From: Gemmatimonadaceae bacterium
GTDB taxonomy: Bacteria > Gemmatimonadota > Gemmatimonadetes > Gemmatimonadales > Gemmatimonadaceae
Direction: 5' to 3'
Assembly (NCBI GenBank): GCA_020846935.1
Contig: JADLCY010000006.1
Location: forward strand, 124,001 to 188,000
DNA: 64,000 nucleotides
In this document: positions 1-64,000 of the stretch, one piece after another
Numbering within the stretch: the first letter of the stretch is position 1
Layout of the letters: every line of letters begins with the position of its first letter
Notes under the pieces: model-generated
The model's database searches: none
Seen by the model: the letters and a program-made list of their open reading frames with translations, nothing else
What the model was told of the DNA's origin: nothing
Translations under genes and position numbers: made by a program

Positions 1-1424
1 GGGTGGGCCTCCACCGCTCCACTGGTGCCGCCTCGCACGTCGAGTACCCAGTCGCCAAACGCGCCCTCGCGTGTGTCGAACCCGGTCGTTGCGCGCGGCG
101 TGCCGGGCTGGCACACGGTCGTACCGCCCAGCCGCGCGCCGCACACCTGGTATGCGATGTCGTGTGTCGCGCTGACGTGGTCTGCCTCAGCGATCGGCAG
201 GCGGGATGCGGTGAAGGAGCGACCACCATCCTCGGTGAGCGCGGTGCCGCGGTCGCCGGCCAAGGCAAGGCGCGCGGAGTTCTTTGGATCGATCCAGAGG
301 TCGCGAACGCCGCCCCGCTGGCCGGCGCCAACAGCCGTGAATGTGCGGCCACCGTCGTCGGACCGACGCAGCTCCATGCCCAGCACATAGACACGTTCAC
401 GCTCCTGGGGATCGGCCTCGACGCGCCCGCTCTCGATCGCGCGCGGATCCAGAGCCGACTCGCTGCTCGTGCGTCGCCACGTGGCCCCACCGTCGTCCGA
501 AGCGAAGACGCCACCCGAGTCCGCGTCGACGATCGCATACACGCGATTGCCATCCACCGGCGAGACCGAAATGCCGATACGGCCGATGACACCGCGCGGG
601 AATCCGGGATTACGCGTGAGTTCCGTCCAGGAGTCGCCGGCATCCACCGACTTGAAGAGTCCGGAACCACCCCCGCGCGAGGCCTGTGACCACGGCCGCC
701 GCGCCGCCTGCCACATGGCGGCATACACCACGCCCGGCTTCCCGGCATCGATCGCAATGTCCACTGCACCCACCGAGTCGCCGCGGTAGAGCACCTTGTC
801 CCAGGTGCGGCCGGCGTCGAGCGTCCGATACACTCCGCGTGCCGGATGTCGTTCCCACGGCCGACCAAATGCCGCGACCCACGCCATCGCGCCGTTCTTC
901 GGATGCACGCGAATGCGGGCGATGGACTGCGTTTCCGTGAGACCCTGGTGTACCCACGTGCGGCCGCCATCAATCGACCGATAGATCCCATCGCCCAGCT
1001 GCAGGTCACCGGCCAGACCGGCCTCACCCATCCCGATGTAGATCGTATCCGGATGCGACGGCGCCACCGCGATCGCGCCCACGGCTGCGCTACGCAACTG
1101 CCCATCGGTCAGCGGTCGCCACGTCGTACCGCCGTCCACGGACTTCCACACGCCGCCGCCGAGTGCGCCCATCACGTATTCTCGCGGGCGCTGCGCGCTC
1201 CCGGACACTGCCATGGAGCGCCCTCCGCCGTTCGGCCCGATGTTCCGATAGGCGAGAGCAGCAAACGCGGAGGGCGGCGGCAGCGGCAGCGGAGTCGCCC
1301 GCTGCGGTTGAGTCGCGCCGGCCGGCGGTCGCGGCGGTGTGGCCTGGCCAGCGCCCTGCGAAGGCGGCACGGCACCCAGCAAACCGAGGAGCAGACCGCG
1401 GGTCCATCCGCGAAGCGCGATCAT
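1..1424 (-). CDS. Exported BNR/VPS10-type beta-propeller protein (C-terminus outside window)
   Basis: The reading frame is open from an ATG at 1424 leftwards to the window edge, giving 474 residues without a stop. An N-terminal signal-like segment (GLLLGLLGAV) is followed by a Pro-rich linker. From about residue 60 there are repeated BNR/Asp-box type motifs: KSVDGGTTW, RSIDGGRTW, RTLDAGRTW, KSVDAGDSW, ASDDGGATW and RSDDGGRTF. These are the signature of multi-bladed propellers of the sialidase/VPS10/YCF48 kind. Family members are often called exo-alpha-sialidase or glycosyl hydrolase, but the repeats alone do not show enzymatic activity. It probably acts in the periplasm or on the cell surface. 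Relatives in this group are usually around 1000 residues, so roughly half may be missing. It is divergent from the aminotransferase at 1566, and the 141 bp between them must carry both promoters. Confidence 0.85.
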   Translation of the reverse strand, partial: MIALRGWTRGLLLGLLGAVPPSQGAGQATPPRPPAGATQPQRATPLPLPPPSAFAALAYRNIGPNGGGRSMAVSGSAQRPREYVMGALGGGVWKSVDGGTTWRPLTDGQLRSAAVGAIAVAPSHPDTIYIGMGEAGLAGDLQLGDGIYRSIDGGRTWVHQGLTETQSIARIRVHPKNGAMAWVAAFGRPWERHPARGVYRTLDAGRTWDKVLYRGDSVGAVDIAIDAGKPGVVYAAMWQAARRPWSQASRGGGSGLFKSVDAGDSWTELTRNPGFPRGVIGRIGISVSPVDGNRVYAIVDADSGGVFASDDGGATWRRTSSESALDPRAIESGRVEADPQERERVYVLGMELRRSDDGGRTFTAVGAGQRGGVRDLWIDPKNSARLALAGDRGTALTEDGGRSFTASRLPIAEADHVSATHDIAYQVCGARLGGTTVCQPGTPRATTGFDTREGAFGDWVLDVRGGTSGAVEAH

Positions 1425-1565
1425 GACAGGACGTCGTTGAAGAGGCTGGAGCGAGCGTCGGGAACGTTACGAATCGACACGCGCGCCCGGAATGCCGATT
1501 TTCGCGCTGGCCCCGAGGCGGCCACCCGCCCATCTTGCGCTCCCCCTCGCGCCAACCTGCGGTCC

Positions 1566-2942
1566 ATGTCGATCGTCGACGATCTCGAGCGCCAGCTCTC
1601 CACCACCTACGCCCTCCGCACGCCGTCCTCGCGCGCCCTCCATGAGCGTGCGCAGCGGGTCATGCCCGGCGGGGATACGCGCACGGGGACGTTCTACCCG
1701 CCGCACCCGACGTTCATGGACAGGGGCGAGGGACCGGAACTCGTCGACGTGGATGGCAATCGCTACGTGGACTTCCTCGGCAACTACACCTCGCTGATCC
1801 ACGGACACGCTGAGCCGCGCATCGCGGCTGCCATCGCCGAACAGGCGAGGGTGGGAACCGCACTCGGGTATCCGAGCGAGCAGCAGGTCGCGCTCGCCGA
1901 AGCCATCACGGAACGCGTGCCATCCGTCGAGCGCCTGCGGTTCTGCAACAGCGGCACGGAGGCCGTAATGCAGGCGATCCGGTGCGCGCGCGCGAGCACC
2001 GGACGGCGGATGATCGTGAAGGTCGAGGGGAGCTACCATGGTGCGTACGATGTCGCGCAGGTCAGCGTGGCTCCGGGGATTCACGCGCCGCCGTACCCTA
2101 CGGGTGTTCCCGAAGGGCCTGGCGTGTCCACCGGAATCCTGGCCGAGGTGCTCGTGGTGCCGTTCAACGACCTCGCGATGCTGGAGTGGATTCTCGGTCG
2201 CTACGCACGGGATATCGCCGCGGTGCTCGTTGAGCCCGTCGTGACGATGGCGGGGCTCATCGTCCCTGACGCCGGCTACCTCGAGGGTGTGGTCGAGGCC
2301 GCGCATGCCGTGGGCGCGCTCGTCATCTTCGACGAGATCGTCACGTTCCGGCTTTCCATCGGAGGGGTGCAGGGCATTCTTGATCTGGCACCGGATCTCA
2401 CGACGCTGGGCAAGGTGATCGGTGGTGGGTTGTCTGTGGGGGCCTTTGGCGGACGCGCTGAGGTGATGGCGCTGTTCGATCCGCGGGTCGCGGGCACCAT
2501 CTCGCATAGCGGCACATTCAACGGGAACAACGCGTCCATGGCGGCCGGCCTTGCGGCGCTCGCGAACTACGGGCCCGACGAGGTTGTCCGTCTGGACCAA
2601 CTGGGCGCGCGCATGCGGCGCGGGCTGCAACGCGAGATCGACGATCGGGGCGTCCTCGCGCACGTGCAGGGCGTCGGCTCGCTTGCACACATCCACTACT
2701 GCGCAGGTCCGGTTCGCTCGTATCGCGATGCATTGCGAACGCCGCGCGCCGCCGTGCGGCTCACGCACCTCGGGCTGCTGGTGCGCGGCTACCTGGTCGC
2801 GCCGCGCAACCTGCTTGCGGTGAATACGGCCATGACCGCCGCCGAGGTCGACGGCCTCTGCGCGGCGTTTGGTGAGGTGCTGGACGTGGGTCGCGACGTC
2901 TTTCCTCGCGTGGGAGTGGGCGTCGAGATGGCGACACCGTAG
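1566..2942 (+). CDS. Class III PLP aminotransferase, glutamate-1-semialdehyde aminomutase-like
   Basis: The protein has 458 residues from the ATG at 1566; the frame is open further upstream but that part only shadows the divergent gene. It carries the class III aminotransferase signature: the phosphate-binding NSGTEA (128-133), FDE (255-257) whose Asp contacts the PLP pyridine nitrogen, and the Schiff-base lysine K283 in LGKVIGGGLSVGAFGG. The order and spacing match the glutamate-1-semialdehyde 2,1-aminomutase (HemL) branch. HemL itself normally acts next to other tetrapyrrole genes, and none are here, so this could equally be one of the many HemL-like aminotransferases or racemases of unknown substrate. 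The gene stands alone, with nearly 300 bp before the next gene, in which I see no feature. Confidence 0.88.
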   Translation: MSIVDDLERQLSTTYALRTPSSRALHERAQRVMPGGDTRTGTFYPPHPTFMDRGEGPELVDVDGNRYVDFLGNYTSLIHGHAEPRIAAAIAEQARVGTALGYPSEQQVALAEAITERVPSVERLRFCNSGTEAVMQAIRCARASTGRRMIVKVEGSYHGAYDVAQVSVAPGIHAPPYPTGVPEGPGVSTGILAEVLVVPFNDLAMLEWILGRYARDIAAVLVEPVVTMAGLIVPDAGYLEGVVEAAHAVGALVIFDEIVTFRLSIGGVQGILDLAPDLTTLGKVIGGGLSVGAFGGRAEVMALFDPRVAGTISHSGTFNGNNASMAAGLAALANYGPDEVVRLDQLGARMRRGLQREIDDRGVLAHVQGVGSLAHIHYCAGPVRSYRDALRTPRAAVRLTHLGLLVRGYLVAPRNLLAVNTAMTAAEVDGLCAAFGEVLDVGRDVFPRVGVGVEMATP

Positions 2943-3240
2943 CGGTCGAGCGGTCAGGAGTACCCGGTTCAAGCGTGCCTGGCGTCTTCGGAGCGCTGAG
3001 GTTCTGAAGCTGACACCGCACTCGGCGTTCGCAGTCTGGGAGGGTTCGCGCTGCGCTCCCGACCGCACGGCGGAGCATGCATTCGCGCTCGGTCCCCGCT
3101 ATTCACCAGTCGGCCCGCGAGAGATGCGGACGCTCGCTGCCCGACCAGCTTTCTTGAGCACATCTTTCCCGAAGCCAGGCGCGTTCTCCAGGAACCCACG
3201 GTGCGCCCGAGTCGACCACCGCCCGACGAAGGTATCCGCG

Positions 3241-3879
3241 ATGACCCTGCCTCCTTCTGGTTCCGGCCTCCGCCTGCTCGCCGGCGCGCTGTTCGCGGTG
3301 CTTGCGCTTTCGGCCGCGCGGTCAAGCGCGCCGGCGACCGAAACGGCAATCTTCTCTGCCGGATGCTACTGGACGGTCGAGGCCGTATTCGAGCACGTGC
3401 GTGGCGTGACCCTGGTGGAGGCCGGGATCACCGGCCGCGACGTCGTCATGTCGGCCTACCAGCGCAATACCACGAAGACGACGGGAGCGGCCGAAGCGGT
3501 GCGAGTGTCGTGGGATCCCCGGCGCGTGAGTTACGAGGAGCTGCTGACGGTGTTCTTCAGAGCGGCGCACGACCCCACGAGCGTGAACCGACAGGGTCCC
3601 GACGTCGGATCGCGGTATCGCTCGGTGCTGTGGGTGGCGGACGATGCGCAGCGACGAGCGGCGCTGGAGGCCATTGCGCGGATCGAGTCGTCCAGAGCCT
3701 TTCCGTCTCCGGTCGCAACGCAGGTAGCGACCGCCGGGACGTTTCACCTCGTACCCGAAGACCAGCAGGATTTTGTCGAGAAGAACCCGACACACCCGTA
3801 TGTCGTAACGTGGGATCGGCCGCGGATCGCCCGGTTCAGGACGTCGCTGCCCGCGCTGTTCCGCGAAGGGGCACAATGA
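3241..3879 (+). CDS. Exported, divergent MsrA-like peptide methionine sulfoxide reductase
   Basis: The protein has 212 residues from ATG 3241 and begins with a hydrophobic signal segment (LRLLAGALFAVLALSA). It matches the MsrA fold: GCYWTVEAVFEHVRGV corresponds to the family's GCFWG-E catalytic cysteine motif, followed by AEAVRVSWDP, a DPTSVNRQGPDVGSRYRS segment and a C-terminal HPYV. MsrA reduces methionine-S-sulfoxide in proteins using a thioredoxin-type reductant. Differences from typical MsrA are visible: the Gly-rich GYxGG stretch is replaced, and TGHAE is TGAAE. Activity is therefore probable but not certain. It likely acts outside the cytoplasm. Its stop codon overlaps the start of the histidine kinase by 4 bases (ATGA), so the two are translationally coupled and probably serve one function. 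Confidence 0.82.
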   Translation: MTLPPSGSGLRLLAGALFAVLALSAARSSAPATETAIFSAGCYWTVEAVFEHVRGVTLVEAGITGRDVVMSAYQRNTTKTTGAAEAVRVSWDPRRVSYEELLTVFFRAAHDPTSVNRQGPDVGSRYRSVLWVADDAQRRAALEAIARIESSRAFPSPVATQVATAGTFHLVPEDQQDFVEKNPTHPYVVTWDRPRIARFRTSLPALFREGAQ

Positions 3880-5075
3880 GCATCGAGTTGCCTGACGAGG
3901 CATCGGACGAAGTCTTCGATGCCGACGAGGCGCTCAAGCAGAAGGTGCCGTTCTGGCGGGCCTTCGGTGTGTCAGTCTTCGCCTTTCTCGGCGTCGGCGT
4001 GCTCGAGGCCATCGTCGACTGGTCCACCTCCCGCCTCGGCGATGCGCCCCGCAACGTTGGCACCGTCCTTCGCGCCCAGGTGCCGTGGTGGTTCCTGTGG
4101 ATCCTGTTTGCACCCGCGGTGCTCGCCCTGGCTCGGCGCTATCGGTTTGACGGCCCGCGCTGGCCCCGCAGTGCGGTCATTCACGCGAGCATCGGCGCGA
4201 TCATCTCCCTGTCGCACTCCAGCGCCTACGCGGCGCTGGCCAACACGCTGCTCGGCGCAGCGATCGCGCCGACACCACTGGCGCAGGTGCGGATCGTGCT
4301 CGGCCGATTCCTGTTCATGGACCTCATGACGTATATGGCGGCGATCGGCGCGTACTGGTCCTACGAATACTTCCGCCATTTTCGGAGTTCGGCGCTCGCC
4401 GCGGCGCGCATGGAGGCGCAGGCCGCCAGGCTCCAACTGCGCCTTGCGGACGCCCGCATTCATGCCCTGCGCATGGAGCTGAATCCGCATTTCCTTTTCA
4501 ATGCACTCAACTCCGTGGCGGGGCTCGTGCGCCGTCGCGAGCCTGAAGGTGCCGTCGACATGCTGGCTCGGCTCGGCGAGCTGCTGCGCGTCACGCTCAA
4601 CCGCGACATGCCGCCGGAGGTGACGCTCGCCGAGGAACTCGCGTTGCTTCGCCGGTTCCTCGACATCGAGCTGGTGCGCTTCGGTGACCGCCTGCGCGTC
4701 GTGTGGGACATCGACGCCGAGACGTACGATGCGTTCGTGCCGCCGCTCATTCTGCAGCCACTCGTGGAGAACGCGCTCCGACACGGCATCGCGCGGAGGT
4801 CCGGGGCGGGGCTGCTGCACGTGTCGGCCCGCAAGGTCGGATTGCAGCTCGAACTGGCGGTGCGCGACACGGGCGAGGGGATCATGCCCCGCACAACGCG
4901 GCCCGAGCGTCAGGGCATTGGTCTCTCCAACACGCGAGCTCGCCTTGAAGAGCTGTACGGCGCCGAGGTGTCATCGGTGGACCTGGCCAACGCGGCTGGC
5001 GGTGGAGCGCGCGCCCGCGTGTATCTCCCCTTCCACCTGAGTCGTGGGCAGAGCCACGCGGCCGCCGGTGCGTGA
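3876..5075 (+). CDS. LytS/YehU-type sensor histidine kinase
   Basis: This 399-residue membrane kinase starts at the ATG overlapping the MsrA-like stop. Four hydrophobic segments lie in about residues 25-165. They are followed by a short coiled linker and the His_kinase domain: LNPHFLFNALN contains the phospho-accepting His of the LytS family, LVENALRHG is the N-box, and GEGI and GIGLSNTRARL form the ATP-binding glycine boxes. No periplasmic sensor domain is evident, so sensing is likely within the membrane or through a partner. The response regulator gene overlaps its 3' end, making a classic LytS/LytTR pair. Linkage to an exported methionine sulfoxide reductase suggests that it senses or responds to envelope oxidation; that is inference. 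Confidence 0.93.
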   Translation: MSIELPDEASDEVFDADEALKQKVPFWRAFGVSVFAFLGVGVLEAIVDWSTSRLGDAPRNVGTVLRAQVPWWFLWILFAPAVLALARRYRFDGPRWPRSAVIHASIGAIISLSHSSAYAALANTLLGAAIAPTPLAQVRIVLGRFLFMDLMTYMAAIGAYWSYEYFRHFRSSALAAARMEAQAARLQLRLADARIHALRMELNPHFLFNALNSVAGLVRRREPEGAVDMLARLGELLRVTLNRDMPPEVTLAEELALLRRFLDIELVRFGDRLRVVWDIDAETYDAFVPPLILQPLVENALRHGIARRSGAGLLHVSARKVGLQLELAVRDTGEGIMPRTTRPERQGIGLSNTRARLEELYGAEVSSVDLANAAGGGARARVYLPFHLSRGQSHAAAGA

Positions 5076-5913
5076 CCCCGCGCGCCCGCAGGTGCTCGTC
5101 GTCGACGACGAACCGCTCGCGCGGGATTGTATCCGCCTTGCCCTCGCCGCTCGCGGGGACGTGGAGATCGTGGGCGAGTGCGCCGACGGCACGGAGGCGG
5201 TGAAGGCCATCCGGAGTCTTGCGCCGGACATGGTATTCCTCGATGTGCAGATGCCGGAACTCGACGGGTTTGGCGTCATCGCCGAGGTCGGCCCCTCGGA
5301 CATGCCGCCGGTGGTGTTCGTGACGGCCTTTGACGCCCACGCGCTGCGAGCGTTCGAGGTTCATGCGCTCGACTACGTGCTCAAGCCGTTCGACGATGAG
5401 CGGTTGCTTGCCGCCTTTGATCACGCGCTCCTGCGATCGCGTGAACGGCGTGACGGCGCGCTCGGACGCCAACTCGCGGATCTTGTTCGGGGCTGGGAAG
5501 GCACTGGTGGAGCCATGGTGCGTAGGGAGGGAGCCCCTGATGCACCCGTCGAAGGGCCGCCCGCGTCGGCCGCGCGCAAACCGGCGTTTGTGAGCCGCTT
5601 CACCGTGCGGACCGACACTGGTGCGCAGTTCGTTGCCGCGGCGTCCGTCGACTGGATCGAGGCAGAAGGGAACTACGTCGTCCTTCGTGTGGGCGAACAG
5701 CGACATCGAGTGCGCGGGACGCTGCGTGACGTGGCGGCACGGCTCGACCCTCGAATGTTCGTGCGCATCCATCGATCCACGATCGTCAACATCGATCGCA
5801 TTCGCGAGCTGCAGCCCTGGTTCGGTGGCGACTACATCGCGATCCTCCGCAGCGGGGCCAAGCTCAAGGTCAGTCGTCGCCACGTGGCGCAGCTCCTGCG
5901 ACCCATGGCCTGA
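5068..5913 (+). CDS. LytTR-family response regulator
   Basis: The protein has 281 residues from the GTG at 5068, overlapping the kinase stop by 8 bases; a GTG at 5044 is an alternative start. The receiver domain (about residues 8-125) has the acidic pair in VLVVDDE, the phospho-acceptor Asp in MVFLDVQMPELDG and the conserved Lys in DYVLKPF. After a Pro/Ala-rich linker, the C-terminal LytTR DNA-binding domain (about 175-281) shows VDWIEAEGNYV, RIHRSTIVN and LKVSRRH. LytTR regulators bind tandem imperfect repeats upstream of their targets; I did not identify such repeats here. Its partner kinase is the gene directly upstream. Confidence 0.95.
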   Translation: MRDPARPQVLVVDDEPLARDCIRLALAARGDVEIVGECADGTEAVKAIRSLAPDMVFLDVQMPELDGFGVIAEVGPSDMPPVVFVTAFDAHALRAFEVHALDYVLKPFDDERLLAAFDHALLRSRERRDGALGRQLADLVRGWEGTGGAMVRREGAPDAPVEGPPASAARKPAFVSRFTVRTDTGAQFVAAASVDWIEAEGNYVVLRVGEQRHRVRGTLRDVAARLDPRMFVRIHRSTIVNIDRIRELQPWFGGDYIAILRSGAKLKVSRRHVAQLLRPMA

Positions 5914-6025
5914 CGTCGGGCAGGTGCTGCGGTCGTTTCGTCGATCGCTGCGCGCACGTGCGGCCTCGACCTGATCGCGCGTGTCGCGATAGACTACGGA
6001 GCCGCCGCCTTGCGCGTCGGCTTCC

Positions 6026-6631
6026 ATGCCCTCGCTCCCGATCGCACCCCGGCTCCCCGCGACGATCCCTCGACGTCGGTCGCGCACACGTCGCCTCATC
6101 GGGACGTGGGGGCTGCGCGCCTTCGGTTGGCGCATCGTCGGGGACGTGCCGGACGCGCCACGTCTCGTGCTCATCGTGGCGCCGCACACGTCGAACTGGG
6201 ACTTCGTGATCGGATTCCTCGGCTATCTCGCGCTGGAACTCGACACGACGTGGTTCGGCAAACACACCCTCTTCCGGTGGCCGCTGGGTCCACTGTTCCG
6301 CCACTTCGGTGGGATTCCGATCGAGCGCGGTCGTTCGGCAAACGTCGTCGATGCGTATGTGGAGGAGTTCCGGCGGCGCGATCACATGCTCCTCGCCCTG
6401 GCGCCCGAAGGCACGCGACGGCGCGTGACGGAGTGGAAGTCGGGCTTCTATCACATCGCCAGCGGGGCCGGCGCGCTCATCCTGCCCGTGGCGCTCGATT
6501 ACTCCGCACGGCTGATCCGCATCTTCCCGTCGCTGCGGCCCGGCGGCGACATCGCCCGCGACATGGAGCATCTCCGTCGCCACTTTACTGCCTCGATGGC
6601 GCGCGACCCTTCAGCCTACGACGATCGATAG
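6026..6631 (+). CDS. PlsC-like 1-acylglycerol-3-phosphate acyltransferase family protein
   Basis: This 201-residue protein carries the glycerolipid acyltransferase motifs in order: block I HTSNWD (the HX4D catalytic pair, about residue 55), a GGIPIER block III (about 95-101), and the block IV-like PEGTR (about 131-135). Such enzymes transfer acyl groups to lysophosphatidate or related lipids at the inner face of the cytoplasmic membrane. It is shorter than PlsC (about 240 residues) and lacks a clear N-terminal membrane helix, as in the small 'PlsC-like' group whose substrates are often unknown. The start at 6026 is the first ATG of the frame; the next gene begins after the riboswitch. Confidence 0.85.
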   Translation: MPSLPIAPRLPATIPRRRSRTRRLIGTWGLRAFGWRIVGDVPDAPRLVLIVAPHTSNWDFVIGFLGYLALELDTTWFGKHTLFRWPLGPLFRHFGGIPIERGRSANVVDAYVEEFRRRDHMLLALAPEGTRRRVTEWKSGFYHIASGAGALILPVALDYSARLIRIFPSLRPGGDIARDMEHLRRHFTASMARDPSAYDDR

Positions 6632-6715
6632 CCGCGATGGCCGCGCGATCGGGGCTCTGGCAGTCCGCGTGGGACAACCCCTTTGCCCACGACCCGACGC
6701 CTGCGCTATCCTTCC

Positions 6716-6802
6716 CGGTGACCGGGGTGCCTGCGCCGCTGGTGCGCGCTGGCTGAGAAACACCCGCTGAACCTGATCCGGTTCGTACCGGCGTAGGGAG
6801 TC
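6716..6802 (+). promoter_or_regulatory. TPP (THI-box) riboswitch
   Basis: All the invariant parts of the thiamine pyrophosphate aptamer are present in order: GGGGTGCC at 6724-6731, a variable P3 arm, GGCTGAGA at about 6751-6758, ACCCG, then GAACCTGATCCGG with a short P5 arm and GCGTAGGGAG at 6791-6800. The closing P1 helix looks short (GAC with GTC). The GGGAG at 6796-6800 is both the 3' conserved strand of the aptamer and the only good Shine-Dalgarno for the ATG at 6808, seven bases away. TPP binding could therefore block translation directly. No separate expression-platform terminator is visible before the gene. Confidence 0.95.
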
Positions 6803-6807
6803 CAACG

Positions 6808-8889
6808 ATGTTTGATGGTCCCATGGCGCGCGCGTCGCGTCCGGGCGCGTGCGTGACGCTCGCGGCCCTGCTCCTCCTTCATCCGCTCCGCCTCGCCGCG
6901 CAGGCCGACAGCGCTGGCGCCTCCCGCGATTCGACGCGGACGATTGAGCGAGTTCTCGTCACCGCCTTTCGGGCATCGGCGCTCGCGCCGATCGCCGAGA
7001 CCACCGTGCCCCGGAGCACGATCACTCGCCGCCAGTTCGGGCAGGACGTTCCGCTCCTCCTCGTTGGTGCCGTCCCTTCGATCACCGCGCACACCGAGAC
7101 AGGCACCAACTGGGGATACAGCTATCTCCGGCTGCGTGGCATGGATCAGACGCGCATCAACATCACGATCGACGGCGTGCCGTTGAACGATATGGAGGAC
7201 CAGGTCCTCTATTTCGCCAACATCGCCGACCTCATGTCCAGCGTGCAGAGTGTCCAGGTTCAGCGTGGGGTCGGCACGAGCTCCGCAGGCACGGCATCGT
7301 TTGCTGGTTCGGTGAACTTCGAGACCGTGCCGGTCGGTCGGCGCGACGCGGAGGGCGAGCTCCAGCTCCAGGTGGGGTCGTTCGGCTCGCGACGCGTCAG
7401 TGCGTCGTTCCGCGGGGGAATCCCCGGGACCCGCCTCTCCGTGTACGGGCGCGCCGGTGCGGTCACGACCAACGGATACCGCGACCACAGCGGAGTTCGC
7501 GGAGGCTCGGCGTTCGTCGGCGCCGGGTGGTTCGGCGACCGCGATGTACTCAAGCTCACGACGCTGGTTGGCGTGCTGCGGGACACCTTGTCGTACACCG
7601 GTGCCACGCTCGAAGAGTTGCAGACGAACCGGCGGTTCAACCCGCTCGATCCGTCGGAGCGTGACGCTTTTGCCCAGCAGATGGTTGCCCTGTCCTACAC
7701 GCGCCTTTTCGGCGCCGCCACGTCGTTCACGACCACGGCCTATCGCAATTCGGCGGCCGGCAGCTACGACTACCTGGCCGCACCGGATCGCTATCGCTTC
7801 AACCTCGATCACTGGTGGTACGGGGTGACCAGCGCGGTTAACCACGCCGTCGGCGACTGGAGGTTCAACCTCGGCGTCAATGGAAACACCTATGCGCGCG
7901 ATCATCGGGGCTACCTCGAGCCATCCACGACGCTCTATGAGAACACCGGGCACAAGCAGGACGTGAGCCTCTTTGGCAAGGCGTCGCTCGCGGCAGGCCC
8001 GCTCCGGTGGTTCGGGGACGTGCAGGTGCGCCACACCCGATTCCGGTACACGCCCGACGCGGCCGCGGGCATCGGTGAACGCGCCATGGACTGGACGTTT
8101 CTCAACCCGAAGATCGGCGTGACGGTACCTCTCCGCGCAGGCATCACGGCGTTTGCTTCTGTCGGTCGCACCGCCCGTGAGCCGGCGCGCAGCGATCTCC
8201 TGGCCGGGGACGACGACCTCAATGCGGGCAACGTCGAAGACTACGGAGACTTCGGCCGCGTGCGTCCGGAGTCCGTTCGCGACCTCGAGCTGGGCGTGTC
8301 GGTGGCACGTTCACGCTGGGACCTGTCGGTGAACCTCTACGACATGAACTTTCGCAACGACATCGCGCGCATCGGTGCTCCGACGGCGTCGGGTTCGGTG
8401 CTGCGGCGCAACGTTGGCGCGAGCTATCGACGCGGCATCGAGGTCGACGCTCGGTGGCAGCCGATCGAACGGCTGGCGCTCGGCGGCAATGCGACGTGGA
8501 GCACCAACCGGATTCGCGCCTTCACGGACTCCTCGCGCGGCGTCCCGGTGGTGCGGCGCAACGTGGAACCCCTGCTGACGCCGCGACTGCTCACCACCCA
8601 GCGTGCGGACCTCACGGTCACGAAGTCGCTGCTTGCCTCGATCGAGGGCCGTTATCAGTCGAGGGCGTTTCTCGACAACACCGGCAGCGTGGATCGTGTG
8701 CTTCCGGCGTACTACCAGCTCGATGCCGCGGTGCGCGTCGTGCGGGCGCGCTACGCGCTCACCGTGCGTGCGGTGAACCTCGCCAACAACGATCAGTTCG
8801 GGAGCGGGTCGGTGTCGTCGTCGGGGACCGTGCGGTACTTCGTGCTTCCGGCGCGCTCGCTCTTCGCGACCTTCGACGTCGCGTTCTGA
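6808..8889 (+). CDS. TonB-dependent outer-membrane receptor under TPP riboswitch control
   Basis: The protein has 693 residues; a second ATG at 6823 begins a cleaner signal peptide (MARASRPGACVTLAALLLL). After it comes a TonB-box-like region, the plug domain (SYLRLRGMDQTRINITIDGVPLN and VQVQRGVGTSSAGTASFAGSVN, about residues 45-175) and a long beta-barrel ending in the terminal aromatic residue expected of outer-membrane proteins (SLFATFDVAF). No N-terminal carboxypeptidase-like domain is present, unlike SusC proteins. Such receptors pull scarce ligands across the outer membrane using TonB energy. The riboswitch directly upstream makes thiamine or a thiamine precursor the likely ligand. No inner-membrane thiamine transporter lies next to it. 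It converges on the zinc-ribbon gene with only 3 bp between stops. Confidence 0.95.
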   Translation: MFDGPMARASRPGACVTLAALLLLHPLRLAAQADSAGASRDSTRTIERVLVTAFRASALAPIAETTVPRSTITRRQFGQDVPLLLVGAVPSITAHTETGTNWGYSYLRLRGMDQTRINITIDGVPLNDMEDQVLYFANIADLMSSVQSVQVQRGVGTSSAGTASFAGSVNFETVPVGRRDAEGELQLQVGSFGSRRVSASFRGGIPGTRLSVYGRAGAVTTNGYRDHSGVRGGSAFVGAGWFGDRDVLKLTTLVGVLRDTLSYTGATLEELQTNRRFNPLDPSERDAFAQQMVALSYTRLFGAATSFTTTAYRNSAAGSYDYLAAPDRYRFNLDHWWYGVTSAVNHAVGDWRFNLGVNGNTYARDHRGYLEPSTTLYENTGHKQDVSLFGKASLAAGPLRWFGDVQVRHTRFRYTPDAAAGIGERAMDWTFLNPKIGVTVPLRAGITAFASVGRTAREPARSDLLAGDDDLNAGNVEDYGDFGRVRPESVRDLELGVSVARSRWDLSVNLYDMNFRNDIARIGAPTASGSVLRRNVGASYRRGIEVDARWQPIERLALGGNATWSTNRIRAFTDSSRGVPVVRRNVEPLLTPRLLTTQRADLTVTKSLLASIEGRYQSRAFLDNTGSVDRVLPAYYQLDAAVRVVRARYALTVRAVNLANNDQFGSGSVSSSGTVRYFVLPARSLFATFDVAF

Positions 8890-8892
8890 CGT

Positions 8893-9321
8893 TCAGCGGA
8901 GGGAAGGGGGAGACGAGCGGCCTTTCTGGTCGGACGCGGCGACGGCGGGGCGACTCACGGCGCGCTCGGCCGGGCCGCGTCCCGGGGCAAAGACCTCGAC
9001 CGACAGGGAGAACGTGCGTGCCTCGTTGGGGAGCAGGGCGCCCACGCCGACAACCTGGCGCGAGACCTCCTCGCCCTTCTCGTTGCGGATCACGATCACG
9101 ACAGAGTACTCCCACGCTTCGCCCGGCGGAGGATGCGGCACCGCACCCTCCACGCGCAGTGGCGTGAAGCTCGCCTGGGATCGTGCCGTGGCCGCCGCGG
9201 TTGGGTCAAATCGCAGGTGATGGCGGCACCCCGGGCAGACCGCGGCGCTTTCGAGGATCGTCGCCCGGCAGTGCGGACACGTGCGCGTGGCCCCGGGCGG
9301 ACCCTCACGCACCGGGCTCAT
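8893..9321 (-). CDS. Zinc-ribbon protein of unknown function, coupled to bactofilin
   Basis: This 142-residue protein has an N-terminal zinc ribbon (CPHC and CPGC, about residues 15-33), then a beta-rich region (about 50-115; EYSVVIVIRNEKGEEVSRQVVGVG) and a basic, disordered tail. The beta region resembles a small FxLYD/Ig-like module, but I cannot assign a family. The start ATG at 9321 overlaps the bactofilin stop by 4 bases, so the two are translationally coupled. A role with bactofilin in cell-shape scaffolding is possible but only from context. Confidence 0.75.
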   Translation of the reverse strand: MSPVREGPPGATRTCPHCRATILESAAVCPGCRHHLRFDPTAAATARSQASFTPLRVEGAVPHPPPGEAWEYSVVIVIRNEKGEEVSRQVVGVGALLPNEARTFSLSVEVFAPGRGPAERAVSRPAVAASDQKGRSSPPSLR

Positions 9322-9821
9322 AGATCGCCGCCGGTCTCCCCGTTAGGCGAACGGTGATTCCCATCCTGCCAGCCAAACTCCACGCGCCCACGCATCCGTG
9401 AGCCCGCGGCCACCGTAAACGTTCCGGCCTTGAGGTCGCCGTTCATCACGCCGCCCTCCTGCAGCTCAACACGCGCCGCGTCGATGACGTTGCCCTCCAA
9501 CTCGCCGCCAATGACCACGGCGTTCGCCTTCACGCCGCCCGTCAGTCGAGCGCCCGGTTCGATCGTGAGGTTACCCTCCACGTGGACGTCGCCCTTGAAA
9601 CGGCCAGCAATCCGGATGTGTCCGGTGCCGTCGATCTTGCCTTCGATCGTGATGTCCGAGCCGATCACCGATTCCTTGACCTCGCGGACCGGTGTCCGTC
9701 GCACCGCGTCGTAGCTCGGCGCGGCTTCGGCCGGCGTGGGGTCATCGCGGCGCGTGATCGGGTCCGGGGTGAGGAGCGCGGACTCGCGCTTGGGGGCTAC
9801 GGGTTCCTTCCAGAGTGCCAT
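9318..9821 (-). CDS. Bactofilin (DUF583) cytoskeletal protein
   Basis: The protein has 167 residues from ATG 9821 (MALWKEP...); an ATG eight codons upstream is less likely. After a disordered N-terminal region of about 50 residues, the bactofilin core (about 55-155) shows the short beta-helix repeats of the family: SDITIEGKIDGTGHIRIAGR, GDVHVEGNLTIEPGARLTGGV, AVVIGGELEGNVIDAARVEL and GVMNGDLKAGTFTV. Bactofilins polymerise without nucleotides into membrane-attached filaments used in cell shape, stalk growth or protein positioning. It is the first gene of a leftward pair with the zinc-ribbon gene. Confidence 0.95.
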   Translation of the reverse strand: MALWKEPVAPKRESALLTPDPITRRDDPTPAEAAPSYDAVRRTPVREVKESVIGSDITIEGKIDGTGHIRIAGRFKGDVHVEGNLTIEPGARLTGGVKANAVVIGGELEGNVIDAARVELQEGGVMNGDLKAGTFTVAAGSRMRGRVEFGWQDGNHRSPNGETGGDL

Positions 9822-9973
9822 GGATGAGACTCCTGTGTGGGGCACCGACGGTTACAGCACGGATCATGTCGGCGCTGTCAGATGGGTCACCAAATTCGCT
9901 CCACACCAACCCAACGACCGCTCGTCAGCGGCGAACATCGCAGACTCCGGGTTCCGGTCGTCTCCAGCTGCCT

Positions 9974-10408
9974 TCATTGGAATCGTGTCATCGGAAGCGT
10001 GGTGTCGCGTTTCCGAAGCGCGCTCCCCTGGTGCGGACTGAGCCCGTCACTGCGACGTAACCGTGCGAGCGCATCGTCAAAGGCTCGGCGCTCCGCGGTG
10101 TCCGTGCGCGTTCGCCGCGAGAACCGGTCAAGCTCCTCATCGGTCAGCCCCTGTTCCCTGAGTACCTGTCGAACGGTGAGGCGCAGTTTCGCGCGCAACT
10201 TTTCCTGCGCGCGCGTGGACGTGTTGCGAGGGTCGGCCAACTCGGCATTTGCCCGTTCGCGGAGCGTGTCGATCGCGGGGTACGTGCGCACTATGGCGTC
10301 GAGTTGTTCCGAGGGAATGCCCCGCCCGGCAGCGGCCTGCGCCATTGCGGTGCACACGTCTCCCTTCATCGGGCCAGCGAGCATGATCGCGCAGGAGGCG
10401 GCGCGCAC
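9974..10408 (-). CDS. Small alpha-helical protein, possibly DUF4168-like
   Basis: The protein has 144 residues from GTG 10408, supported by a GGAGG four bases upstream. A short N-terminal hydrophobic stretch is followed by a charged helical region with two related halves: GIPSEQLDAIVRTYPAID with a following RERANAEL, and GLTDEELDRFSRRT. This pattern resembles the secreted DUF4168 family, but the match is by eye and weak. The function is unknown. It contains a TTA leucine codon (about 10061), which is rare in this DNA. It stands alone, reading leftward towards the bactofilin gene. Confidence 0.6.
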   Translation of the reverse strand: MRAASCAIMLAGPMKGDVCTAMAQAAAGRGIPSEQLDAIVRTYPAIDTLRERANAELADPRNTSTRAQEKLRAKLRLTVRQVLREQGLTDEELDRFSRRTRTDTAERRAFDDALARLRRSDGLSPHQGSALRKRDTTLPMTRFQ

Positions 10409-10909
10409 AGAACCTCCAGGAGGGGGCGTGAACCGACCGCAATGTGAGAAGCGGTCCGAAGCCCGTCAACTCATCCTCATGCCTGCCTCGCCGATACCGT
10501 CCGGTGGCCCACGACTTCTTTCGCGCCGCCTGCGTGGCGACGATGTACCTGCTGTTGTCCGCGGCCGGCGATCCGAACCGCGCGCCGATTCGGCCCTCGC
10601 AGCGCTCGCGTCATGTCGGGGCCGACCCGGGCGCGACGCCGCGCGTTCATGCGTCGGGACTGCTGCCAGTGCCTGCGGGTGGGACAGGCGCGCAGCCGCT
10701 CCACGCGGCATCGGGCGTGTGGACATGCCCAACGGGCTGATCCAGCGGATCTCGCCTGCCTGGGCGCCGTCCGTCTGCTGGAACGCCTGGGGTCGACGAA
10801 CAACCACCGGTGCATGAACTGCTGAAGCCACCCTGACGCCGGACCATTCATCGTGCAGATTCCCCGCTCCCGCAGTCCCAGGTTCTCCTCTGTCCTCGAC
10901 CGCCATCCC
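10409..10909. other. About 500 bp with no supportable gene
   Basis: Open frames exist on both strands, but they have no ribosome binding sites, no recognisable domains and composition typical of out-of-frame high-GC sequence. The Cys-rich rightward frame ending at 10825 may be a decayed gene fragment, which I cannot prove. The last part must hold the promoter of the cytochrome gene. Confidence 0.5.
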
Positions 10910-11323
10910 ATGCTTCGCTCATTCGTGCTCGTCACGCTCCTTGCCGTTGCCTGTCGCAGTGGTTCGTCCGCTGGCGCTGCCGGCGGTGCGCCTGCCGCGG
11001 TCGCCGCACGTCCCGCGGAGGTGACTGCGGCCAACATCGCGCTGGGTGACTCGCTGTTCAACAACGGTGGATGCATGCGCTGTCACGGCCGTGCGGGTAT
11101 TGGCGCAACCGGTGGCCCGATGCTGAACGACAGCCAGTGGCTGCAGCTAAAGAGCGGGAGCTACGAGGAGATCGTGGGCATCATCACGAGCGGCGTGCCG
11201 GCCGCCAGCATCAAGGACTCGACCCATAAGTTTCCCATGGGCGCGCGCGGCGGCCGCATGAACCTCACGGACCCGCAGATCAAGGCCGTGGCCGCGTATG
11301 TGTATTCGCTGAGCCACAAGTAG
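10910..11323 (+). CDS. Monoheme cytochrome c lipoprotein
   Basis: The protein has 137 residues from the ATG at 10910, chosen because it starts a lipoprotein signal with the lipobox LAVAC (Cys15). After an Ala-rich linker, the class I cytochrome domain has one heme site, CMRCH (about residues 55-59), and a later FPMGARGG that supplies the axial methionine. It ends with the helix PQIKAVAAYVYSLSHK typical of the c6/cbb3-like fold. It would be anchored to a membrane facing the periplasm and carry single electrons. It is followed by a hairpin terminator, so it is probably monocistronic. Confidence 0.92.
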   Translation: MLRSFVLVTLLAVACRSGSSAGAAGGAPAAVAARPAEVTAANIALGDSLFNNGGCMRCHGRAGIGATGGPMLNDSQWLQLKSGSYEEIVGIITSGVPAASIKDSTHKFPMGARGGRMNLTDPQIKAVAAYVYSLSHK

Positions 11324-11341
11324 ACCGCTCCAGCGTGACCG

Positions 11342-11368
11342 CAGCGCCCGGTGATGAGCCGGGCGCTG
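11342..11368 (+). terminator. Perfect 10-bp hairpin after the cytochrome c gene
   Basis: CAGCGCCCGG and CCGGGCGCTG flank a 7-base loop, 18 bp after the stop at 11323. The T-run is weak (TGTCTT), so it may act in both directions, also serving a possible leftward small gene that ends at 11374. Confidence 0.75.
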
Positions 11369-11373
11369 TGTCT

Positions 11374-11583
11374 TCATGGCATGGGCACGTACTTGTGCTC
11401 ACCCGTCAGCTTGTGCGGGGCCTGCTGCTTCTGGCCAGCCGTTCCGATGACGACGGTGGTCGTCAGCGCGGATGCCGCCGCGCAGTTCGGTCCACGTGAA
11501 ATCTTCGGGGAGTACGGCGTCGGGCTGGCGTGGCGTGGTCCGCCGCCCATCTTTGGCGGGTCGATGCGTTCCTGAACTGCCAC
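11374..11583 (-). CDS. Possible small protein of 69 residues (tentative)
   Basis: A leftward frame from GTG 11583 to a TGA at 11374 ends five bases before a symmetric hairpin, as expected for a real convergent gene. The product is hydrophilic and ends KLTGEHKYVPMP. The overlapping rightward frame would encode an implausible Cys- and Trp-rich peptide. It has no recognised domain and no clear ribosome binding site, and it would start only 11 bp from the divergent S9 peptidase start. I consider this a weak candidate. Confidence 0.3.
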   Translation of the reverse strand: MAVQERIDPPKMGGGPRHASPTPYSPKISRGPNCAAASALTTTVVIGTAGQKQQAPHKLTGEHKYVPMP

Positions 11584-11594
11584 CCGACTCTCCC

Positions 11595-14465
11595 ATGCGT
11601 CATCGCGTACTCCTGACTGCCCTCGTGGCGCCGGCGCTGGCCACCGCCCAGGGACCGGGCGCTGCTCGTCCTGGTTCCCTTCGCGCTCTGGATCCAGCCG
11701 ACCTGGCGTCCTGGAACTCCATCCGCAGTACGGCGACATCGTGGGACGGCAAGTGGTTCGCCTACGTCGTCGCCCCCAACGAAGGCGATGGATCCGTCAA
11801 ACTGCGCTCCACCGGTGCCGACGCCGTCGAGAAGACGTGGCCGATCGGCGAACCGTCTGCCGGAGGAGGTGGAGGGCCGTTCGGCCCGGCCGCCGATGCG
11901 TCGCTCGCGATCTCCGGGGATGCACGATGGCTGGCGTTCACGACCTACCCCAAGGCGGCCGACGCAAAAAAGCTGCGCAAGGATCGCAAGCCCCTGCAGA
12001 ATGGGCTCACGCTGGTGAACGTCGCGACGGGCGAGAAGCGCGACTTCGACAAGGTCCGACGGTTTGCGTTTGCCGGAGACGCCCCGAGCTGGCTCGTGAT
12101 GCATCGCTATGCCGCGGAAGGGGCCCCATCCGCGGACCTCCTGTTGCTCGACCTGCGTTCAGGCACGATCTCCACGATCGGCTCCGTGGGCGAATGGGCA
12201 CTCGATGACACCGGAGCCCAGCTCGCGTGGACGACGGAGGTGCGCGACCAGGTCGGCAATGGTGTGCAGCTGCGTCACCTCGCGACCGACGTGGTCCGGT
12301 CGCTCGACAGTGACAAGGCGTTGTACCGGCGGCTCACCTGGACCGACTCCGGCTTTGCGCTGACGGTGCTCCGGGGCGTGGTCGACAGCGCGGCGTCCGA
12401 CACGGCGTATTCGATCGTTGGCTGGACCGGCAACGCGACGCAGCCCACGCGCTCGGCGTTCGCTGTGGCCGATGTCGCGTCGTTCCCGGCTGGCCTGCGC
12501 ATTTCTCCGGATCGTGCGCCGCGGTGGAGCACCGATCGGTCGGCTTTCTTCTTCGGCATCAGCGCTCGGCGCACCGGCCCGGAATCGAAGGCCACGCGTC
12601 CCGATGTGCGCCCGGTAGCCGGCACGCCTGGAGCGATGCAGTCACCGGCGGGCGCCGGGGGCAGCGATGACGACCTGCCGAGCCTGGTCATCTGGCACGG
12701 CAAGGGCGACCCACGCCTGCAGTCCCAGCAGCAAGTCGAGGAGAACCGCGACAAGCAGTACTCCTATCTCGCCGAGTATCGATTGGGCACAAAGACGTTC
12801 CTGCGACTCGCGACCGATGAGCTGCGCGAGGTGCAGCTGACGCCGCGCGATCGATTTGCCTACGGGTACGATCGTCGCGCCTACGAGCGCCGCGATGCCA
12901 TCGACGGAGGTCAGCGCCGCGACATCCTCGCCATCGACCTGGCCACGGGCGCGCGCTCGGTGATCCGGTCCGCGGCGAAGTACAACCTGTTCCCATCGCC
13001 CGACGGCACGAAGGCGCTCTACTACGACGACGGGCAATACCACATCTACGACTTCGCGACGAAGGCGTCGACGCCGATCACCACGGGCGCTCCGACCAGC
13101 TTCGTGGATACGGAGGACGATCACAACGTCGATCGTCCGCCGGTGCAGCCCGTGGGTTGGGCCGCCGACAATCAGTCGGTGCTGCTCTTCGACAACTACG
13201 ACGTATGGAAGGTGGGCATCAGGGGTGGCGCGTTCGTGAACCTCACGGGCAATGGGCGCAAGGAGCGTATCCGCTACACACGGCGCCTCGTCATCAACCC
13301 GAAGGAACGCGGGATCGACCTCGCGCAACCCGTGTATTTGCAGACCTACGGCGAGAAGACCAAGAAGGAGGGACTGGCCCGCGTCATGCCGGGCAAGGCC
13401 GGTGCCGAAGTGCTGTTGTGGGACGACGCGAAGTTCACCGTGAATCGTGCGCGCAACGCCGACACGTGGGTGTACACACGCCAGACCTTCCGGGACTTTC
13501 CGGATTACTACGTCGCCGAGAAGACGTTCGCGGCGCCTCGCCGCCTGACGAACGCCAACCCACAGCAGGCGGACTACGCGTGGTCCAGCGGTGCGCAGCT
13601 CGTGAACTACGTGAGCGACAAGGGCGACTCGCTGCAGGGTGCGCTCTTCCTCCCGGCGAACTACGAGCCGGGCCGGAAGTATCCGACCATGGTGTACATC
13701 TACGAAAAGCTCTCGCAGAGTCTGCACCAGTACGCCGTGCCCAACGAGACGCGGGCATTCAACCCCAGTGTCTACACGAGCCGCGGGTACGCCGTGCTCA
13801 TGCCCGACATCGTGTACAAGATCAACGACCCGGGCATGTCCTCCGTGTGGTGCGTGGTGCCCGCGGTGAAGGCGGCGATCGCGACCGGGATCGTGGATCC
13901 GGCGAAGGTGGGGCTCCACGGCCACTCGTGGGGCGGCTACCAATCCTCGTTCCTCGCCACGCAGACCGGCAAGCTCTTCGCCGGCATCGTGACCGGCGCG
14001 CCGCTCACCGACATGGTCTCGATGTACAGCTCGGTCTACTGGAACACGGGCACGGCCGACATGGCGATCTTCGAATCGTCGCAGGGACGCTTCAAGGGCA
14101 GCTACATCGAGAATCGCGACGCCTACATCCGCAACTCGCCGGTGTTCTTCGCAGACAAGGTCGAGACGCCGGTCATGATCCTGCATAACGAGAAGGACGG
14201 CGCCGTCGACTTCAACCAGGGCATCACCTGGTTCAACACCCTGCGTGAGCAGGGGAAGGACGTGATCATGCTGCAGTACGTGGGCGAGAACCACGGCCTG
14301 CAGCTGCCGAAGAACCAGAAGGACTACACCCTGCGCATGGCGGAGTACTTCGACCACTTCCTCATGGGCAAGCCCGCGCCGGAGTGGCTCAGGAACGGCA
14401 TTCCGCGGCTGCAGATGGAGGAGCACCTCAAGTCGCGACAGAAGAAGCCCAAGGTTGCTTCCTGA
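11595..14465 (+). CDS. Exported S9 (prolyl oligopeptidase) family peptidase
   Basis: The protein has 956 residues from ATG 11595, which starts a signal peptide (MRHRVLLTALVAPALATAQ). The long N-terminal part is a WD40-like propeller of the DPP-IV/acylaminoacyl-peptidase kind. The C-terminal alpha/beta-hydrolase domain has the catalytic triad: Ser778 in GHSWGGYQ, Asp868 in NEKDGAVD and His900 in GENHGLQ. S9 enzymes cleave peptides after proline or release N-terminal dipeptides; the exact specificity cannot be read here. It probably acts in the periplasm. A FabH-like gene follows after 6 bp. A second exported S9 peptidase of the same layout lies at 23646, suggesting old duplication and an emphasis on peptide scavenging. 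Confidence 0.95.
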   Translation: MRHRVLLTALVAPALATAQGPGAARPGSLRALDPADLASWNSIRSTATSWDGKWFAYVVAPNEGDGSVKLRSTGADAVEKTWPIGEPSAGGGGGPFGPAADASLAISGDARWLAFTTYPKAADAKKLRKDRKPLQNGLTLVNVATGEKRDFDKVRRFAFAGDAPSWLVMHRYAAEGAPSADLLLLDLRSGTISTIGSVGEWALDDTGAQLAWTTEVRDQVGNGVQLRHLATDVVRSLDSDKALYRRLTWTDSGFALTVLRGVVDSAASDTAYSIVGWTGNATQPTRSAFAVADVASFPAGLRISPDRAPRWSTDRSAFFFGISARRTGPESKATRPDVRPVAGTPGAMQSPAGAGGSDDDLPSLVIWHGKGDPRLQSQQQVEENRDKQYSYLAEYRLGTKTFLRLATDELREVQLTPRDRFAYGYDRRAYERRDAIDGGQRRDILAIDLATGARSVIRSAAKYNLFPSPDGTKALYYDDGQYHIYDFATKASTPITTGAPTSFVDTEDDHNVDRPPVQPVGWAADNQSVLLFDNYDVWKVGIRGGAFVNLTGNGRKERIRYTRRLVINPKERGIDLAQPVYLQTYGEKTKKEGLARVMPGKAGAEVLLWDDAKFTVNRARNADTWVYTRQTFRDFPDYYVAEKTFAAPRRLTNANPQQADYAWSSGAQLVNYVSDKGDSLQGALFLPANYEPGRKYPTMVYIYEKLSQSLHQYAVPNETRAFNPSVYTSRGYAVLMPDIVYKINDPGMSSVWCVVPAVKAAIATGIVDPAKVGLHGHSWGGYQSSFLATQTGKLFAGIVTGAPLTDMVSMYSSVYWNTGTADMAIFESSQGRFKGSYIENRDAYIRNSPVFFADKVETPVMILHNEKDGAVDFNQGITWFNTLREQGKDVIMLQYVGENHGLQLPKNQKDYTLRMAEYFDHFLMGKPAPEWLRNGIPRLQMEEHLKSRQKKPKVAS

Positions 14466-14471
14466 CCGCAG

Positions 14472-15608
14472 GTGGTGAGCGAAGGCGCAGAGATCACGGG
14501 GTGGGGGGCAGCCATGCCCCCCGCCGTCCTCACCAACGACGACCTTTCGACGTTTCTCGAGACGTCGGACGAGTGGATCACCACGCGCACCGGCATGAAG
14601 GAGCGCCGCGTCTCGCATGTGAATGCCGTGGAGCTGGCGGCCCTCGCCGCGTCGCGCGCGCTCGCCTGCGCTGGTCTGCCCCCCGAGCAGCTCGACCTGA
14701 TCATCTACGGCAGCTGCAGCAACGAAGAGGCCGTGCCCAACAGCGCATCGGGGGTCCAGGTGTCCCTCGGCGCCACGCGCGCCGCGTCGATGGATCTCAA
14801 CACCGCCTGCACCAGCTTCCTCTACGGGTTGTCCACGGCGACGGCCATGATCCGCACCGGCGTCGTCCGCAACGCGGTGGTCATCGGCGTCGAACTCATC
14901 TCGCGGTACATGGATTGGAGCAATCGCAACGTGGCCGTGCTGTTTGGTGACGGGGCGGCCGCGGTAGTGCTCCAGGCCAGCAGTGCGCCGTTGGGGGTCG
15001 TCGGCAGCGTGTTGGGCTGCGACGCCGAAGCGCGGCACACGCTGCGTGTGCGTGGCGTGGGATGCGGCTACGCGGGGCTGGGAGTGTCGTTTGGGGACAC
15101 GCTGTGGGACTTTGACGGCCCGACGATCTTCAAGCGCGCCGTCAAGGGAATGAGCGAGGCGTCGGCGCGCGTCCTGGCCGAGGCCGGCGTCGCGTCAGGC
15201 GATGTTGACCTGGTCGTGCCTCACCAGGCGAACCTGCGCATCATCGAAGCCGTGGCGAAGTATGCAGGTATCGGGATGGATCGCGTGGTGACCACGGTGC
15301 ACAAGTACGGCAACATGAGCGCGGCCACTGTCCCCGTCGCCCTCGTCGAGGCGCTCGAGGCGGGTCGCGTCCGCGCCGGGAGTCTTCTGCTGCTTCCGGG
15401 CTTCGGTGCCGGCCTCACCTTCTGCGCCCTGTTGGTCCGTTGGGGCGAGCGCACCGTGCCGCTCGGCTACTCCTCGCGCGCGCTGCCGGAGCCGGAGCGG
15501 ACCGCCCTCCAGATGGTCAACGAGATTCGCGCGCGACAGGACCCGCACGGTCGCTCCGCGACAGGACTGCACGCCCCGGTGTTCGCCGAGTCGTCGCTGC
15601 ACGGCTGA
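14472..15608 (+). CDS. 3-oxoacyl-ACP synthase III (FabH/KAS III-like)
   Basis: The protein has 378 residues starting at GTG 14472 (a second GTG follows directly). It has the KAS III thiolase fold with the full triad: Cys113 in NTACTSFLYG, His251 in PHQAN and Asn281 in YGNMSAAT. FLFGDGAAAV-type and GFGAGLTFCALL segments are also present. FabH condenses an acyl-CoA primer with malonyl-ACP to start fatty acid synthesis; homologues also make polyketide or hydrocarbon precursors. The protein has about 50 extra residues at the C-terminus (after RWGERTVPLGY) that are not part of the canonical 320-residue enzyme. It is not in a fab cluster, so a special-purpose ketosynthase is possible. Confidence 0.9.
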   Translation: MVSEGAEITGWGAAMPPAVLTNDDLSTFLETSDEWITTRTGMKERRVSHVNAVELAALAASRALACAGLPPEQLDLIIYGSCSNEEAVPNSASGVQVSLGATRAASMDLNTACTSFLYGLSTATAMIRTGVVRNAVVIGVELISRYMDWSNRNVAVLFGDGAAAVVLQASSAPLGVVGSVLGCDAEARHTLRVRGVGCGYAGLGVSFGDTLWDFDGPTIFKRAVKGMSEASARVLAEAGVASGDVDLVVPHQANLRIIEAVAKYAGIGMDRVVTTVHKYGNMSAATVPVALVEALEAGRVRAGSLLLLPGFGAGLTFCALLVRWGERTVPLGYSSRALPEPERTALQMVNEIRARQDPHGRSATGLHAPVFAESSLHG

Positions 15609-15682
15609 GCGATCCGAACCGGTCAAGCACGCCGGAAGCCGGGGCGACATATTGTGTGTCCCGCCTCTCTGGAGTTCACTAC

Positions 15683-16306
15683 ATGCTTCGCCCTGCTGTC
15701 GTCGCCCTCTCGGCACTGCTCGCCCTCCCGCTCGCCGCCCAGGCCCCGGCCGGCTGGCACGAGCGGGTGGACCGGAGCACGAGTGCCAGCGACCCCGACA
15801 ACACGCCCGACATCAAGTTCGTGACGATGGGGAACGGCTTCCACGTGACCACTGGCCCCGCGGTCACGCTCTGGAAGAACGAAAACACGGCGACCGGTGC
15901 CTACACGCTCAAAGGTCGCTTTCGGCTGGTGAAGCCGAGTGGGCACACCAACTACTACGGGTTGGTCTTTGGTGCCGGTGGGCTCGAAGGCGGAGACCAG
16001 GCCTATCTCTACTTTCTCGTGGGGCAGGACGGTTCGTTCCTGGTGAAGCATCGCGCCGGTGCCGCGACGCACGACGTTCAGGCCAAGACGCCGCACGCCT
16101 CGGTCGTGAAGCCGGATGCCAATGGCAGCTCGACCAACACGCTCGAGGTGCGAGTTGGCGCGGACAAGATCGACTATGTGGTCAACGGCACCGTGGTGCA
16201 CAGCACGCCCAGGTCAGGCATGTCGGCCCGAACCGACGGCGTGTGGGGGATTCGCGTGAACCACCAGCTCGAAGTGCACGTCGACCAGTTGGCGGTCACG
16301 AAGTAG
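15683..16306 (+). CDS. Secreted protein with concanavalin/LamG-like fold, unknown role
   Basis: The protein has 207 residues from ATG 15683, with GGAG eight bases upstream. The N-terminus is a clear signal peptide ending near AAQAPAGW. The mature part is a single beta-sandwich-like domain (GNGFHVTTGPAVTLW, YTLKGRFRLVKPSGHTNYYGLVFGAG, YLYFLVGQDGSFLVKHRAG, WGIRVNHQLEVHVDQLAV). It resembles the lectin/3-keto-disaccharide hydrolase-like (DUF1080) group, but I see no defined catalytic residues. It is probably periplasmic and may bind glycans. It ends at a strong bidirectional hairpin. Confidence 0.75.
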   Translation: MLRPAVVALSALLALPLAAQAPAGWHERVDRSTSASDPDNTPDIKFVTMGNGFHVTTGPAVTLWKNENTATGAYTLKGRFRLVKPSGHTNYYGLVFGAGGLEGGDQAYLYFLVGQDGSFLVKHRAGAATHDVQAKTPHASVVKPDANGSSTNTLEVRVGADKIDYVVNGTVVHSTPRSGMSARTDGVWGIRVNHQLEVHVDQLAVTK

Positions 16307-16316
16307 CTCGGTGACT

Positions 16317-16345
16317 CCGGGATCGTGCGCTTTGCGCGATCCCGG
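16317..16345. terminator. Bidirectional hairpin between convergent genes
   Basis: An 8-bp outer stem (CCGGGATC with GATCCCGG) continues past a 2-base bulge into a 4-bp GCGC stem with a TTT loop. It sits between the stops of the lectin-like gene (16306) and the PEP-CTERM gene (16354), as expected for a shared terminator. Confidence 0.8.
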
Positions 16346-16353
16346 GTCCGGCC

Positions 16354-17121
16354 CTACGAGGCGCGTGATCTGCGGCGGCGCAGCGCCGCGCCCGCCAGCG
16401 CGGCGCCACTGCCAAGGAGGAACAGCGTTCCCGGTTCGGGCGTCACGACGGCGTCGGCGAGCGTCGCGTCGAAGACCACCCGTTCCTCGCAGGCGTCACC
16501 GCGACGCTCCGTCAGCCACCGCGCCATGGGCAACGTGCAGGTGCCGAGCGTCGTGTGTGCGCGCAGCGCGAAATGCCTGAACGTCGCGGGCTGCATCGAA
16601 CCGTTGGGTGCCAGGTACGCCAGGTCCATGTCGAAGGCCACGCGGCCATCCCGCCGATCGCGCGGGCAGGTGGACCAGGTCCAGAAGTCGTCCGTGGCGA
16701 TGCGTTGGCACCCCAGATACCCGGTACCGCGCATCATCATGTACCCGTCTCGACCCGTCGGCTGATCGAAGTCGAATCCAGGGGCCGCCGAGTTGCGCCG
16801 CAGATTGCCGAGCGAACCTGGCAGATCCATGAACGCGGTCGTCGTCCGCTCATCCGTCAGCCCGTTCCAGCGCTGCACATACTCCAGGCCAAGAAATCCG
16901 TACGGCGTGTTCAATCCGCCGTACGTGCCCTGCACGTTGGTGACGACCGACGAGAGCCGGTTCCTGTAGAAGGGATTCGCCGGCGTTGGCACGAACCCGA
17001 ACGTCGCGCTGAAGCACGCCTGGGTGTTGGGCACGCAGAAGACCCGCGCCCCCTGTGCGTCGGCGCGCCCAGGGGCCATGACCATCAGCACGGCGGCGAT
17101 CCACCAGGGGTTCGTGCGCAT
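16354..17121 (-). CDS. PEP-CTERM sorting-domain protein
   Basis: The protein has 255 residues from ATG 17121, which begins a signal peptide (MRTNPWWIAAVLMVMAPGRADA); an ATG at 17142 is the alternative. The last 30 residues form the exosortase sorting signal: VTPEPGT, a hydrophobic segment (LFLLGSGAALAGAAL) and an RRRRSR tail. The mature region has several Cys (FCVPNTQACF, GCQRI, TCPRDRR, TCTLP, ACEE) and no domain I recognise. PEP-CTERM proteins are processed by an EpsH-type exosortase and often go to the surface or extracellular matrix. No exosortase gene is in this window. Confidence 0.9.
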   Translation of the reverse strand: MRTNPWWIAAVLMVMAPGRADAQGARVFCVPNTQACFSATFGFVPTPANPFYRNRLSSVVTNVQGTYGGLNTPYGFLGLEYVQRWNGLTDERTTTAFMDLPGSLGNLRRNSAAPGFDFDQPTGRDGYMMMRGTGYLGCQRIATDDFWTWSTCPRDRRDGRVAFDMDLAYLAPNGSMQPATFRHFALRAHTTLGTCTLPMARWLTERRGDACEERVVFDATLADAVVTPEPGTLFLLGSGAALAGAALRRRRSRAS

Positions 17122-17567
17122 GGTGACTTCGGCTCGGCGATTCATCGGCATCAGCGCGGGGCGACGGAACGATCGGAACTCATCCGTGGGAATACTTGGG
17201 ACCGGCACGCCGCTAAGCCTGCGCTGTACGTCGCATCGGATTGGTGATCTGCGTCAGGGAAGGCGTGACGCCTGGAAGGGTGAGCCGCAGAAAAACTGCC
17301 TTACGAGTGCCGGCGGCGCAATGACGCGCCGTCCGCTGGTGGCCGTGCGGAGCGGTGAGCAGGTGCCTCAGCCCCTGACCATTCTCATCGCCATGCGGCG
17401 CACTCCCGTCCGGCGTTTCAGATGAATTGTCGTCTGCAGGTGACTTCGCCTGGCGGCTCTTGTCGCCCGCGACGGCCTCGCGGCAGGCAGCGACGTGGCG
17501 GGTCGATCAGGCGCATGCCGAACGCACCCTCCGGTGATGCACGTGGTGGTCGGCGGGGTGGCGCGAG
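17122..17567. other. Intergenic, no gene seen
   Basis: About 450 bp with only short, overlapping open frames and no domain or ribosome binding site that I can support. The right-hand neighbour ends here and the PEP-CTERM promoter must lie in the left part. Confidence 0.5.
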
Positions 17568-18182
17568 TCAGCGCACCACGCGCGAGGGGTCGCTCCACCG
17601 ACCCTCGTACTCCATGTATCGCGCGGTCTCGCGGGCCAGGTCATCGCCGTGGAGCCTGGCCGCGAGGTACAGCGACATGTCGATACCCGCGCTCACGCCT
17701 GACGAGCAGAGGAGCGAGCCGTTGTCGACCATGCGCGCCTCCGGGTGGATGATCGCGGCCGGCGCGGCCGCAGCGAGTTCGGCAACGGCGAGGTGATGCG
17801 TCGTGGCGTTCCGCCCGTCGAGAAGCCCGGCCGTCCCGAGGATGAGCGCGCCCGTGCACACCGAAAGCGTGTATTCGCTGGCTCGGGCGCGGGCAGACAC
17901 CCACTCGAGGACGACAGGGTTTGTCATCTCCCGTCTTGTGCCGAATCCGCCCGGCACGAGCAGGATGTCGAGTGGCGGGCACGTCGCGAAACCGTGGGTC
18001 GGCGTGATCACCAGACCGTTGCGCGCCGTGATTGGCTGTCCGCGTTCCGAGACGGTCAGCACGCGGAACAGGTCGAGCTGACTCCGCCGCCCGAAGACAG
18101 AGAAGACCTCGAACGGTCCGGCAAAGTCCAGCACCTCGACCTCGTCAAACATGAAGATCCCGACGGTGCGTGGCGTTGCCAT
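17568..18182 (-). CDS. DJ-1/PfpI family (GATase1-like) protein
   Basis: The protein has 204 residues from ATG 18182. It has a flavodoxin-like class I amidotransferase fold with the nucleophile elbow SVCTGALILG (Cys109), preceded by LLVPGGFGTRR and followed by HHLAVAEL and VSAGIDMSLYL. This arrangement is that of the isonitrile hydratase/ThiJ-PfpI group and of the N-terminal domain of GlxA-type AraC regulators; here there is no AraC DNA-binding domain. Substrates in this group vary, from isonitriles to protein deglycation, so no reaction is assigned. It is 41 bp downstream of the TlpA-like gene on the same strand. Confidence 0.9.
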   Translation of the reverse strand: MATPRTVGIFMFDEVEVLDFAGPFEVFSVFGRRSQLDLFRVLTVSERGQPITARNGLVITPTHGFATCPPLDILLVPGGFGTRREMTNPVVLEWVSARARASEYTLSVCTGALILGTAGLLDGRNATTHHLAVAELAAAAPAAIIHPEARMVDNGSLLCSSGVSAGIDMSLYLAARLHGDDLARETARYMEYEGRWSDPSRVVR

Positions 18183-18223
18183 CGACTGCGGGTCCGTGAC
18201 CGTCGGCGCGTGGCTTTCTTTCA

Positions 18224-18739
18224 CTAGTCCCCGCCGAGCGCGCGCTCCAGGGCCGCGGTGAACGCGGTGTCCGTCGGCTTGACCGTGCCGAGGTGCTTCC
18301 ACCGGAGCACGCCACGACGATCGATCAGGTAGCTCGCCGGAACGCCGAGCGCCATGTACAGCGACTGCACACGTTCGTCGGGGTCGCGCCAGATGGGATA
18401 CGTCATCCCGAACTCCCTGGCGAACTCGTTGATGGACTCGTCCGAGCCGCGTGCGTCGATGGACACGCCGACGATTTCGAGGCCGCGTGACTTGTTCGCG
18501 TCGTAGACTTTCTGGAGGTAGGGAATCTCCTGCCGGCAGGGGGCGCACCACGTCGCCCACACGTTGAGCAGCACCACCTTGCCCTCGAGCTGTGCGGTAC
18601 TCACCGAGTCGCCCGTCAGCAGCGTCGCGCCGTATTCCGGCGCGACATCGCCCACCTGGACCGGCCCGCGTTCGCCAGGCGCGCACGCGCTGAGCAGAGC
18701 GAAGGCGGCAACGATCATCGTGGCATGCGGGCGGATCAT
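18224..18739 (-). CDS. TlpA/ResA-type thioredoxin lipoprotein
   Basis: The protein has 171 residues from ATG 18739, chosen for the lipoprotein signal with lipobox LLSAC (Cys19). The AhpC/TSA-Redoxin domain carries WCAPC (Cys65/Cys68), the family insert with EIVGVSIDARGSDE, and the cis-Pro loop GVPASYLIDRRG. Such membrane-anchored periplasmic thioredoxins reduce cytochrome c apoproteins or other exported thiols. Its start overlaps the stop of the sialidase-like gene by 4 bases, so the two are translationally coupled. Confidence 0.93.
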   Translation of the reverse strand: MIRPHATMIVAAFALLSACAPGERGPVQVGDVAPEYGATLLTGDSVSTAQLEGKVVLLNVWATWCAPCRQEIPYLQKVYDANKSRGLEIVGVSIDARGSDESINEFAREFGMTYPIWRDPDERVQSLYMALGVPASYLIDRRGVLRWKHLGTVKPTDTAFTAALERALGGD

Positions 18740-19965
18740 GGCAGGGCCGACGCGGGGAGGAGGGCGAGCTTGACGCGCGCGGTGTCGCCGGGAACCGTCC
18801 ACGCGGCGATGAGGTCTGACCCGCGACGGACGAGTTTGGGAAAACCTGAGGGCCTCGCGGACGACGTGCTGGCCAGCAGGATCGGCGTGCCCAGCGTTCC
18901 CGAGGGTGACACGCGCCGCGCGCGGACCTCACCGGTGGACGGCGGGACGCGCTCGAGCCACGTCACGGCGGCTGCCCCGTCGGCCAGTAGCTCGACGTCG
19001 ACGCGACCTACGGGATCGCCGCCGTCGATACGAAGCGGCGCGTTGAACGTGGCCCCGCCATCAAAGGACCACGCCACGCGTACGCGCGCGGTATCCTGCG
19101 CTCCGGTGAACCACGCCACGACGGCCGTGTCCCCGCGTGCCGCGACGGCGGGCCCGTTCACCGGACAGGCTTCGAGCCGCCAGCGGTCGTCGTGCACGAT
19201 GCCCGGTTCGGTCCAGCGCCCATCCACCTGGCGCACGACGCCGATATCGCGGATCTCCTCGGTCGAGCGGTCGCGGTACACGACGATCGGGCCGCGCGCG
19301 CCCACGGCGGCGTTGACCTGGCAACATTCACAGGTGCGCAGGTCCAGCACGTTCTCCACCGACGGCACGCCGTCCGGGCCTACGCTGGTCTGCCGCACGC
19401 TCATGGCGCCGCGTGCGGCATCGGGTTGGCCACCGGTGTCGCGGCCATCGAGCCAGGCCGCGAACACGCTGTCACCGGCGCCGAGCCACAGCGCAACGAA
19501 GCCGTGCTCCGTGGCGCCGGCGGCGTCCGTGTGCAGCAACCCGCCTCCGCTCCACGTGGCGCCGGCGTCCCGCGACTCCGCGACGCGCACATCGTACGCG
19601 TAGCGACCGCCGGTGCCGCTGCGCTGCAGCCAGTGGGCAACCAGTCGGCCGGACGCGGTCGCGACAACCGAAGGAAAGTCGGCCCAGTTCACGAAGAGGT
19701 CGCGGCGCTCGCTGATGGTCGTCGGTGTCGTCCACGTCGTGCCGTCGAGCCGCGCATAGCGCACGGCATGTGTCGAATCGCCGGTGCGTTCGATCCACGT
19801 CATGTGCACGCGGTCGTTGCCGTCCACGTGCAGAAACGGTTCGCCGCTGCGCGGACCCGTCGGTGAGGCCAGTTCGGTGAGGGGGGGCGTCCGCGCCTCG
19901 CTGGCGCATCCCACCAGCACGACGAGCGCGGTGATGCGGCACGTTCGGAAGAGGGAAAGGGGCAC
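18736..19965 (-). CDS. Sialidase-like beta-propeller lipoprotein
   Basis: Starting at GTG 19965 gives a lipoprotein signal (LFRTCRITALVVLVGC) and about 409 residues; a GTG at 20061 overlapping the upstream stop (GTGA) is the alternative, with a less signal-like N-terminus. Repeated Asp-box-like motifs (SRDAGATWSGG, SFDGGATFNAP) and WLDGRD/TWIERTGD-type strands indicate a sialidase-superfamily propeller. A CECCQ cluster in the middle (DLRTCECCQVN) is notable and may bind metal or form disulfides. No sialidase RIP arginine motif is obvious, so catalysis is unproven. It is coupled to the TlpA-type thioredoxin, which could keep the Cys cluster reduced; that link is inference. Confidence 0.75.
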   Translation of the reverse strand: MPLSLFRTCRITALVVLVGCASEARTPPLTELASPTGPRSGEPFLHVDGNDRVHMTWIERTGDSTHAVRYARLDGTTWTTPTTISERRDLFVNWADFPSVVATASGRLVAHWLQRSGTGGRYAYDVRVAESRDAGATWSGGGLLHTDAAGATEHGFVALWLGAGDSVFAAWLDGRDTGGQPDAARGAMSVRQTSVGPDGVPSVENVLDLRTCECCQVNAAVGARGPIVVYRDRSTEEIRDIGVVRQVDGRWTEPGIVHDDRWRLEACPVNGPAVAARGDTAVVAWFTGAQDTARVRVAWSFDGGATFNAPLRIDGGDPVGRVDVELLADGAAAVTWLERVPPSTGEVRARRVSPSGTLGTPILLASTSSARPSGFPKLVRRGSDLIAAWTVPGDTARVKLALLPASALP

Positions 19966-20057
19966 GGTGGGGCGCGGAAGGAGTGAGGCACGCGGTGTGA
20001 GGCGCGAGCAGTGACCCGCGAGCGACGTGCGAGAGCGTCCCTCCAATCTATGGCCAA

Positions 20058-21362
20058 TCACGGTCGCGCCGCATCATCGCGGAAGACCTCGCCACCCTTC
20101 ATTACCCATCGTACTTCGCGCGTCGCGTGGATGTCCCGTGTCGGGTCACCCTGGACGGCGATGAGATCGGCCAGGAGCCCCGCGCGCACGCTGCCGATTC
20201 GGTCTTCCATCTTCAGGACTTTTGCCGTTGCCGACGTCGCCGCCTGTACCGCACGCAGCGGGGTGAGTCCGTACGCGACGAGCAGCTCGAGCTCGCGCGC
20301 GTTGTCGCCGTGCGTGAACACACCGACGTCGCTCCCGTTGCAGATCGTCACGCCCGCAGCCAGAGCTCGCGCGAAGGATGCGCGCTTGGCGCCGATACGC
20401 GCAGGTTCGGGATCCACGCCCTTCTTCCATCCGGCGTATTGGGCCGTCGCATCGCCGGCGGCGAGCGTGGGGCAGAGCGCCACGCCGCGCTGCGCCATCA
20501 GTGCAAAGACCTCCGGCGTGCCGGCGTCGCCATGTTCGATGTTGGTCACGCCCGCGAGCGTCGCCCGTCGCATGCCCTCCGCGGTCGAGCTGTGGGCCAC
20601 CACATGACGCCCACTGGTCTCGGCGATCTCGACCGCGGCGCGCAGCTCGGCTTCGGTGAAGCCCGGCCGTGCCTCGCCGTTGGGGCCCCATCGGTAGTCG
20701 GCGTACACCTTGATCCAGTCGGCACCGTGCGCGATCTGGTCACGCACGATGCGCACGAGCTCCTCGGTGTTGCCCGCTTCCTCGGCGCCTTGCGGCACCT
20801 CCACCTCGGTCGAGAACCCCTTGGGCCCGTAGCTCCCGCGGCCAACGATCGCGCGTGTCGTGACGAGGAGGCGAGGTCCGACAATGACGCCGCGCTCGAT
20901 CGCGTGCTTGAGACCGACGTCTGCGTAGCCCGCCCCTTCAGTGCCGAGATCGCGCAACGTGGTGAAGCCGGCCAGCAGCGTGTTGCGGAGGCTGACGGTC
21001 GCGCGCGCCACGCGCAGCGACGTCGACTCCCTGAGCACCTGGTCGTCCCACGACGCCTCGTTGTACGGATGCAGCAGGACGTGCGAGTGGGCGTCGATGA
21101 GCCCCGGCATCAGGGTCAGTCCGGGGAGGTCGATGCGGCGCGCGTCGGCGGGGGCGCGCACCTGGGCCGCCGGGCCCACCGCCACGATGCGATCACCGCG
21201 GACGTGGACCACCAGTCCCTCGACCGGCGCATCGGCGACGCCGTCCCACACGCGCGCCGGTCTGAGCAGCAGATCGGGAGCCGGGGCGGGGCGCTGCGCA
21301 TCGAGCGATGCGGCGGCGAGCGCCAGTGCGCCTAACGAAAACCGGATGCGGGTACGGGCCAT
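20058..21362 (-). CDS. Exported amidohydrolase, prolidase/imidazolonepropionase-like
   Basis: The protein has 434 residues with a signal peptide ([16 protein letters not shown]). It has the amidohydrolase-superfamily TIM barrel with metal ligands in order: HSH (His92, His94), Lys218 in WIKVYAD (probable carboxylated lysine), His257 in VVAHSS, His277 in IEHGD and Asp345 in NGSDVG. This matches the family of Xaa-Pro dipeptidase-like/imidazolonepropionase-related amidohydrolases that are common as exported proteins in soil bacteria. A role in trimming peptides would fit the two S9 peptidases nearby. It heads a leftward run with the sialidase-like and TlpA genes. Confidence 0.92.
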
Positions 21363-21425
21363 GAACAGGGTGGTCGGAGTGAGCCACCAAGGTGCGGTGG
21401 GGTCTGGGCTCCGCGCCAGCCGCGA

Positions 21426-22088
21426 TCAGGGGGTGGGTGGCCCCGGCCTTGAAGCCACCGTCGGAACTTCCGTCACGCCGCCGGACACGACAAACGCCAT
21501 GAAGTCGGAACTGCTCGCCTCGACCCGCGTGACCGCGCTGCGCGGGAACACATACATCTGGCCCGAGAAGTTGTACGAGTGCGGCATGTACACGCTGATC
21601 CAGTCTGCCAGCCCGAGCGCATCCAGCGACTCCTGCGTGACGAAGCCAAGGGCGTGGGCCGAACTGTTGTCGAAGAGGCGAACGAGCACCGGCTTGTCGA
21701 ACCGCCGCTTTTCCCCGACGAAGGCGTTCACGAAGTCCCGGATGGCCGAATACAGCAGCCGCACGACGGGCAGCCGTTCGAGTACATCGTCGAGCGCGGC
21801 GACCAGGCTCCGCGTGATGAACCCGGACGCAAAGAAGCCGAAGAGTGCGACCAGGACGATCGTGACGACGAATCCGGCGCCGGGGATCGAGAGCCCAAGC
21901 CAGCCGCCGAGCCAGCCACCGAGCCAGCCGTCCACGGTGCGGAACACCACCACGACGACGTAGATCGTGATGACCACCGGGGCCAGAAACACCAACCCGC
22001 GAAGAAAATATCCGACGAGCCGTCGTCCGAGACTTCGGGAGCGCGCCGCCACGCGCCCGGTGGCTCGTGGCGCGGGTTCAGCGGTCAC
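21426..22088 (-). CDS. DUF502 integral membrane protein
   Basis: The protein has 220 residues from GTG 22088, overlapping the upstream gene's stop by 11 bases. Two strong membrane segments (YFLRGLVFLAPVVITIYVVV at about 27-46 and FVVTIVLVALFGFFASGFI at about 73-91) flank a loop rich in Trp and Gly (WLGGWLGGWLG). A conserved cytoplasmic-type domain follows (VYMPHSYNFSGQMYVFPR, DFMAFVVSGGV). This is the DUF502 architecture, also seen in plant COV1-like proteins; its molecular function is unknown. It is likely co-expressed with the MBL/rhodanese protein. Confidence 0.9.
   Translation of the reverse strand: MTAEPAPRATGRVAARSRSLGRRLVGYFLRGLVFLAPVVITIYVVVVVFRTVDGWLGGWLGGWLGLSIPGAGFVVTIVLVALFGFFASGFITRSLVAALDDVLERLPVVRLLYSAIRDFVNAFVGEKRRFDKPVLVRLFDNSSAHALGFVTQESLDALGLADWISVYMPHSYNFSGQMYVFPRSAVTRVEASSSDFMAFVVSGGVTEVPTVASRPGPPTP
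21897..21932. repeat. Three 12-bp tandem units inside the DUF502 gene
   Basis: Three near-identical units of the form RAGCCAGCCRCC lie back to back and encode the WLGG repeats of the periplasmic loop. In-frame repeats of this kind can expand or shrink without a frameshift. Confidence 0.8.
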
Positions 22089-23523
22089 CCGCGCGCGCCT
22101 CGGTCTCGACCGGCTGCCCGGCGCGTCGCCAACCGACGAAGCCACCTTCAAGGTTCCGCACGTCCGCCACGCCGCGCGCGCGCAGGAGGCTCGCCGCGAC
22201 GGACGACCGACCGCCGGACTTGCAGTGCACCACCACGGGGCGGCTGGTGTCGACCTCCGCGAGCCGCTGTTCGATCCGACCCAACGGGATGTGCACGGCG
22301 CCCGGAATGTGGCCCTCGGCCCACTCGTCGTCGTTGCGCACGTCGACGACGGTGACGTGCCCGTCTCGTATCTGTGCGGCCACGGCGTTCGCGTCCACCT
22401 GCGGCATCTGCAAGAGCGTGCTGCGCTCACGCGCTGAGGCCAGGACGTCGGCGCCGAACCATCCTGCACATCGGTCCAGTCCGATCAGGGTCAGTTCGGC
22501 CAGCGCCTGGCGCGTAGGCTGGTCGTCATTGGCGTCGCTCAGCAGGTAGTACTCCTGCTCCACGTCAAGAAACCAGCCCGCGCGCGTCACGAGCGATCCA
22601 TTGCGTGGCAGGTTGATCGTGCCGGGAACGAATCCCTGCGCGTAGGTGGCTGCTGGGCGCAGGTCGACCACTCGGCGGCCGGCGGCGAGGGCGTGGCTGA
22701 GCTGGTCCTGGGCGAGCCGCGGCGCGGTCGGCGACGCACCGAGGAGGGCCGGTCCCGCGCGGTTGAGGCGCTTCATGGCCGCGAAGTAGGGCGGCGGGTC
22801 CGGCTGGCCGGCGAGGACCTCCTCGATGAAGGCGTCGCGGCCGGTGCTGCGCAGCGCCCAGTTGGCCATGCGTTCGTAGCCGAGCGTCGACGACGGAACC
22901 GCGCCTAACGACTTGCCGCACGCCGACCCGCTGCCGTGCCCGGGCCAGAGTTGGAGGTAGTCCGGGTACGCCGACGTAAATCGGAGGAGGGAGTCGTAGA
23001 GCTGCGCCGCACCAGGCCGCATGGTGCCGGCGATGTTGGCCGCGCGCTCCAGCAGGTCGGGGCGTCCCACGTCACCGACAAACAGGAAGTCGCCGGTGAA
23101 GGCCCCGAGCGGTTGCGGCGCGGCCGGCGCATCGGTGAGCACGAACGTGAGGTGCTCCGGCGTGTGCCCCGGCGTGTGCCACACGTCGAGGTGCACGTTG
23201 CCGACCTGGATGCGGTCACCATGACGCAGGATCCGGGCACCGTCAGACTCCGCAAACGCGTACAGCCAGTCTGGTCCGCCTTCGCCGGAGAGCAGCAGCC
23301 GCGCGCCGGCGCGGCGGGCGAGTTCGCGGCTCCCCGAAAGGTAATCGGCGTGGATATGGGTTTCGGTGACCTGGGTGATGCGCAGGTCGTTGGCGGCGGC
23401 CGCCTTGAGGTAGGGCTCCGGGTGACGGAGCGCGTCGATGACGATCGCCTCGCCGGTGCGCTGACAACCGACCAGATAACTCGCCTGCGCGAGGCCGTCG
23501 TGGTAGAATCGCTTGAGGAGCAC
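22078..23523 (-). CDS. Metallo-beta-lactamase-fold / double rhodanese fusion protein
   Basis: The protein has 481 residues from GTG 23523, preceded by GGAGG at proper spacing; longer upstream frames are not needed. The N-terminal MBL domain (1-240) resembles persulfide dioxygenase (ETHE1-like): THIHADYLSG (His56, His58, Asp60, with Tyr61 where many MBL enzymes have His), then HTPGH (His120), GDVGRPDL and GHG. Two rhodanese domains follow. The first (about 260-360) lacks a catalytic Cys, while the second has VVHCKSGGRSS (Cys434). Such fusions oxidise or transfer persulfide sulfur during sulfide or thiol detoxification. The gene overlaps the DUF502 membrane protein. Confidence 0.92.
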   Translation of the reverse strand: MLLKRFYHDGLAQASYLVGCQRTGEAIVIDALRHPEPYLKAAAANDLRITQVTETHIHADYLSGSRELARRAGARLLLSGEGGPDWLYAFAESDGARILRHGDRIQVGNVHLDVWHTPGHTPEHLTFVLTDAPAAPQPLGAFTGDFLFVGDVGRPDLLERAANIAGTMRPGAAQLYDSLLRFTSAYPDYLQLWPGHGSGSACGKSLGAVPSSTLGYERMANWALRSTGRDAFIEEVLAGQPDPPPYFAAMKRLNRAGPALLGASPTAPRLAQDQLSHALAAGRRVVDLRPAATYAQGFVPGTINLPRNGSLVTRAGWFLDVEQEYYLLSDANDDQPTRQALAELTLIGLDRCAGWFGADVLASARERSTLLQMPQVDANAVAAQIRDGHVTVVDVRNDDEWAEGHIPGAVHIPLGRIEQRLAEVDTSRPVVVHCKSGGRSSVAASLLRARGVADVRNLEGGFVGWRRAGQPVETEARAGDR

Positions 23524-23645
23524 GTCGCCTCCGGCAACGCGAGGATCAGCCGATGCGTTCTTGCTGCGAACCTGGGGAAAACTGGCGGAATGACAGGGGG
23601 GCTTCCAGCCCCGTATCGACGCCGTCACGGCGCGGAGGAAGGACG

Positions 23646-26480
23646 ATGCGACATTGGTCACGTGTGCTCGCGGTGCTGGCCTGGATGCCTGCAGTGGCGG
23701 GCGCGCAGGGCAAGAAGGCGCTGACGCAGGACACCTATGACTCCTGGCGACAGATCCAGGGCGCGACGCTGTCGGCGGACGGCAAATGGGTCGTGTACAC
23801 CCTGACGCCGGTGGTTGGCAACGGCGAGGTCGTGGTGCGCGCGACGCAGGGGACCACCGAGTACCGGGCGCCGCGCGGCTGGACCGGCCGTCCGGTGACG
23901 AGTGTGACGGTGGACTCGCCGTTCGTCGCGGTCCCAGCGCAGATCACCGCCGACTCCCGTCACGCCGTGTTCCTCGCGTACGCGCCAAAGGCCGACTTCG
24001 ATCGGGCACGCGCCGAGCGTCGCCCGGCGGCGCAGCAGCCTCGTGCGTCGCTGGGCCTCATGAGCCTTGCTGATGGTCGCGTGAGCACGGTCCCGCGGGT
24101 GCGCAGCTTTCGGCTCGCGCGCGAATCGGGCACTTGGCTTGCGTACCTGCTCGAACCCGACCCCGCGCCGCGAGATTCCTCGACGGGGCCCGCGATGCGA
24201 CAACTCAGCGACTCGCTCGCCACGCGCACGCGCCGTCGCGACTACGGGAGCACGCTGGTCGTCCGCAACCTCGTCGACGGCACCGAGGATCGACTGGCGG
24301 ACGTGACGACCTACGCCTTCGACGACAGCGGCCGCGTGCTGGTGTACGCTGTTGCATCACGCACCCCGCAGTCCGATGGCGTGTACCTCCGCACGCTGGC
24401 GACCAAGCAGACGGCCACGGTGATGGCGGGCGAGGGCGACTATCGGTCCGTGGTACTGGATCGGGCGGGAACTCAACTCGCCTTCGTGAGCAACCGGACG
24501 GAGTTTGCGCAGCCCAAGCCGCGTTTTTCGCTCTATCACGCCACGGTGCGTTCGCCCGCGGCCACGCTGGTGGCCGCGCCGGGCAGCGTGGACGGTCTGA
24601 GTCCCAGCGAGCGAGGGCGAACGGATTTCACGCGTGATGGCTCCGCGATTCTGTTCAGCGTGGCGCCCCCGGCGGCAGACACGATTCCCGCCGACTCGCT
24701 CGCCGACAAGGCGGTGTTCGACCTCTGGCACTACCAGGACAAGCGCCTCCAGCCGCAACAGAAGATCGAAGTCGCCCGCGATCGCGATCGCACCTGGGCC
24801 GCCGTGCACCTGCTCAGGGCGCGTCGCAGCCTCCGCCTGGCAAACGACACGATGCCGCAGGTCACGGTGAGCGACGACGCCAGGGTCGCGCTGACGACGA
24901 CCAACGTGCCGTATGCCGTCGAGGCGATGTGGGGCGACGGAGGTACCGACGCGTTTGTCACCGACCTCGCGACCGGACGCATCTCGACCGTGGCGCGACG
25001 CCTCGAGTTCGGCGCGCAGCTCTCGCCCGGCGGGCGGTTCGTCACCTACTTCGACAAGGGGGCGTGGCACGCGTGGAACCCGGCAACGGGTCAGGCCAGG
25101 TCGCTCACCGGCACGCTGACGGGCATTCGCTTCGATGACGAGACGAACGACAGCCCGACGACCGCGTCGCCCTATGGCATCGCCGGATGGACGCGTGAGG
25201 ACCGCAGCGTCCTGGTCTACGACCGATGGGATGTGTGGGAACTCGACCCGCTCGGCGTGCGCGCGCCGCGGGTGCTCACCGATTCACTGGGCCGACGCAA
25301 CACCACCATCATGCGTCTGGTGGATCTCGACCCCGACGATCGGTTCGTGGATCCCGCGCAGCCCGTGCTGGTGCGGGCCTTCAACGAGGAGACCAAAGCC
25401 AGCGGCTACTATCGCGACTGGCTGGACCGGACGGCGGCGCCCGAGCGGCTCGTGTGGGGCGACCGCAACTACGGGACGCCGTCAAAGGCCCGTCGCGCGG
25501 AGCAATACCTCTTCACGCAACAGACGGTCGCCGAGTTCCCTGATCTGTGGACCGGGCCGAGCCTCGCGGCGGCGACGAAGGTCACCAACGCCAATCCGCA
25601 GCAGGCGGAGTACCGGTGGCCCTCGGTGGAACTGGTGCACTGGATCTCCAGCGATGGCACACCGCTCAAGGGGCTCGTGTACACGCCCGAGGGCTTCGAT
25701 CGCACGAAGCAGTACCCGATGGTCGTGTACTACTATGAGATGCTCTCCGACGGGCTGCACAACTACCACGCGCCGACCGGGCGCAATGTGGTGAATCCGT
25801 CGGTCTACACGTCGTTAGGCTACGTCGTCTTCTTCCCGGACATCGTGTACGAGGTGGGCTGGCCGGGGCCCAGCGCGCAAAAGGCGATCATCCCTGGCGT
25901 CCAGAGCCTGATCGCCAAGGGCTACGTCAACCCGAAGGCCATCGGGATCGCCGGGCAGTCCTGGGGCGGGTACCAGAGCGCATATCTCATCACGCAGACC
26001 GGGATGTTTGCGGCCGCGGTCCCGAACGCGCCGGTGGCCAACATGACGAGCGCCTACGGCGGGATCCGCTGGGAGTCGGGGATGGCGCGCCCCTTCCAGT
26101 ACGAAAAGACGCAGAGCCGAATTGGCGGGTCGCTCTGGGAGTACCCGGTGCGCTACATCGAGAACTCTCCGCTCTTCCACCTCGATCGCGTGACCACGCC
26201 GGTGCTGTTCATGCATAACGACGCCGATGGCGCGGTGCCGTGGTACCAGGGCATCGAGCTGTTCGTCGGCCTGCGCCGGTTGGGCAAGGAGGTGTACATG
26301 GTCACCTACAACGGTGACGGGCACAATCCGAGAAAGCGCGCGAACCAGATGGACATCGACATGCGCATGCAGCAGTTCTTTGCCAACAAGCTCAAGGGCG
26401 AGCCCGCACCGGAATGGATGGTCAAGGGCATCCCGGCGGTCGACAAGGGCAAGGACCAGATGAAGAAGCTGGTGCCGTAG
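23646..26480 (+). CDS. Second exported S9 (prolyl oligopeptidase) family peptidase
   Basis: The protein has 944 residues from ATG 23646, preceded by a purine-rich GGAGGAAGG site. A signal peptide (VLAVLAWMPAVAGAQ) leads into a WD40-like N-terminal region beginning QDTYDSWRQIQGATLSADGKW, the usual start for this group. The catalytic domain has Ser772 in GQSWGGYQ, Asp861 in NDADGAVPW and His893 in GDGHNPR. Overall layout matches the peptidase at 11595, including a shared TNANPQQA(D/E)Y segment before the hydrolase domain, so the two are paralogues. It is monocistronic and ends at paired hairpins. Confidence 0.95.
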   Translation: MRHWSRVLAVLAWMPAVAGAQGKKALTQDTYDSWRQIQGATLSADGKWVVYTLTPVVGNGEVVVRATQGTTEYRAPRGWTGRPVTSVTVDSPFVAVPAQITADSRHAVFLAYAPKADFDRARAERRPAAQQPRASLGLMSLADGRVSTVPRVRSFRLARESGTWLAYLLEPDPAPRDSSTGPAMRQLSDSLATRTRRRDYGSTLVVRNLVDGTEDRLADVTTYAFDDSGRVLVYAVASRTPQSDGVYLRTLATKQTATVMAGEGDYRSVVLDRAGTQLAFVSNRTEFAQPKPRFSLYHATVRSPAATLVAAPGSVDGLSPSERGRTDFTRDGSAILFSVAPPAADTIPADSLADKAVFDLWHYQDKRLQPQQKIEVARDRDRTWAAVHLLRARRSLRLANDTMPQVTVSDDARVALTTTNVPYAVEAMWGDGGTDAFVTDLATGRISTVARRLEFGAQLSPGGRFVTYFDKGAWHAWNPATGQARSLTGTLTGIRFDDETNDSPTTASPYGIAGWTREDRSVLVYDRWDVWELDPLGVRAPRVLTDSLGRRNTTIMRLVDLDPDDRFVDPAQPVLVRAFNEETKASGYYRDWLDRTAAPERLVWGDRNYGTPSKARRAEQYLFTQQTVAEFPDLWTGPSLAAATKVTNANPQQAEYRWPSVELVHWISSDGTPLKGLVYTPEGFDRTKQYPMVVYYYEMLSDGLHNYHAPTGRNVVNPSVYTSLGYVVFFPDIVYEVGWPGPSAQKAIIPGVQSLIAKGYVNPKAIGIAGQSWGGYQSAYLITQTGMFAAAVPNAPVANMTSAYGGIRWESGMARPFQYEKTQSRIGGSLWEYPVRYIENSPLFHLDRVTTPVLFMHNDADGAVPWYQGIELFVGLRRLGKEVYMVTYNGDGHNPRKRANQMDIDMRMQQFFANKLKGEPAPEWMVKGIPAVDKGKDQMKKLVP

Positions 26481-26554
26481 TCGCGTGCGGGATTCGGGTG
26501 AGGACGCGCTCCATCAGGCCTCCCCGGTGCCGTCCGGACAGGCGCGTCCCCAGT

Positions 26555-26572
26555 GCGGGGTCAGCACCCCGC
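26555..26572 (+). terminator. Short GC hairpin after the S9 peptidase gene
   Basis: GCGGGGT pairs with ACCCCGC around a 4-base loop. It lies 75 bp past the stop of the rightward peptidase gene and abuts the larger hairpin that follows. Confidence 0.5.
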
Positions 26573-26605
26573 GCGCCGTGGCTCAATCGTCAGGCCACGG
26601 CGCGC
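26571..26605. terminator. 12-bp perfect hairpin between convergent genes
   Basis: GCGCGCCGTGGC pairs with GCCACGGCGCGC around an 11-base loop. The stop codon of the leftward gene (26583-26585) sits in the loop. There is no T-run, so it may act as a barrier or stabiliser for both convergent transcripts rather than a textbook terminator. Confidence 0.6.
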
Positions 26606-27254
26606 CTGATGCCGCGTTCCGGATCCCTGGAACGTCGACGATGCGTGCGAGCGATGTTGGCGGGTGTTCCACGGCACGAACCATGGCGGCCACCATCTGC
26701 TCGAGTGTCACCAGGCCGAGCCTCCGTGCGGTGTCCCGTGTGGACGGCATCCGCTCCCAGAGCGCGTAGAGGGGCAGGAGCAGCCAGGGCCAGCGGTGGC
26801 CAGGGCCGAGCACGTACCACGGGCGGAGCGCGGTGTAGCGAAGGCCACTCGTCGCGAGCGTCGCCTCGCCGCGGCGACGCACGTCGACATACGCGCGCAT
26901 GATCGGAGCCGGCTGCGCCACGCTCAGATAGATGAAGTGGTGCACACCACGCGCGACGGCAACACGCACCGACTCGCGTGCCGACACGAGGTCCACCCGT
27001 TCGAACTCCGCGGCCCTGGACGGCCCCGGGTGCGGCGTGCCGACGAGCTGAATGAACGTGTCGCCGGCGTGGACGGCGTCGCCAAAGGTAGCCCCCGAGA
27101 GCGCATCGCCGACCACCGGGATCGCCCCGGCGGGGAGTCGAGACACTGCGGCCTCGCGGCAGAGCGCGCGCACGGTGTGCCCGCGGGCAAGCAGGGCCTC
27201 GATCGCGCGGCGACCGATGTACCCCGTGCCCCCGGTGACGAAGATCTGCCTCAC
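26583..27254 (-). CDS. NAD(P)-binding Rossmann-fold protein (atypical SDR, NmrA/UDP-epimerase-like)
   Basis: The protein has 223 residues from GTG 27254. The N-terminus is the dinucleotide-binding motif of atypical short-chain dehydrogenases (IFVTGGTGYIGRRAIEAL). It is followed by a GDALSGATFGDAV segment, FIYLSVAQPAP, and LRPWYVLGPGHRWPW, where an extended SDR would have its YxxxK. The catalytic Tyr-Lys pair is not evident, so it may be a binding or regulatory protein such as an NmrA-like or complex I assembly-type protein. It starts 5 bp after the diheme cytochrome gene on the same strand, so the two are an operon. Confidence 0.85.
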   Translation of the reverse strand: MRQIFVTGGTGYIGRRAIEALLARGHTVRALCREAAVSRLPAGAIPVVGDALSGATFGDAVHAGDTFIQLVGTPHPGPSRAAEFERVDLVSARESVRVAVARGVHHFIYLSVAQPAPIMRAYVDVRRRGEATLATSGLRYTALRPWYVLGPGHRWPWLLLPLYALWERMPSTRDTARRLGLVTLEQMVAAMVRAVEHPPTSLARIVDVPGIRNAASGAPWPDD

Positions 27255-27259
27255 GGTGC

Positions 27260-28153
27260 CTAACGGTTGCCGAACGGTTTCGGCGGCACGGTGCGGAGGA
27301 AGGCAAAGACGGCGCGGATGTCGTCGTCGGTCATCTGACGGGTCGCGGTGACCGGCATCAGCGTGTCGATCGGCGTGCCGTTCGGGCGTCGCCCCTCGCG
27401 GAGCGCGCGGAAGAAGTCCGACTCCGTGTAGTGCCCGATGCCCTCCGGCGTGAGGTTCGCCGCCGGCTTGAACTCGGGTGGCGCGCCGGGCAGGGGCCCA
27501 CCCGACAGCGTCGGCCCGTGACACCCGGTGCACCCGCCGATGTTGGCGAGGTAGCGGCCGTACTCCACCGTGACGCCGTTGGGTGGCCGCGAGCGCTGGA
27601 TGCCGTCGTGCTCGATGGCTTCCGCGTCGAAAAGGGGGAGAACCCCGGCGAGGTACAGGGCGCGGCCCAGCGGCCCGACGGACGATGGCTCCGAAGGTCG
27701 GTCGATCGGGGGCACGCTGCGGAGGTACGCGACGATGGCGGCGGCGTCTTCGTCGGCCAGCTGCACCCAGTCGAGCGACGGCATCCACTGGAGCTTGTGG
27801 CCGGTCGGGTTGAGGCCGTGCCGGATCGCCACGACGATCGCGGTGTCGGAGAGGACTTTCCCGAGCCCGCCCTGGCCACTCGTTAGGTTCGGCGCGTGGA
27901 AGGTGCCGAGCGGGCCGCCGTCGATGAACAGCTTGCCGCCCAGGTCGGCGCCGTGGCACTCGCCGCACTTGGTGATCGCCCGGACGAGGTACGCGCCGCG
28001 CGCGATCGTCGCCGAGTCGTGGGTGAAGACCGGGACGCTGTCCGACACGGACATGGTGCGGCTCATCTTCCAGGATGAGACCCCGTACACCAGAACGAGC
28101 AGAAGCGCGACGATGCCAACGAGACCAGCGAGGAGCCGCTTGACGATGCGCAT
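27260..28153 (-). CDS. Membrane-anchored diheme cytochrome c
   Basis: The protein has 297 residues with an uncleaved N-terminal helix (LLAGLVGIVALLLVLVYGVSSW) and two class I cytochrome domains. Heme motifs are CGECH (63-67) and CTGCH (208-212), each followed by the methionine-bearing helix region (QWMPSLDW; DTLMPVTATRQM). The layout resembles the cytochrome c subunits of membrane-bound dehydrogenases, but no dehydrogenase gene is adjacent. It would pass electrons in the periplasm. It is divergent from speA, with 142 bp between them. Confidence 0.92.
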   Translation of the reverse strand: MRIVKRLLAGLVGIVALLLVLVYGVSSWKMSRTMSVSDSVPVFTHDSATIARGAYLVRAITKCGECHGADLGGKLFIDGGPLGTFHAPNLTSGQGGLGKVLSDTAIVVAIRHGLNPTGHKLQWMPSLDWVQLADEDAAAIVAYLRSVPPIDRPSEPSSVGPLGRALYLAGVLPLFDAEAIEHDGIQRSRPPNGVTVEYGRYLANIGGCTGCHGPTLSGGPLPGAPPEFKPAANLTPEGIGHYTESDFFRALREGRRPNGTPIDTLMPVTATRQMTDDDIRAVFAFLRTVPPKPFGNR

Positions 28154-28295
28154 GGAGGGTGTGGAGGAGGGATCGGTGCACTACGGAGAACCCTGCGCGC
28201 TGGATTCCCGCGCGACGAGTGCGCCATCCGATGGGGCGACCTCCCGACCGCCGGACGGTACCGCGCCCCCCCGCCATGCCCTACTTTTTGGCGCC

Positions 28296-30269
28296 ATGAC
28301 CAGCACTCGCCCCGCCGCGCCGGCACCCAGCGGCGCCGATGAAACCCATGTCGCGCCCAGGTGGTCGGTCGACGATGCCAAGGCGCTCTACAACGTCGAT
28401 GGATGGGGCGGCGGCTTCTTCGACGTGAACGCGCAGGGCCGCGTCATCGTCCGTCCGGATCCCGAGATGCCGACGCGGACGGTGGACCTCTACGAACTGG
28501 CGGTCGACCTCGAGGCCCAGGGCATCCAGCTGCCCGTGCTCTTCCGCTTCTCCGACATCCTGCGCAAGCGGATCGAGACGCTGAGCGAGGGCTTTCAGGC
28601 GGCGATCAAGGAGTGGGACTACACCGGCGGCTACACCTCGGTCTACCCGATCAAGGTGAACCAGCAGCGCCACGTCGTCGAGGAAATCGTCGCGTTCGGG
28701 CGCAAGCACGGCGTCGGACTCGAAGCGGGGTCCAAGCCGGAACTCCAGGCCGTGCTCGGTCTGGCCGATTCGACCGAGCACATCATCGTGTGCAACGGCT
28801 ACAAGGACGAGGAGTTCATGCGCCTCGCCCTGATGGGGCAGAAGCTCGGCCACCAGGTGTTCATCGTGGTGGAGCAGCTGTCGGAGCTCGAAGTGCTGCT
28901 CGCCGCGGCCGACGACCTCGGGGTGGTCCCCAACGCCGGCGTGCGCATCAAGCTCGCCGCCGAGGGTGCGGGGCGGTGGGCCCAGAGCGGCGGCGAGAAG
29001 TCCAAGTTCGGCCTGAATACCGCCGAACTGATGAAGCTCATCGACCGGCTCCAGGACCTGGGCCGCATCGACATCCTCAAGCTCGTGCACTTCCACCTCG
29101 GCAGCCAGATCACCGACATCCGCTACATCAAGACGGGGCTGCAGGAGATTTCCCGCTTCTACCTCGAGCTGCACCGGATGGGCGTGAACATCACGCACGT
29201 GGATGTGGGCGGAGGGCTGGGCGTGGACTACGACGGCACCAACTCCACGAACCAGGCGAGCGTCAACTATACGTTGCAGGAGTACGCGAGCGACGTGGTC
29301 TACGCCCTGGCCGAGGCGTGTCGCGATAGCCGGATCCCGATGCCGCACCTCATCAGCGAGTCGGGGCGTGCCCTCACCGCGCATCACGCCCTGCTGCTTC
29401 TGCGCGTCATCGACGTCGAGTCGCAGGCCGACCACGTCGAGCCCACGTTGCAGCCCAGCGACCACGTCCTCCTCCACGAAATGGCCGAGGACTATCGTGC
29501 GCTATCCCGAAAGAAGCTGCCCAAGCGCAAGGTCATCGAGATCTACCACGACGCGTCGTTCGACAAGGATCGCGCGCAGCAGCTGTTCAACAGCGGCGTG
29601 CTGTCGCTTCGCGACCGTGCCACTGCCGAGACGATGTACATGGCGACGATGAATCGCATCGCGCACATCGTGGCCGAGAGCCGGACCGGGTACGAGGAGA
29701 TCGTGAAGGACGTCGAGGCCACGCTCTGCGACCGCTACTTCTGCAACTTCTCCCTGTTCCAGTCGCTGCCGGACAGTTGGGCGATCGACCAGCTGTTCCC
29801 GATCATGCCGATCCATCGGCTGAACGAGAAGCCCGACCGCCGCGGTACGCTGCAGGACATGTCCTGCGACTCCGACGGCAAGATCGATCGCTTCGTCGGC
29901 GGCAAGGACGGGAAGCCCAACCTCGAACTGCATCCGTTCCGCGACGGCGAGGACTACATCCTCGGCATCTTCCTCACGGGCGCGTACCAGGAGATCCTGG
30001 GCGACCTCCACAACCTGTTCGGCGACACCAACGCCGTGCACGTGCGCCTCACCGATGCCGGCTACGAGCTCACGCACCTCGTGCACGGTGACACGGTGAC
30101 GGAGGTGCTGAACTACGTGCAGTTCAGCGCCTCCGACCTGCTCGCGACCTTCCGGCGCAAGGTCGCCAATGCCCGCGAGCTCTCACGTCAGGAAGCCAAC
30201 ACCTATATCGCGGAGTACGTGGCCGGGCTCGAGGGATACACCTACCTCGAGGGCGAGGCGGCGCGGTAG
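28296..30269 (+). CDS. speA: Biosynthetic arginine decarboxylase
   Basis: The protein has 657 residues from ATG 28296, the full length of SpeA enzymes (about 630-660). It catalyses L-arginine to agmatine plus CO2, the first step of polyamine synthesis by the agmatine route. The group IV fold-III decarboxylase features are clear: the PLP lysine in YPIKVNQQRHV (Lys120), the HLGSQITDIRYIK segment, the GGGLGVDYDG loop, and the catalytic Cys524 in DMSCDSDGKIDRF. No agmatinase or agmatine deiminase gene is adjacent. It probably starts a monocistronic message and converges on the superoxide dismutase gene. Confidence 0.97.
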   Translation: MTSTRPAAPAPSGADETHVAPRWSVDDAKALYNVDGWGGGFFDVNAQGRVIVRPDPEMPTRTVDLYELAVDLEAQGIQLPVLFRFSDILRKRIETLSEGFQAAIKEWDYTGGYTSVYPIKVNQQRHVVEEIVAFGRKHGVGLEAGSKPELQAVLGLADSTEHIIVCNGYKDEEFMRLALMGQKLGHQVFIVVEQLSELEVLLAAADDLGVVPNAGVRIKLAAEGAGRWAQSGGEKSKFGLNTAELMKLIDRLQDLGRIDILKLVHFHLGSQITDIRYIKTGLQEISRFYLELHRMGVNITHVDVGGGLGVDYDGTNSTNQASVNYTLQEYASDVVYALAEACRDSRIPMPHLISESGRALTAHHALLLLRVIDVESQADHVEPTLQPSDHVLLHEMAEDYRALSRKKLPKRKVIEIYHDASFDKDRAQQLFNSGVLSLRDRATAETMYMATMNRIAHIVAESRTGYEEIVKDVEATLCDRYFCNFSLFQSLPDSWAIDQLFPIMPIHRLNEKPDRRGTLQDMSCDSDGKIDRFVGGKDGKPNLELHPFRDGEDYILGIFLTGAYQEILGDLHNLFGDTNAVHVRLTDAGYELTHLVHGDTVTEVLNYVQFSASDLLATFRRKVANARELSRQEANTYIAEYVAGLEGYTYLEGEAAR

Positions 30270-30276
30270 CGGGCCG

Positions 30277-30297
30277 GGTCATGTCGCGCGCATGACC
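30277..30297. terminator. Small symmetric hairpin between convergent speA and sodA
   Basis: GGTCATG and CATGACC flank a 7-base loop, midway between the two stop codons. It is a modest hairpin without a T-run; I take it as a possible bidirectional terminator. Confidence 0.4.
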
Positions 30298-30314
30298 GCG
30301 GCCCCGCCGGAATC

Positions 30315-30920
30315 CTAGAAACGGGCAGCGACCGCGTTCCAGTTCACGACGTTCCACCACGCGGCGATGTAATCGGGACGACGGTTCTGGTACTTCAGGT
30401 AATACGCGTGCTCCCACACGTCGATGCCGAGCAGGATCTGGCCCGCGGACTTGCCGTCCATGATCGGGTTGTCCTGGTTGGGCGTCGAGGTGATGCTCAA
30501 CGCACCGCCATCGTTCACCAGCCACGCCCAGCCCGAGCCGAACCGGCCGACGCCGGCGGCCGCGAACTTCTCCTTGAAAGCGCCGAACGAGCCGAACGCC
30601 TTGTTGATCGCGTCCGCGAGTCGGCCCGTGGGCTCGGCGCCTGCCGGGGCGCCCATGATGCCCCAGAAGAACGTGTGGTTCCAGTGGCCGCCGCCGTTGT
30701 TGCGCACCGCTCCGCGGATGTCGTCGGGAACGGACGCGAGGTCGGCCAGCAACCCGTCAAGGGTGCGCGCGTGCAGGGCCGAGTGCTTGTCCAGCGCGCC
30801 GTTGAGGTTGTTCACGTAGGCCTGGTGATGCTTTCCGTGATGGATCTGCATGGTCTGCGCGTCGATGTGGGGCTCGAGCGCTTCGAAGGCGTAGGGCAGG
30901 GCGGCAAGGGTGTGCGGCAT
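30315..30920 (-). CDS. sodA: Superoxide dismutase, Mn type
   Basis: The protein has 201 residues, full length. Metal ligands match the Fe/Mn family: His27 in QIHHGKHHQ, His82 in [10 protein letters not shown], Asp167 and His171 in [11 protein letters not shown]. The Gly-Gly-Gly-His-Trp stretch and the Gln in TPNQDNP favour the manganese (or cambialistic) form over the iron form. It converts superoxide to H2O2 and O2. No signal peptide, so it is cytoplasmic. It is divergent from the GH38 gene. Confidence 0.96.
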
Positions 30921-31070
30921 GTCGTGTTCCGTGGTGGGTCGAGGAATCGCGTCGACAACAAACGTGCAAACCGGATCACCCGCACGTTACACAGGGGACG
31001 CGGACGTGGGAACGCCCCACACGTCGCGCCCGGTTGCGTCCCTCCGGCGGACGGCCTAATCTCGGCGGCC

Positions 31071-33773
31071 ATGAGCCGGAACCTCGCCGCGCGCGATCGC
31101 GTCATCAGCTATACCGAGGGCACTCGGCTGCACGTGGTGAGCCATACGCACTGGGATCGCGAGTGGTATCGCACCGCGGAGTCCTTTCGCATCGGGCTCA
31201 TCGAACTCATCGATGACGTGCTGGCCCGCGATCGCCCGTTCCTGCTGGACGGCCAGGCCATCCTCGTCGACGACTATCTGTCCTGGAAGCCCGAGGCGAC
31301 CGACCCGTTGCACCGCCGGCTGGCGCGCGGGTCGCTCGAGGCCGGACCGTGGTATGTCCTGGCCGACAATCTGATTCCGTCGGGCGAGGCGCTGGTCCGC
31401 AACCTCCTTGCCGGCCGCCGCACGTTAGGCGCGGCGGGGGCAAAAGCACCACCGGTGCTCTACTGCCCGGATTCGTTCGGTCACCCCGCCGCCGGACCCA
31501 CGCTCGCGGCGGGCTTTGCTCTGCCGCTGGCCATCGTGTGGCGTGGCTACGGTGGGAGAGGCTGGCCCGCCGGTGACTCGGCTCGCTGGCGTTCGATGGC
31601 GGGCGAAGAGGTGCAGCTCTTTCACCTGTCGCCGTCGGGCTACGAGGAAGGATCGAACCTGCCCGTGGATCCGGGGGAGGCGGCACTCCGATGGCCGGCA
31701 CTCTGGCGCACCCTGCATGCGCGCGCCACGCTGCCGGCTTCGCTCCTGCTCAATGGGGCGGACCACCACGCCATGCAAAGGGACCTGTCCGCCGCCCTCG
31801 ATGCCGGCCGCGCGGAGATCGGGGATCTCATCGACGAATCCACCTTGTGGGGATTTGCCGAGGTGCGGCAGTTGCTCGGCGCGCGTGTGGCACTGCCGGT
31901 GGTGACCGGCGAGCTGCGTGGATCGCCGTCGTTCGCGTGGTCCCTGCAAGGAACCTTTGGTTCGCGCGCCCACCAGAAGCGGGCCAACGCCGGTCTCGAG
32001 CGCCTGCTGGTCCGCGAGGTGGAGCCGTGGACCGCGCTGGCCTGGTGGCGTACGGGCCTCGATCTGCAATGCGCCGAGCACGCGCTGTGGCGCCTGACGC
32101 TCACCTCCCACCCGCACGACACGCTTTGCGGGAGCGCGATCGACGAGGTGGCGCACGCCATGGACGATCGCATCGCCCGCGCGGCCGCGGGCGCCGTCAC
32201 CCTTCGCGACCGTGCGGTGGCTGCCTGCGCCGGTCGCGACGGAGACCGGGATCGCGCGGCGTTCAGCGGCAATGCACGCGCGGTGCTGATCACGAATCCC
32301 GTCCCGTGGTCTCGCTGTGGCGTGGTCGAGGTCGAAGTCGACATTCCCCTCGCCATCGTCGCCGTGGGGCCCGGGTCGGCCGACCAGACGCCGGAGCCGC
32401 GCGCGGTTCCGCCGTGGTCGATCGGGGCGCCGTCGCTCCCCATGCAGCGCCTTGGCGGCGTCCGTGGATTTGCGCGCCACGACGCACCGCACCACTACCC
32501 GCGCACCGCGATCGTGCAACGCGAGCGCGCCCTGGTGTGGGTCGATGACCTGCCGCCACTCGGCACGCGCGTCATCCCGATCGTCGATCGGCGCGGCCGC
32601 GCCCGTCCCCCGAGACCAGTGCGCGTCGAGGGGACCGCGCTGGACAACGGTCGGGTCCGCGTGTGGTGGGACACCCATCGCGGACTCTGTTGTGCGCGGG
32701 GCGACGAAACCTGGGAAGATCTTCTGGCCTTTGAGACCGTTGGCGATCGCGGCGATCTGTACACACACTCGGCGATTCCCAGCACGCTCCGCCGCGCCGT
32801 CCCCCGGTCCGGGAAGGTCACCCTGCGAGGTCCGTTGCGCGGCGAGCTCCGGCTGAACGTCGTCGTGCCGGTGGCCGCCAGGCAGCTCGACGATGCGACC
32901 GGCGTGGGCCGCTCGCGACCCGAGGGGAGCCATCGTGTGGTGGTGCGTGTTCAGCTGGATGCCGGCGCGCCGTGGTTCCGGATCCTCGTGAGTGGCGCCA
33001 ACGCGCACGAGGATCAGCGTCTGCGGGCCGTGGTCCGGACGGGCGCACGCTCCGCCGTACATCGTGCGGACGCCGCCTTCGGCGCGGTCGAGCGCTCGTC
33101 GTTGCGCACCATGTCGCTGGCGGGAGACGTCGAGCTGCTGCCGGGTACGTCGCCGCTGCAGCGCGCGGTGTCGGTCTTTGACGTATCACGAGGATTCACC
33201 GTGATCTCGGACGGACTCGCGGAATACGAAGCGTCCGGCGACGGCGAGATCGCGATCACCCTCGTCCGGGCGGTCGGTGAGCTGAGTCGGAACGACCTGC
33301 CCGAGCGCCCGGGTCATGCGGGCTGGCCCTCGCCGACGCCGCTCGGTCAGTGTGTGCGTGACTGGGAGGCGCAGCTGGCGATCCTGCCGCATGGCCTGGC
33401 CACGCCCGCCACGTTGGGCGCCATCGAACGGGCGTGCGACGACGTGCTCGTGCCCGCGCGTGGTCGCACGACCGTGCCCGGAGCGTCGGGTGACGCGGTC
33501 GGGCTGACGCTCCTCGGTGACGATCTGGCATTCGGGGCGTGCAAGCGGTCCGAAGACGGCGCCGATCTCGTCGTGCGCTGCACGAACGTTGGCGGCGGGT
33601 GGGCCGCGGGATCCTGGCGGCTCGCAGGTCTCGAATGCGCGTGGGTCGCGCGGCTCGACGAGACGCCGCTTGGCGCGTTGGAAGTCCGCGACGGCATTGT
33701 CGCGTTCCTGGTCGCGCCACACGCCACGTCGACGATCCGCCTGCGCGCCGGGCGCTCGGCACGCGACGCCTAG
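31071..33773 (+). CDS. GH38 alpha-mannosidase-like glycoside hydrolase
   Basis: The protein has 900 residues from ATG 31071, without a signal peptide, so probably cytoplasmic. The GH38 N-terminal catalytic domain shows HVVSHTHWDREW (zinc ligands including His25 and Asp29), LYCPDSFGHPA with the nucleophile Asp134, and SHPHDTLCGSAIDEV (His347/His349/Asp350). The all-beta C-terminal region follows. Relatives remove alpha-linked mannose or hydrolyse mannosylglycerate. It faces an oligopeptide-type ABC importer encoded on the other strand and lies near a heparinase-like lyase, pointing to intracellular breakdown of an imported glycan. Its stop codon overlaps that of the convergent permease gene. 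Confidence 0.93.
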   Translation: MSRNLAARDRVISYTEGTRLHVVSHTHWDREWYRTAESFRIGLIELIDDVLARDRPFLLDGQAILVDDYLSWKPEATDPLHRRLARGSLEAGPWYVLADNLIPSGEALVRNLLAGRRTLGAAGAKAPPVLYCPDSFGHPAAGPTLAAGFALPLAIVWRGYGGRGWPAGDSARWRSMAGEEVQLFHLSPSGYEEGSNLPVDPGEAALRWPALWRTLHARATLPASLLLNGADHHAMQRDLSAALDAGRAEIGDLIDESTLWGFAEVRQLLGARVALPVVTGELRGSPSFAWSLQGTFGSRAHQKRANAGLERLLVREVEPWTALAWWRTGLDLQCAEHALWRLTLTSHPHDTLCGSAIDEVAHAMDDRIARAAAGAVTLRDRAVAACAGRDGDRDRAAFSGNARAVLITNPVPWSRCGVVEVEVDIPLAIVAVGPGSADQTPEPRAVPPWSIGAPSLPMQRLGGVRGFARHDAPHHYPRTAIVQRERALVWVDDLPPLGTRVIPIVDRRGRARPPRPVRVEGTALDNGRVRVWWDTHRGLCCARGDETWEDLLAFETVGDRGDLYTHSAIPSTLRRAVPRSGKVTLRGPLRGELRLNVVVPVAARQLDDATGVGRSRPEGSHRVVVRVQLDAGAPWFRILVSGANAHEDQRLRAVVRTGARSAVHRADAAFGAVERSSLRTMSLAGDVELLPGTSPLQRAVSVFDVSRGFTVISDGLAEYEASGDGEIAITLVRAVGELSRNDLPERPGHAGWPSPTPLGQCVRDWEAQLAILPHGLATPATLGAIERACDDVLVPARGRTTVPGASGDAVGLTLLGDDLAFGACKRSEDGADLVVRCTNVGGGWAAGSWRLAGLECAWVARLDETPLGALEVRDGIVAFLVAPHATSTIRLRAGRSARDA

Positions 33774-34609
33774 GTACGATCGCCGAGTGAGCGAGGGACG
33801 CCGGCGCGGCTGCGCAGGCCGTCGCCGATCACGGTGCAGAGCAACACGGTCACGATGAGGGCGAGACCCGGTGCGAGGGCGACCCAGGGCGCCGTGACGA
33901 TGAGGTCGCGCCCGCCCGCGATCATGTTGCCCCAACTGGGGGTCGGCGGCTGCACGCCGAGCCCCAGGAAAGCGAGCCCGCTCTCCAGCAGGATCGCGTT
34001 CCCCACGCCAAGCGTCGCGGCGACCATCGCACCACTGGTCGCGTTGGGCACCACGTGCCGGAGCAGCGTGCGAAGGCCCGGCGCGCCGAGCGTGCGCGAC
34101 GCGTCGACGAAGCCCGCCGAGCAGAGCCCCTGGACGTCGGCGCGGACGAGTCGCGCGACCGACATCCAGCCGGTGACCGACAGCACGACGATCACGGTGC
34201 CAAGGCCCGGCGCCCACAGGGCGACGCACAACAACAGCAGCACCAGGCGCGGGATCGCGAGCAGCGCGTCCGCGAGACTCATGAGCAGTCGGTCGACGAC
34301 ACCGCCCAGCCAGCCGCTCACCGCGCCGATGGCCACGCCGAGCCCCGTGGCGATCAACGACCCCGCCACACCGACGACCAGCGAGATGCGCGCGGCGAGC
34401 AGCGTGCGCACGAACAGGTCGCGGCCAAACCGGTCGGTGCCGAGCACGTGAAAGATGCCGTCGCCGTCCCGGGAGAAGGGCGCCGCGAGTCGCGTGGCGA
34501 GCACATCTTCGATGGCGAGCGGATCCTTCACGGCCAGCAGCGGCACGAAGACCGCGGCGAGTGCCACCGCGCCTATCGCGAGCACCGCGTGGCGGCCGCC
34601 GCGCGTCAT
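33770..34609 (-). CDS. OppC/DppC-type ABC transporter permease
   Basis: The protein has 279 residues from ATG 34609, which overlaps the stop of the upstream permease by 4 bases. Hydrophobic segments in the usual pattern are present, plus HVLGTDRFGRDLFVRTLLAAR, typical of the start of DppC/OppC permeases. The ATPase-contact EAA-like loop is VDASRTLGAPGLRTLLRHVVPNA, and LAFLGLGVQPPTPSWGNMI is the family's C-terminal signature. It forms the membrane channel with the OppB-type partner. Despite the family name, members in glycan clusters can carry sugars. Confidence 0.93.
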   Translation of the reverse strand: MTRGGRHAVLAIGAVALAAVFVPLLAVKDPLAIEDVLATRLAAPFSRDGDGIFHVLGTDRFGRDLFVRTLLAARISLVVGVAGSLIATGLGVAIGAVSGWLGGVVDRLLMSLADALLAIPRLVLLLLCVALWAPGLGTVIVVLSVTGWMSVARLVRADVQGLCSAGFVDASRTLGAPGLRTLLRHVVPNATSGAMVAATLGVGNAILLESGLAFLGLGVQPPTPSWGNMIAGGRDLIVTAPWVALAPGLALIVTVLLCTVIGDGLRSRAGVPRSLGDRT

Positions 34610-35589
34610 GCGTCGCGCCGGCGCGGGTCGGCCCACGCCACGGCCACGTCGGCCAGCCAGTTGGACGCAATTACCAGCGCGGCATACACGAGGGCCGCCC
34701 CCATGACCACCGGGTAGTCCCGGGCCGCGATGGATGCGAGCATCGTACGCCCCATGCCGGGCCACGCGAAGACGCTCTCCACGAACACCGAACCGGCCAC
34801 CGTGCCAGGGAGCGACAGGGCCAGCAGCGTGATGAGCGGCGGTCGTGCATTCGCGAGCACGTGTCGTCGCATGACCGCGCTCGCCCCGAGTCCCTTGGCG
34901 CGCGCCGTGCGCACCCAGTCGCTGGCCAGGAGGTCCAGCGCGGCCGCGCGTGCATAACGCGCAAGTCCCGCGGCGCCGATCGCGGTGAGCACGGTCACCG
35001 GCAACACGGCGTGCCGCGCGATGTCGCTCGCCCGCGCCCATCCGCGCCATTCGCTCCCCGGCGTCTCCAGGCCCATGGCCGGCAGTCGCAGCCAGGCCGG
35101 CCACCCGAAGTGCGTCGCGCCGGACGTGAAGAGGGCAACCAGCGCCAGCGCCATCCAGAAGCTGGGCGCCGCAAAGATCGCGATGCTGATCGTCGTCGCG
35201 ATACGGTCCGCGGTGGTGTCGGCGCGTCGCGCCTGCCACAGGCCGACGCTCACGCCGAGAAGGAACGTCAACGCAAGGGACGTGACACCCAGCGCGAGGG
35301 TGATCGGCAGTGCGCGCCGGATGACATCGCGCACCGGCTCCTGCGTCGCGAACGAGAGGCCCAGGTCGCCAGAGAGCACCTGCGTCGTCCATCGTGCATA
35401 TTGGCCGGCGAGGCCGGCGTCGAGCCCGTAGGCCGCGCGCAGTCGCGCGATGTCCTCGGCGCGCGCGGTCGGTGGGACGAGCAGGTCCGTGGGATCACCA
35501 GGGGCCAGTCGCGTGAGGAGAAACGTGAGCGAAACGACGAGCCAGAAGAGCACGAGCGACTCGGCGCCGCGGCGCAGGATGCGTTGCAC
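34606..35589 (-). CDS. OppB/DppB-type ABC transporter permease
   Basis: The protein has 327 residues, with the first membrane helix at the N-terminus (LVLFWLVVSLTFLLTRLAPGDP, a DppB hallmark). The EAA-like loop is SDWVRTARAKGLGASAVMRRHVLANA, followed by VFAWPGMGRTMLASIAARDYPVVMG. It pairs with the DppC-type gene downstream (ATGA overlap). The divergent binding-protein gene starts only 9 bp away, so the two sides share a control region that must lie within coding sequence or further off. No OppD/OppF ATPase genes are nearby. Confidence 0.94.
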   Translation of the reverse strand: MQRILRRGAESLVLFWLVVSLTFLLTRLAPGDPTDLLVPPTARAEDIARLRAAYGLDAGLAGQYARWTTQVLSGDLGLSFATQEPVRDVIRRALPITLALGVTSLALTFLLGVSVGLWQARRADTTADRIATTISIAIFAAPSFWMALALVALFTSGATHFGWPAWLRLPAMGLETPGSEWRGWARASDIARHAVLPVTVLTAIGAAGLARYARAAALDLLASDWVRTARAKGLGASAVMRRHVLANARPPLITLLALSLPGTVAGSVFVESVFAWPGMGRTMLASIAARDYPVVMGAALVYAALVIASNWLADVAVAWADPRRRDA

Positions 35590-35598
35590 GCGCGCATA

Positions 35599-37188
35599 AT
35601 GGGGGGCGGAGGCGCTACGTCAACCGAGCGGCGGAGGGTCGCTCGATGCTGGGGCGTCGTCGTCGCCGGTGCGCTCGCCGCGAGTGCGTGCTCGGGCGGC
35701 GGTCGCTCGCCCTCGACCGTGGTGGTCGCATCGGGTGCGGACCTCGAGTCGGCAAACCCGCTCACCACCATCCATCCGCTGGCGCGGCAGGTGCAGCGCT
35801 ACGCGCTGTTCGTGACCCTGGCCCGGTACGACTCCACGCTGGCGCCGTCGCCCTACTTCGCGCGGTCGTGGTCATGGAGCGCCGACCGTCGGCTCCTCAC
35901 GCTGGCGCTCACGCGCGGCCTGCGCTGGCACGACGGCACGCCCACCACGGCCGCCGATGTCGCGTTCACCGTCGATGCGGCACGTGATCCGGCGACGGGC
36001 TTCTTTCGTCGCGGCGACCTGGGCGAGGTGACGGGGACGGTGGTGCATAACGATACCTCGGTCTCGATCACCTTCGCGCGTCCTCAGGCGCGCTTTCCGC
36101 TCGTGCTGTGTGAATTGCCGATTGCGCCCGCCAGCCGCCTCGCCGAGGTGCCGCGTGCACGGCTCCGTGCCGACGAGTTTGCGCGCGCTCCGATGGGCAA
36201 CGGCCCGTACCGTTTTGTGGAACGTCGCGCCAGACAATTCTGGACCTTTGTGGCCGACAGCGCGTTTCCACCAGCCATGGGCGGTCCGCCACATGTCCAT
36301 CGGCTCGTGGTCGCCGTGGTCGATGAACCGACGACGAAGTTCGCCGGGCTGGTGAGTGGTGACCTCGACCTCGCCGGGATCGCGCCGACCATGGCCGGCC
36401 TCGTGGCCGAGGATCCGCGACTGGAGGTGGTGTCGTACCCGGTCGCCTTCACGACGGCGCTGGTGTTCAATGCCGCGCGCGCGCCGTTCGATGATGCGCG
36501 CGTCCGACGTGCGATCGGAGCGGCGATCGACCGGCGTCGCCTGGTCGACGTGGCGCTCAACGGGTTTGGCGTCGTCGCGGACGGCGCCATTCCACCGGAC
36601 CATCCGTTTCACGGGCTGAAGCCCGCCGCGGTCGACCCCGGCGCCCTGCTCGATTCGGTGGGCTGGGTCAGACAGGGCGCCTGGCGGTCGCGCCGCGGGA
36701 CGCGCCTCGCGTTCACGCTGCGCACCGTCGGCAACGGCGACAACGCGCTCGAGCAACTGGTGCAGGCCGACCTGCGAGCGTTGGGCGTCGACGTCCGGAT
36801 CGCGCAAATGGAGCTCGGGGCCTTTTTGGCCATGGCGCGCGCGACGGAGAAATCGTTCGACGCGCTCGTCACCGGGATTCCCGGTGATGTGTCACTGTCT
36901 CACCTCGCGGCAATGTTCGAGGGCGACCAGGCCGGTGGGGCCCTGGACTACGCCGGCTTTCATCGCGCGGCGCTGGATAGTTTGTTCGACGGCACGCGTG
37001 AGGCGCCGACGGAGGCCGGGCTCGCGGCCGCCTGGCAGGCGGTGGACGGCTGGCTCGCGCGAGAGGCACCTGTTGCGTGGCTCTATCACGCGCGTGGGGT
37101 GCAGGGCATGTCGCGCCGACTCGGGGGCGTCCGGATGGACCTGCGTGGAGAGCTGGTCACCCTCTCGCAGTGGACACTCTCCCGGTGA
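35599..37188 (+). CDS. Family 5 extracellular solute-binding lipoprotein (Opp/Dpp type)
   Basis: The protein has 529 residues from ATG 35599, with a lipoprotein signal ending in the lipobox AASAC. The SBP_bac_5 pattern is present: ANPLTTIHPLARQVQRYALFVTLARYD, then SWSADRRLLTLALTRGLRWHDGTPTTAADVAFT, then APMGNGPYRF, and VRRAIGAAIDRRRLVDVAL. It would capture the ligand for the divergent OppBC permeases. Its stop overlaps the heparinase-like gene by GTGA, so lyase and binding protein are made together, which suggests that the transported ligand is an oligosaccharide rather than a peptide. Confidence 0.93.
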   Translation: MGGGGATSTERRRVARCWGVVVAGALAASACSGGGRSPSTVVVASGADLESANPLTTIHPLARQVQRYALFVTLARYDSTLAPSPYFARSWSWSADRRLLTLALTRGLRWHDGTPTTAADVAFTVDAARDPATGFFRRGDLGEVTGTVVHNDTSVSITFARPQARFPLVLCELPIAPASRLAEVPRARLRADEFARAPMGNGPYRFVERRARQFWTFVADSAFPPAMGGPPHVHRLVVAVVDEPTTKFAGLVSGDLDLAGIAPTMAGLVAEDPRLEVVSYPVAFTTALVFNAARAPFDDARVRRAIGAAIDRRRLVDVALNGFGVVADGAIPPDHPFHGLKPAAVDPGALLDSVGWVRQGAWRSRRGTRLAFTLRTVGNGDNALEQLVQADLRALGVDVRIAQMELGAFLAMARATEKSFDALVTGIPGDVSLSHLAAMFEGDQAGGALDYAGFHRAALDSLFDGTREAPTEAGLAAAWQAVDGWLAREAPVAWLYHARGVQGMSRRLGGVRMDLRGELVTLSQWTLSR

Positions 37189-39914
37189 CCGGCACCTTCC
37201 TGCTCGCTTCTCCCGCCGACCTCGCGGCGCGACGTGAGGTGGTCGCCGGTCCGCTGGCGGGTCTCGCGCGCTCCCTCGAGGAGGACCTCTCTCCGCTGCT
37301 CGCGGCGGACCGCATCGTGTTGCCACCGGAGAAGGCCCGCCTGACGAGAACGGGCGGACGTTGCCCGGTTCACGGCGTCCTGCTCGCCTTCGATCCCCTG
37401 TCGCCGCGGGCGCACACGTGCCCGGTGTGTGGCGACGTGTTCACCAGCGATGACCATTACCGCTGGTGGATAATGAACTACCAGCTCTGGCTCGCCGAGC
37501 GGTGCGTGCATGCGGCGGCCCTCGCCGCGACGCGCGAGAGTGCCCCGTGCCGCGACCTCGCCGAACGCATCCTCTCGGCGTGCGTGTCGGCGTACCTGCA
37601 CTACCCAAACAAGGACAACGTGCTTGGCCCCACGCGGCCGTTCTTCAGCACGTACCTCGAGAGCATCTGGGCCCTGCAGCTGGCGGTCGCGCTCGACCTG
37701 CTCGAACAATCGGGCGCGACCGGCGCCCTCGGCGCCGCCGTGCGCAGTGAACTGCTCGAACCGTCGCTCGCGCTCATCTGCGAATACGATGAGGGCGCCT
37801 CGAATCGTCAGGTCTGGAACAATGCCGCCATGCTCGCCATCGCGACGCTTCTCGCCAATGACGCCGTCGCCGAGCGCGCCATCCACGGCAAGGCCGGTCT
37901 GCTGGCGCACCTGCGTGACGGCCTGCTCGCCGACGGCGCCTGGTACGAAGGAGAGAACTATCATCAATTCGCGCATCGCGGCCTGTGGTACGGTGTCACC
38001 ATGGCCGAGCGACGAGGCGAGCCGTTGCCTGAGGCGTTGGCCGAGCGCTTTGCAGAGGCGTTCGCCATCCCTTTTGCCACCGCGCTGCCGGACTTCACGT
38101 CCCCGGCGCGGCGCGACTCGCAATACGGCGTCTCACTGCGCCAGTGGCGCTACGCCGAGTCGTGTGAACTCGGCCTCGCGCGACGGGACGACCCGCGACT
38201 CTCCGCTGCGCTCCTGGAGTTGTACCGCGACGACGTTGCCCCGGGCGATACCGAGCGCGCCCGCTCGACCGCCGAGGCGGAGCGCAACGCACCCGCGGCG
38301 CGCCTGACGAGAGCGTCGCTGGGCTGGAAGTCGCTCCTGCACGCGCAGCCAACGCTGCCGGACGCCCCGCGCGCGCGACCGACGCCTGCTTCCGTGCACC
38401 TGGCGCACCAGGGGTTTGCGGTTTTTCGGCGGCGCGGTGGGCAGGTGTACGCGGGCCTCGATTATGGAGTCCCTGGCGGCGGTCATGGTCATCCGGATCG
38501 GCTCAACCTGTGGCTCGTGACGGGTGCCGATCGCTGGCTCGAGGACGTGGGCACCGGTTCGTACGTGGATCGCTCGCTCTTCTGGTACCGCTCGACCCTC
38601 GCGCACAACGCGCCGCTCATGAACGGCACGTCGCAGCCGTACGGCGCCGGCGTCCTGCGCGCCTGGGACGAACAGGGAGATGCCGGATGGGTGGAGGCTG
38701 AGTTCGAGATCGTGCCCGGACGGGCACGCGTGACACGACGGCTCATCGTGATGCCCGGCTACCTGATCGATGAGGTGCGCTGGGCGAGTGCCGACGACAC
38801 GACGTTCGACCTGCCGATGCACGTCGACCCGGACGAGGGGCCGGGTACCGGATGGGAGCCGTCGACGATCGCCGTCACGCCGGGCAGCGGCTTCGAGTTT
38901 CTGCGCGGCGTCGAACGCGCATCAGGCACGTCGTTCGACGCATTCGCGGCCACGCGCGCAGCCTCGTCGATTCGCGGATGGATCCAGAGCGACGCGGCCT
39001 GCGAGTGGTATCGCGCGACTGCCCCCGGGCCGCCGGGCGAACCGCCGCGACGATTCATCTTTTCGCGCTGGCGAGGACACGAAGGGCGCATGCGCATGGT
39101 GTGCGCCTGGGACGCCAGCGTGAGCGCCGTGCGCTTCACGCCCGAGACGATTTCGCTCCTCGCCGGTGGCGAGCGACACGCACACCGCGCGATCGGCCCC
39201 GCGTGGCACGTCCGCACGCAGGGCGTGGGGGCGCCCGTCGAGATCGTGCTGCGCGGTCGCGCGTCGGCGCCGCGTCCGGTCTCACCCGCGGCGCTCGAGG
39301 CCGTAGGCACGTTGCCGCGCCACATGCTGGCCGCAGGCCGTCCGTTCGTGATGGAACTCGCCGAGCGCCACTATCGGCGATCCGAACTGCCGTGGGCGGC
39401 CGCCGGAGCGCCGGAGGCGTCGCTGCGCGTGGCGGCCGGTCGTGAGGCGGTGGACATCGACGTGCAGGTGCGCAAGCGCGATCCCGTGTTTGCCCCTCCG
39501 CGCCGAGAGAACCTGCTCGACAACGAGGATCCCGATATCAACTCCGACGGCCTCCAGCTCTATCTCACGCTGCCCGACTCGCAGGCGCAGGCGAGCTGGC
39601 TGCTCGTCCCGGAGGAGGGCGGTGGTGTCCGCATCGCGGCACGACAGGTGAGTGGCAGCGTGCCGGCCATCGGCGCCGAGTGGCGCCTAACGACCGATGG
39701 ATACCGGGTGCGCATCCACCTGCCGCGTGGTTCGCAGGGCCTGGGCATCGACCGGCACTTCATGTTGAACGTCGTGATCAACGAGATTTCCCGTGATCGC
39801 GAGCGCCGTCGTGGTCAGCTCGTGGCCACCGGGGCCACGGGGGAGTGGGTGTACCTGCGCGGCGACCGCGAAGACCCCCTCCGGATGCTCGCCTTCGAGA
39901 TCGTCGATGCCTGA
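37185..39914 (+). CDS. Heparinase II/III-like polysaccharide lyase with C-terminal carbohydrate-binding-like domain
   Basis: The protein has 909 residues from the GTG at 37185 that overlaps the upstream stop; a GTG at 37170 is the alternative. A CxxH...CPVC cluster (about residues 60-85) looks like a small metal-binding knuckle. The (alpha/alpha) toroid contains YEGENYHQFAHRGLWYGV (about 250-270). The heparinase II/III beta-sandwich domain has GGGHGHPDRLNLWL (about 430), with the His residues typical of the family's active site and zinc site. The last 150 residues (VDIDVQVRKRDPVFAP, NSDGLQLYLTL) resemble a CBM9/DOMON module. There is no signal peptide, so it may work in the cytoplasm on imported uronate-containing oligosaccharides. 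Confidence 0.87.
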   Translation: MTGTFLLASPADLAARREVVAGPLAGLARSLEEDLSPLLAADRIVLPPEKARLTRTGGRCPVHGVLLAFDPLSPRAHTCPVCGDVFTSDDHYRWWIMNYQLWLAERCVHAAALAATRESAPCRDLAERILSACVSAYLHYPNKDNVLGPTRPFFSTYLESIWALQLAVALDLLEQSGATGALGAAVRSELLEPSLALICEYDEGASNRQVWNNAAMLAIATLLANDAVAERAIHGKAGLLAHLRDGLLADGAWYEGENYHQFAHRGLWYGVTMAERRGEPLPEALAERFAEAFAIPFATALPDFTSPARRDSQYGVSLRQWRYAESCELGLARRDDPRLSAALLELYRDDVAPGDTERARSTAEAERNAPAARLTRASLGWKSLLHAQPTLPDAPRARPTPASVHLAHQGFAVFRRRGGQVYAGLDYGVPGGGHGHPDRLNLWLVTGADRWLEDVGTGSYVDRSLFWYRSTLAHNAPLMNGTSQPYGAGVLRAWDEQGDAGWVEAEFEIVPGRARVTRRLIVMPGYLIDEVRWASADDTTFDLPMHVDPDEGPGTGWEPSTIAVTPGSGFEFLRGVERASGTSFDAFAATRAASSIRGWIQSDAACEWYRATAPGPPGEPPRRFIFSRWRGHEGRMRMVCAWDASVSAVRFTPETISLLAGGERHAHRAIGPAWHVRTQGVGAPVEIVLRGRASAPRPVSPAALEAVGTLPRHMLAAGRPFVMELAERHYRRSELPWAAAGAPEASLRVAAGREAVDIDVQVRKRDPVFAPPRRENLLDNEDPDINSDGLQLYLTLPDSQAQASWLLVPEEGGGVRIAARQVSGSVPAIGAEWRLTTDGYRVRIHLPRGSQGLGIDRHFMLNVVINEISRDRERRRGQLVATGATGEWVYLRGDREDPLRMLAFEIVDA

Positions 39915-40761
39915 GTCGCTGCTCCATCGCGTGCGCGTGGTCCTCTACGAGCCGCAGAACCCGATCAACATCGCGGCGACGGTTCGGGCGATGAAGAACT
40001 TCGGCGTGCGCGACCTGACACTCGTGCGGCCGGTGCCCTACACGCCGTATCGACTGGAAGGCATCGCCCACGACACGCTCGACGTGATCGAACGGATCCG
40101 CGACGTCGACTCGCTGGATGAGGCGCTGTCCGACGCGGTCCTGGTGGCCGCGTTCTCCGCGCGGCGGCGCCGCGTGAAATGGGAACTCGCGACGCCGCGG
40201 TCGCTCGCGCCGATGGTGCTCTCGCAGGCGGTGCAGGGCACCGTCGTGCTCATGTTCGGTCGGGAGGACGACGGGCTGCCCAATGAGGCGCTCGACCGCG
40301 CGCACGTGGCCATCACGATCCCGACGAGCGAACACGCCTCGCTCAACCTGGCGCAGGCCGTCGTCATCGCCCTCTATGAACTGCACGTCGCCGCCGGCGA
40401 CGCCACGCGGATCGTCGAGCCGCATCGGCACCTCGTGCCCCCGGCCACCAGCGCCGACCTCGAACGGCTGTATCGAGACCAGGAGCGCGCGCTCGAAGCG
40501 GTCGAGTTCTTCAAGACCCGCTTTCGCACCCACATCATGAGGAGCGCGCGGTCCATGACCTCACGCACCCGGCTCGACGCGCGCGAGGTCATGCTCGCCC
40601 GCGCGATGTGGATCGAGGTCGTGCGCGCAATGAATCGCTATCGCGGCATTGCGGGGCTCCCGCCGATCGATCCGGGTGAGCCCGTCGCATTCGACGCAGG
40701 TGACGACTTCGTGAGCACGGACGACCCATCGCCAACCTCCACACCGCACGGCAACTTGTAG
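39907..40761 (+). CDS. SpoU/TrmH-superfamily RNA methyltransferase, TrmJ-like
   Basis: The protein has 284 residues from ATG 39907, overlapping the upstream stop by 8 bases. The SPOUT knot motifs are clear: NPINIAATVRAMKNFG (motif 1), VLMFGREDDGLPNEAL (motif 2) and IPTSEHASLNLAQAVVIALYEL (motif 3). The order and the N-terminal placement fit the TrmJ/LasT group, which 2'-O-methylates tRNA position 32. The C-terminal helical part (HIMRSARSMTSRTRLDAREVMLARAMWIEVVR) is also found in TrmJ-like proteins. It is not functionally related to the glycan genes and is probably there by chance of operon structure. Confidence 0.92.
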   Translation: MPESLLHRVRVVLYEPQNPINIAATVRAMKNFGVRDLTLVRPVPYTPYRLEGIAHDTLDVIERIRDVDSLDEALSDAVLVAAFSARRRRVKWELATPRSLAPMVLSQAVQGTVVLMFGREDDGLPNEALDRAHVAITIPTSEHASLNLAQAVVIALYELHVAAGDATRIVEPHRHLVPPATSADLERLYRDQERALEAVEFFKTRFRTHIMRSARSMTSRTRLDAREVMLARAMWIEVVRAMNRYRGIAGLPPIDPGEPVAFDAGDDFVSTDDPSPTSTPHGNL

Positions 40762-40799
40762 GCGACTCCACGGTCTCTCTCCAACGCACCCACACGGAC

Positions 40800-42140
40800 A
40801 TGGCCTTCAATTTCTTCCGCCGCAAAGAGGGCGCGCCCCCGCCTGACGAGACGGCCGTCGAGGAGACCGACACGTCCGAAGAGGAGCGTGCGAGCGAGGA
40901 GTACGACGAAGGGGCTCCCGAGTCCGTTGCTGACGACGATGCGCTCGACCTCGAGTGGCGCTCGCGTGCGGCGGATTGGATTCCGGGTGGCGCGTCCACC
41001 GGCAGTCGCCGGCCGGCGGCCCTGTACGGCGATGCGTCGACCGAGGGGCCGGCGCATTATCTCCGCGCCTCCGGCTGCCACGTCACCACCGCCTCCGAAC
41101 GCACGCTCATCGATTGCACCATGGCGCTCGGCGCCGTGAGCCTGGGCTATGCCGACGACGGCGTGGTGCGTGCGGTGATCAGCGCCGTGGCAAGCGGGCA
41201 CGTGGCCGCGTTCGCGCACGTCAGCGAGGTCGACATCGCCGAGCGGCTCTGCGAGGTCATTCCGTGTGCGGAGCAGGTGCGCTTTCTCAAGAGCGGGGCC
41301 GAGGGCGTGAGCGCGGCGGTGCGCATCGCGCGCACCGTGACGTCGAGGTCGCACGTGGTGGCGTCGGGCTACTTCGGTTGGCACGACTGGTCCAATGCAG
41401 GGCAGGGGATTCCCGCGGAGGTCGCGCGAACGGTGACGCGTGTGCCCTTCAACGACCTCGCGTCGCTCGATGCCGCGGTCGATGCCGCGGGAGCGGATCT
41501 CGCCGCCATCGTCATCGAGCCGGTGGTCGAAGGCCTGCCTGACGACGCCTGGCTGGCACGCGCGCGCCAACGGTGCGACGAGGCGGGTGCCGTGCTCGTG
41601 TACGACGAAATGAAGACCGGATTCCGACTGGCGACCGGCGGTTTTCACCAGGGCCATGCGATCCAGCCTGACCTGGCGGTGTTCGGCAAGGCGATGGCGT
41701 GTGGGATGCCCGTGTCCGCCGTGGTCGGTCGGCGCGACGTCATGGCGGCCGCGACGCAGACGTGGATCTCGTCCACGGCCGCCGGTGAGTCCGCCTCGCT
41801 CGCGGCGATCGGCGCCGTGCTTGATCGCTACGGTGAGGAGGACGTCTGTGGGACGCTCGCCAGGGTGGGCAGACAGATCCGGCTGGGTGTCGAGCGCGCC
41901 GTGGTGGCGAGCGGCATCGCCGGGGTCAGCGTCCACGGGCTCGACCCCATGTGGTTCCTGCGATTCGACGAGCCGGCCCTGGAGACACGCTTTCTCGAGC
42001 GCGCGGCTGCCCTGGGTGTCATGTTCAAACGCGGCGCCTACAACTACGCGGCGCTCGCGCACGACACCGATGAGGTGCTGCTCGAGATCGAGCGTGTGGC
42101 GTCCACCGCGATGGTGGAGGTGCTGGAGGACGTCGCGTGA
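40800..42140 (+). CDS. Class III PLP aminotransferase with acidic N-terminal extension
   Basis: The protein has 446 residues. The first 50 are acidic and low-complexity (EETDTSEEERASEEYDEG) and unusual for the family. The core has KSGAEGVSAAVRIAR (phosphate-binding region, about 164-178), YDE (268-270) and the PLP lysine Lys297 in VFGKAMACGMPVSAVVG. It resembles glutamate-1-semialdehyde aminomutase-like aminotransferases used in sugar or amino-acid metabolism rather than HemL itself. Its stop overlaps the amidohydrolase start (GTGA), so it acts with the two following genes, probably removing or adding an amino group to a small acid or sugar derivative. Confidence 0.88.
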   Translation: MAFNFFRRKEGAPPPDETAVEETDTSEEERASEEYDEGAPESVADDDALDLEWRSRAADWIPGGASTGSRRPAALYGDASTEGPAHYLRASGCHVTTASERTLIDCTMALGAVSLGYADDGVVRAVISAVASGHVAAFAHVSEVDIAERLCEVIPCAEQVRFLKSGAEGVSAAVRIARTVTSRSHVVASGYFGWHDWSNAGQGIPAEVARTVTRVPFNDLASLDAAVDAAGADLAAIVIEPVVEGLPDDAWLARARQRCDEAGAVLVYDEMKTGFRLATGGFHQGHAIQPDLAVFGKAMACGMPVSAVVGRRDVMAAATQTWISSTAAGESASLAAIGAVLDRYGEEDVCGTLARVGRQIRLGVERAVVASGIAGVSVHGLDPMWFLRFDEPALETRFLERAAALGVMFKRGAYNYAALAHDTDEVLLEIERVASTAMVEVLEDVA

Positions 42141-42952
42141 ACGCCCTCGCGGGCGAGGGGCCGCTGATCGACGTGCACGCGCACTTCTATCAGGAGGGCG
42201 CGGGGCGAAGCGATTGGCGCCACCTCAACGCGCGTCGGCTGGAGGCCGGTGACCGGCTCGGCATCACGGTGCACGTGGCGTCGATGCTCGGCACGTGGGG
42301 AGCGACCTCGCCGACCTATTTCCAGTCCCGCGACGACACCCGCAGCGCCAACGATGCCATGCTGGGGTTGCAGCGCGGCGATCGGCGCATCCGATCGTAC
42401 GTCGCCGTCAATCCGAACGACACCGACTTCGCCGTCGCGGAGATCGACCGCTGCGCCGGGGCCGGTGCCATCGGTCTCAAGCTGGCCGCCGCCCGACGGT
42501 GTGATGATCCCGTCGTCGAGCCGATCATCGAGCGCGCCGCCGCGCACGGCTTTCCGGTGCTGCACCACATCTGGCAACATCGTCGCCGGCACTGGCCCGG
42601 CCAGGACATCTCTGACGGCGCAGATCTCGCGGGGCTCGCGACCCGGTTCCCGCACGTGGTGTTCATCCTCGCGCATATCGGCGGCGGCGGGGACTACGCC
42701 CACACCTTCGCGGCAGCCGCCGACGTGCCTAACGTCTTCCTCGATCTCTCCGGCAGCGGGATCGATCGCGGCATGCTCGATGACGCGCTCGAGGCGGTCG
42801 GGCCACAACGCCTGCTGTGGGGCGCCGACCTCACGCTGTGCACGGGCCTCGCCAAGCTTCGCGCGCTCGAGGTCATCGGGCTCGACGGCGCCGCCATGGC
42901 CGACATCCGCTGGCGCAACGCCGCCCGCATTTTTCCTTCGCTGCGGTTCTGA
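42137..42952 (+). CDS. Amidohydrolase-2 family metal-dependent hydrolase
   Basis: The protein has 271 residues from a GTG overlapping the aminotransferase stop. The amidohydrolase-2 TIM barrel is recognisable: IDVHAHF with the HxH metal motif, VAVNPND, GLKL, VLHHIW with a metal-site His, FILAHIGGGG and LLWGADLTLC with the final Asp. Such enzymes hydrolyse or decarboxylate small carboxylates, including uronate derivatives and aromatic acids. No specific substrate can be read. A second member of the family follows after 46 bp. Confidence 0.9.
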   Translation: MNALAGEGPLIDVHAHFYQEGAGRSDWRHLNARRLEAGDRLGITVHVASMLGTWGATSPTYFQSRDDTRSANDAMLGLQRGDRRIRSYVAVNPNDTDFAVAEIDRCAGAGAIGLKLAAARRCDDPVVEPIIERAAAHGFPVLHHIWQHRRRHWPGQDISDGADLAGLATRFPHVVFILAHIGGGGDYAHTFAAAADVPNVFLDLSGSGIDRGMLDDALEAVGPQRLLWGADLTLCTGLAKLRALEVIGLDGAAMADIRWRNAARIFPSLRF

Positions 42953-42998
42953 TCGACCACCACTCGCTCGTTCCCAGATCCCCGCGCCTCTCCCTGCG

Positions 42999-43766
42999 TT
43001 GTCACGCGTCACCGTAGACGTCAACACCTTCATCGGCGGCCATCCATTCCGCCATGTGCCACACCCGGAACCCGCGGTGCTGGCGCGCGTGCTCGAGCGC
43101 GAGGGCGTCCAGACCGCATGGGTGGGCCACCTGCCGGGCGCGTTTCATCGCGATCCGGCGCACGCCAACCGGGAATTGCTGCAGGCCATGGATGCGGGGC
43201 GGGGGCGCCTGCGAGCGGCGCCGATCGTGCGTCCCGACTGGCCGCGCTGGATGACCAGGGTGCGTGAACTGCGCGCGGCCGGTGCGGTGGCCATTCGCGC
43301 CTGGCCGCAGCTGTGGAGCTTTGGACCCGGCGATCCACGGTTGCGGGAGCTGGCCAGCGCCTGTGCCGCGGAGGACCTGCCGCTCGTGCTGACGGTGCGC
43401 TTCGAAGATCAGCGGCAACGACACCCGTTGGACGTCGCGCCGGACCTGTCGGCGGCCCATGTGCGCGAACTGGCGCGCGCGCGTACCGGTGCGCGTGTCG
43501 TCCTCACGGCCGCGGGCCGCGAGATGATCGAGGAGATTCACTGGGGGCTGACGCCGGAAGAGCGCGACCGCGTGTTCTACGACATCTCCTGGATCTGGGG
43601 ACCGCCCGTCGACGAGTTGTCGCACCTGTTTCGGACAATTGGTGCGGGGCGATTCCTGTTCGGTACCATGTGGCCCCTGCGACTGGTGCAGGGACCATCG
43701 GCAAACCTCGACCTGCTGGAATCGGACGTGGCCGATGCGCGCCTGGCGGACCCCTCGACGTGGTAG
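42999..43766 (+). CDS. Second amidohydrolase-2-like protein, lacking the HxH motif
   Basis: The protein has about 255 residues. No ATG or GTG fits; the TTG at 42999 is the best start, just before VTVDVNTFIGGHPF. The barrel pattern follows the neighbouring gene (AWVGHLPGAFHRDPAHANRELL, AAPIVRPDWPRW, GAVAIRAWPQLWSF, GRFLFGTMWPL), but the N-terminal HxH is replaced by Asn-x-Phe and the terminal Asp site by GTMWP. It may therefore be catalytically inactive or use a different metal arrangement, perhaps as a partner subunit of the upstream amidohydrolase. The start is uncertain. Confidence 0.8.
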   Translation: MSRVTVDVNTFIGGHPFRHVPHPEPAVLARVLEREGVQTAWVGHLPGAFHRDPAHANRELLQAMDAGRGRLRAAPIVRPDWPRWMTRVRELRAAGAVAIRAWPQLWSFGPGDPRLRELASACAAEDLPLVLTVRFEDQRQRHPLDVAPDLSAAHVRELARARTGARVVLTAAGREMIEEIHWGLTPEERDRVFYDISWIWGPPVDELSHLFRTIGAGRFLFGTMWPLRLVQGPSANLDLLESDVADARLADPSTW

Positions 43767-43867
43767 GGATCAGGGAATCGTGAAGTGGGCAGCGAACCGC
43801 AACTCATGGCGCAGCCTACTCTTGCGCGCTCTTGGGCCCGAGCACATTTTCCGCAGCGGATTTCCAT

Positions 43868-43887
43868 CTTGTGAATAAGTTCACAAG
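43868..43887. promoter_or_regulatory. Perfect CRP/FNR-family palindrome upstream of the act operon
   Basis: A 20-bp sequence with 8-bp perfect arms around a 4-base centre contains TGTGA-N6-TCACA, the consensus core of the CRP family. It lies 39 bp before the actA start and in an AT-richer stretch than its surroundings. It fits an operator for a CRP/FNR-type regulator of respiration; whether it activates or blocks transcription depends on the promoter, which I could not place. Confidence 0.75.
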
Positions 43888-43926
43888 GGGAGTTCTGTAC
43901 TCGGGTTCCCCTCACCCCAGGTCCTG

Positions 43927-44568
43927 ATGACGAGCAGGAGTAAGTGGGCACTGGTTCCGGCCTTCTTTGCGATCGCAATGACGGCGACCGTGCTCTCGGC
44001 CTACAGCGGCGCGTCCTCGTCGCAAGGCGTCCAACCCGTCCAGCCCATCCCCTTTCCGCATCCCGTGCATGTGAAGACGGTCGGGATGAACTGCCTGTAC
44101 TGCCACTACAGCGCGAACAAGTCGGCGGATCCCGGGTTGCCGGCCGTCGGGACGTGCATGGGATGCCATACCCTGGTGGGACCGAACCGTCCCGCGCGCG
44201 ATGGCCAGCCCGCACGGGTGAGCGAAGGGATCAAGACGCTGCAGGAGTATGCGCCCATCGGGCAGCCGGCCAAGTGGAAGGAGATCCCCTGGGTGCGCAT
44301 CCACAAGCTCCCGGAATACGTCCGCTTCCCGCACGTTCGCCACGTGAGCGCGGGCGTTACCTGCCAGACGTGCCATGGAGCGGTGCAGGACATGGCGCAG
44401 GTCTACCAGAACGCGTCGCTCAACATGGGTTGGTGCCTCACGTGTCACGTGAACGGCTACCAGTTGAGCGAGGGACTCACGGCCGCGGGTGACACCGCCG
44501 GCGCCACGGCCGCGGCGGCCGTCGCGCCAAAGAAGGCGCGCTACGATTGCGCGGTCTGCCACTACTAG
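43927..44568 (+). CDS. actA: Alternative complex III subunit A, pentaheme cytochrome c
   Basis: The protein has 213 residues with an N-terminal membrane/signal segment (WALVPAFFAIAMTATVLSAY). It has exactly five CxxCH heme sites at 56-60, 77-81, 146-150, 170-174 and 208-212, as known for ActA. ActA sits on the periplasmic side of alternative complex III and passes electrons from the iron-sulfur subunit to cytochrome c or directly to an oxidase. It starts the actABCDEF operon, 39 bp downstream of the CRP-type palindrome. Confidence 0.96.
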   Translation: MTSRSKWALVPAFFAIAMTATVLSAYSGASSSQGVQPVQPIPFPHPVHVKTVGMNCLYCHYSANKSADPGLPAVGTCMGCHTLVGPNRPARDGQPARVSEGIKTLQEYAPIGQPAKWKEIPWVRIHKLPEYVRFPHVRHVSAGVTCQTCHGAVQDMAQVYQNASLNMGWCLTCHVNGYQLSEGLTAAGDTAGATAAAAVAPKKARYDCAVCHY

Positions 44569-44583
44569 TTCATCCCACCTCGT

Positions 44584-44612
44584 GCGCGGCGTCGGATCAT
44601 CCATCGCCGCGC
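44584..44612 (+). other. Intercistronic hairpin between actA and actB
   Basis: GCGCGGCG and CGCCGCGC (8 bp) flank a 13-base loop in the 75-bp gap after actA. There is no T-run, so it is more likely an mRNA-stability or processing element than a terminator; it could set a different level for actA than for the rest. Confidence 0.5.
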
Positions 44613-44643
44613 GCGGGTTCCCTGCGCACCGAGGATCTACTGC

Positions 44644-47600
44644 ATGAGCCAACCCATGGGACCTGACGGAACGACCGGCGGCGTGAAGCGCCGCACGTTC
44701 CTCAAGGTGCTCGGGGCCGCTGGCGCGGCAACGACCGCTGTTGGATGCACCAACGAGCAGGTCGAGAAGCTGATTCCCTACCTCGAGTCGCCGGACCAGA
44801 CGGTGCCCGGCGTGTCCACGTACTACAGCACGACCTGCCGCGAGTGCGCCACGTCCTGCGGCGTGATCGCCGAGGTGCGCGACGGGCGCGCGATCAAGCT
44901 GGAGGGCAATCCCGATCACCCGGTGAACCAGGGTGCGCTGTGTGCCAGGGGGCAGGCATCGCTCCAGGGACTCTACAATCCGGATCGCTATCGCACGCCG
45001 ATGGTGCGCGAGGGCAACCGGCTCGTGCCCACGACGTGGGATACGGCGATCACCACGCTGCGTCAGAAGCTCGGTGAGGCCCGAGGGGGAGCGGGGAACG
45101 CGGTCTTCATCAATCGCCCGGACAGCGGCTCGTTCGCCGGGTTCCTGGATGGCTGGCTCGCGGCGTATGGCTTTCAGTCTCACATCCAGTACGATCCCAC
45201 CGCGGATCTGGCGTACGAGTCGGCGAACCAGGCGGCGTACGGTGTGGCCATGCCCAGGCTCGACTTCGCCGCCGCCAGGCTGGTGATCTCGATCGGCGCC
45301 GACTTCCTCGACGGGTGGGGCGCGAGCGTCCCGCAGCAGCTGTCATTCGGCGAAGCACGAGGCAAGCTGCAGGATGGGCCGCGCGTGGTGTACATCGGGG
45401 CGCGTCGCTCGCTGACCGGTCTGAACGCCGACACGTGGATCTCGTGCGCACCGGGTTCCGAGGGCGCCATCGCCAGCGCGCTGCTTTCCGCGGTTGGGGG
45501 ATCCGGCGGCACCGTCGCCGCGGCCGCGCAGGCGAGCGGCGTGAGCGAGGCGACGCTGCAGGCGCTGGCCGACGAGCTTCGGGCCGCGCGCCCGAGCCTT
45601 GTGGTTTCCGGCGTCAGCACGCCCGACGCGGCGGCGGTCGCCACGACGGTGGCGGCGATCAACAAGGCGACTGGCGCCGTCGGGGTGACCATCAAGCCGG
45701 CCGACGCCCACAGCGGGTTCGGCGGTGCGGTGGGACTGGCGGCCATGCAGACCGTCGCCAACAACGCCAATGCCGGCACGGTGCGGTTGCTGTTCGTGCG
45801 AGGGGCGAACCCGGCGTACGACACGCCAAAGGCGATGCAGTTTGCCGCGGCGATGGCGAAGGTGCCGTACAAGGTCTCCTTCTCGAGCTACCCGGACGAG
45901 ACCAGCGAACTCTGCGACCTCGTGCTCCCGGACGATCACTTCCTGGAGTCGTGGGGTGACGCGCAGGCTGCGCCCGGTGTCATCGGTCTGCAGCAGCCGG
46001 TGATGGATCGCATCTTCACGACGCGGGCCACCGCTGACGTGCTGCTCGATGTTGCGCGCGGCGACGCGGCGATCGCGGGGCGGTACACGCAGCGCAACTA
46101 CCGCGAGGTGATCCTCGCCCGCTATGGCGCCGCCAACGTGACCTCGGCGCTGCCGAAAGCGCTCACGACCGGCACCATTGGCGCGCGATCAGTGGCCGCG
46201 AGCCCGTCAAGCGCGGGCACACTCGCGGGCGACGGGGAGTTCTTCCTCGTCACCTATCCGCACAGCGTGCTTGGGGCGGGCGAGGGCGCCAACAAGCCCT
46301 GGCTGCAGGAGCTGCCCGACCCGGTGGCCAAGATCGTCTGGCAGTCGTGGGTCGAAATCCACCCCTCCACGGCGCAGCGACTCGGCATCGCCGCCGGCGA
46401 CCACGTCACCGTGACGACGGCCGCGGGCACCATCACCGCGCCCGCCTGGCCGTACCTGGGCATTCGCACGGACACGGTGGCGATCGCGCTGGGGCAGGGC
46501 CACACGAAGTACGGTCGTTACGCCGAAGGCATCGGCGTGAACGCGCTCGATGCACTCGGGGCGACGCTGAACGCTGGCGGCGGTCTCGCGCTCACGCAGG
46601 CCAAGGCGCGCGTGGCGAAAGCCGCCGATCATTCGCCGCTCGTGACGTTGGAGGGATCCGCGCGACAACACGGCCGAGGCATCGCGCAGGCGATCACGGT
46701 CGCCGACTTCGTTGCTGGTGTCGAAGCCGAGCATCACGCGCTGCCGGGCGACGCGAGTCACGAGTTCCTGCCGGGTCTGCGTTCGCCGGTGGCGAACGAT
46801 GCCCAGGGCGACCTCGGTGACCCGACGTCGAAGGACAAGGGGATGTACGACCCCGAGCACTGGAGCGGGATGGCCAAACGGCGCTGGGCGATGACCATCG
46901 ACCTTGCCAAGTGCACCGGATGCTCGGCGTGTGTGACGGCGTGCTACGCGGAGAACAACATTCCGACGGTCGGCGCGCGATGGCAGGGTCGTTCGCTGCG
47001 CCCGTTCCACACGGCAGACGGTGCCGGGTGGGACACGCGACCCGGCGCGAACATCCTCAAGGGTCGCGAGATGGCGTGGATTCGCATCGAGCGGTACTTC
47101 GAGGGCGGTGAGGACGGGACCGGCGAGTTCGAGGCGCGGTTCGTCCCGATGATGTGCCAGCACTGCGGCAACGCGCCTTGCGAGCCGGTGTGTCCGGTGT
47201 ATGCGACGTACCACGCGCCGGACGGCCTGAACGTCCAGGTGTACAACCGCTGCGTGGGCACGCGCTACTGCTCGAACGGCTGCCCGTACAAGGTGCGCTA
47301 CTACAACTGGCACGGATACGGCGAGAAGGAGCGGCGCCAGTACGCATTCCCCGAGCCGCTGCACCTGCAGCTCAATCCGGATGTCACGGTGCGGGGCAAG
47401 GGCGTGATGGAGAAGTGCTCGTTCTGCGTGCAGCGCATCCGCGAGGCCGAGACGCGCGCCAAGGTCGAGAACCGGGAGCTGGTGCCTGACGAGTTCACGA
47501 CGGCGTGCGCGCAGGCGTGTCCATCGCGCGCGATCGTTTTTGGTGATGCGGCCGACGACCGATGGTCGGTGGCCCGTCCGGCGGCGAGCGACGCGCGCCG

Positions 47601-47730
47601 ATACCACGTGTTCGAGGAGCTCAACACCTACACGGCGGTGGTCTACTTGAAGAAGGTCAACCATACGGGGGCAGCCGGCGCGACCGCGGCGCCCGCAGCC
47701 GCCGCGGTGCAGCCGCAGGAGGCCCGCTGA
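44644..47730 (+). CDS. actB: Alternative complex III subunit B, molybdopterin-oxidoreductase-like iron-sulfur protein
   Basis: The protein has 1028 residues. It begins with a Tat signal (KRRTFLKVLGAAGAA). The first 700 residues have the fold of molybdopterin oxidoreductases (TTCRECATSCGVIAEVRDGRAIKLEGNPDHP, GALCARGQASLQGLYNPDRY, LPDDHFLESWGD). In known complexes this part lacks the molybdenum cofactor. The C-terminal 270 residues are a four-cluster ferredoxin domain: CTGCSACVTACYAE (about 757), MMCQHCGNAPCEPVCP (about 838), CVGTRYCSNGCPY (about 870), KCSFCVQRI and CAQACPSRA (about 925-955). It relays electrons from quinol-oxidising subunits to ActA. Confidence 0.97.
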   Translation: MSQPMGPDGTTGGVKRRTFLKVLGAAGAATTAVGCTNEQVEKLIPYLESPDQTVPGVSTYYSTTCRECATSCGVIAEVRDGRAIKLEGNPDHPVNQGALCARGQASLQGLYNPDRYRTPMVREGNRLVPTTWDTAITTLRQKLGEARGGAGNAVFINRPDSGSFAGFLDGWLAAYGFQSHIQYDPTADLAYESANQAAYGVAMPRLDFAAARLVISIGADFLDGWGASVPQQLSFGEARGKLQDGPRVVYIGARRSLTGLNADTWISCAPGSEGAIASALLSAVGGSGGTVAAAAQASGVSEATLQALADELRAARPSLVVSGVSTPDAAAVATTVAAINKATGAVGVTIKPADAHSGFGGAVGLAAMQTVANNANAGTVRLLFVRGANPAYDTPKAMQFAAAMAKVPYKVSFSSYPDETSELCDLVLPDDHFLESWGDAQAAPGVIGLQQPVMDRIFTTRATADVLLDVARGDAAIAGRYTQRNYREVILARYGAANVTSALPKALTTGTIGARSVAASPSSAGTLAGDGEFFLVTYPHSVLGAGEGANKPWLQELPDPVAKIVWQSWVEIHPSTAQRLGIAAGDHVTVTTAAGTITAPAWPYLGIRTDTVAIALGQGHTKYGRYAEGIGVNALDALGATLNAGGGLALTQAKARVAKAADHSPLVTLEGSARQHGRGIAQAITVADFVAGVEAEHHALPGDASHEFLPGLRSPVANDAQGDLGDPTSKDKGMYDPEHWSGMAKRRWAMTIDLAKCTGCSACVTACYAENNIPTVGARWQGRSLRPFHTADGAGWDTRPGANILKGREMAWIRIERYFEGGEDGTGEFEARFVPMMCQHCGNAPCEPVCPVYATYHAPDGLNVQVYNRCVGTRYCSNGCPYKVRYYNWHGYGEKERRQYAFPEPLHLQLNPDVTVRGKGVMEKCSFCVQRIREAETRAKVENRELVPDEFTTACAQACPSRAIVFGDAADDRWSVARPAASDARRYHVFEELNTYTAVVYLKKVNHTGAAGATAAPAAAAVQPQEAR

Positions 47731-49172
47731 TGGCCACCTCTGCTGAGCCGATGCGCCCGAACATCGCGTCGGCCGACATCCAGCTCCCGGCGGTCAGGGA
47801 TTACGAGCAGGTCGATCGCGAGATCTCGGCGACGCTCAAGCCGTCCAGGGGATGGTTCGCGGCGCTTGGCATCGCGATCCTCCTGTTCCTGTGGGGCGCC
47901 GGCAGCTGGACCTACCAGATCTACTGGGGCCTGGGCAACGCGGGCTACAACCCGCCGGTGATGTGGGGCGTGTACATCATCACCTTCGTGTTCTGGGTCG
48001 GTATCGGACACGCGGGCACGCTGATTTCCGCGATTCTGTATCTGTTCCGGGCCGGTTTTCGCACGACGATTTATCGATGCGCCGAAGCGATGACCGTGTT
48101 CGCCGTCATGACGGCGGGCCTCTTCCCGATCATCCATATCGGACGGCCGTGGAAGTTCTTCTGGTTGGTGCCGTACCCCAACTGGCGGCTGCTCTGGCCC
48201 AACTTCAAGAGCCCGCTGGTCTGGGACGTGTTCGCGATCTCGACGTACCTGACGGTGTCGGCGACGTTCCTCTACGTCGGCCTCATTCCTGACATCGCCG
48301 TGCTGCGCGACCGGGAAACGAACCCGGTGCGCAAGCGGATCCTGGCCGTGATGTCGCTGGGCTGGCGCAACTCCGAGCCCGAGTGGCGGCACTTCACTCG
48401 GATGTACCTGTTCCTCGCCGCGTTCTCGACGCCGCTCGTGCTCTCGGTGCACTCGGTGGTGTCGTTCGACTTTGCCATGGCGCTCACGCCCGGCTGGCAC
48501 GCGACGATCTTCCCGCCCTACTTCGTCGCCGGTGCGATCTTCTCGGGCATCGGCATGGTGTTCACGATCATCATCCCGATCCGGAAGTTCTTCCGGCTGC
48601 AGCACTACGTCACGGTCAACCACCTGGACGCGGCGGCGAAGCTCTGCCTGTTCACGTCGATGGTGGTGGGGTGCGCCTACATCATCGAGTTCTGGGTCGC
48701 CTGGTACTCGGGCAACATGTACGAGCAGGACTACTTCTGGAACCGGGTGTTCGGGCAGTGGTGGTGGGCTGCGTGGATCATGCTGACGTGCAACGTGATC
48801 TTCCCGCTCTCGCTCTTCAGTCAGAAGCTCCGGCGCAATCCGTCGTGGCTCTTCATCCTGTCGATCTTCATCAACCTCGGCATGTGGTATGAGCGGTTCG
48901 TGATCATCGTTCCGTCGCTCTCGCACGAGTTCGAGCCGTGGCAGTGGTCGGGGTACCTGCCCAGCTGGGTCGACGTCTCGATCCTCATCGGGTCGTTCGG
49001 ATGGTTCTTCATGTGGTTCCTGCTCTTCATCCGTCAGCTGCCGGTCGTGGCCATCGCCGAGGTGAAGGAGGTGGTGCCACCCAAGCTGCGCACGCACGCC
49101 GTGGGGCATGGCATCGATGCCGCCGGACACCACAAGACCTACGGGACCGAGACTCCGGGAGAATTCGACTGA
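47730..49172 (+). CDS. actC: Alternative complex III subunit C, NrfD/PsrC-type quinol-binding membrane protein
   Basis: The protein has 480 residues; its ATG shares one base with the actB stop (TGATG). Around ten membrane helices are visible, with the NrfD-like conserved region VFWVGIGHAGTLISAILYLFR and IIHIGRPWKFFW. In the complex ActC carries the menaquinol oxidation site near the periplasmic side and probably takes part in proton handling. It is translationally coupled to actB and actD. Confidence 0.96.
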   Translation: MATSAEPMRPNIASADIQLPAVRDYEQVDREISATLKPSRGWFAALGIAILLFLWGAGSWTYQIYWGLGNAGYNPPVMWGVYIITFVFWVGIGHAGTLISAILYLFRAGFRTTIYRCAEAMTVFAVMTAGLFPIIHIGRPWKFFWLVPYPNWRLLWPNFKSPLVWDVFAISTYLTVSATFLYVGLIPDIAVLRDRETNPVRKRILAVMSLGWRNSEPEWRHFTRMYLFLAAFSTPLVLSVHSVVSFDFAMALTPGWHATIFPPYFVAGAIFSGIGMVFTIIIPIRKFFRLQHYVTVNHLDAAAKLCLFTSMVVGCAYIIEFWVAWYSGNMYEQDYFWNRVFGQWWWAAWIMLTCNVIFPLSLFSQKLRRNPSWLFILSIFINLGMWYERFVIIVPSLSHEFEPWQWSGYLPSWVDVSILIGSFGWFFMWFLLFIRQLPVVAIAEVKEVVPPKLRTHAVGHGIDAAGHHKTYGTETPGEFD

Positions 49173-49675
49173 TGCGTCGCGGACTCGTCGCTGCCTTCCC
49201 CCACCTCGATGACACGTGTGATGCCATCGAGGCACTCAAGAAGGCCAACTTCACGAACTTCACCGTTTACACGCCCACGCCGCGTCACGAGATCGAACAC
49301 GCGGTCCACCCGCCGGTGAGCCCGGTCCGGCGCTTCACGCTGATCGGCGGGCTCCTTGGCGCGACGTTCGGCTACTGGGTCGCCATCTGGACCTCCGACT
49401 ACTGGCCCCTGGTCGTCGGTGGCAAGGCGATCGCGAGCTGGGTGCCATACACGATCATCTCCTTCGAGCTGATGGTGCTGATCGGCGCACTGGCCACCGT
49501 GGCCGGCATGTTCATCAACTCGCGCATACCCAAGATCACGATGACCGTCGGGTTCGATGCCCGATTCACGAGCGGTGACTTCGGCATCTTCGTCGAGGCG
49601 GCACCCGAACGCCTCCGGGAAGCCGAGTCCATGCTGCGGCAGCACGGGGCCGTGGAGGTGCGCGGTGAGTCGTGA
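49172..49675 (+). CDS. actD: Alternative complex III subunit D (DUF3341)
   Basis: The protein has 167 residues; its ATG shares one base with the actC stop. DUF3341 features: a soluble N-terminal domain (LVAAFPHLDDTCDAIEALKKANFTNFTVYTP), PVRRFTLIGGLLGATFGYWVA and a second membrane helix (FELMVLIGALATVAGMF), then a C-terminal ferredoxin-like fold (FGIFVEAAPERLREAESML). It is a structural subunit of the complex and carries no cofactor. Confidence 0.95.
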   Translation: MRRGLVAAFPHLDDTCDAIEALKKANFTNFTVYTPTPRHEIEHAVHPPVSPVRRFTLIGGLLGATFGYWVAIWTSDYWPLVVGGKAIASWVPYTIISFELMVLIGALATVAGMFINSRIPKITMTVGFDARFTSGDFGIFVEAAPERLREAESMLRQHGAVEVRGES

Positions 49676-49688
49676 CACGAGAGGACAC

Positions 49689-50411
49689 ATGAATGGTCGC
49701 ACCTGGCCGTCGACCCTGACGCGACTCGCGTTCGCATCCGTCGCGGTACTGCCGCTCACGGGATGTGAGTGGTTCACGGACTTCAAGCGGACGCCGATGG
49801 TGACCACGTGGGAGGCGGATTCGATCCTCAAGGTGCGCGGCGCACCGGTGGGTTCGGTCCCGACGACGGGTATGGCCGTGGCCGCGTTTCAGGTCTCGTA
49901 CACCCCAAGCCCCGCGGCCCTGGACTCGGTGGCCGCGCTCGCGACCAATCCCACGCCGGTGAGCGAAGCGTCGCTCGCCCGGGGTCGCATGTACTTCCAG
50001 ATCAACTGTGCCGTGTGCCACGGTGACACCGGCAAGGGGGACGGCGGTGCGACCCGCTTTGGCATGGTGCCAATGCCGATTGTCGCCGAGGTGACCAAGG
50101 CGCGCAGCGATGGCTACCTGTTCGCAATCCTGCGAAACGGCCGCGGTGCCATGCCTTCGTACAACCGCATCGAAGAAATGGAACGATGGGACGTGGTGAA
50201 CTACGTGCGCGCTCTGCAGGGGACCGTGACCGGCGTCCCGTTCGAGACAGGCCCGCTTGCATTGCCCGGCGTGAGCGGTGACAAGGTGCCAGGCGCCACG
50301 CTCCTCGGCCCGAACCACTGGGTGCGACCCACGTCGGCCGCCGCGCCGGCGGCATCGGCAACACCTGCACCAGCTGATAGCGGCGCCGCAGCGCCGCAGG
50401 GAGCCCGCTGA
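49689..50411 (+). CDS. actE: Alternative complex III subunit E, monoheme cytochrome c lipoprotein
   Basis: The protein has 240 residues from ATG 49689, with a GAGGA site just upstream. The signal ends in the lipobox LTGC (Cys26). One CxxCH (CAVCH, about residue 110) lies in a class I cytochrome domain that also has GRGAMPSYNRIEEMERWDVVNYVRALQG. A disordered Ala/Pro tail follows. ActE is the mobile-like heme subunit that accepts electrons from ActA. It overlaps actF by TGATG. Confidence 0.96.
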   Translation: MNGRTWPSTLTRLAFASVAVLPLTGCEWFTDFKRTPMVTTWEADSILKVRGAPVGSVPTTGMAVAAFQVSYTPSPAALDSVAALATNPTPVSEASLARGRMYFQINCAVCHGDTGKGDGGATRFGMVPMPIVAEVTKARSDGYLFAILRNGRGAMPSYNRIEEMERWDVVNYVRALQGTVTGVPFETGPLALPGVSGDKVPGATLLGPNHWVRPTSAAAPAASATPAPADSGAAAPQGAR

Positions 50412-51739
50412 TGAGCGCGCACAACGGCAACAACGGGCCCGATCGCGCGCAGATTGCAGCGATGATCAGCAAGCCGGGACCAAAGGGGCTGCGCACGATC
50501 GCCCTGGCGCTCGCCGTCGTCGGCTTCGCGGTGTTTGTCGCGGGCGCGGCCATGGGCGAGGCGCGTGCCTGGCAGGCGTTCCACGTGAACTGGCTCTTCT
50601 TCACCATCCCCGCGTCGGCGGCCGTGATGCTGGCGGCGGTGCAGCGCATCACCACGGCGCGCTGGTCGCGATCGGTGATCCGGCTCCTGGAAGGCTTCGT
50701 CGCGTGGATGCCCATCGCGCTGGTGCTCCTGCTGGTCACCGTGTTCCTGGGCAAGGGGCACATCTTCCCGTGGGTCTCGGAGCACATCGCGATCCCCGAG
50801 AAGGCGCTCTGGCTCAACACGACCTTCTGGTCGGCTCGCGTGATCCTCGTCTACGCGCTGCTCACGGGCCTGAGTCTCTGGTACGTCCGATCGTCGGTGC
50901 GCCTCGATGTGGCGCTGCTCCCCGAGTGGGGCGCTGCGTGGGCACGAGGGCTGCGCGATGGGATGCGGCGCGGCTTTGGTGAGGAGCGCCGGGAGCTGCA
51001 CACCACACACTCCAGGCAGGGCAAGGCGGCGGTGTTCCTCGCCATCCTGTTCGGCTTTGGCTGGACGATGCTCGCCTGGGACCTCTCGATGTCGATGGAC
51101 TACCACTTCCAGTCGACGATGTACGGCTGGCAGGTATTCATGGGCGGCTGGCTGGTGGCGCTGATGGCCTTCGCCCTGCTGGCACGAGCCTGGCGCAACT
51201 ACCTTGGCCTGCACGAGGTGATCACCGAGACGCAGCTGCACGACATCGGTAAGCTGTGCTTCGCGTTCACCGCATTCTGGGGTTACCTCACGTTCTCGCA
51301 GTACCTGGTGATCTGGTTCGGCAACATGGGGGAAGAGACGCACTATCTCCGACTCCGCCTCATCGCGCCGTGGGCGAACCTGTCGGTGGCGGTCGCGCTG
51401 ATGGTGTTCCTGCTGCCGTTCCTTGGCCTGATGGGCAAGTTCCCCAAGCTGTACGCGCCGACGATGAGTTTCTTCGCGTTGTCGGCGATCCTCGGGATGT
51501 GGCTGCACCGCTATCTCGAGATCTATCCCAACGCCCACCTCACGGCCACGACGGCGCCGTTCGGCATCTGGGAGGTCGGAACCACGGTTGGCTTCTTCGG
51601 GCTCTTCGCCTGGAGCTACCTGATGTTCATGGAAGCCTTCCCGCGTCTGCGGGTGGTGCTGATGACCTCACCGTATCGCGACGAGATGCAGGTGCCGGTG
51701 GATCCGCGCACGATGGAGCCGCTGCCTGCACACGAATAG
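50411..51739 (+). CDS. actF: Alternative complex III subunit F, NrfD-like membrane protein
   Basis: The protein has 442 residues with about ten membrane helices; it is homologous to ActC. Visible conserved parts are FHVNWLFFTIPASAAVMLAAVQRIT, FLAILFGFGWTMLAWDLSMSMDYHFQSTMYGW and YLTFSQYLVIWFGNMGEET. ActF forms the second membrane half of the complex. It is the last gene of the operon; a strong terminator follows 51 bp later, so no ActG or oxidase genes are co-transcribed. Confidence 0.95.
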   Translation: MSAHNGNNGPDRAQIAAMISKPGPKGLRTIALALAVVGFAVFVAGAAMGEARAWQAFHVNWLFFTIPASAAVMLAAVQRITTARWSRSVIRLLEGFVAWMPIALVLLLVTVFLGKGHIFPWVSEHIAIPEKALWLNTTFWSARVILVYALLTGLSLWYVRSSVRLDVALLPEWGAAWARGLRDGMRRGFGEERRELHTTHSRQGKAAVFLAILFGFGWTMLAWDLSMSMDYHFQSTMYGWQVFMGGWLVALMAFALLARAWRNYLGLHEVITETQLHDIGKLCFAFTAFWGYLTFSQYLVIWFGNMGEETHYLRLRLIAPWANLSVAVALMVFLLPFLGLMGKFPKLYAPTMSFFALSAILGMWLHRYLEIYPNAHLTATTAPFGIWEVGTTVGFFGLFAWSYLMFMEAFPRLRVVLMTSPYRDEMQVPVDPRTMEPLPAHE

Positions 51740-51790
51740 GGCCCGACGGCTTCCGGGCGAATGGACTGACGCCTGACCATTGGGCGAAAG

Positions 51791-51825
51791 AAGGGACTCG
51801 CGAGCCGGTGCTCGCGAGTCCCTTT
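51791..51825 (+). terminator. Rho-independent terminator of the act operon
   Basis: A perfect 14-bp stem (AAGGGACTCGCGAG with CTCGCGAGTCCCTT) and 6-base loop run into TTTCT. It is the best terminator in the window and may also serve the leftward DinB-like gene. Confidence 0.92.
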
Positions 51826-51955
51826 CTCCATCCGTTGCCTCACCCGCCGTTGCCGGTCGCCTTTGGCCAGCGAAGCGCACGCGGTACGGTAACGTCCGCG
51901 CAGGGCGGCGCCGCCCCACACGGAGCATGCCCCGTGCGTTCATCCGCCCACAATC

Positions 51956-52537
51956 TCATCCCACCGCCCGTCTGTCGGTGAGTACTGGCAGGTACGCCAC
52001 CCACGGTCCCACGGCCTCGCGATACTGCCTGGCCATCACGCGCGAGATCTGGGCGATGTGGCCGAGGTCGTGCGCGACCCAGGTGGAGAGGAGCTGACGC
52101 AGCGTGACAGCGCCAAACTCCGGATGCGTCCCTTCGAGAGCGAACTGGGGCTCGCCGAGGTTCCATGCGGCGACCGTCTCGAGGTTCGCGCGCCGCAGCG
52201 CCTCGAACTCGTCGAGCAGCTCGGCAACCGGCTTGCCCTTGCTCTCCGTGAACTGCGCGAAGCGATCGTAGGGCGCAAACCGGCGGTTCGGCCCCTGGTC
52301 AAGAATGATCATGGCGCGTGCGATCCAGTCGGTGCGCTCGCCGTGCACCAGGTGCCCGAGGATGACCCAGGGGCTCCACGTGTCGGGCCCTTCATCGGCA
52401 TCGGTCCAGCGCGTCGAGAGCCCGCCGAGCATGGCGCGCAGGGTCGCGGGCGTGCGCACCAGGACCGCGCGCGCGTCGTCAAGGGAGAACTTCAGGGTCC
52501 CCCACGCTGGCATCCGTCCCTCCGTCGATACGTCCAT
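51956..52537 (-). CDS. DinB-superfamily protein
   Basis: The protein has 193 residues with the four-helix DinB fold and its spaced metal-binding His residues: HLVHGERTDW (about residue 62-71), and WVAHDLGHIAQISRVMARQYREAVGPW near the C-terminus. Family members act as thiol-dependent S-transferases (bacillithiol or mycothiol type) or have unknown roles. It lies 3 bp after the DsrE-like gene on the same strand, so the two form an operon. Confidence 0.88.
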   Translation of the reverse strand: MDVSTEGRMPAWGTLKFSLDDARAVLVRTPATLRAMLGGLSTRWTDADEGPDTWSPWVILGHLVHGERTDWIARAMIILDQGPNRRFAPYDRFAQFTESKGKPVAELLDEFEALRRANLETVAAWNLGEPQFALEGTHPEFGAVTLRQLLSTWVAHDLGHIAQISRVMARQYREAVGPWVAYLPVLTDRRAVG

Positions 52538-52540
52538 CGA

Positions 52541-53218
52541 TCAGCCCATCTGCACCAGCGAGTAGCCACGCTCCTGTGCGCGGTTCACCGCGACGATCCC
52601 GGCCGGCACGTAATGCGCGTTGGGAATCGAGTTGGCCTTGAGTTCCGCATGGATGTCATCGGCCTTGCCGCCGACCTTGCCCGCAATGATCCCGGCATAC
52701 GCACGCGTCGCCATGTCGCAGACGGCGAAGTGGACGCCGCGTCGGGCCATCGCGTCGAGCGTGGTGCCGCGGTTGGGGAGTTGCATGCCGTAGTCCGCCG
52801 AGCGGTACACGTTGATTACCGGCGGCTGCTGCGACTTCGGATCCACGAAACGGATGCGCTCGGAGATGGGTGCGCCGTACTTCGCCCACATCGCGTCATT
52901 CCACGCAAACGGCGTGGACCAGTGGCGCAGGCAGATGATCACGGCGAGGTCGGCGTCTCCGAGCTGGTACCCGGTGCGGTTGGCGGTGTAGAAGTTGGTC
53001 GCGAAGGTGATTCCGTCGCCCGCTCCGTTGGGCGTGGCCGTGTCGTAGAAGAAGCGATGCTTGCCGGGTAGTGCGTCCATCCAGTCATCCTGCGGATGCC
53101 TCGCGGGCGTCCAGGTCTGAGGGGTCGGCGACTGCGCGCGCGACACAGCCGGCACGGTGACGCCCAGGGCGGCGAAGGTGGCACTGAGTCGGCTGAGGAA
53201 GGAACGGCGGTTGGACAT
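52541..53218 (-). CDS. Tat-exported DsrE-like protein
   Basis: The protein has 225 residues from ATG 53218, chosen because it starts a twin-arginine signal (MSNRRSFLSRLSATFAALG). The mature part resembles the DsrE/DsrF fold: LGDADLAVIICLRHWSTPFAWNDAMWAKYG, a segment with RGTTLDAMARRGVHFAVCDMATRAYAGII containing the conserved Cys, and NAHYVPAGIVAVNRAQERGYS. DsrE-type proteins move sulfur, but exported members have unknown partners. The family assignment is by eye. Confidence 0.75.
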   Translation of the reverse strand: MSNRRSFLSRLSATFAALGVTVPAVSRAQSPTPQTWTPARHPQDDWMDALPGKHRFFYDTATPNGAGDGITFATNFYTANRTGYQLGDADLAVIICLRHWSTPFAWNDAMWAKYGAPISERIRFVDPKSQQPPVINVYRSADYGMQLPNRGTTLDAMARRGVHFAVCDMATRAYAGIIAGKVGGKADDIHAELKANSIPNAHYVPAGIVAVNRAQERGYSLVQMG

Positions 53219-53379
53219 GGGCGTAGGGACTCCCCTTGGCGGATGGCGACGCGATGCACCGGTGCCCTTCACATCGCGCGATTCAGAGCGTCAAGCTAGG
53301 GAAGCGCCCGAGCCGCCGGAATATGGCCCAGCGAGCGTGCATCCTTCGGGAGCGCTTCGCTGTCTAACTTGCACCATCA

Positions 53380-54882
53380 ATGCCACCGCCCGACGCCAGG
53401 ACGACCGCGACCGACAGCCTTGCCGCCAAGCTGCAAGGGGCGTTGGGCGCGTCGTACGAGATCGAGCGTGAACTGGGTGGTGGGGGCATGTCGCGGGTGT
53501 TCCTGGCCGCCGACGCCGAGCTGGGCCGACGCGTAGTCATCAAGGTGCTCAGGGAGGACGTGCTGGAAGGCCTCTCGCGCGAGCGGTTCCGGCGCGAAGT
53601 ACTCGTTTCGGCCAACCTGCAGCACCCGAACATCGTTGGCGTGATCGCGGCGGGATCGGCCGACGGGCTGCCGTACTTCGTAATGCCCTACGTGGAGGGC
53701 GAGTCGCTGCGCGCAATGCTGCGCCGCGAAGGTTCGCTGGGCATTCCGCACAGCGTCGCGATCCTGCGCGACATCGCGCGCGCTCTCGCGTTTGCGCACG
53801 CGCGCGGCATCGTCCATCGCGACATCAAGCCGGACAACGTGTTGATGGCGGGCGGCGCCGCCATGGTCGCCGACTTCGGAGTCGCCAAGGCGCTCGTGTC
53901 GGCGCGCGAGAACGAGCGGCATCCGCACGGTACGCTCACCGGCGCCGGCATCTCCCTCGGGACGCCCGCGTACATGTCGCCGGAGCAGGTGGCCGGCGAT
54001 CCGGATGTCGACCATCGGGCCGACATCTACGCGTTCGGCGCGACCGGATACGAACTGCTCACGGGCCAGCCACCGTTCGCGCGCCGCTCGGTCGCCGAGC
54101 AGATGTCGGCACACCTCGTGGACGAGGCGGCCCCGGTCTCCACGCTGCGGCCGGGTGTGCCGGCGGCGCTCGAACAGCTCATCGCGCGCTGCCTCGAGAA
54201 GGAGCCGTCGCGTCGCCCGCAGTCGGCCAACGAGATCCTGACCCTGCTCGACGATCCTGCGGTCGTGAGTGGTGAAGTGGCTTCAGCGCAGACACCCAGC
54301 CTGGTGCTGCGCCGCCGGGTTGCGCGCCGATGGTGGCCTGTGGCCGCCGCCGCGATTGCGCTCCTGGTTGGGGCCGGCGCGTGGCTCGCTCAGCGCACTC
54401 CCGTCGCGTCGGCTCCGGCCGCTGCCGTCGTGACGCCCGCACTGCCCGACATCCCCCTTGGGGTCACCGCGCTTGCTGTCTTTCCGCTCGTGAGCATTGC
54501 CCAGGACACGTCGGACAACTACATCGCGGCGGGCATGACCGAAGCGCTCACCAACGCCTTTGCGGGGCTACCCAGCGTCCGCGTGACGTCGCGCACGGCG
54601 GTGGAACAGTCCCTGCGCCTGGGACAGCCGCTGGCCGCGGTCGCCAGGCAGCTCGGCGTCACGATGTATGTGGAGGGTACCGTACAGAGCGCGTCCGATC
54701 GTCTGCGCGTGACGGTGCGCCTCGTCGACGCGGACGACGGCTTTACGGTGTGGTCCGACGTGTACGAGAGCACCGACAAGGATCTGCTCGGGACGCAATC
54801 CGAGATTGCTGCCGCGGTGGCCGAGGCCTTTTCTCAGGGGACGTTCGACCCCGCAGTGCGCCAGGCCGCCAAGGCGCGTTAG
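53380..54882 (+). CDS. Pkn-type Ser/Thr protein kinase with FlgO/TolB-like C-terminal domain
   Basis: The protein has 500 residues. The kinase domain (27-285) is complete: GGGGMSRV glycine loop, Lys55, HRDIKPDN (Asp148), DFG (165-167) and GTPAYMSPEQ. One membrane helix (WWPVAAAAIALLVGAGAWLA, about 319-338) separates it from an extracytoplasmic domain (about 360-490) of the FlgO/TolB-N type (GVTALAVFPLVSI, YIAAGMTEALTNAFAGLPSVRVTSRTA, YVEGTVQ). Kinases of this kind in Gemmatimonadota-like genomes usually continue into TPR repeats; here the protein stops right after the FlgO-like domain. Its stop overlaps that of trxC. Confidence 0.93.
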   Translation: MPPPDARTTATDSLAAKLQGALGASYEIERELGGGGMSRVFLAADAELGRRVVIKVLREDVLEGLSRERFRREVLVSANLQHPNIVGVIAAGSADGLPYFVMPYVEGESLRAMLRREGSLGIPHSVAILRDIARALAFAHARGIVHRDIKPDNVLMAGGAAMVADFGVAKALVSARENERHPHGTLTGAGISLGTPAYMSPEQVAGDPDVDHRADIYAFGATGYELLTGQPPFARRSVAEQMSAHLVDEAAPVSTLRPGVPAALEQLIARCLEKEPSRRPQSANEILTLLDDPAVVSGEVASAQTPSLVLRRRVARRWWPVAAAAIALLVGAGAWLAQRTPVASAPAAAVVTPALPDIPLGVTALAVFPLVSIAQDTSDNYIAAGMTEALTNAFAGLPSVRVTSRTAVEQSLRLGQPLAAVARQLGVTMYVEGTVQSASDRLRVTVRLVDADDGFTVWSDVYESTDKDLLGTQSEIAAAVAEAFSQGTFDPAVRQAAKAR

Positions 54883-55316
54883 GCGGCCCCGGCGCGATCG
54901 AGCAGCCCCTGGAGGGCGGCGAGTGGCAGGGCTCCCGAGGCGCGCGCGACCTCCTTGCCGCCCCGGAACACGATCGATGTGGGAATGCCGCGGATGCCGA
55001 ACGACTGGCTGATTTCCGGCGCCCCGTCCGTGTCGAGCTTGGCGATGAGTGCCGTTCCGGTATTTCGCAGCGCGAGCTCGTCGACGGCCGGGGCCATCAT
55101 TTTGCACGGCCCGCACCAGTCCGCGTAGAAGTCGACAAAGACCGGCAACTCGGCTTCCCGGATCGTCCTGGAGAACGTGTCCGCGAACAGGGCGAAGGGC
55201 CGGTCGAGGAGGAGGAATCGCGCGCACTGGCCGCACTTGGGTCGATCCTCGGCGCGCTCCGCGTCCACGCGGTTCCACGTGTCACAGAACTGGCAGCGAA
55301 GGGTGAGGGAGGGCAT
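54879..55316 (-). CDS. trxC: Thioredoxin 2 (zinc-finger thioredoxin)
   Basis: The protein has 145 residues. An N-terminal zinc finger (Cys8, Cys11, Cys28, Cys31) precedes a thioredoxin domain with WCGPC (Cys68/Cys71) and the cis-Pro loop IRGIPTSIVF. This is the TrxC architecture, a cytoplasmic reductant induced by oxidative stress in some bacteria. It converges on the kinase gene with overlapping stop codons. It is likely a reductant for the MsrA and peroxiredoxin proteins encoded elsewhere in the window, though both partners could use other thioredoxins. Confidence 0.95.
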   Translation of the reverse strand: MPSLTLRCQFCDTWNRVDAERAEDRPKCGQCARFLLLDRPFALFADTFSRTIREAELPVFVDFYADWCGPCKMMAPAVDELALRNTGTALIAKLDTDGAPEISQSFGIRGIPTSIVFRGGKEVARASGALPLAALQGLLDRAGAA

Positions 55317-55490
55317 GTCGGGAGTCTGGTTGTGTGGGCAGTGTGGCGGACGGCAGACTGCCTGAGTCTAGCGAGTGAACGCGTCAGGCACCGGGGACAT
55401 GCCTCGGCGCGCCAGGGAACCAGCGCCCCAGACGCGTCCGCGACTGGCCCGTGCGTCGCCTCGCCTGATTACCTTTCTGCCCACATCGTT

Positions 55491-55563
55491 GGGGCGGTAG
55501 CTCAGCTGGGAGAGCACCTGCTTTGCAAGCAGGGGGTCGCCGGTTCGATCCCGGTCCGCTCCA
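55491..55563 (+). tRNA. tRNA-Ala (anticodon TGC)
   Basis: The 73-base sequence folds as a cloverleaf: acceptor GGGGCGG with CCGCTCC (one G-T pair), D-arm AGCTCAGCTGGGAGAGC, anticodon arm CCTGC-TTTGCAA-GCAGG, and TTCGATC in the T loop. Discriminator base A at 55563; the CCA is not encoded. The GGGGC start and TGC anticodon are the standard alanine identity elements. It is a single gene, not part of an rRNA operon. Confidence 0.98.
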
Positions 55564-55779
55564 TTTCGCGATACGATTGTCGCAGCACCTTCGGGACGGG
55601 CGCGACGCACTCCGTCGGCGGACTTTGGCCGTTCGATGGTCGTTCGATGGCAATCCACCGACCCGGGCCTCCGGCGGCCGCCCGCTGGCGCGCGCACGAA
55701 CCTGTCCAGCATCCGAATCCGTCGCTGCGGGCCGGCGCGCGGCGAGTAGCTTTCGCCGCCACCAATTCGTTCCCGCCCG

Positions 55780-56259
55780 ATGACGCCAGCCACATCCGCC
55801 CGGCCCCCGATGATCGGGGAGGTCGCGCCGGATTTCACGATGCCCTCTACGTCGGGTGAGCAGGTCACGCTCTCGGCGTTTCGCGGGCGGAGCCCGGTGC
55901 TCCTCTGCTTCTTCCCGGCCGCGTTTTCGTCAACGTGTACCTCGGAGTTCTGCGACATGCGCGATTCGTGGGACGCGTACCGGGCCCACGGCGTCGAGGT
56001 CTTCCCCGTCAGCGTGGACTCGAAGTATGCGCTCGCGGAATACAAGGCAAAGTACGGCTTTCAGGTCGACCTCCTGAGCGACATGAGCCGAGAGGTCTCC
56101 CAGGCCTACGGCACGTACATGCCGCATCGCTGGTGGTCCAACCGGGCGTACTTCCTCGTCGATCGGGATGGGATCGTTCGCTGGGCCCACGTGGAGGAAC
56201 ACCCCGGCCAGCGACGCTCCAACGAGGAAGTGCTGGCTGAACTGGCGAAGCTGGACTGA
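55780..56259 (+). CDS. AhpC/TSA-type peroxiredoxin
   Basis: The protein has 159 residues. It shows the peroxiredoxin core VAPDFTMPSTSGEQVTLSAFRG and a peroxidatic site in PAAFSSTC (Cys53, PxxxSxxC pattern), with a second Cys at 58. The arrangement is that of the AhpE/BCP-like group. It reduces H2O2 and organic peroxides using thiols. It is the first gene of the operon that continues with the glycosidases; its stop shares one base with the next start (TGATG). Confidence 0.93.
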   Translation: MTPATSARPPMIGEVAPDFTMPSTSGEQVTLSAFRGRSPVLLCFFPAAFSSTCTSEFCDMRDSWDAYRAHGVEVFPVSVDSKYALAEYKAKYGFQVDLLSDMSREVSQAYGTYMPHRWWSNRAYFLVDRDGIVRWAHVEEHPGQRRSNEEVLAELAKLD

Positions 56260-58535
56260 TGGACCCGATTGAGCTGCTGGCTCGCGAGGACAAGTGGTAC
56301 CTGGGGTGCGGCGACGGCATCCTGTTCGCTCCGCCGTTTCCGGTGTGGCTGGATGCCCCGGGGTTCTGGGACGAGGCGACCATCTACCAATACCAGGTGG
56401 GCCCGCTGTTCACGGTCGCCTGGCTCGACGGCGACGGCCGCGAACTTCCACTGCGGTTGGTGTCGCGGCGCTGGAGTCCGGCCGAGCTCACCGTCGACTA
56501 TGCGCTGCCTGACGGGATCACCGCGCGTGAAGTGCGGACGGTGCAGCCGCGCGGCGTTTTTGGGTCGGAGTGGACCCTGCATGGGCACGGCGCGCGCGAT
56601 CTGCACGCCGTCGCATGGACGGTGCAGGACACCGCACAGCTCGACGTGGGATCGGTTCGCTGGGAGGGCGCGCTCTGCCTGACCAGAACACTCCTCGATC
56701 GGAGGCAGCAACCGTTCGACGTGCGCCTCGATCTCGCCGTGATCGGGGACGTGACGAGCTACTCGGCGACGCTGAGCGAGCGCAGTGCGCTGCAGCCGCA
56801 CTGGCGCTTTGCCCCGTTTGCCGAGCAGTGGCAGGGCAACCGGTTGCCTTCGCGCATCCGGATCGAAGGCCTCACGATGGACGGCTTCGTGTACGGCGCC
56901 GTGCACGCTGCCATCCCGCGTGGCGCCGCAGACGCCTCGGTATCGTTTGCGATGCGCGTGGCTCCGGCACACGACCGTTGGCGCGGCGGGCGCGCGCCGA
57001 CGCCGCTGGGCACGCCGGCCGTCGTGGCGCAGCGTGCCTACACGCCGCTCAGCGTTGCCGCAGTGCAGGCCGGGCGACCGGTGGCCCCGCTGCCGCTCGC
57101 CCGCGCCAGCCGCCGGCGCTGGCGCGAGTTCTTCGCGTCGGTCCCGCAGTTCACGTGTTCCGATCCCTACCTCGAGCGCTACTACTGGTACCGATGGTAC
57201 GGGCTCTTCCTCAACAGCATCGAGGGAGGCGTCGGCAACTATCGCTGGCCAACGACGTGTGAGGGCATCGGCTTCTTCCACACGCCGATCACCTACAGCG
57301 CGCAATGTCACGTGCGCGAGTGGCGCTGGCGCGCCGACCCGGAGCACGCCCGCGGTGTGCTGCGCACGATCTTCGACCACCAGCGGCCGGACGGTGCGCT
57401 GCACGGTCGTGTGTACATGAACCACCTCGAGGGGACCGACTTCTACCACGCCAACTGGGGTGACGCCTTCGAGGCGCTCGACGTGCTGCGTCCTGACGAT
57501 GCGTTCGCCCGCGAGATGTACGCGCCGCTCTCTCGACACGCCGAGTGGCTGGTATCGACTCGTGATGCCGACGGCACGGGCATGTTCGATGTCGTGGATC
57601 AGTACGAGACGGGCCAGGAGTACATGTCGCGCTACCAGGCGGTCGACCCGCAGGCCGACGCCTATGGTTGGGAGAACCGAATACGTCTCAAGGGCATAGA
57701 CGTCACCGTGTACGCCTACGCGTTGTTCAGTGCCCTCGAGCGTCTGGCGCCGCGCGTGGCAAGTGAAGGCGAGGCGCGGCACTGGGCGGGCCTCGCGCGG
57801 CGCACCGCGCGCGCCGTTCGCACCACGATGTGGAATCCGACGCGCGGCATGTTCTCCGACGTCGATCCGACGACGATGCGCCGGACCGACGTGGCTGCCG
57901 CGGTCTGCTTCTACCCGTACTTCACCGACCTTGCGACCGAGGAACACCTCGAAGGGCTCGAACGCAATCTGCTCAACCCGGCGAAGTTCTGGACACAATA
58001 TCCGGTGCCCTCGTCCGCTCGCGACGACCCGCGCTTTTCCGCCGAGGCGGAGTGGAAGGGCAAGCGACACGTCTGCCCGTGGAACGGCCGTGTCTGGCCG
58101 ATGACCAACAGTCACGTGATCGAGGCGCTGGGCCGCTGGGCGGATGCGTCGCGGCCCGAACTGCGAAGCGCCACCGCGCACCTGCTGCAGCGGTTCGTAC
58201 ACATGATGTTCCACGACGGCAACCTCGATCGGCCGAACTGCTACGAGCACTACAATCCGCATTCCGGCGCGGCCTCGGTCTACCGCGGCATCGATGACTA
58301 TCAGCACTCGTGGGTGGCGGACCTGATCATCCGGTACTGTGCCGGGCTCCGGGTCGGGCGTGACGAGATCGTGGTGGATCCGCTCCCGCTCGACGTGGAG
58401 TCCTTCGAACTTCGCGGTGTGCAGGTCGACGGCCGGTCACTGAGCGTCAGGCTCGACGCCGGGTTCGTGACCGTCACGGTGGGTGATGACCTGCACATGG
58501 TCCCGCTGGGAGAACGCCTCGTCATTCGACGCTGA
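56259..58535 (+). CDS. (Alpha/alpha)6-toroid glycoside hydrolase, MGH1/GH63-like
   Basis: The protein has 758 residues and no signal peptide. The N-terminal 290 residues are beta-rich; the C-terminal part is a six-hairpin toroid like those of mannosylglycerate hydrolase and GH63/GH37 glucosidases: TTCEGIGFFHTPITYSAQCHVREWRW (about 328-353), HQRPDGALHGRVYM, GMFDVVDQYETGQEYMSRY (about 437-457), CPWNGRVWPMTNSHVIEALGRWA and HYNPHSGAASVYRGIDDYQHSW near the end. Conserved acidic residues fit an inverting glycosidase, but the family number is not certain. It is coupled to both neighbours by TGATG. Confidence 0.85.
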   Translation: MDPIELLAREDKWYLGCGDGILFAPPFPVWLDAPGFWDEATIYQYQVGPLFTVAWLDGDGRELPLRLVSRRWSPAELTVDYALPDGITAREVRTVQPRGVFGSEWTLHGHGARDLHAVAWTVQDTAQLDVGSVRWEGALCLTRTLLDRRQQPFDVRLDLAVIGDVTSYSATLSERSALQPHWRFAPFAEQWQGNRLPSRIRIEGLTMDGFVYGAVHAAIPRGAADASVSFAMRVAPAHDRWRGGRAPTPLGTPAVVAQRAYTPLSVAAVQAGRPVAPLPLARASRRRWREFFASVPQFTCSDPYLERYYWYRWYGLFLNSIEGGVGNYRWPTTCEGIGFFHTPITYSAQCHVREWRWRADPEHARGVLRTIFDHQRPDGALHGRVYMNHLEGTDFYHANWGDAFEALDVLRPDDAFAREMYAPLSRHAEWLVSTRDADGTGMFDVVDQYETGQEYMSRYQAVDPQADAYGWENRIRLKGIDVTVYAYALFSALERLAPRVASEGEARHWAGLARRTARAVRTTMWNPTRGMFSDVDPTTMRRTDVAAAVCFYPYFTDLATEEHLEGLERNLLNPAKFWTQYPVPSSARDDPRFSAEAEWKGKRHVCPWNGRVWPMTNSHVIEALGRWADASRPELRSATAHLLQRFVHMMFHDGNLDRPNCYEHYNPHSGAASVYRGIDDYQHSWVADLIIRYCAGLRVGRDEIVVDPLPLDVESFELRGVQVDGRSLSVRLDAGFVTVTVGDDLHMVPLGERLVIRR

Positions 58536-61396
58536 TGCGCGTCGTCGCGCTGCGCGCCGATGCCAACGACCGGGAGGCACTGGCTGCATATCGTTGGGCA
58601 TCGGAGGCGGGCTACCTCGTGCGCGAGGTCGTCCTGGAGGACTGCACACACGACGACCTCGCATGGGCGGACGTGCTCTGGTGTCACGCCGCGTCGCGAG
58701 TGCCCACGCTGACTGACGGGAACGCCGCGTCGATCGCGGCGTGGGTAGGGAAGGGTGGGCACGTCGTTCTCACGCTCCTCGCCACGAGTCTCGCCGGCCA
58801 GCTGGGTGGCCGCGGGCCGGCGCCGAACCTGGTCGAGGTGTCGGTGCCCTGGCGCGACGCCGACGATCCGCGTTGGCCCGATGCCTTTCGCGATTGGCCG
58901 GGCTACCCCCATCTGCGCGGTTTCCAGGGCTGGGGGCAGCATCCGCTCTTCACCACCCTGCCCGGCGACGGCACCTACACGTGGCGTGCAGTCGATGGCG
59001 AGCGGGTGTCACGGGCCGTGTACACGCGCCCCCACTGGCCCGAGGCCCGCGTGATCGCTGTCGATCGTTCGTATGTGCACCTGGATGCCGACATCGCCGT
59101 CGCGTGGGAGTTCGAGATCGGCGGTCGCATCACCTGTCTCGGCGCCAACCTGGCGTTCGCCAGTGCCGACACCACGCTGTCCGGCCAGCGCGATGCACTC
59201 ATGCGCAACGCCCTGGGCGACGACGCGGTCGACGGGTCGAACACCTCGCGCGTGGGTTGGCCGCCCGCCGAGCGTCGGCACGCCGCGGTCGCGCCGCTCC
59301 CGCGACCCGCAGCCATCACGGTTCGATGCCCGAGCGATGCGGTTCCGTCCCGCGTCGGTTCCTCGCCCCCGGGCGATGCCCCGATCACACTCGGCGCACC
59401 GCGCGGGCTGATCGTCGCGACCGCGGCCGACGGGATCGGCGAGGCCTGGCTGTATCCCCTGTGCGTGCTGGGCGACGGCATGCGCCTGACGGGTCCTGGC
59501 GGGCCGCTCGTGGCGACGTGGGCTTCCGTGTCGGACGTGCACATCGAGCGCAGCTTGCGCGATGCGTCCGGCAGCCGGTGGCATGAACGCGCTTTCGTGG
59601 CGCCGGATGCGCCGGAACTGGCCTGGGTACTCCAACCAGCGGCAGCGAACGCCGGCCCGGTGACCGTCGTGATGCGGTTGCCGGTGCGGCGGCAGTGGCC
59701 GTATGCCCCGACGGCGCTCGTTCCCCTCCGCCGCGAAGTGCGCCGCGAAGGCACGCAGGCGGTGATCGTGGTGACCGGATGCGATGGCCGACATGCCGTG
59801 GCCTGCCACGTCGATGGCGTGGCCGATGTGCGGGTGGAAGACGACAACGAGGTGCCGGTCGTGCGCCTGACGTCTCTGGCACACGAGGGCCTGCGCATGG
59901 TGTTGCGCGCATCGACCGATGGACAGCGCGACCTGACGTTGCGCACGACGGACCTCGATGCCGCGCTCGACGCCCGACGCGCAGCCTCAACGGACATCAC
60001 CACGCGAAGCACACTGCTCTCGTCGGCCGACGCAGCGCTCGATGAGGCTCATGCGCGCGCGATCAGGCGGATGGCGAGCTTCATGGTCCACGCGCCAGGG
60101 GGCGGACGCGGGCTCGTGGCCGGGTACGCCGCCTCGCGACCCGGCTGGAATCGCTCGCGGCCCGGATACGCCTGGTTCTTTGGCCGCGACGCCTGCTGGA
60201 CCGTGGATGCGCTCCTCGCCGGCGGACTGCACGAGGAAGCGCGCGACGCGATCGACCTGCTCGTGCGCACGCGCGATGTCACGGGCAAGGTGATTCACGA
60301 ACTCACGGCGAGTGGCGTGACGCACTACGACGCGGCCGATGCGACGCCGCTCTTCCTCCGGAGCGTCGCGGCGTACGCGGAGTGGTCCGGCGATGAGTCG
60401 TCGGTCAGGGCCTGGTGGCCGGCCGTCCGGGCGGGCATCGCCTTCGTCGCCTCGTGTGATCGCGACGGCGATGGGCTTCCCGAGAACACCGACGTGGGCC
60501 ACGGCTGGGTCGAGATGGGCCCGCTCGGTGGTGGTGTCGCCACGAGCTACGTCGCGGCCATCTGGCTCGACGCGCTCAGGCGACTCGCTCCCCTGGCACG
60601 CCACCTGGACGACTACGCTCTGGCCGATCGCGTCGACGCGCTCCGCGTGGCCGCCGCGAACGGACTGGAGGCGTTGCGCCTGGCCGACGGCACGCTCGCA
60701 TTGCATCGCGATGTCGTCGGCCGCCTCTTTCCGGACCGGACGGCCCTGGCGGCCGTTCCGCTCGCGCTCGTCGTGGGTGCAACGTCTGGCGATGCGGCGC
60801 TGATGCACGAGCTGGCCGCCGCACGCTTCTCGCCACCCTGGGGACTCCGGATGCTGCCTGACGACGACCCGCGCTACGCACCCGATGCCTACCACGCCGG
60901 ATCCGTGTGGCCCCTGTTCACCGGCTGGGCGGCTCTCGCGGACTGTGAGGTCGGCGAAGCGGCCCGCGCCGTCGAGCGCGTGCGCGGGCTGGCGACATGG
61001 GCCAGCCGCGACGGTGCCGGCGGCTTTGCGGAGGTGCTTCACGGTGAATCGGGCGCTCGGATCGGCGTGTGCCCGGACCAGGCCTGGTCGGCCGCCATGG
61101 TCGTCTCGCCGATCGTGAGCGGTGTGCTCCGCGTACGTCCCGACGCGTGGCGTCGACGCCTGACGGTGCGCGCACGCGTCCCGCGATCCTTGCTCCCGGT
61201 TGGACTTTCATCGTTGCGGATCGGTGCCACGCGGCTCGATCTGCACTGGAGCGCCCTGGGCTCGGCGCAGCAGCTCAAGGCGAGCCATCGTGAGGGTCCG
61301 CCCGTAGTGGTTGCGCTCGACGACGGCGTGTCGGCCCAGACGTGCGGGCCGACGGCTGACGCAGTCTGGGTTCTCCCGGACGAGGCGCAGGGCTGA
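58535..61396 (+). CDS. Amylo-alpha-1,6-glucosidase-like enzyme fused to an N-terminal ThuA/GATase1-like domain
   Basis: The protein has 953 residues. The first 230 residues have a class I amidotransferase-like (ThuA/DUF4960) fold: MRVVALRADANDREALAAY, WADVLWCHAASRVPTLTDG, WVGKGGHVVLTLLATSLA and GRITCLGANLAF, without an obvious Cys nucleophile. From about residue 495 there is an (alpha/alpha)6 toroid of the glycogen-debranching type with RPGYAWFFGRDACWTVDALLAGG, DGDGLPENTDVGHGWVEMG and YHAGSVWPLFTGWAALA. ThuA-like proteins are linked to disaccharide use. This fusion suggests a dedicated oligosaccharide-processing enzyme. It overlaps both neighbours by TGATG. Confidence 0.85.
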   Translation: MRVVALRADANDREALAAYRWASEAGYLVREVVLEDCTHDDLAWADVLWCHAASRVPTLTDGNAASIAAWVGKGGHVVLTLLATSLAGQLGGRGPAPNLVEVSVPWRDADDPRWPDAFRDWPGYPHLRGFQGWGQHPLFTTLPGDGTYTWRAVDGERVSRAVYTRPHWPEARVIAVDRSYVHLDADIAVAWEFEIGGRITCLGANLAFASADTTLSGQRDALMRNALGDDAVDGSNTSRVGWPPAERRHAAVAPLPRPAAITVRCPSDAVPSRVGSSPPGDAPITLGAPRGLIVATAADGIGEAWLYPLCVLGDGMRLTGPGGPLVATWASVSDVHIERSLRDASGSRWHERAFVAPDAPELAWVLQPAAANAGPVTVVMRLPVRRQWPYAPTALVPLRREVRREGTQAVIVVTGCDGRHAVACHVDGVADVRVEDDNEVPVVRLTSLAHEGLRMVLRASTDGQRDLTLRTTDLDAALDARRAASTDITTRSTLLSSADAALDEAHARAIRRMASFMVHAPGGGRGLVAGYAASRPGWNRSRPGYAWFFGRDACWTVDALLAGGLHEEARDAIDLLVRTRDVTGKVIHELTASGVTHYDAADATPLFLRSVAAYAEWSGDESSVRAWWPAVRAGIAFVASCDRDGDGLPENTDVGHGWVEMGPLGGGVATSYVAAIWLDALRRLAPLARHLDDYALADRVDALRVAAANGLEALRLADGTLALHRDVVGRLFPDRTALAAVPLALVVGATSGDAALMHELAAARFSPPWGLRMLPDDDPRYAPDAYHAGSVWPLFTGWAALADCEVGEAARAVERVRGLATWASRDGAGGFAEVLHGESGARIGVCPDQAWSAAMVVSPIVSGVLRVRPDAWRRRLTVRARVPRSLLPVGLSSLRIGATRLDLHWSALGSAQQLKASHREGPPVVVALDDGVSAQTCGPTADAVWVLPDEAQG

Positions 61397-62466
61397 TGGC
61401 CGGCGTCACGCTGCAGCAACTGGCGAAGCGATTTCCCGACGGGAGCACCGCGGTGTCGGGACTCTCGCTCGAAGTGAAGGACGGCGAGTTCCTGGTCCTC
61501 GTGGGGCCGTCAGGGTGTGGCAAGACCACCGCGCTGCGCATGATCGCCGGCCTCGAGACGCCGTCATCGGGACGCGTCATCATTGGCGACGAGGACGTGA
61601 CCGACGTGGCGCCCGGGCGGCGCGACGTGGCCATGGTCTTCCAGAACTACGCGCTCTACCCGCACTTCACCGTGCGCGAGAACATCGGCTTTCCGCTTCG
61701 GATGCGGCGCATGCCGTCGGCCGACGCGGCGCAGCGCATCGGGGAGGTCGCCGAGTCGTTGCACATCGAGTCGATGCTCGACAAGCGGCCCGGTGAGCTG
61801 TCCGGCGGGCAGCGCCAGCGGGTGGCGCTCGCTCGCGCCCTCGTCAGGCAGCCGGCCGTCTTCCTGTTCGATGAGCCGCTCTCCAACCTCGACGCCCAGG
61901 TCCGCGCCACCACCCGCGCCGAACTGGTGCGCCTCCACCGGCAACTGGGCACGACGATGATCTACGTGACTCACGACCAGGTCGAAGCGATGTCGATGGC
62001 GCAGCGCGTGGCGGTGATGCACGAGGGGCGCCTCGAACAGCTTGCCGCGCCGCTCGAGGTCTATCGCACGCCGGCCACGCTCTTCACGGCACGGTTTGTC
62101 GGCGCGCCGTCGATCAATTGCCTCGTCGGTCACGTCGCCGCCGAAGGCGACCGACAGCGGTTCATCGGACCGATCACCGTGGACGTTTCGTCGCCATTGC
62201 TTGCCGATGCCACGCTGGCCCTGCGTCCCGAACAGGTCCGCCTCGTCGCTGCGGAAACCCCATACGCGGCCGTCGTGCTCCTGGTCGAGCCACTGGGCGC
62301 GGAGACGATTCTTCACCTGCGACTGCACGGCGGCGCCGAGCTGACCTCGCGCATGGCGGGGCCGCCGTCGGTCGAAGTCGGCGCCCGTGTGCACCTCAGC
62401 CTCGATACCGCCGGCGCCCTCGTCTATGATGGCACCGGACGACTGGTGGGGAGGGGGAGGGCGTGA
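61396..62466 (+). CDS. MalK/UgpC-type ABC transporter ATPase
   Basis: The protein has 356 residues, full length for the MalK family. Walker A GPSGCGKTT (37-45), Q-loop FQNYALYPH (Gln83), signature LSGGQ (135-139), Walker B FLFDE (156-160) and H-loop His193 are all present. The C-terminal TOBE/regulatory domain follows (LALRPEQVRL, EPLGAETILHLRL). These ATPases drive CUT1 sugar importers and are sometimes shared among several. It is coupled to the sugar-binding protein gene (GTGA). Confidence 0.95.
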   Translation: MAGVTLQQLAKRFPDGSTAVSGLSLEVKDGEFLVLVGPSGCGKTTALRMIAGLETPSSGRVIIGDEDVTDVAPGRRDVAMVFQNYALYPHFTVRENIGFPLRMRRMPSADAAQRIGEVAESLHIESMLDKRPGELSGGQRQRVALARALVRQPAVFLFDEPLSNLDAQVRATTRAELVRLHRQLGTTMIYVTHDQVEAMSMAQRVAVMHEGRLEQLAAPLEVYRTPATLFTARFVGAPSINCLVGHVAAEGDRQRFIGPITVDVSSPLLADATLALRPEQVRLVAAETPYAAVVLLVEPLGAETILHLRLHGGAELTSRMAGPPSVEVGARVHLSLDTAGALVYDGTGRLVGRGRA

Positions 62467-63734
62467 GGCTCGGCGCTGCGCTCGTCGTGGCGGCATGCAT
62501 CACCGCATGCCGAGGTGACGGCTCGACCATCGTGCTCCACATGACCTCGTGGCAAACCCCGGCGGAGAACGCCATCGACCTGCCGGCGATCCGCGCGTTC
62601 GAGGCCGCACATCCGGGCGTACGTGTCGAGAACGAACCGGTGAGCAATCAGGCCGAGTACCGCGAGAAGGTCATCACGTCGATCGTGTCGGGTGCGCCGC
62701 CTGACGTGTTCCTCATGGACAACATCGACGTGCCGGCGTTTGCCGAGGCGCAGGTGGCGCTCGACCTCGCGCCGTTTGCCGCGCGCGTCGGCATCGACCT
62801 CGCCGCCTACTACCCAAACGTCCTCAGCATCTTCACGCACGCAGGCCATGTGCAGGCGTTCCCGAAAGGGTTTTCGCCGATGGTCTACTACTACAACCGC
62901 GCCCTGTTTGACGCGGCCGGATTGCCGTACCCGCGCGACGGCTGGACCTGGGAAGAGTTCCTCGCGACCGCGCGCGCGCTCACACGCGACACCGATGGGG
63001 ACGGCGCCGTGGATCTATGGGGAACGGCGGTGCTCCGTCCGTTCTATGCGTGGCAGGCCATGATCTGGTCGGCCGGCGGCGATATTCTGCAGCCGGACGG
63101 ACGCTCGGCGAGCGGCGCGCTCGACGGTGCCGCCTCGATCGCCGCGCTCGACTTCCTCACGTCGCTCGTGACCACGCACGCCGTGGCACCGCGCCCGAAT
63201 GCATTTCGCGCGGTCACCGGCAACGAGACGCGCCTGTTCTACAGCGGCCGTCTCGCGCTCCTGCCCAGCGGGCATTGGCTCATCCCGAACATCCGGGCGC
63301 AACTCGCCAACGGACGACTGCAACTCGGCGTGGTGTCGTACCCACGTGCGGCCGGGGCCCGTGTTGCCACGCCGCTGTTCGCGTCCGGTTGGGCGGTGCC
63401 GCGCAACACGCCGCATCGTCGGCTGGCCGTGACCCTGGCGGCCGCGCTGTCCGGTGAGGCGGCGCAGCGCTCGCGGCTCGACGCCGGCCTCGAACTGTCG
63501 GCCATGCCGACCGTGCAGGCCGCGTTTGCCGCCACCGACTCGTCAGGCATCGATGCCGCCTTCGCGCGGCAGGTGGCGACCGGACGGCCTCCGTGGGGCG
63601 CGCGGATCGCCCGCTTTCGCGAGGTGGAGGCGTTGCTCCCGGAGATTCTGGACCGCGTGATCATCGAAGGGCGCCCCGTGGCCGACGTGGCCCGCGAGGT
63701 TGCCCGACGCATCGACCAGGTGCTCGCGCGGTGA
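62463..63734 (+). CDS. CUT1-type extracellular sugar-binding lipoprotein
   Basis: The protein has 423 residues from GTG 62463, overlapping the ATPase stop. The lipoprotein signal ends ACITAC. The family 1 binding-protein pattern is present: HMTSWQTPAENAIDLPAIRAFEAAHPGVRVENEPV, YREKVITSIVSGAPPDVFLMDN, FPKGFSPMVYYYNRALFDAAGLPYPRDGWTWEEFLATARALT and GHWLIPNI. It captures an oligosaccharide or sugar for the importer powered by the preceding ATPase and, probably, by a permease encoded beyond the window. It overlaps the next gene by GTGA. Confidence 0.94.
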   Translation: MRLGAALVVAACITACRGDGSTIVLHMTSWQTPAENAIDLPAIRAFEAAHPGVRVENEPVSNQAEYREKVITSIVSGAPPDVFLMDNIDVPAFAEAQVALDLAPFAARVGIDLAAYYPNVLSIFTHAGHVQAFPKGFSPMVYYYNRALFDAAGLPYPRDGWTWEEFLATARALTRDTDGDGAVDLWGTAVLRPFYAWQAMIWSAGGDILQPDGRSASGALDGAASIAALDFLTSLVTTHAVAPRPNAFRAVTGNETRLFYSGRLALLPSGHWLIPNIRAQLANGRLQLGVVSYPRAAGARVATPLFASGWAVPRNTPHRRLAVTLAAALSGEAAQRSRLDAGLELSAMPTVQAAFAATDSSGIDAAFARQVATGRPPWGARIARFREVEALLPEILDRVIIEGRPVADVAREVARRIDQVLAR

Positions 63735-64000
63735 TCCCCACCCGTGCGCACGCCGTGAACCTCGCCGTGACCCTGTGCGTGGTCTGGGCCGTGGCGTCCG
63801 CGCTCATCCTCCTGCGAACCACCGCGCGCACCGAGTTTGCGCTCGCGGCGGCCGAGGCACGCGCCGTCGCGGCGTCGGTCGACGCGAGCTGGCAGCCTAC
63901 GCGCACGCCGGTGCGCGCGACGGAAGCCGTCGGTCGCATCGTGCCGGTGGTGCGCACCATGCAGCGGCGGGTTGGTGAGGAGGCGCGGCGCCTTGCGGTC
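63731..64000 (+). CDS. Start of a membrane protein, possibly the sugar ABC permease (3' end outside window)
   Basis: The frame runs from GTG 63731 (overlapping the upstream stop) to the window end, 90 residues. One membrane helix (VNLAVTLCVVWAVASALILL, about 9-28) is followed by a soluble, Ala- and Arg-rich stretch with no second helix. In CUT1 operons the next gene is normally a MalF-type permease, some of which have such a periplasmic region after helix 1; a different membrane protein, for example a sensor, is also possible. The position supports a transport role, but the sequence seen so far does not prove it. Confidence 0.6.
   Translation, partial: MIPTRAHAVNLAVTLCVVWAVASALILLRTTARTEFALAAAEARAVAASVDASWQPTRTPVRATEAVGRIVPVVRTMQRRVGEEARRLAV

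Follow-up and report, generated by a model that had tools for sequence, protein, structure and literature searches.

A minimal TPP riboswitch at the ribosome-binding site of a TonB receptor gene in Gemmatimonadaceae: probable translational control of thiamine uptake

Organization of the Locus

The window, by which we mean the whole 64,000-nucleotide stretch of DNA that was analysed, comes from a Gemmatimonadaceae bacterium (GCA_020846935.1, contig JADLCY010000006.1, positions 124,001 to 188,000). It carries a TPP riboswitch aptamer immediately followed by the gene of a TonB-dependent outer-membrane receptor. The features of the locus are collected in Table 1.

Table 1. Features of the riboswitch-receptor locus, in window coordinates.
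Feature	Position	Strand	Basis or remark
Acyltransferase-family gene (upstream context, outside the switch)	6026-6631	+	ORF, domain
-10 promoter box TATCCT	6707-6712	+	TANNNT conserved across phylum loci
TPP riboswitch aptamer (RF00059)	6713-6805	+	63.2 bits; helix pairs
P1	6720-6722/6800-6802	+	Can pair; GAC/GUC, 3 bp only
P2	6723-6726/6763-6766	+	Can pair
P4	6772-6775/6794-6797	+	Can pair; CCUG/UAGG
P5	6778-6781/6788-6791	+	Can pair
Shine-Dalgarno AGGGAG	6795-6800	+	P4 3' strand, junction and first P1 base; anti-Shine-Dalgarno match
TonB-dependent outer-membrane receptor	6808-8889	+	693 aa from ATG 6808; plug domain, predicted fold

The Rfam TPP riboswitch model RF00059 matches the forward strand at 6713-6816 with 63.2 bits (E = 4.9e-10), against a gathering cut-off of 54.3 bits. 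The match covers the whole model (1-105), giving a covariance-model score above the cut-off across the entire aptamer, and is the only one in this 4.5 Mb genome. The optional P3a is missing. In 12 dereplicated receptor leaders with the same direct-ATG layout, P2, P4, and P5 are all paired, the one exception being a P4 pair at the end of the helix; in P1, the first three pairs form in 11-12 of these leaders. The first-pass annotation, made from the sequence, had placed a complete THI-box at 6716-6820, and the search bears this out to within a few bases; the low score that it had named as evidence against an aptamer was not obtained. The riboswitch is real and well supported, while TPP binding itself is predicted.

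A consensus sigma-70 scan of the region gives no full match, and the -10 box emerged instead from a comparison across loci. The motif TANNNT begins 15-22 nt 5' of the aptamer core GGGG in 98 of 112 dereplicated loci of the phylum, whereas equally wide background windows contain it in 1-5 of 112. By this comparison, the transcript is predicted to start at ~6718-6720, at the first P1 bases and thus at the 5' edge of the aptamer rather than inside or after it, the placement that the first-pass annotation had regarded as damaging. The 5' leader would then be little more than the aptamer, with promoter, aptamer, ribosome-binding site, and start codon predicted to abut.

The AGGGAG motif lies 7 nt from the ATG at 6808 and is complementary to the anti-Shine-Dalgarno CUCCUU if a single G-U pair is allowed. 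The 16S rRNA of the host was not found in its assembly and the anti-Shine-Dalgarno was therefore taken from family members, where the usual end GGATCACCTCC is present in 16 of 30 genomes. Upstream of 6808, no anti-Shine-Dalgarno match other than AGGGAG was found. Only 5 nt separate the end of P1 (6802) from the start codon, and a search of 6560-6960 revealed no terminator-like site. These results agree with the earlier claims that GGGAG is the sole Shine-Dalgarno of this gene and that there is no space for a separate expression platform.

Distribution in the Gemmatimonadota

The TPP riboswitch scores above the cut-off in 220 of 298 Gemmatimonadota genomes, mostly once in each. We examined 132 loci, a few of which are the same place twice, in a phylum set drawn from the best-scoring matches. 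The gene 3' of the aptamer encodes a receptor in 58 of these loci, ThiC in 65, ThiM in 4, TenA in 3, and PnuT in 1, with 1 left without assignment. An in-frame ATG or GTG lies 5-10 nt after AGGGA in each of the 21 close receptor relatives whose 5' end is intact. Chance is excluded as the source of the arrangement because the riboswitch recurs across the phylum and the layout in every intact close relative. The same order of AGGGA and start codon is also common to many thiC leaders of the phylum. For other receptor and thiC genes, P1 is longer and a terminator-like hairpin is often present. The receptor tree places the direct-start layout almost wholly in one well-supported clade, alongside variants carrying an upstream ORF, and the other expression platforms in the other clade.

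In the upstream-ORF variants (L039, L092, and L093), the ribosome-binding site of the aptamer starts an Arg-rich ORF of 23-27 codons located at +7 to +91, +9 to +81, and +7 to +85 after AGGGA, respectively. The TGA stop of each overlaps the receptor ATG (ATGA), which suggests translational coupling. Elsewhere in the phylum, a second TPP riboswitch within one genus (group g4; L059, L064, L084, and L037) precedes a thiM-thiE-thiD-like salvage operon, and in other families the riboswitch lies 5' of tenA-like genes (L026, L031, and L119).

Many receptor leaders also share a 7-8 bp G+C hairpin within the signal-peptide codons, roughly between +17 and +36 relative to the start codon. Its sequence differs between leaders (for example L020 vs L065), and the version in the window (6825-6857) is weak. 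Under synonymous shuffles its folding energy is not in excess; its pairs show a slight excess (Stouffer Z of 3.3, among related sequences).

Proposed Mechanism of Control

Taken as a whole, the locus is probably a minimal TPP riboswitch that directly represses translation of a TonB receptor for thiamine uptake. For the switch, the best-supported reading is that it masks the ribosome-binding site directly, and for the receptor, that it serves in thiamine uptake. Transcription would begin at the 5' edge of P1. At high intracellular TPP, the aptamer would close and the 3' strands of P4 and P1 would sequester AGGGAG, leaving the receptor mRNA untranslated, as its anatomy and the known behaviour of the class suggest. 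At low TPP, P1, with its 3 bp, and the P4 strand would be less stable, and the ribosome could capture AGGGAG and initiate at the ATG. Such a switch can shut off uptake when vitamin B1 is plentiful.

Folding of the RNA adds a layer of complication to the low-TPP state. In a nearest-neighbour model, adopting the aptamer fold without ligand costs ~8-12 kcal/mol in the window, compared with a median of 3.6 kcal/mol in the receptor relatives. The 5' strand of P3, CCUGCGCC (6730-6737), is fully complementary, with one G-U pair, to GGCGUAGG of P5/P4 (6790-6797), and this pairing forms a strong alternative fold that covers AGGGAG as well. Accordingly, the ribosome-binding site is not opened up in the ligand-free ensemble; the comparison of folds with and without the aptamer constraint, proposed in the first-pass annotation, yields no open state, and the ligand-free fold hides the site too. 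The model omits tertiary contacts and co-transcriptional folding. The earlier proposal that the ligand directly hides the ribosome-binding site is thus supported by the overlap of aptamer and site and by the missing terminator but is not demonstrated by the folding, and the switching step is deduced from the architecture.

Alternatively, control could be transcriptional, with a G+C hairpin in the first codons or Rho stopping transcription when TPP is bound, and with the overlap of the ribosome-binding site being secondary. Other receptors of the same family (for example L051, L078, and L057) do carry terminator-like hairpins and T runs 3' of the aptamer, and a 7-8 bp hairpin is possible ~26 nt past the start codon in many receptor leaders. 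On the other hand, 6560-6960 of the window lacks a terminator-like site, and the G+C hairpins past the start codon lack a T run. Their pairing also follows for the most part from the Arg/Ala-rich signal peptide that these codons specify (synonymous shuffles predict 135 pairs, and 153 were observed). We therefore consider transcriptional control unlikely.

The Receptor and its Cargo

The first-pass annotation called the gene a TonB receptor, and the product is indeed a TonB-dependent transporter as judged from its domain and predicted fold. The sequence contains the TonB plug domain PF07715 (E = 2.4e-11), and a structure model of moderate confidence (mean pLDDT 59) is matched by Foldseek to Fiu, PqqU/YncD, FecA, and FhuA with E values below 1e-20. 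A sequence search against solved structures found no relative.

Searches of the host genome for ThiC, ThiG, ThiE, and thiamine pyrophosphokinase (TPK) found none of them, while ThiL is present, so that, from its gene content, the host seems unable to make vitamin B1. Among the sampled genomes of the phylum, ThiC is missing in 34 of the 37 whose receptor is TPP-controlled and in 73 of the 261 others (Fisher p = 4e-14, indicative only, given the relatedness of the genomes and a set chosen by score). Within one phylum, TPP control is placed on thiC in producers and on an uptake receptor in non-producers.

The likely cargo that the receptor would carry through the outer membrane is thiamine or a thiamine phosphate, the host lacking the biosynthetic genes. 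Precursors are unlikely as cargo because there is no ThiE to join them, and only intact thiamine or its phosphates would be usable. Of the two substrates suggested in the first-pass annotation, thiamine is therefore the better supported. A likely vitamin substrate can in this way be proposed for a receptor family that sequence searches label only as a TonB receptor.

A different cargo such as an iron chelate, with the receptor merely co-regulated by TPP, is suggested by the nearest family models and folds, which are siderophore, citrate, copper, and PQQ receptors. The family-model scores are, however, far under the curated cut-offs, the receptor is the sole TPP-controlled gene of a genome negative for ThiC, ThiG, and ThiE, and PnuT is linked to the receptor in relatives, which together make another cargo quite improbable. 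A true start farther downstream, at the in-frame ATG at 6823 or later, with AGGGAG no more than a conserved aptamer block, would fit the poor conservation of the first 15-20 residues and the plausible signal peptide that also begins at 6823, but is very improbable given that no Shine-Dalgarno precedes that ATG and that all intact close relatives start in frame 5-10 nt after AGGGA amid variable sequence.

A Putative Thiamine Salvage Route

With thiamine uptake as the preferred role of the receptor, the next steps can be sketched from gene content and from the gene neighbourhoods of relatives. The host genome encodes a PnuC/PnuT protein followed by a NadR-type kinase domain. Its pnuT does not adjoin the receptor gene. 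In most close relatives, a PnuT-kinase pair is divergent from and adjoins the receptor, in three genomes (G025, G016, and G195) the pair lies downstream of it, and in another (G254) it stands behind its own TPP riboswitch. The pair of a PnuC/PnuT-like permease and a NadR kinase-domain protein, which relatives link to TPP control, was observed at L137 1498-2719 (G000 C8; the kinase at 2120-2719), L073, L080, L088, and L090.

Thiamine pyrophosphokinase was found in 0 of 99 genomes of the family, and the NadR kinase-domain protein is a candidate thiamine kinase where the family has no detectable thiamine pyrophosphokinase. After crossing the outer membrane, thiamine would probably pass through the PnuT-like permease and be phosphorylated by the NadR-type kinase and ThiL. 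We give roughly even weight for and against an uncharacterised salvage route of this kind in thiamine-requiring Gemmatimonadaceae, consisting of the riboswitch-controlled receptor, the PnuT-like permease, the NadR-type ribosylnicotinamide-kinase-domain protein acting as thiamine kinase, and then ThiL. This route around the receptor is a more interesting lead than the riboswitch itself.

Comparison with Known Systems

The type of switch and its mechanism are already known, whereas the receptor family and the bacterial group are barely described. In the literature found on thiamine in Gemmatimonadota, only its synthesis is discussed (PMC10469786). The earlier view that thiamine uptake is little described in this group is in keeping with the literature found, but the mechanism is established elsewhere and TonB receptors of this kind are known in Bacteroides.

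Riboswitch-controlled leaders with translated ORFs are represented by ppe2 of Mycobacterium tuberculosis, where a B12 riboswitch has a translated leader (PMC11260477). The resemblance is to the loci L039, L092, and L093, in which a short ORF lies between the aptamer and the receptor gene and runs with its stop into the receptor start; the riboswitch class differs, and the window is without such an upstream ORF.

Thiamin TonB transporters next to PnuT were predicted by Rodionov 2002, as cited in PMC2771747. As far as that citation goes, the assignment here is of the same nature, resting on riboswitch and gene neighbourhood with a predicted substrate in both cases, and the earlier predictions concern other lineages. 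A studied counterpart is OMthi (BT2390) of Bacteroides thetaiotaomicron, a TonB receptor by a TPP riboswitch that, together with PnuT, has genetic support for thiamine uptake (PMC5613172). The window receptor likewise adjoins a TPP riboswitch and shows the OMthi-like combination of riboswitch and PnuT link, the latter coming from relatives rather than from the window; the likeness is one of context. B. thetaiotaomicron is a thiamine producer with pnuT-tnr3, in which OMthi mRNA changed little with thiamine (PMC5613172). Unlike it, the window host is without ThiC, ThiG, ThiE, and TPK and has a NadR-type kinase.

Direct translation attenuation has been described for TPP riboswitches (Barrick and Breaker 2007, PMC2258182), one of the three classes that use it most often, chiefly in Actinobacteria and Cyanobacteria. 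As in that class, the ribosome-binding site of the receptor gene coincides with the conserved, purine-rich block on the 3' side of the aptamer, and the locus combines a ribosome-binding site inside the conserved aptamer and an adjacent start codon with neither a terminator nor a separate anti-Shine-Dalgarno platform. Unlike that class, the arrangement seen here is widespread in Gemmatimonadota and the -10 box of the promoter also abuts the aptamer. With promoter, sensor, and ribosome-binding site abutting, this would be a very short natural translational riboswitch.

Follow-up and report, generated by a model that had tools for sequence, protein, structure and literature searches.

The closest described systems to the locus studied here are polysaccharide lyases of families PL17 and PL40, the GH38 enzymes 3lvt and 2wyh together with MngB, and two bacterial ABC import systems. 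The PL17 enzyme Smlt2602 uses an Asn and a His as neutralisers, a His as base and a Tyr as acid (PMC4765187), other PL17 enzymes use one Tyr as base and one Tyr as acid (PMC12336832), and the PL40 enzyme Uly1040 has His485 as its base, followed by His487 in the same motif (PMC12915356). Among transporters, a single OppDF in Borrelia burgdorferi occurs with five binding proteins and with an orphan OppBC in addition (PMC7822543), and the single streptococcal ATPase MsmK powers several sugar importers (PMC4519317). No account of the locus itself was found in the literature, as judged from titles and the openings of abstracts. To our knowledge, little is known about the carbon sources of the order to which it belongs, which consists of soil and freshwater bacteria.

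Gene content and conservation of the locus

In the window, which here means the whole stretch of 64,000 nucleotides that was analysed, all the named genes are present between positions 31071 and 43766 (Table 1). The GH38 gene is followed by the two permease genes, dppC and dppB, on the opposite strand, and then by the genes for the family 5 binding lipoprotein (SBP), the lyase, a TrmJ-type methyltransferase, an aminotransferase and two Amidohydro_2-type proteins. The initial annotation had described a cluster of the GH38, permease, SBP and heparinase II/III-like genes with a GTGA overlap between the last two, and both observations were borne out, the SBP stop and the lyase start sharing positions 37185-37188. 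However, given the opposite strands, neither GH38 nor the permeases share one transcript with the rest; the 3' ends of GH38 and dppC overlap by 4 bases. The annotation had mentioned neither the minus strand of the permeases nor the TrmJ gene between lyase and aminotransferase.

Table 1. Features of the locus, in window coordinates
Feature	Position	Strand	Basis and remarks
GH38 alpha-mannosidase / mannosylglycerate-hydrolase-like, 900 aa	31071..33773	+	PF01074 E 1.7e-17, PF09261 E 1.2e-9
DppC/OppC-type permease	33770..34609	-	PF00528; orthologues across loci
DppB/OppB-type permease	34606..35589	-	PF00528 + PF19300; start 35589 or 35553
Family 5 substrate-binding lipoprotein	35599..37188	+	SBP_bac_5 E 8.4e-59; start uncertain
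Heparinase II/III-type lyase, 909 aa	37185..39914	+	Hepar_II_III_C E 9.3e-14
Lyase N207-R208 (Asn invariant; Arg vs His in PL17 Alg17c)	37803..37808	+	Alignment + structure comparison
Lyase Y259 (predicted general acid)	37959..37961	+	Alignment + structure comparison
Lyase H434-G435-H436 (predicted base + metal-site residue)	38484..38492	+	Alignment + structure comparison
TrmJ-type RNA methyltransferase, passenger	39907..40761	+	TIGR00050 163.3 bits vs cut-off 167.15
Class III aminotransferase	40800..42140	+	Aminotransferase class III profile
Amidohydro_2 enzyme	42137..42952	+	Profile match; conserved H14, H16, K115, H144, H180, D231
Second Amidohydro_2-type protein	42999..43766	+	Exact start uncertain; the closest start codon is a TTG at 42999

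For comparison, 57 loci were selected for long contigs and spread, comprising 36 of the 102 matching genomes of the family, 20 genomes of two other families (f2 and f3) and locus L098; a locus of 3.9 kb (L070) was omitted. The order and orientation DppC-DppB-SBP-lyase-aminotransferase-amidohydrolase were kept in 41 of the 48 loci in other genomes whose flanks were long enough, or in 42 of 48 in a second count that passes locus L193, which fails the order test solely through a second, distant aminotransferase upstream. Therefore, the gene order is kept beyond chance; the eight-gene set is one real, conserved unit. This order also supports the proposals that the importer is coupled to the lyase and that the aminotransferase and amidohydrolases belong with them. 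TrmJ was rejected as a member, being missing from 15 loci that retain the aminotransferase.

Strong lyase matches were limited to the window's order in the phylum sample; a match was present in 102 of 179 genomes of the family, and the gene is mostly single-copy. The permeases were examined at loci that carry the lyase, where a DppC orthologue was recovered in all 32 loci of family f1 and in 16 of 18 f2/f3 loci. A GHMP sugar kinase gene joins the unit in 17 of 18 f2/f3 loci and is encoded away from the locus in the window's genome. Within the flanks that were retrieved, GH38 was missing from 7 of 18 f2/f3 loci and the amidohydrolases from 5 of 20, and only the lyase was seen at locus L206.

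The lyase and its companion enzymes

The lyase consists of a toroid and a beta sandwich (residues 1-680) followed by a possibly CBM9-like C-terminal domain; a CBM9_1 match was obtained solely with the L148 orthologue, at 22.7 bits, just under the cut-off of 23.4. By eye, no signal peptide was seen, and a CPxHG/CPxCG segment was noticed near the N terminus. The model has the PL17 toroid and beta-sandwich fold, close to Alg17c, to which there is also a profile match (E 3e-21). Structure comparison with PL17 gave Z 30.7-33.3 (rmsd 2.7-3.2, 590-597 residues aligned, 14-16% identity), tied with PL40 (Z 32.3 over 629 residues, 16% identity), whereas HepIII entries reached Z 24.8-28.2 and HepII Z 20.8-23.5; on these scores a grouping with heparinases is disfavoured. 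The initial description as a heparinase II/III-like lyase stands for the Hepar_II_III_C match, but among solved structures, fold and profile place the protein nearest to PL17 alginate and PL40 ulvan lyases.

With Alg17c and Smlt2602 the protein shares, besides the fold, equivalents of the Asn, two Tyr, the HxH motif and Asp/His, so that both candidate bases (His and Tyr) are present. The catalytic equivalents are invariant in 42 lyase sequences: those of PL17 Asn201, Tyr258 and Tyr450 are kept, and the equivalent of His202 is Arg in all 42. This Arg distinguishes the protein from PL17, as do the extra C-terminal domain, the CPxHG/CPxCG segment and the low identity. Since changing the equivalent His of Smlt2602 to Phe gave polyglucuronate activity (PMC4765187), alginate is not implied as the substrate. 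The HGH motif aligns with His485/His487 of Uly1040, and the equivalents of its Asn245 and Tyr305 are placed only through the PL17 alignment. Unlike Uly1040, the lyase has an Arg at the Trp246 position (also placed via PL17), shows no signal peptide by eye and is coupled to an importer.

GH38 enzymes are marked by the motifs HxHWD, PD (with the nucleophile) and HPHD, all of which are present in the GH38 protein of the locus. H27, D29, D134, D231 and H349 are conserved in at least 95% of 40 sequences, and the protein aligns with 3lvt over most of its length with the motif residues conserved. No signal peptide was seen by eye. Assignment to MngB mannosylglycerate hydrolase was rejected (NF007331 231.3 bits versus an equivalog cut-off of 1138), and so was that of the aminotransferase to HemL (TIGR00713 176.7 bits versus 527.3); the genome's own HemL lies elsewhere (C10:20014-21261) and exceeds the cut-off with 531 bits. 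Lys 250 of the trimmed aminotransferase, taken as the PLP lysine, is conserved. The GH38 enzyme, the aminotransferase and the first amidohydrolase keep the residues that we presume to form their active sites. The second amidohydrolase lacks the metal ligands; it has no Pfam match of its own in the window, and its orthologue in L148 matches Amidohydro_2 (E 1.1e-8).

The importer and its predicted ATPase

OppB, OppC and the family 5 binding protein, that is, three components of an Opp/Dpp importer, are all present at the locus. The initial annotation had noted that no OppD/F is nearby and had predicted a borrowed ATPase. In agreement with this, no OppD/OppF was found at the locus, the only two oligo_HPY matches of the genome both lying on contig C11, and the sole ABC_tran on the window's contig (C6), among the matches listed, is at window positions 61456-61881. 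The genome holds four OppB matches (four OppBC pairs), five family 5 SBPs and one OppDF pair, encoded far from the locus, which supports the prediction. A genome-wide search for an orphan OppDF had been suggested; the search gave the single pair, which lies beside its own OppBC.

Similar counts are seen over most of the order. Among 121 of its genomes, 85 of the 96 with at least two OppB have exactly two OppD/F matches (one pair's worth) and 11 deviate; 72 of 84 lyase-positive genomes combine at least two OppB with exactly two OppD/F matches and five have none (in this tally the weak lyase match of G175 was scored as negative). Directly after the amidohydrolases, OppD and OppF are encoded in L098, which matches genome G245 by contig position and is the sole case among 54 loci with sufficient downstream flank. 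The coupling loops of the genome's own four OppB and four OppC look canonical by eye, and the single OppDF pair seems to serve the permeases of the locus. As in B. burgdorferi, one OppDF accompanies several Opp components; unlike there, several sets of OppBC and SBP occur, one beside glycan enzymes and across most of the order. The proposal of one motor for several importers also recalls MsmK. MsmK-served importers belong to another ABC family than Opp-type importers, and a D/F pair stands here in place of one ATPase gene.

The SBP carries a lipobox-like LAASAC (by eye), and its AlphaFold model (pLDDT 86.8) matches family 5 binding proteins in Foldseek, the closest solved folds binding nickel complexes, peptides, glutathione, opines and sialic acid. 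In DppA, D436 binds the peptide amine. Because the SBP keeps the aligned Asp (with a gap opposite DppA R383), an amine-bearing ligand may be possible, but the residue is not diagnostic, being shared by the genome's four other family 5 SBPs.

Proposed pathway and alternative readings

On balance, we favour slightly the reading that the locus serves to take up a small uronate-containing oligosaccharide, perhaps mannosylated or amino-bearing, through an Opp-type importer that shares its ATPase, and to break it down in the cytoplasm. The cellular location, chemistry, substrate class and order of steps are what we infer. The lipoprotein would capture the oligosaccharide and DppBC would move it across the inner membrane, with the distant OppDF pair providing the ATPase. 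Inside the cell, the lyase would cleave the chain at the uronate by beta-elimination, Asn207/Arg208 holding the carboxylate, His434 or Tyr460 taking the C5 proton and Tyr259 donating a proton. GH38 would trim residues that resemble alpha-mannose, and processing of the products would fall to the aminotransferase, the metal-bearing amidohydrolase and the GHMP sugar kinase. Counting against this reading are the ligands of the closest solved SBP folds and the retained Asp, the loci without GH38, without the amidohydrolases or with the lyase alone, the genomes with deviating or absent OppD/F matches, and the fold shared with human dermatan sulfate epimerase, which makes epimerisation possible.

Instead, the importer might take an amine-bearing ligand, such as a glycopeptide, an opine-like sugar-amino acid conjugate or an amino-uronate, which the lyase, aminotransferase and amidohydrolases would degrade. 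The Foldseek relatives of the SBP, namely AgaA (agropinic acid), AppA (peptide) and binders of glutathione and sialic acid, are in line with this, as are the retained Asp, the closest solved relatives of the aminotransferase (C-6' aminotransferases and GSAM) and the absence of GH38 near some units. Yet that Asp is also found in the other family 5 SBPs, and no peptidase is among the annotated genes of the unit, several recurrent ORF clusters being unannotated; we regard this possibility as rather unlikely.

Even less probable is a reading in which the heparinase-like protein acts as a uronosyl C5-epimerase or has no catalytic activity, and the locus serves to remodel a glycan made by the cell itself instead of feeding on a foreign one. 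The fold is shared by human dermatan sulfate epimerase 1 (Z 26.6) and the gene is mostly single-copy and restricted to the order, but the closest matches are lyases, the gene is coupled to an importer and GH38, and its patchy presence in the family fits catabolism better. That the genes of this compact region have no common function and owe their order to vertical descent alone is very improbable: most f1 loci likewise retain TrmJ (30 of 34) and the downstream cytochrome/molybdopterin genes (29 of 34), but these neighbours are missing from the loci of genus g7 and many f2/f3 loci, where the unit is still together, and the unit is intact where TrmJ and the outer neighbours vary.

Returning to uptake and cytoplasmic breakdown of a uronate oligosaccharide, a bolder version can be put forward only tentatively. 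The Arg-type lyase would be the founder of a new family of polysaccharide lyases belonging to the order. The unit would be a new catabolic route for an oligosaccharide of alpha-mannose and uronate or amino-uronate: an Opp-type system on a communal OppDF would import it, and its entire degradation would take place in the cytoplasm, through the lyase, GH38, the sugar kinase, the aminotransferase and a pair of amidohydrolases, one of them a metal-free homologue. Conserved across the order, the unit likely points to a principal food source of these bacteria. Its enzymes look active and assayable, and the idea that a single OppDF pair serves as motor for several Opp importers, one of them for sugars, becomes testable order-wide.

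In 6 of 20 f2/f3 loci a DHDPS / DHO_dh-like / MenC trio lies downstream of the unit; it was rejected as part of it. Its MenC scores 200.3 against the o-succinylbenzoate synthase cut-off of 200.65 and may therefore serve menaquinone synthesis.

Organisation and conservation of the locus

Gene calling combined with Pfam and NCBIfam profiles gave the gene models listed below for this part of the window (G000:C6:124001-188000, genome size 4.52 Mb). The cluster described in the initial annotation, including the GTGA overlap between the genes for the family 5 binding lipoprotein (SBP) and the heparinase II/III-type lyase, was present, and its main inferences held in part. Since GH38 and dppC are convergent and dppB and the SBP gene divergent, the locus should comprise at least three transcripts rather than one.

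Features of the locus (coordinates in the window)
Feature	Position	Strand	Basis
GH38	31071-33773	+	gene calling, Pfam/NCBIfam
DppC	33770-34609	-	gene calling, Pfam/NCBIfam
DppB	34606-35589	-	gene calling, Pfam/NCBIfam
SBP lipoprotein	35599-37188	+	gene calling, Pfam/NCBIfam
Lyase	37185-39914	+	gene calling, Pfam/NCBIfam
TrmJ	39907-40761		gene calling, Pfam/NCBIfam
Class III aminotransferase	40800-42140		gene calling, Pfam/NCBIfam
Amidohydro_2 (AH1)	42137-42952		gene calling, Pfam/NCBIfam
Second Amidohydro_2-type protein (AH2)	about 42999-43766		gene calling, Pfam/NCBIfam

Fifty-seven loci were compared, 36 from family f1 (Gemmatimonadaceae, as we infer, of the order Gemmatimonadales) and 21 from families f2 and f3, with counts limited to loci with enough flank. 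In f1, GH38, DppC, DppB and SBP were each found in 32/32 loci, the aminotransferase and AH1 in 34/34 and AH2 in 33/34. The corresponding f2/f3 counts were 16/18 for DppB and for DppC, 17/18 for SBP, 19/20 for the aminotransferase, 15/20 for AH1 and for AH2, and 11/18 for GH38. Identity to the window's protein was 40-73% (f1) and 34-44% (f2/f3) for the lyase, and 57-80% and 53-62%, respectively, for AH1. The order and orientation DppC-DppB-SBP-lyase-aminotransferase-AH1 were kept in 41 of 48 loci. Synteny by itself could reflect descent. However, TrmJ is missing from 15 loci that retain the aminotransferase, and the downstream cytochrome and molybdopterin genes were not found in 5/34 f1 and 14/20 f2/f3 loci; that the unit stays mostly intact in the absence of these neighbours argues for a shared function.

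The lyase gene was present in 102 of 179 genomes of the window's family. In a phylum sample, 168/395 genomes gave a match (E up to 0.001), the strong ones being those of f1, f2 and f3, all families of the window's order; a few weak matches also lay inside the order (G174, G175, G176, G395), and 10 genomes beyond it matched weakly (E 2.3e-5 to 3.8e-12). A search of genome contigs gave 150 relatives; among the 80 listed, 78 were named as Gemmatimonadota taxa, counting Roseisolibacter, a member of the phylum, and the other two were a 'bacterium' and a Kuenenia bin; some of the remaining 70 may come from other phyla.

Predicted activities of the encoded proteins

All top ten Foldseek matches of the lyase model (pLDDT 90.2, pTM 0.92) were PL17 enzymes. 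VIA-align gave Z scores of 30.7-33.3 to PL17 and 32.3 to PL40 Uly1040, followed by HepIII, Dp0100, dermatan sulfate epimerase and Atu3025, with structure matches barely covering residues past about 690. PL17 and PL40 ranked ahead of HepIII; the sequence profile likewise reached PL17 (E 3e-21). Eight residues aligned with Alg17c (N207-N201, R208-H202, Y259-Y258, H434-H413, H436-H415, D454-D433, Y460-Y450 and H474-H464, lyase residue first), and all eight were invariant across 42 sequences. Work on the PL17 enzyme Smlt2602 describes Asn and His neutralisers, a His base and a Tyr acid, and polyglucuronate activity upon replacement of the neutraliser His by Phe (PMC4765187); in our lyase, this position is Arg. 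Other reports give Tyr as the base in other PL17 enzymes (PMC12336832) and Asn/Trp, His and Tyr as the residues of PL40 (PMC12915356). Both candidate bases, His and Tyr, are retained. Judged from sequence and model, the lyase would be an active beta-eliminase on a uronate, not necessarily alginate. Glycan catabolism coupled to an importer, lyases of the heparinase fold and ABC ATPases shared between transporters all have known precedents; searches of literature listings and abstract beginnings did not find the gene combination, its breadth or the Arg-type lyase in print.

The GH38 protein aligned to 3lvt over most of its length with the motif residues conserved. The nearest solved relatives of the aminotransferase were C-6' aminotransferases and GSAM; it was ruled out as the genome's HemL, which sits at C10:20014-21261. 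A second HemL-like aminotransferase lies inside the window at 1629-2867 (C6:125629-126867; 347.7 bits, cut-off 527.3). The presumed metal ligands are all retained in AH1, whose best solved-structure match was weak (E 6e-4). Its paralogue AH2, conserved within the order, has none of them, HxH included, and carries a conserved ED-RQR motif instead; it is perhaps a structural partner. At identities of about 16-22%, the SBP model (pLDDT 86.8) matched binders of nickel complexes, peptides, glutathione, agropinic acid or sialic acid. Of two DppA residues that we presume to be functional, the Asp aligned with D436 is retained and a gap falls at R383.

ATPase supply for the importer

The initial annotation proposed that the importer borrows its ATPase. 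The genome holds four OppBC pairs (contigs C6, C10, C11 and C15), five family 5 binding proteins, none on C11, and a single OppD/F pair, located not on C6 but on C11, adjoining the OppBC there; by eye, the coupling loops of the permease pairs are alike. Across the order, exactly two OppD/F-domain matches were found in 94/121 genomes, and in 85 of the 96 with at least two OppB; the domain search gave no match in 12/121. Mean OppB per genome, kinship ignored, was 2.9 in lyase-positive genomes (n=84), one being the unit's own by construction, versus 1.35 in lyase-negative ones (n=37). Five of the 84 lyase-positive genomes gave no OppD/F match, perhaps owing to assembly gaps or divergence. The sole clear case of OppD and OppF directly downstream of the amidohydrolases was L098 (15409-17231), where they share 50 and 46% identity with their C11 counterparts; in G245, taken by contig position as the genome of this locus, the best OppD/F match is the pair beside the unit. 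The only other OppD and OppF labels in f2/f3 loci were weak (L199, 31%; L203, 35%). These data support, short of demonstrating, one OppDF ATPase common to several OppBC importers.

Two family 5 binding proteins occur at L060:7606-9381 and 14432-16096, with no OppBC match nearby in the same genome. At 61396-63734, the window encodes an ABC ATPase and a lipoprotein-like ORF, with permease matches just past the window's end (C6:188721-190146); together these probably form another importer, powered by an ATPase of its own.

Accessory and neighbouring genes

A GHMP kinase gene was found in 17/18 f2/f3 loci, between SBP and lyase; in L098 and in four loci of f1, it adjoins GH38 or lies close to it. 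The kinase of L154 scored 145.7 of 600 bits with the HddA model and 130 of 721 with the fucokinase model; the window's genome has a counterpart at C1:482286 (40% identical). An epimerase-like SDR is encoded near the unit in L098, L099, L137, L191, L194 and L200 (L099 and L137 reach a contig edge), with a 50% identical counterpart at C1:804140 in the window's genome. By eye, the gene next to the latter resembles one beside the SDR in L191 and L098; the C1 SDR and this gene (together L217:9012-11173) may be a portion of the pathway encoded away from the unit.

In several f2 loci (L155, at 9414-12532, and also L190, L192, L193, L202, L207 and L208), the unit is followed by genes of DHDPS-like, DHO_dh-like (weak) and MenC/enolase type. 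In the window, 43927-51739 encodes a multihaem cytochrome, a molybdopterin/Fe-S protein, NrfD and cytochrome c, a set that resembles alternative complex III.
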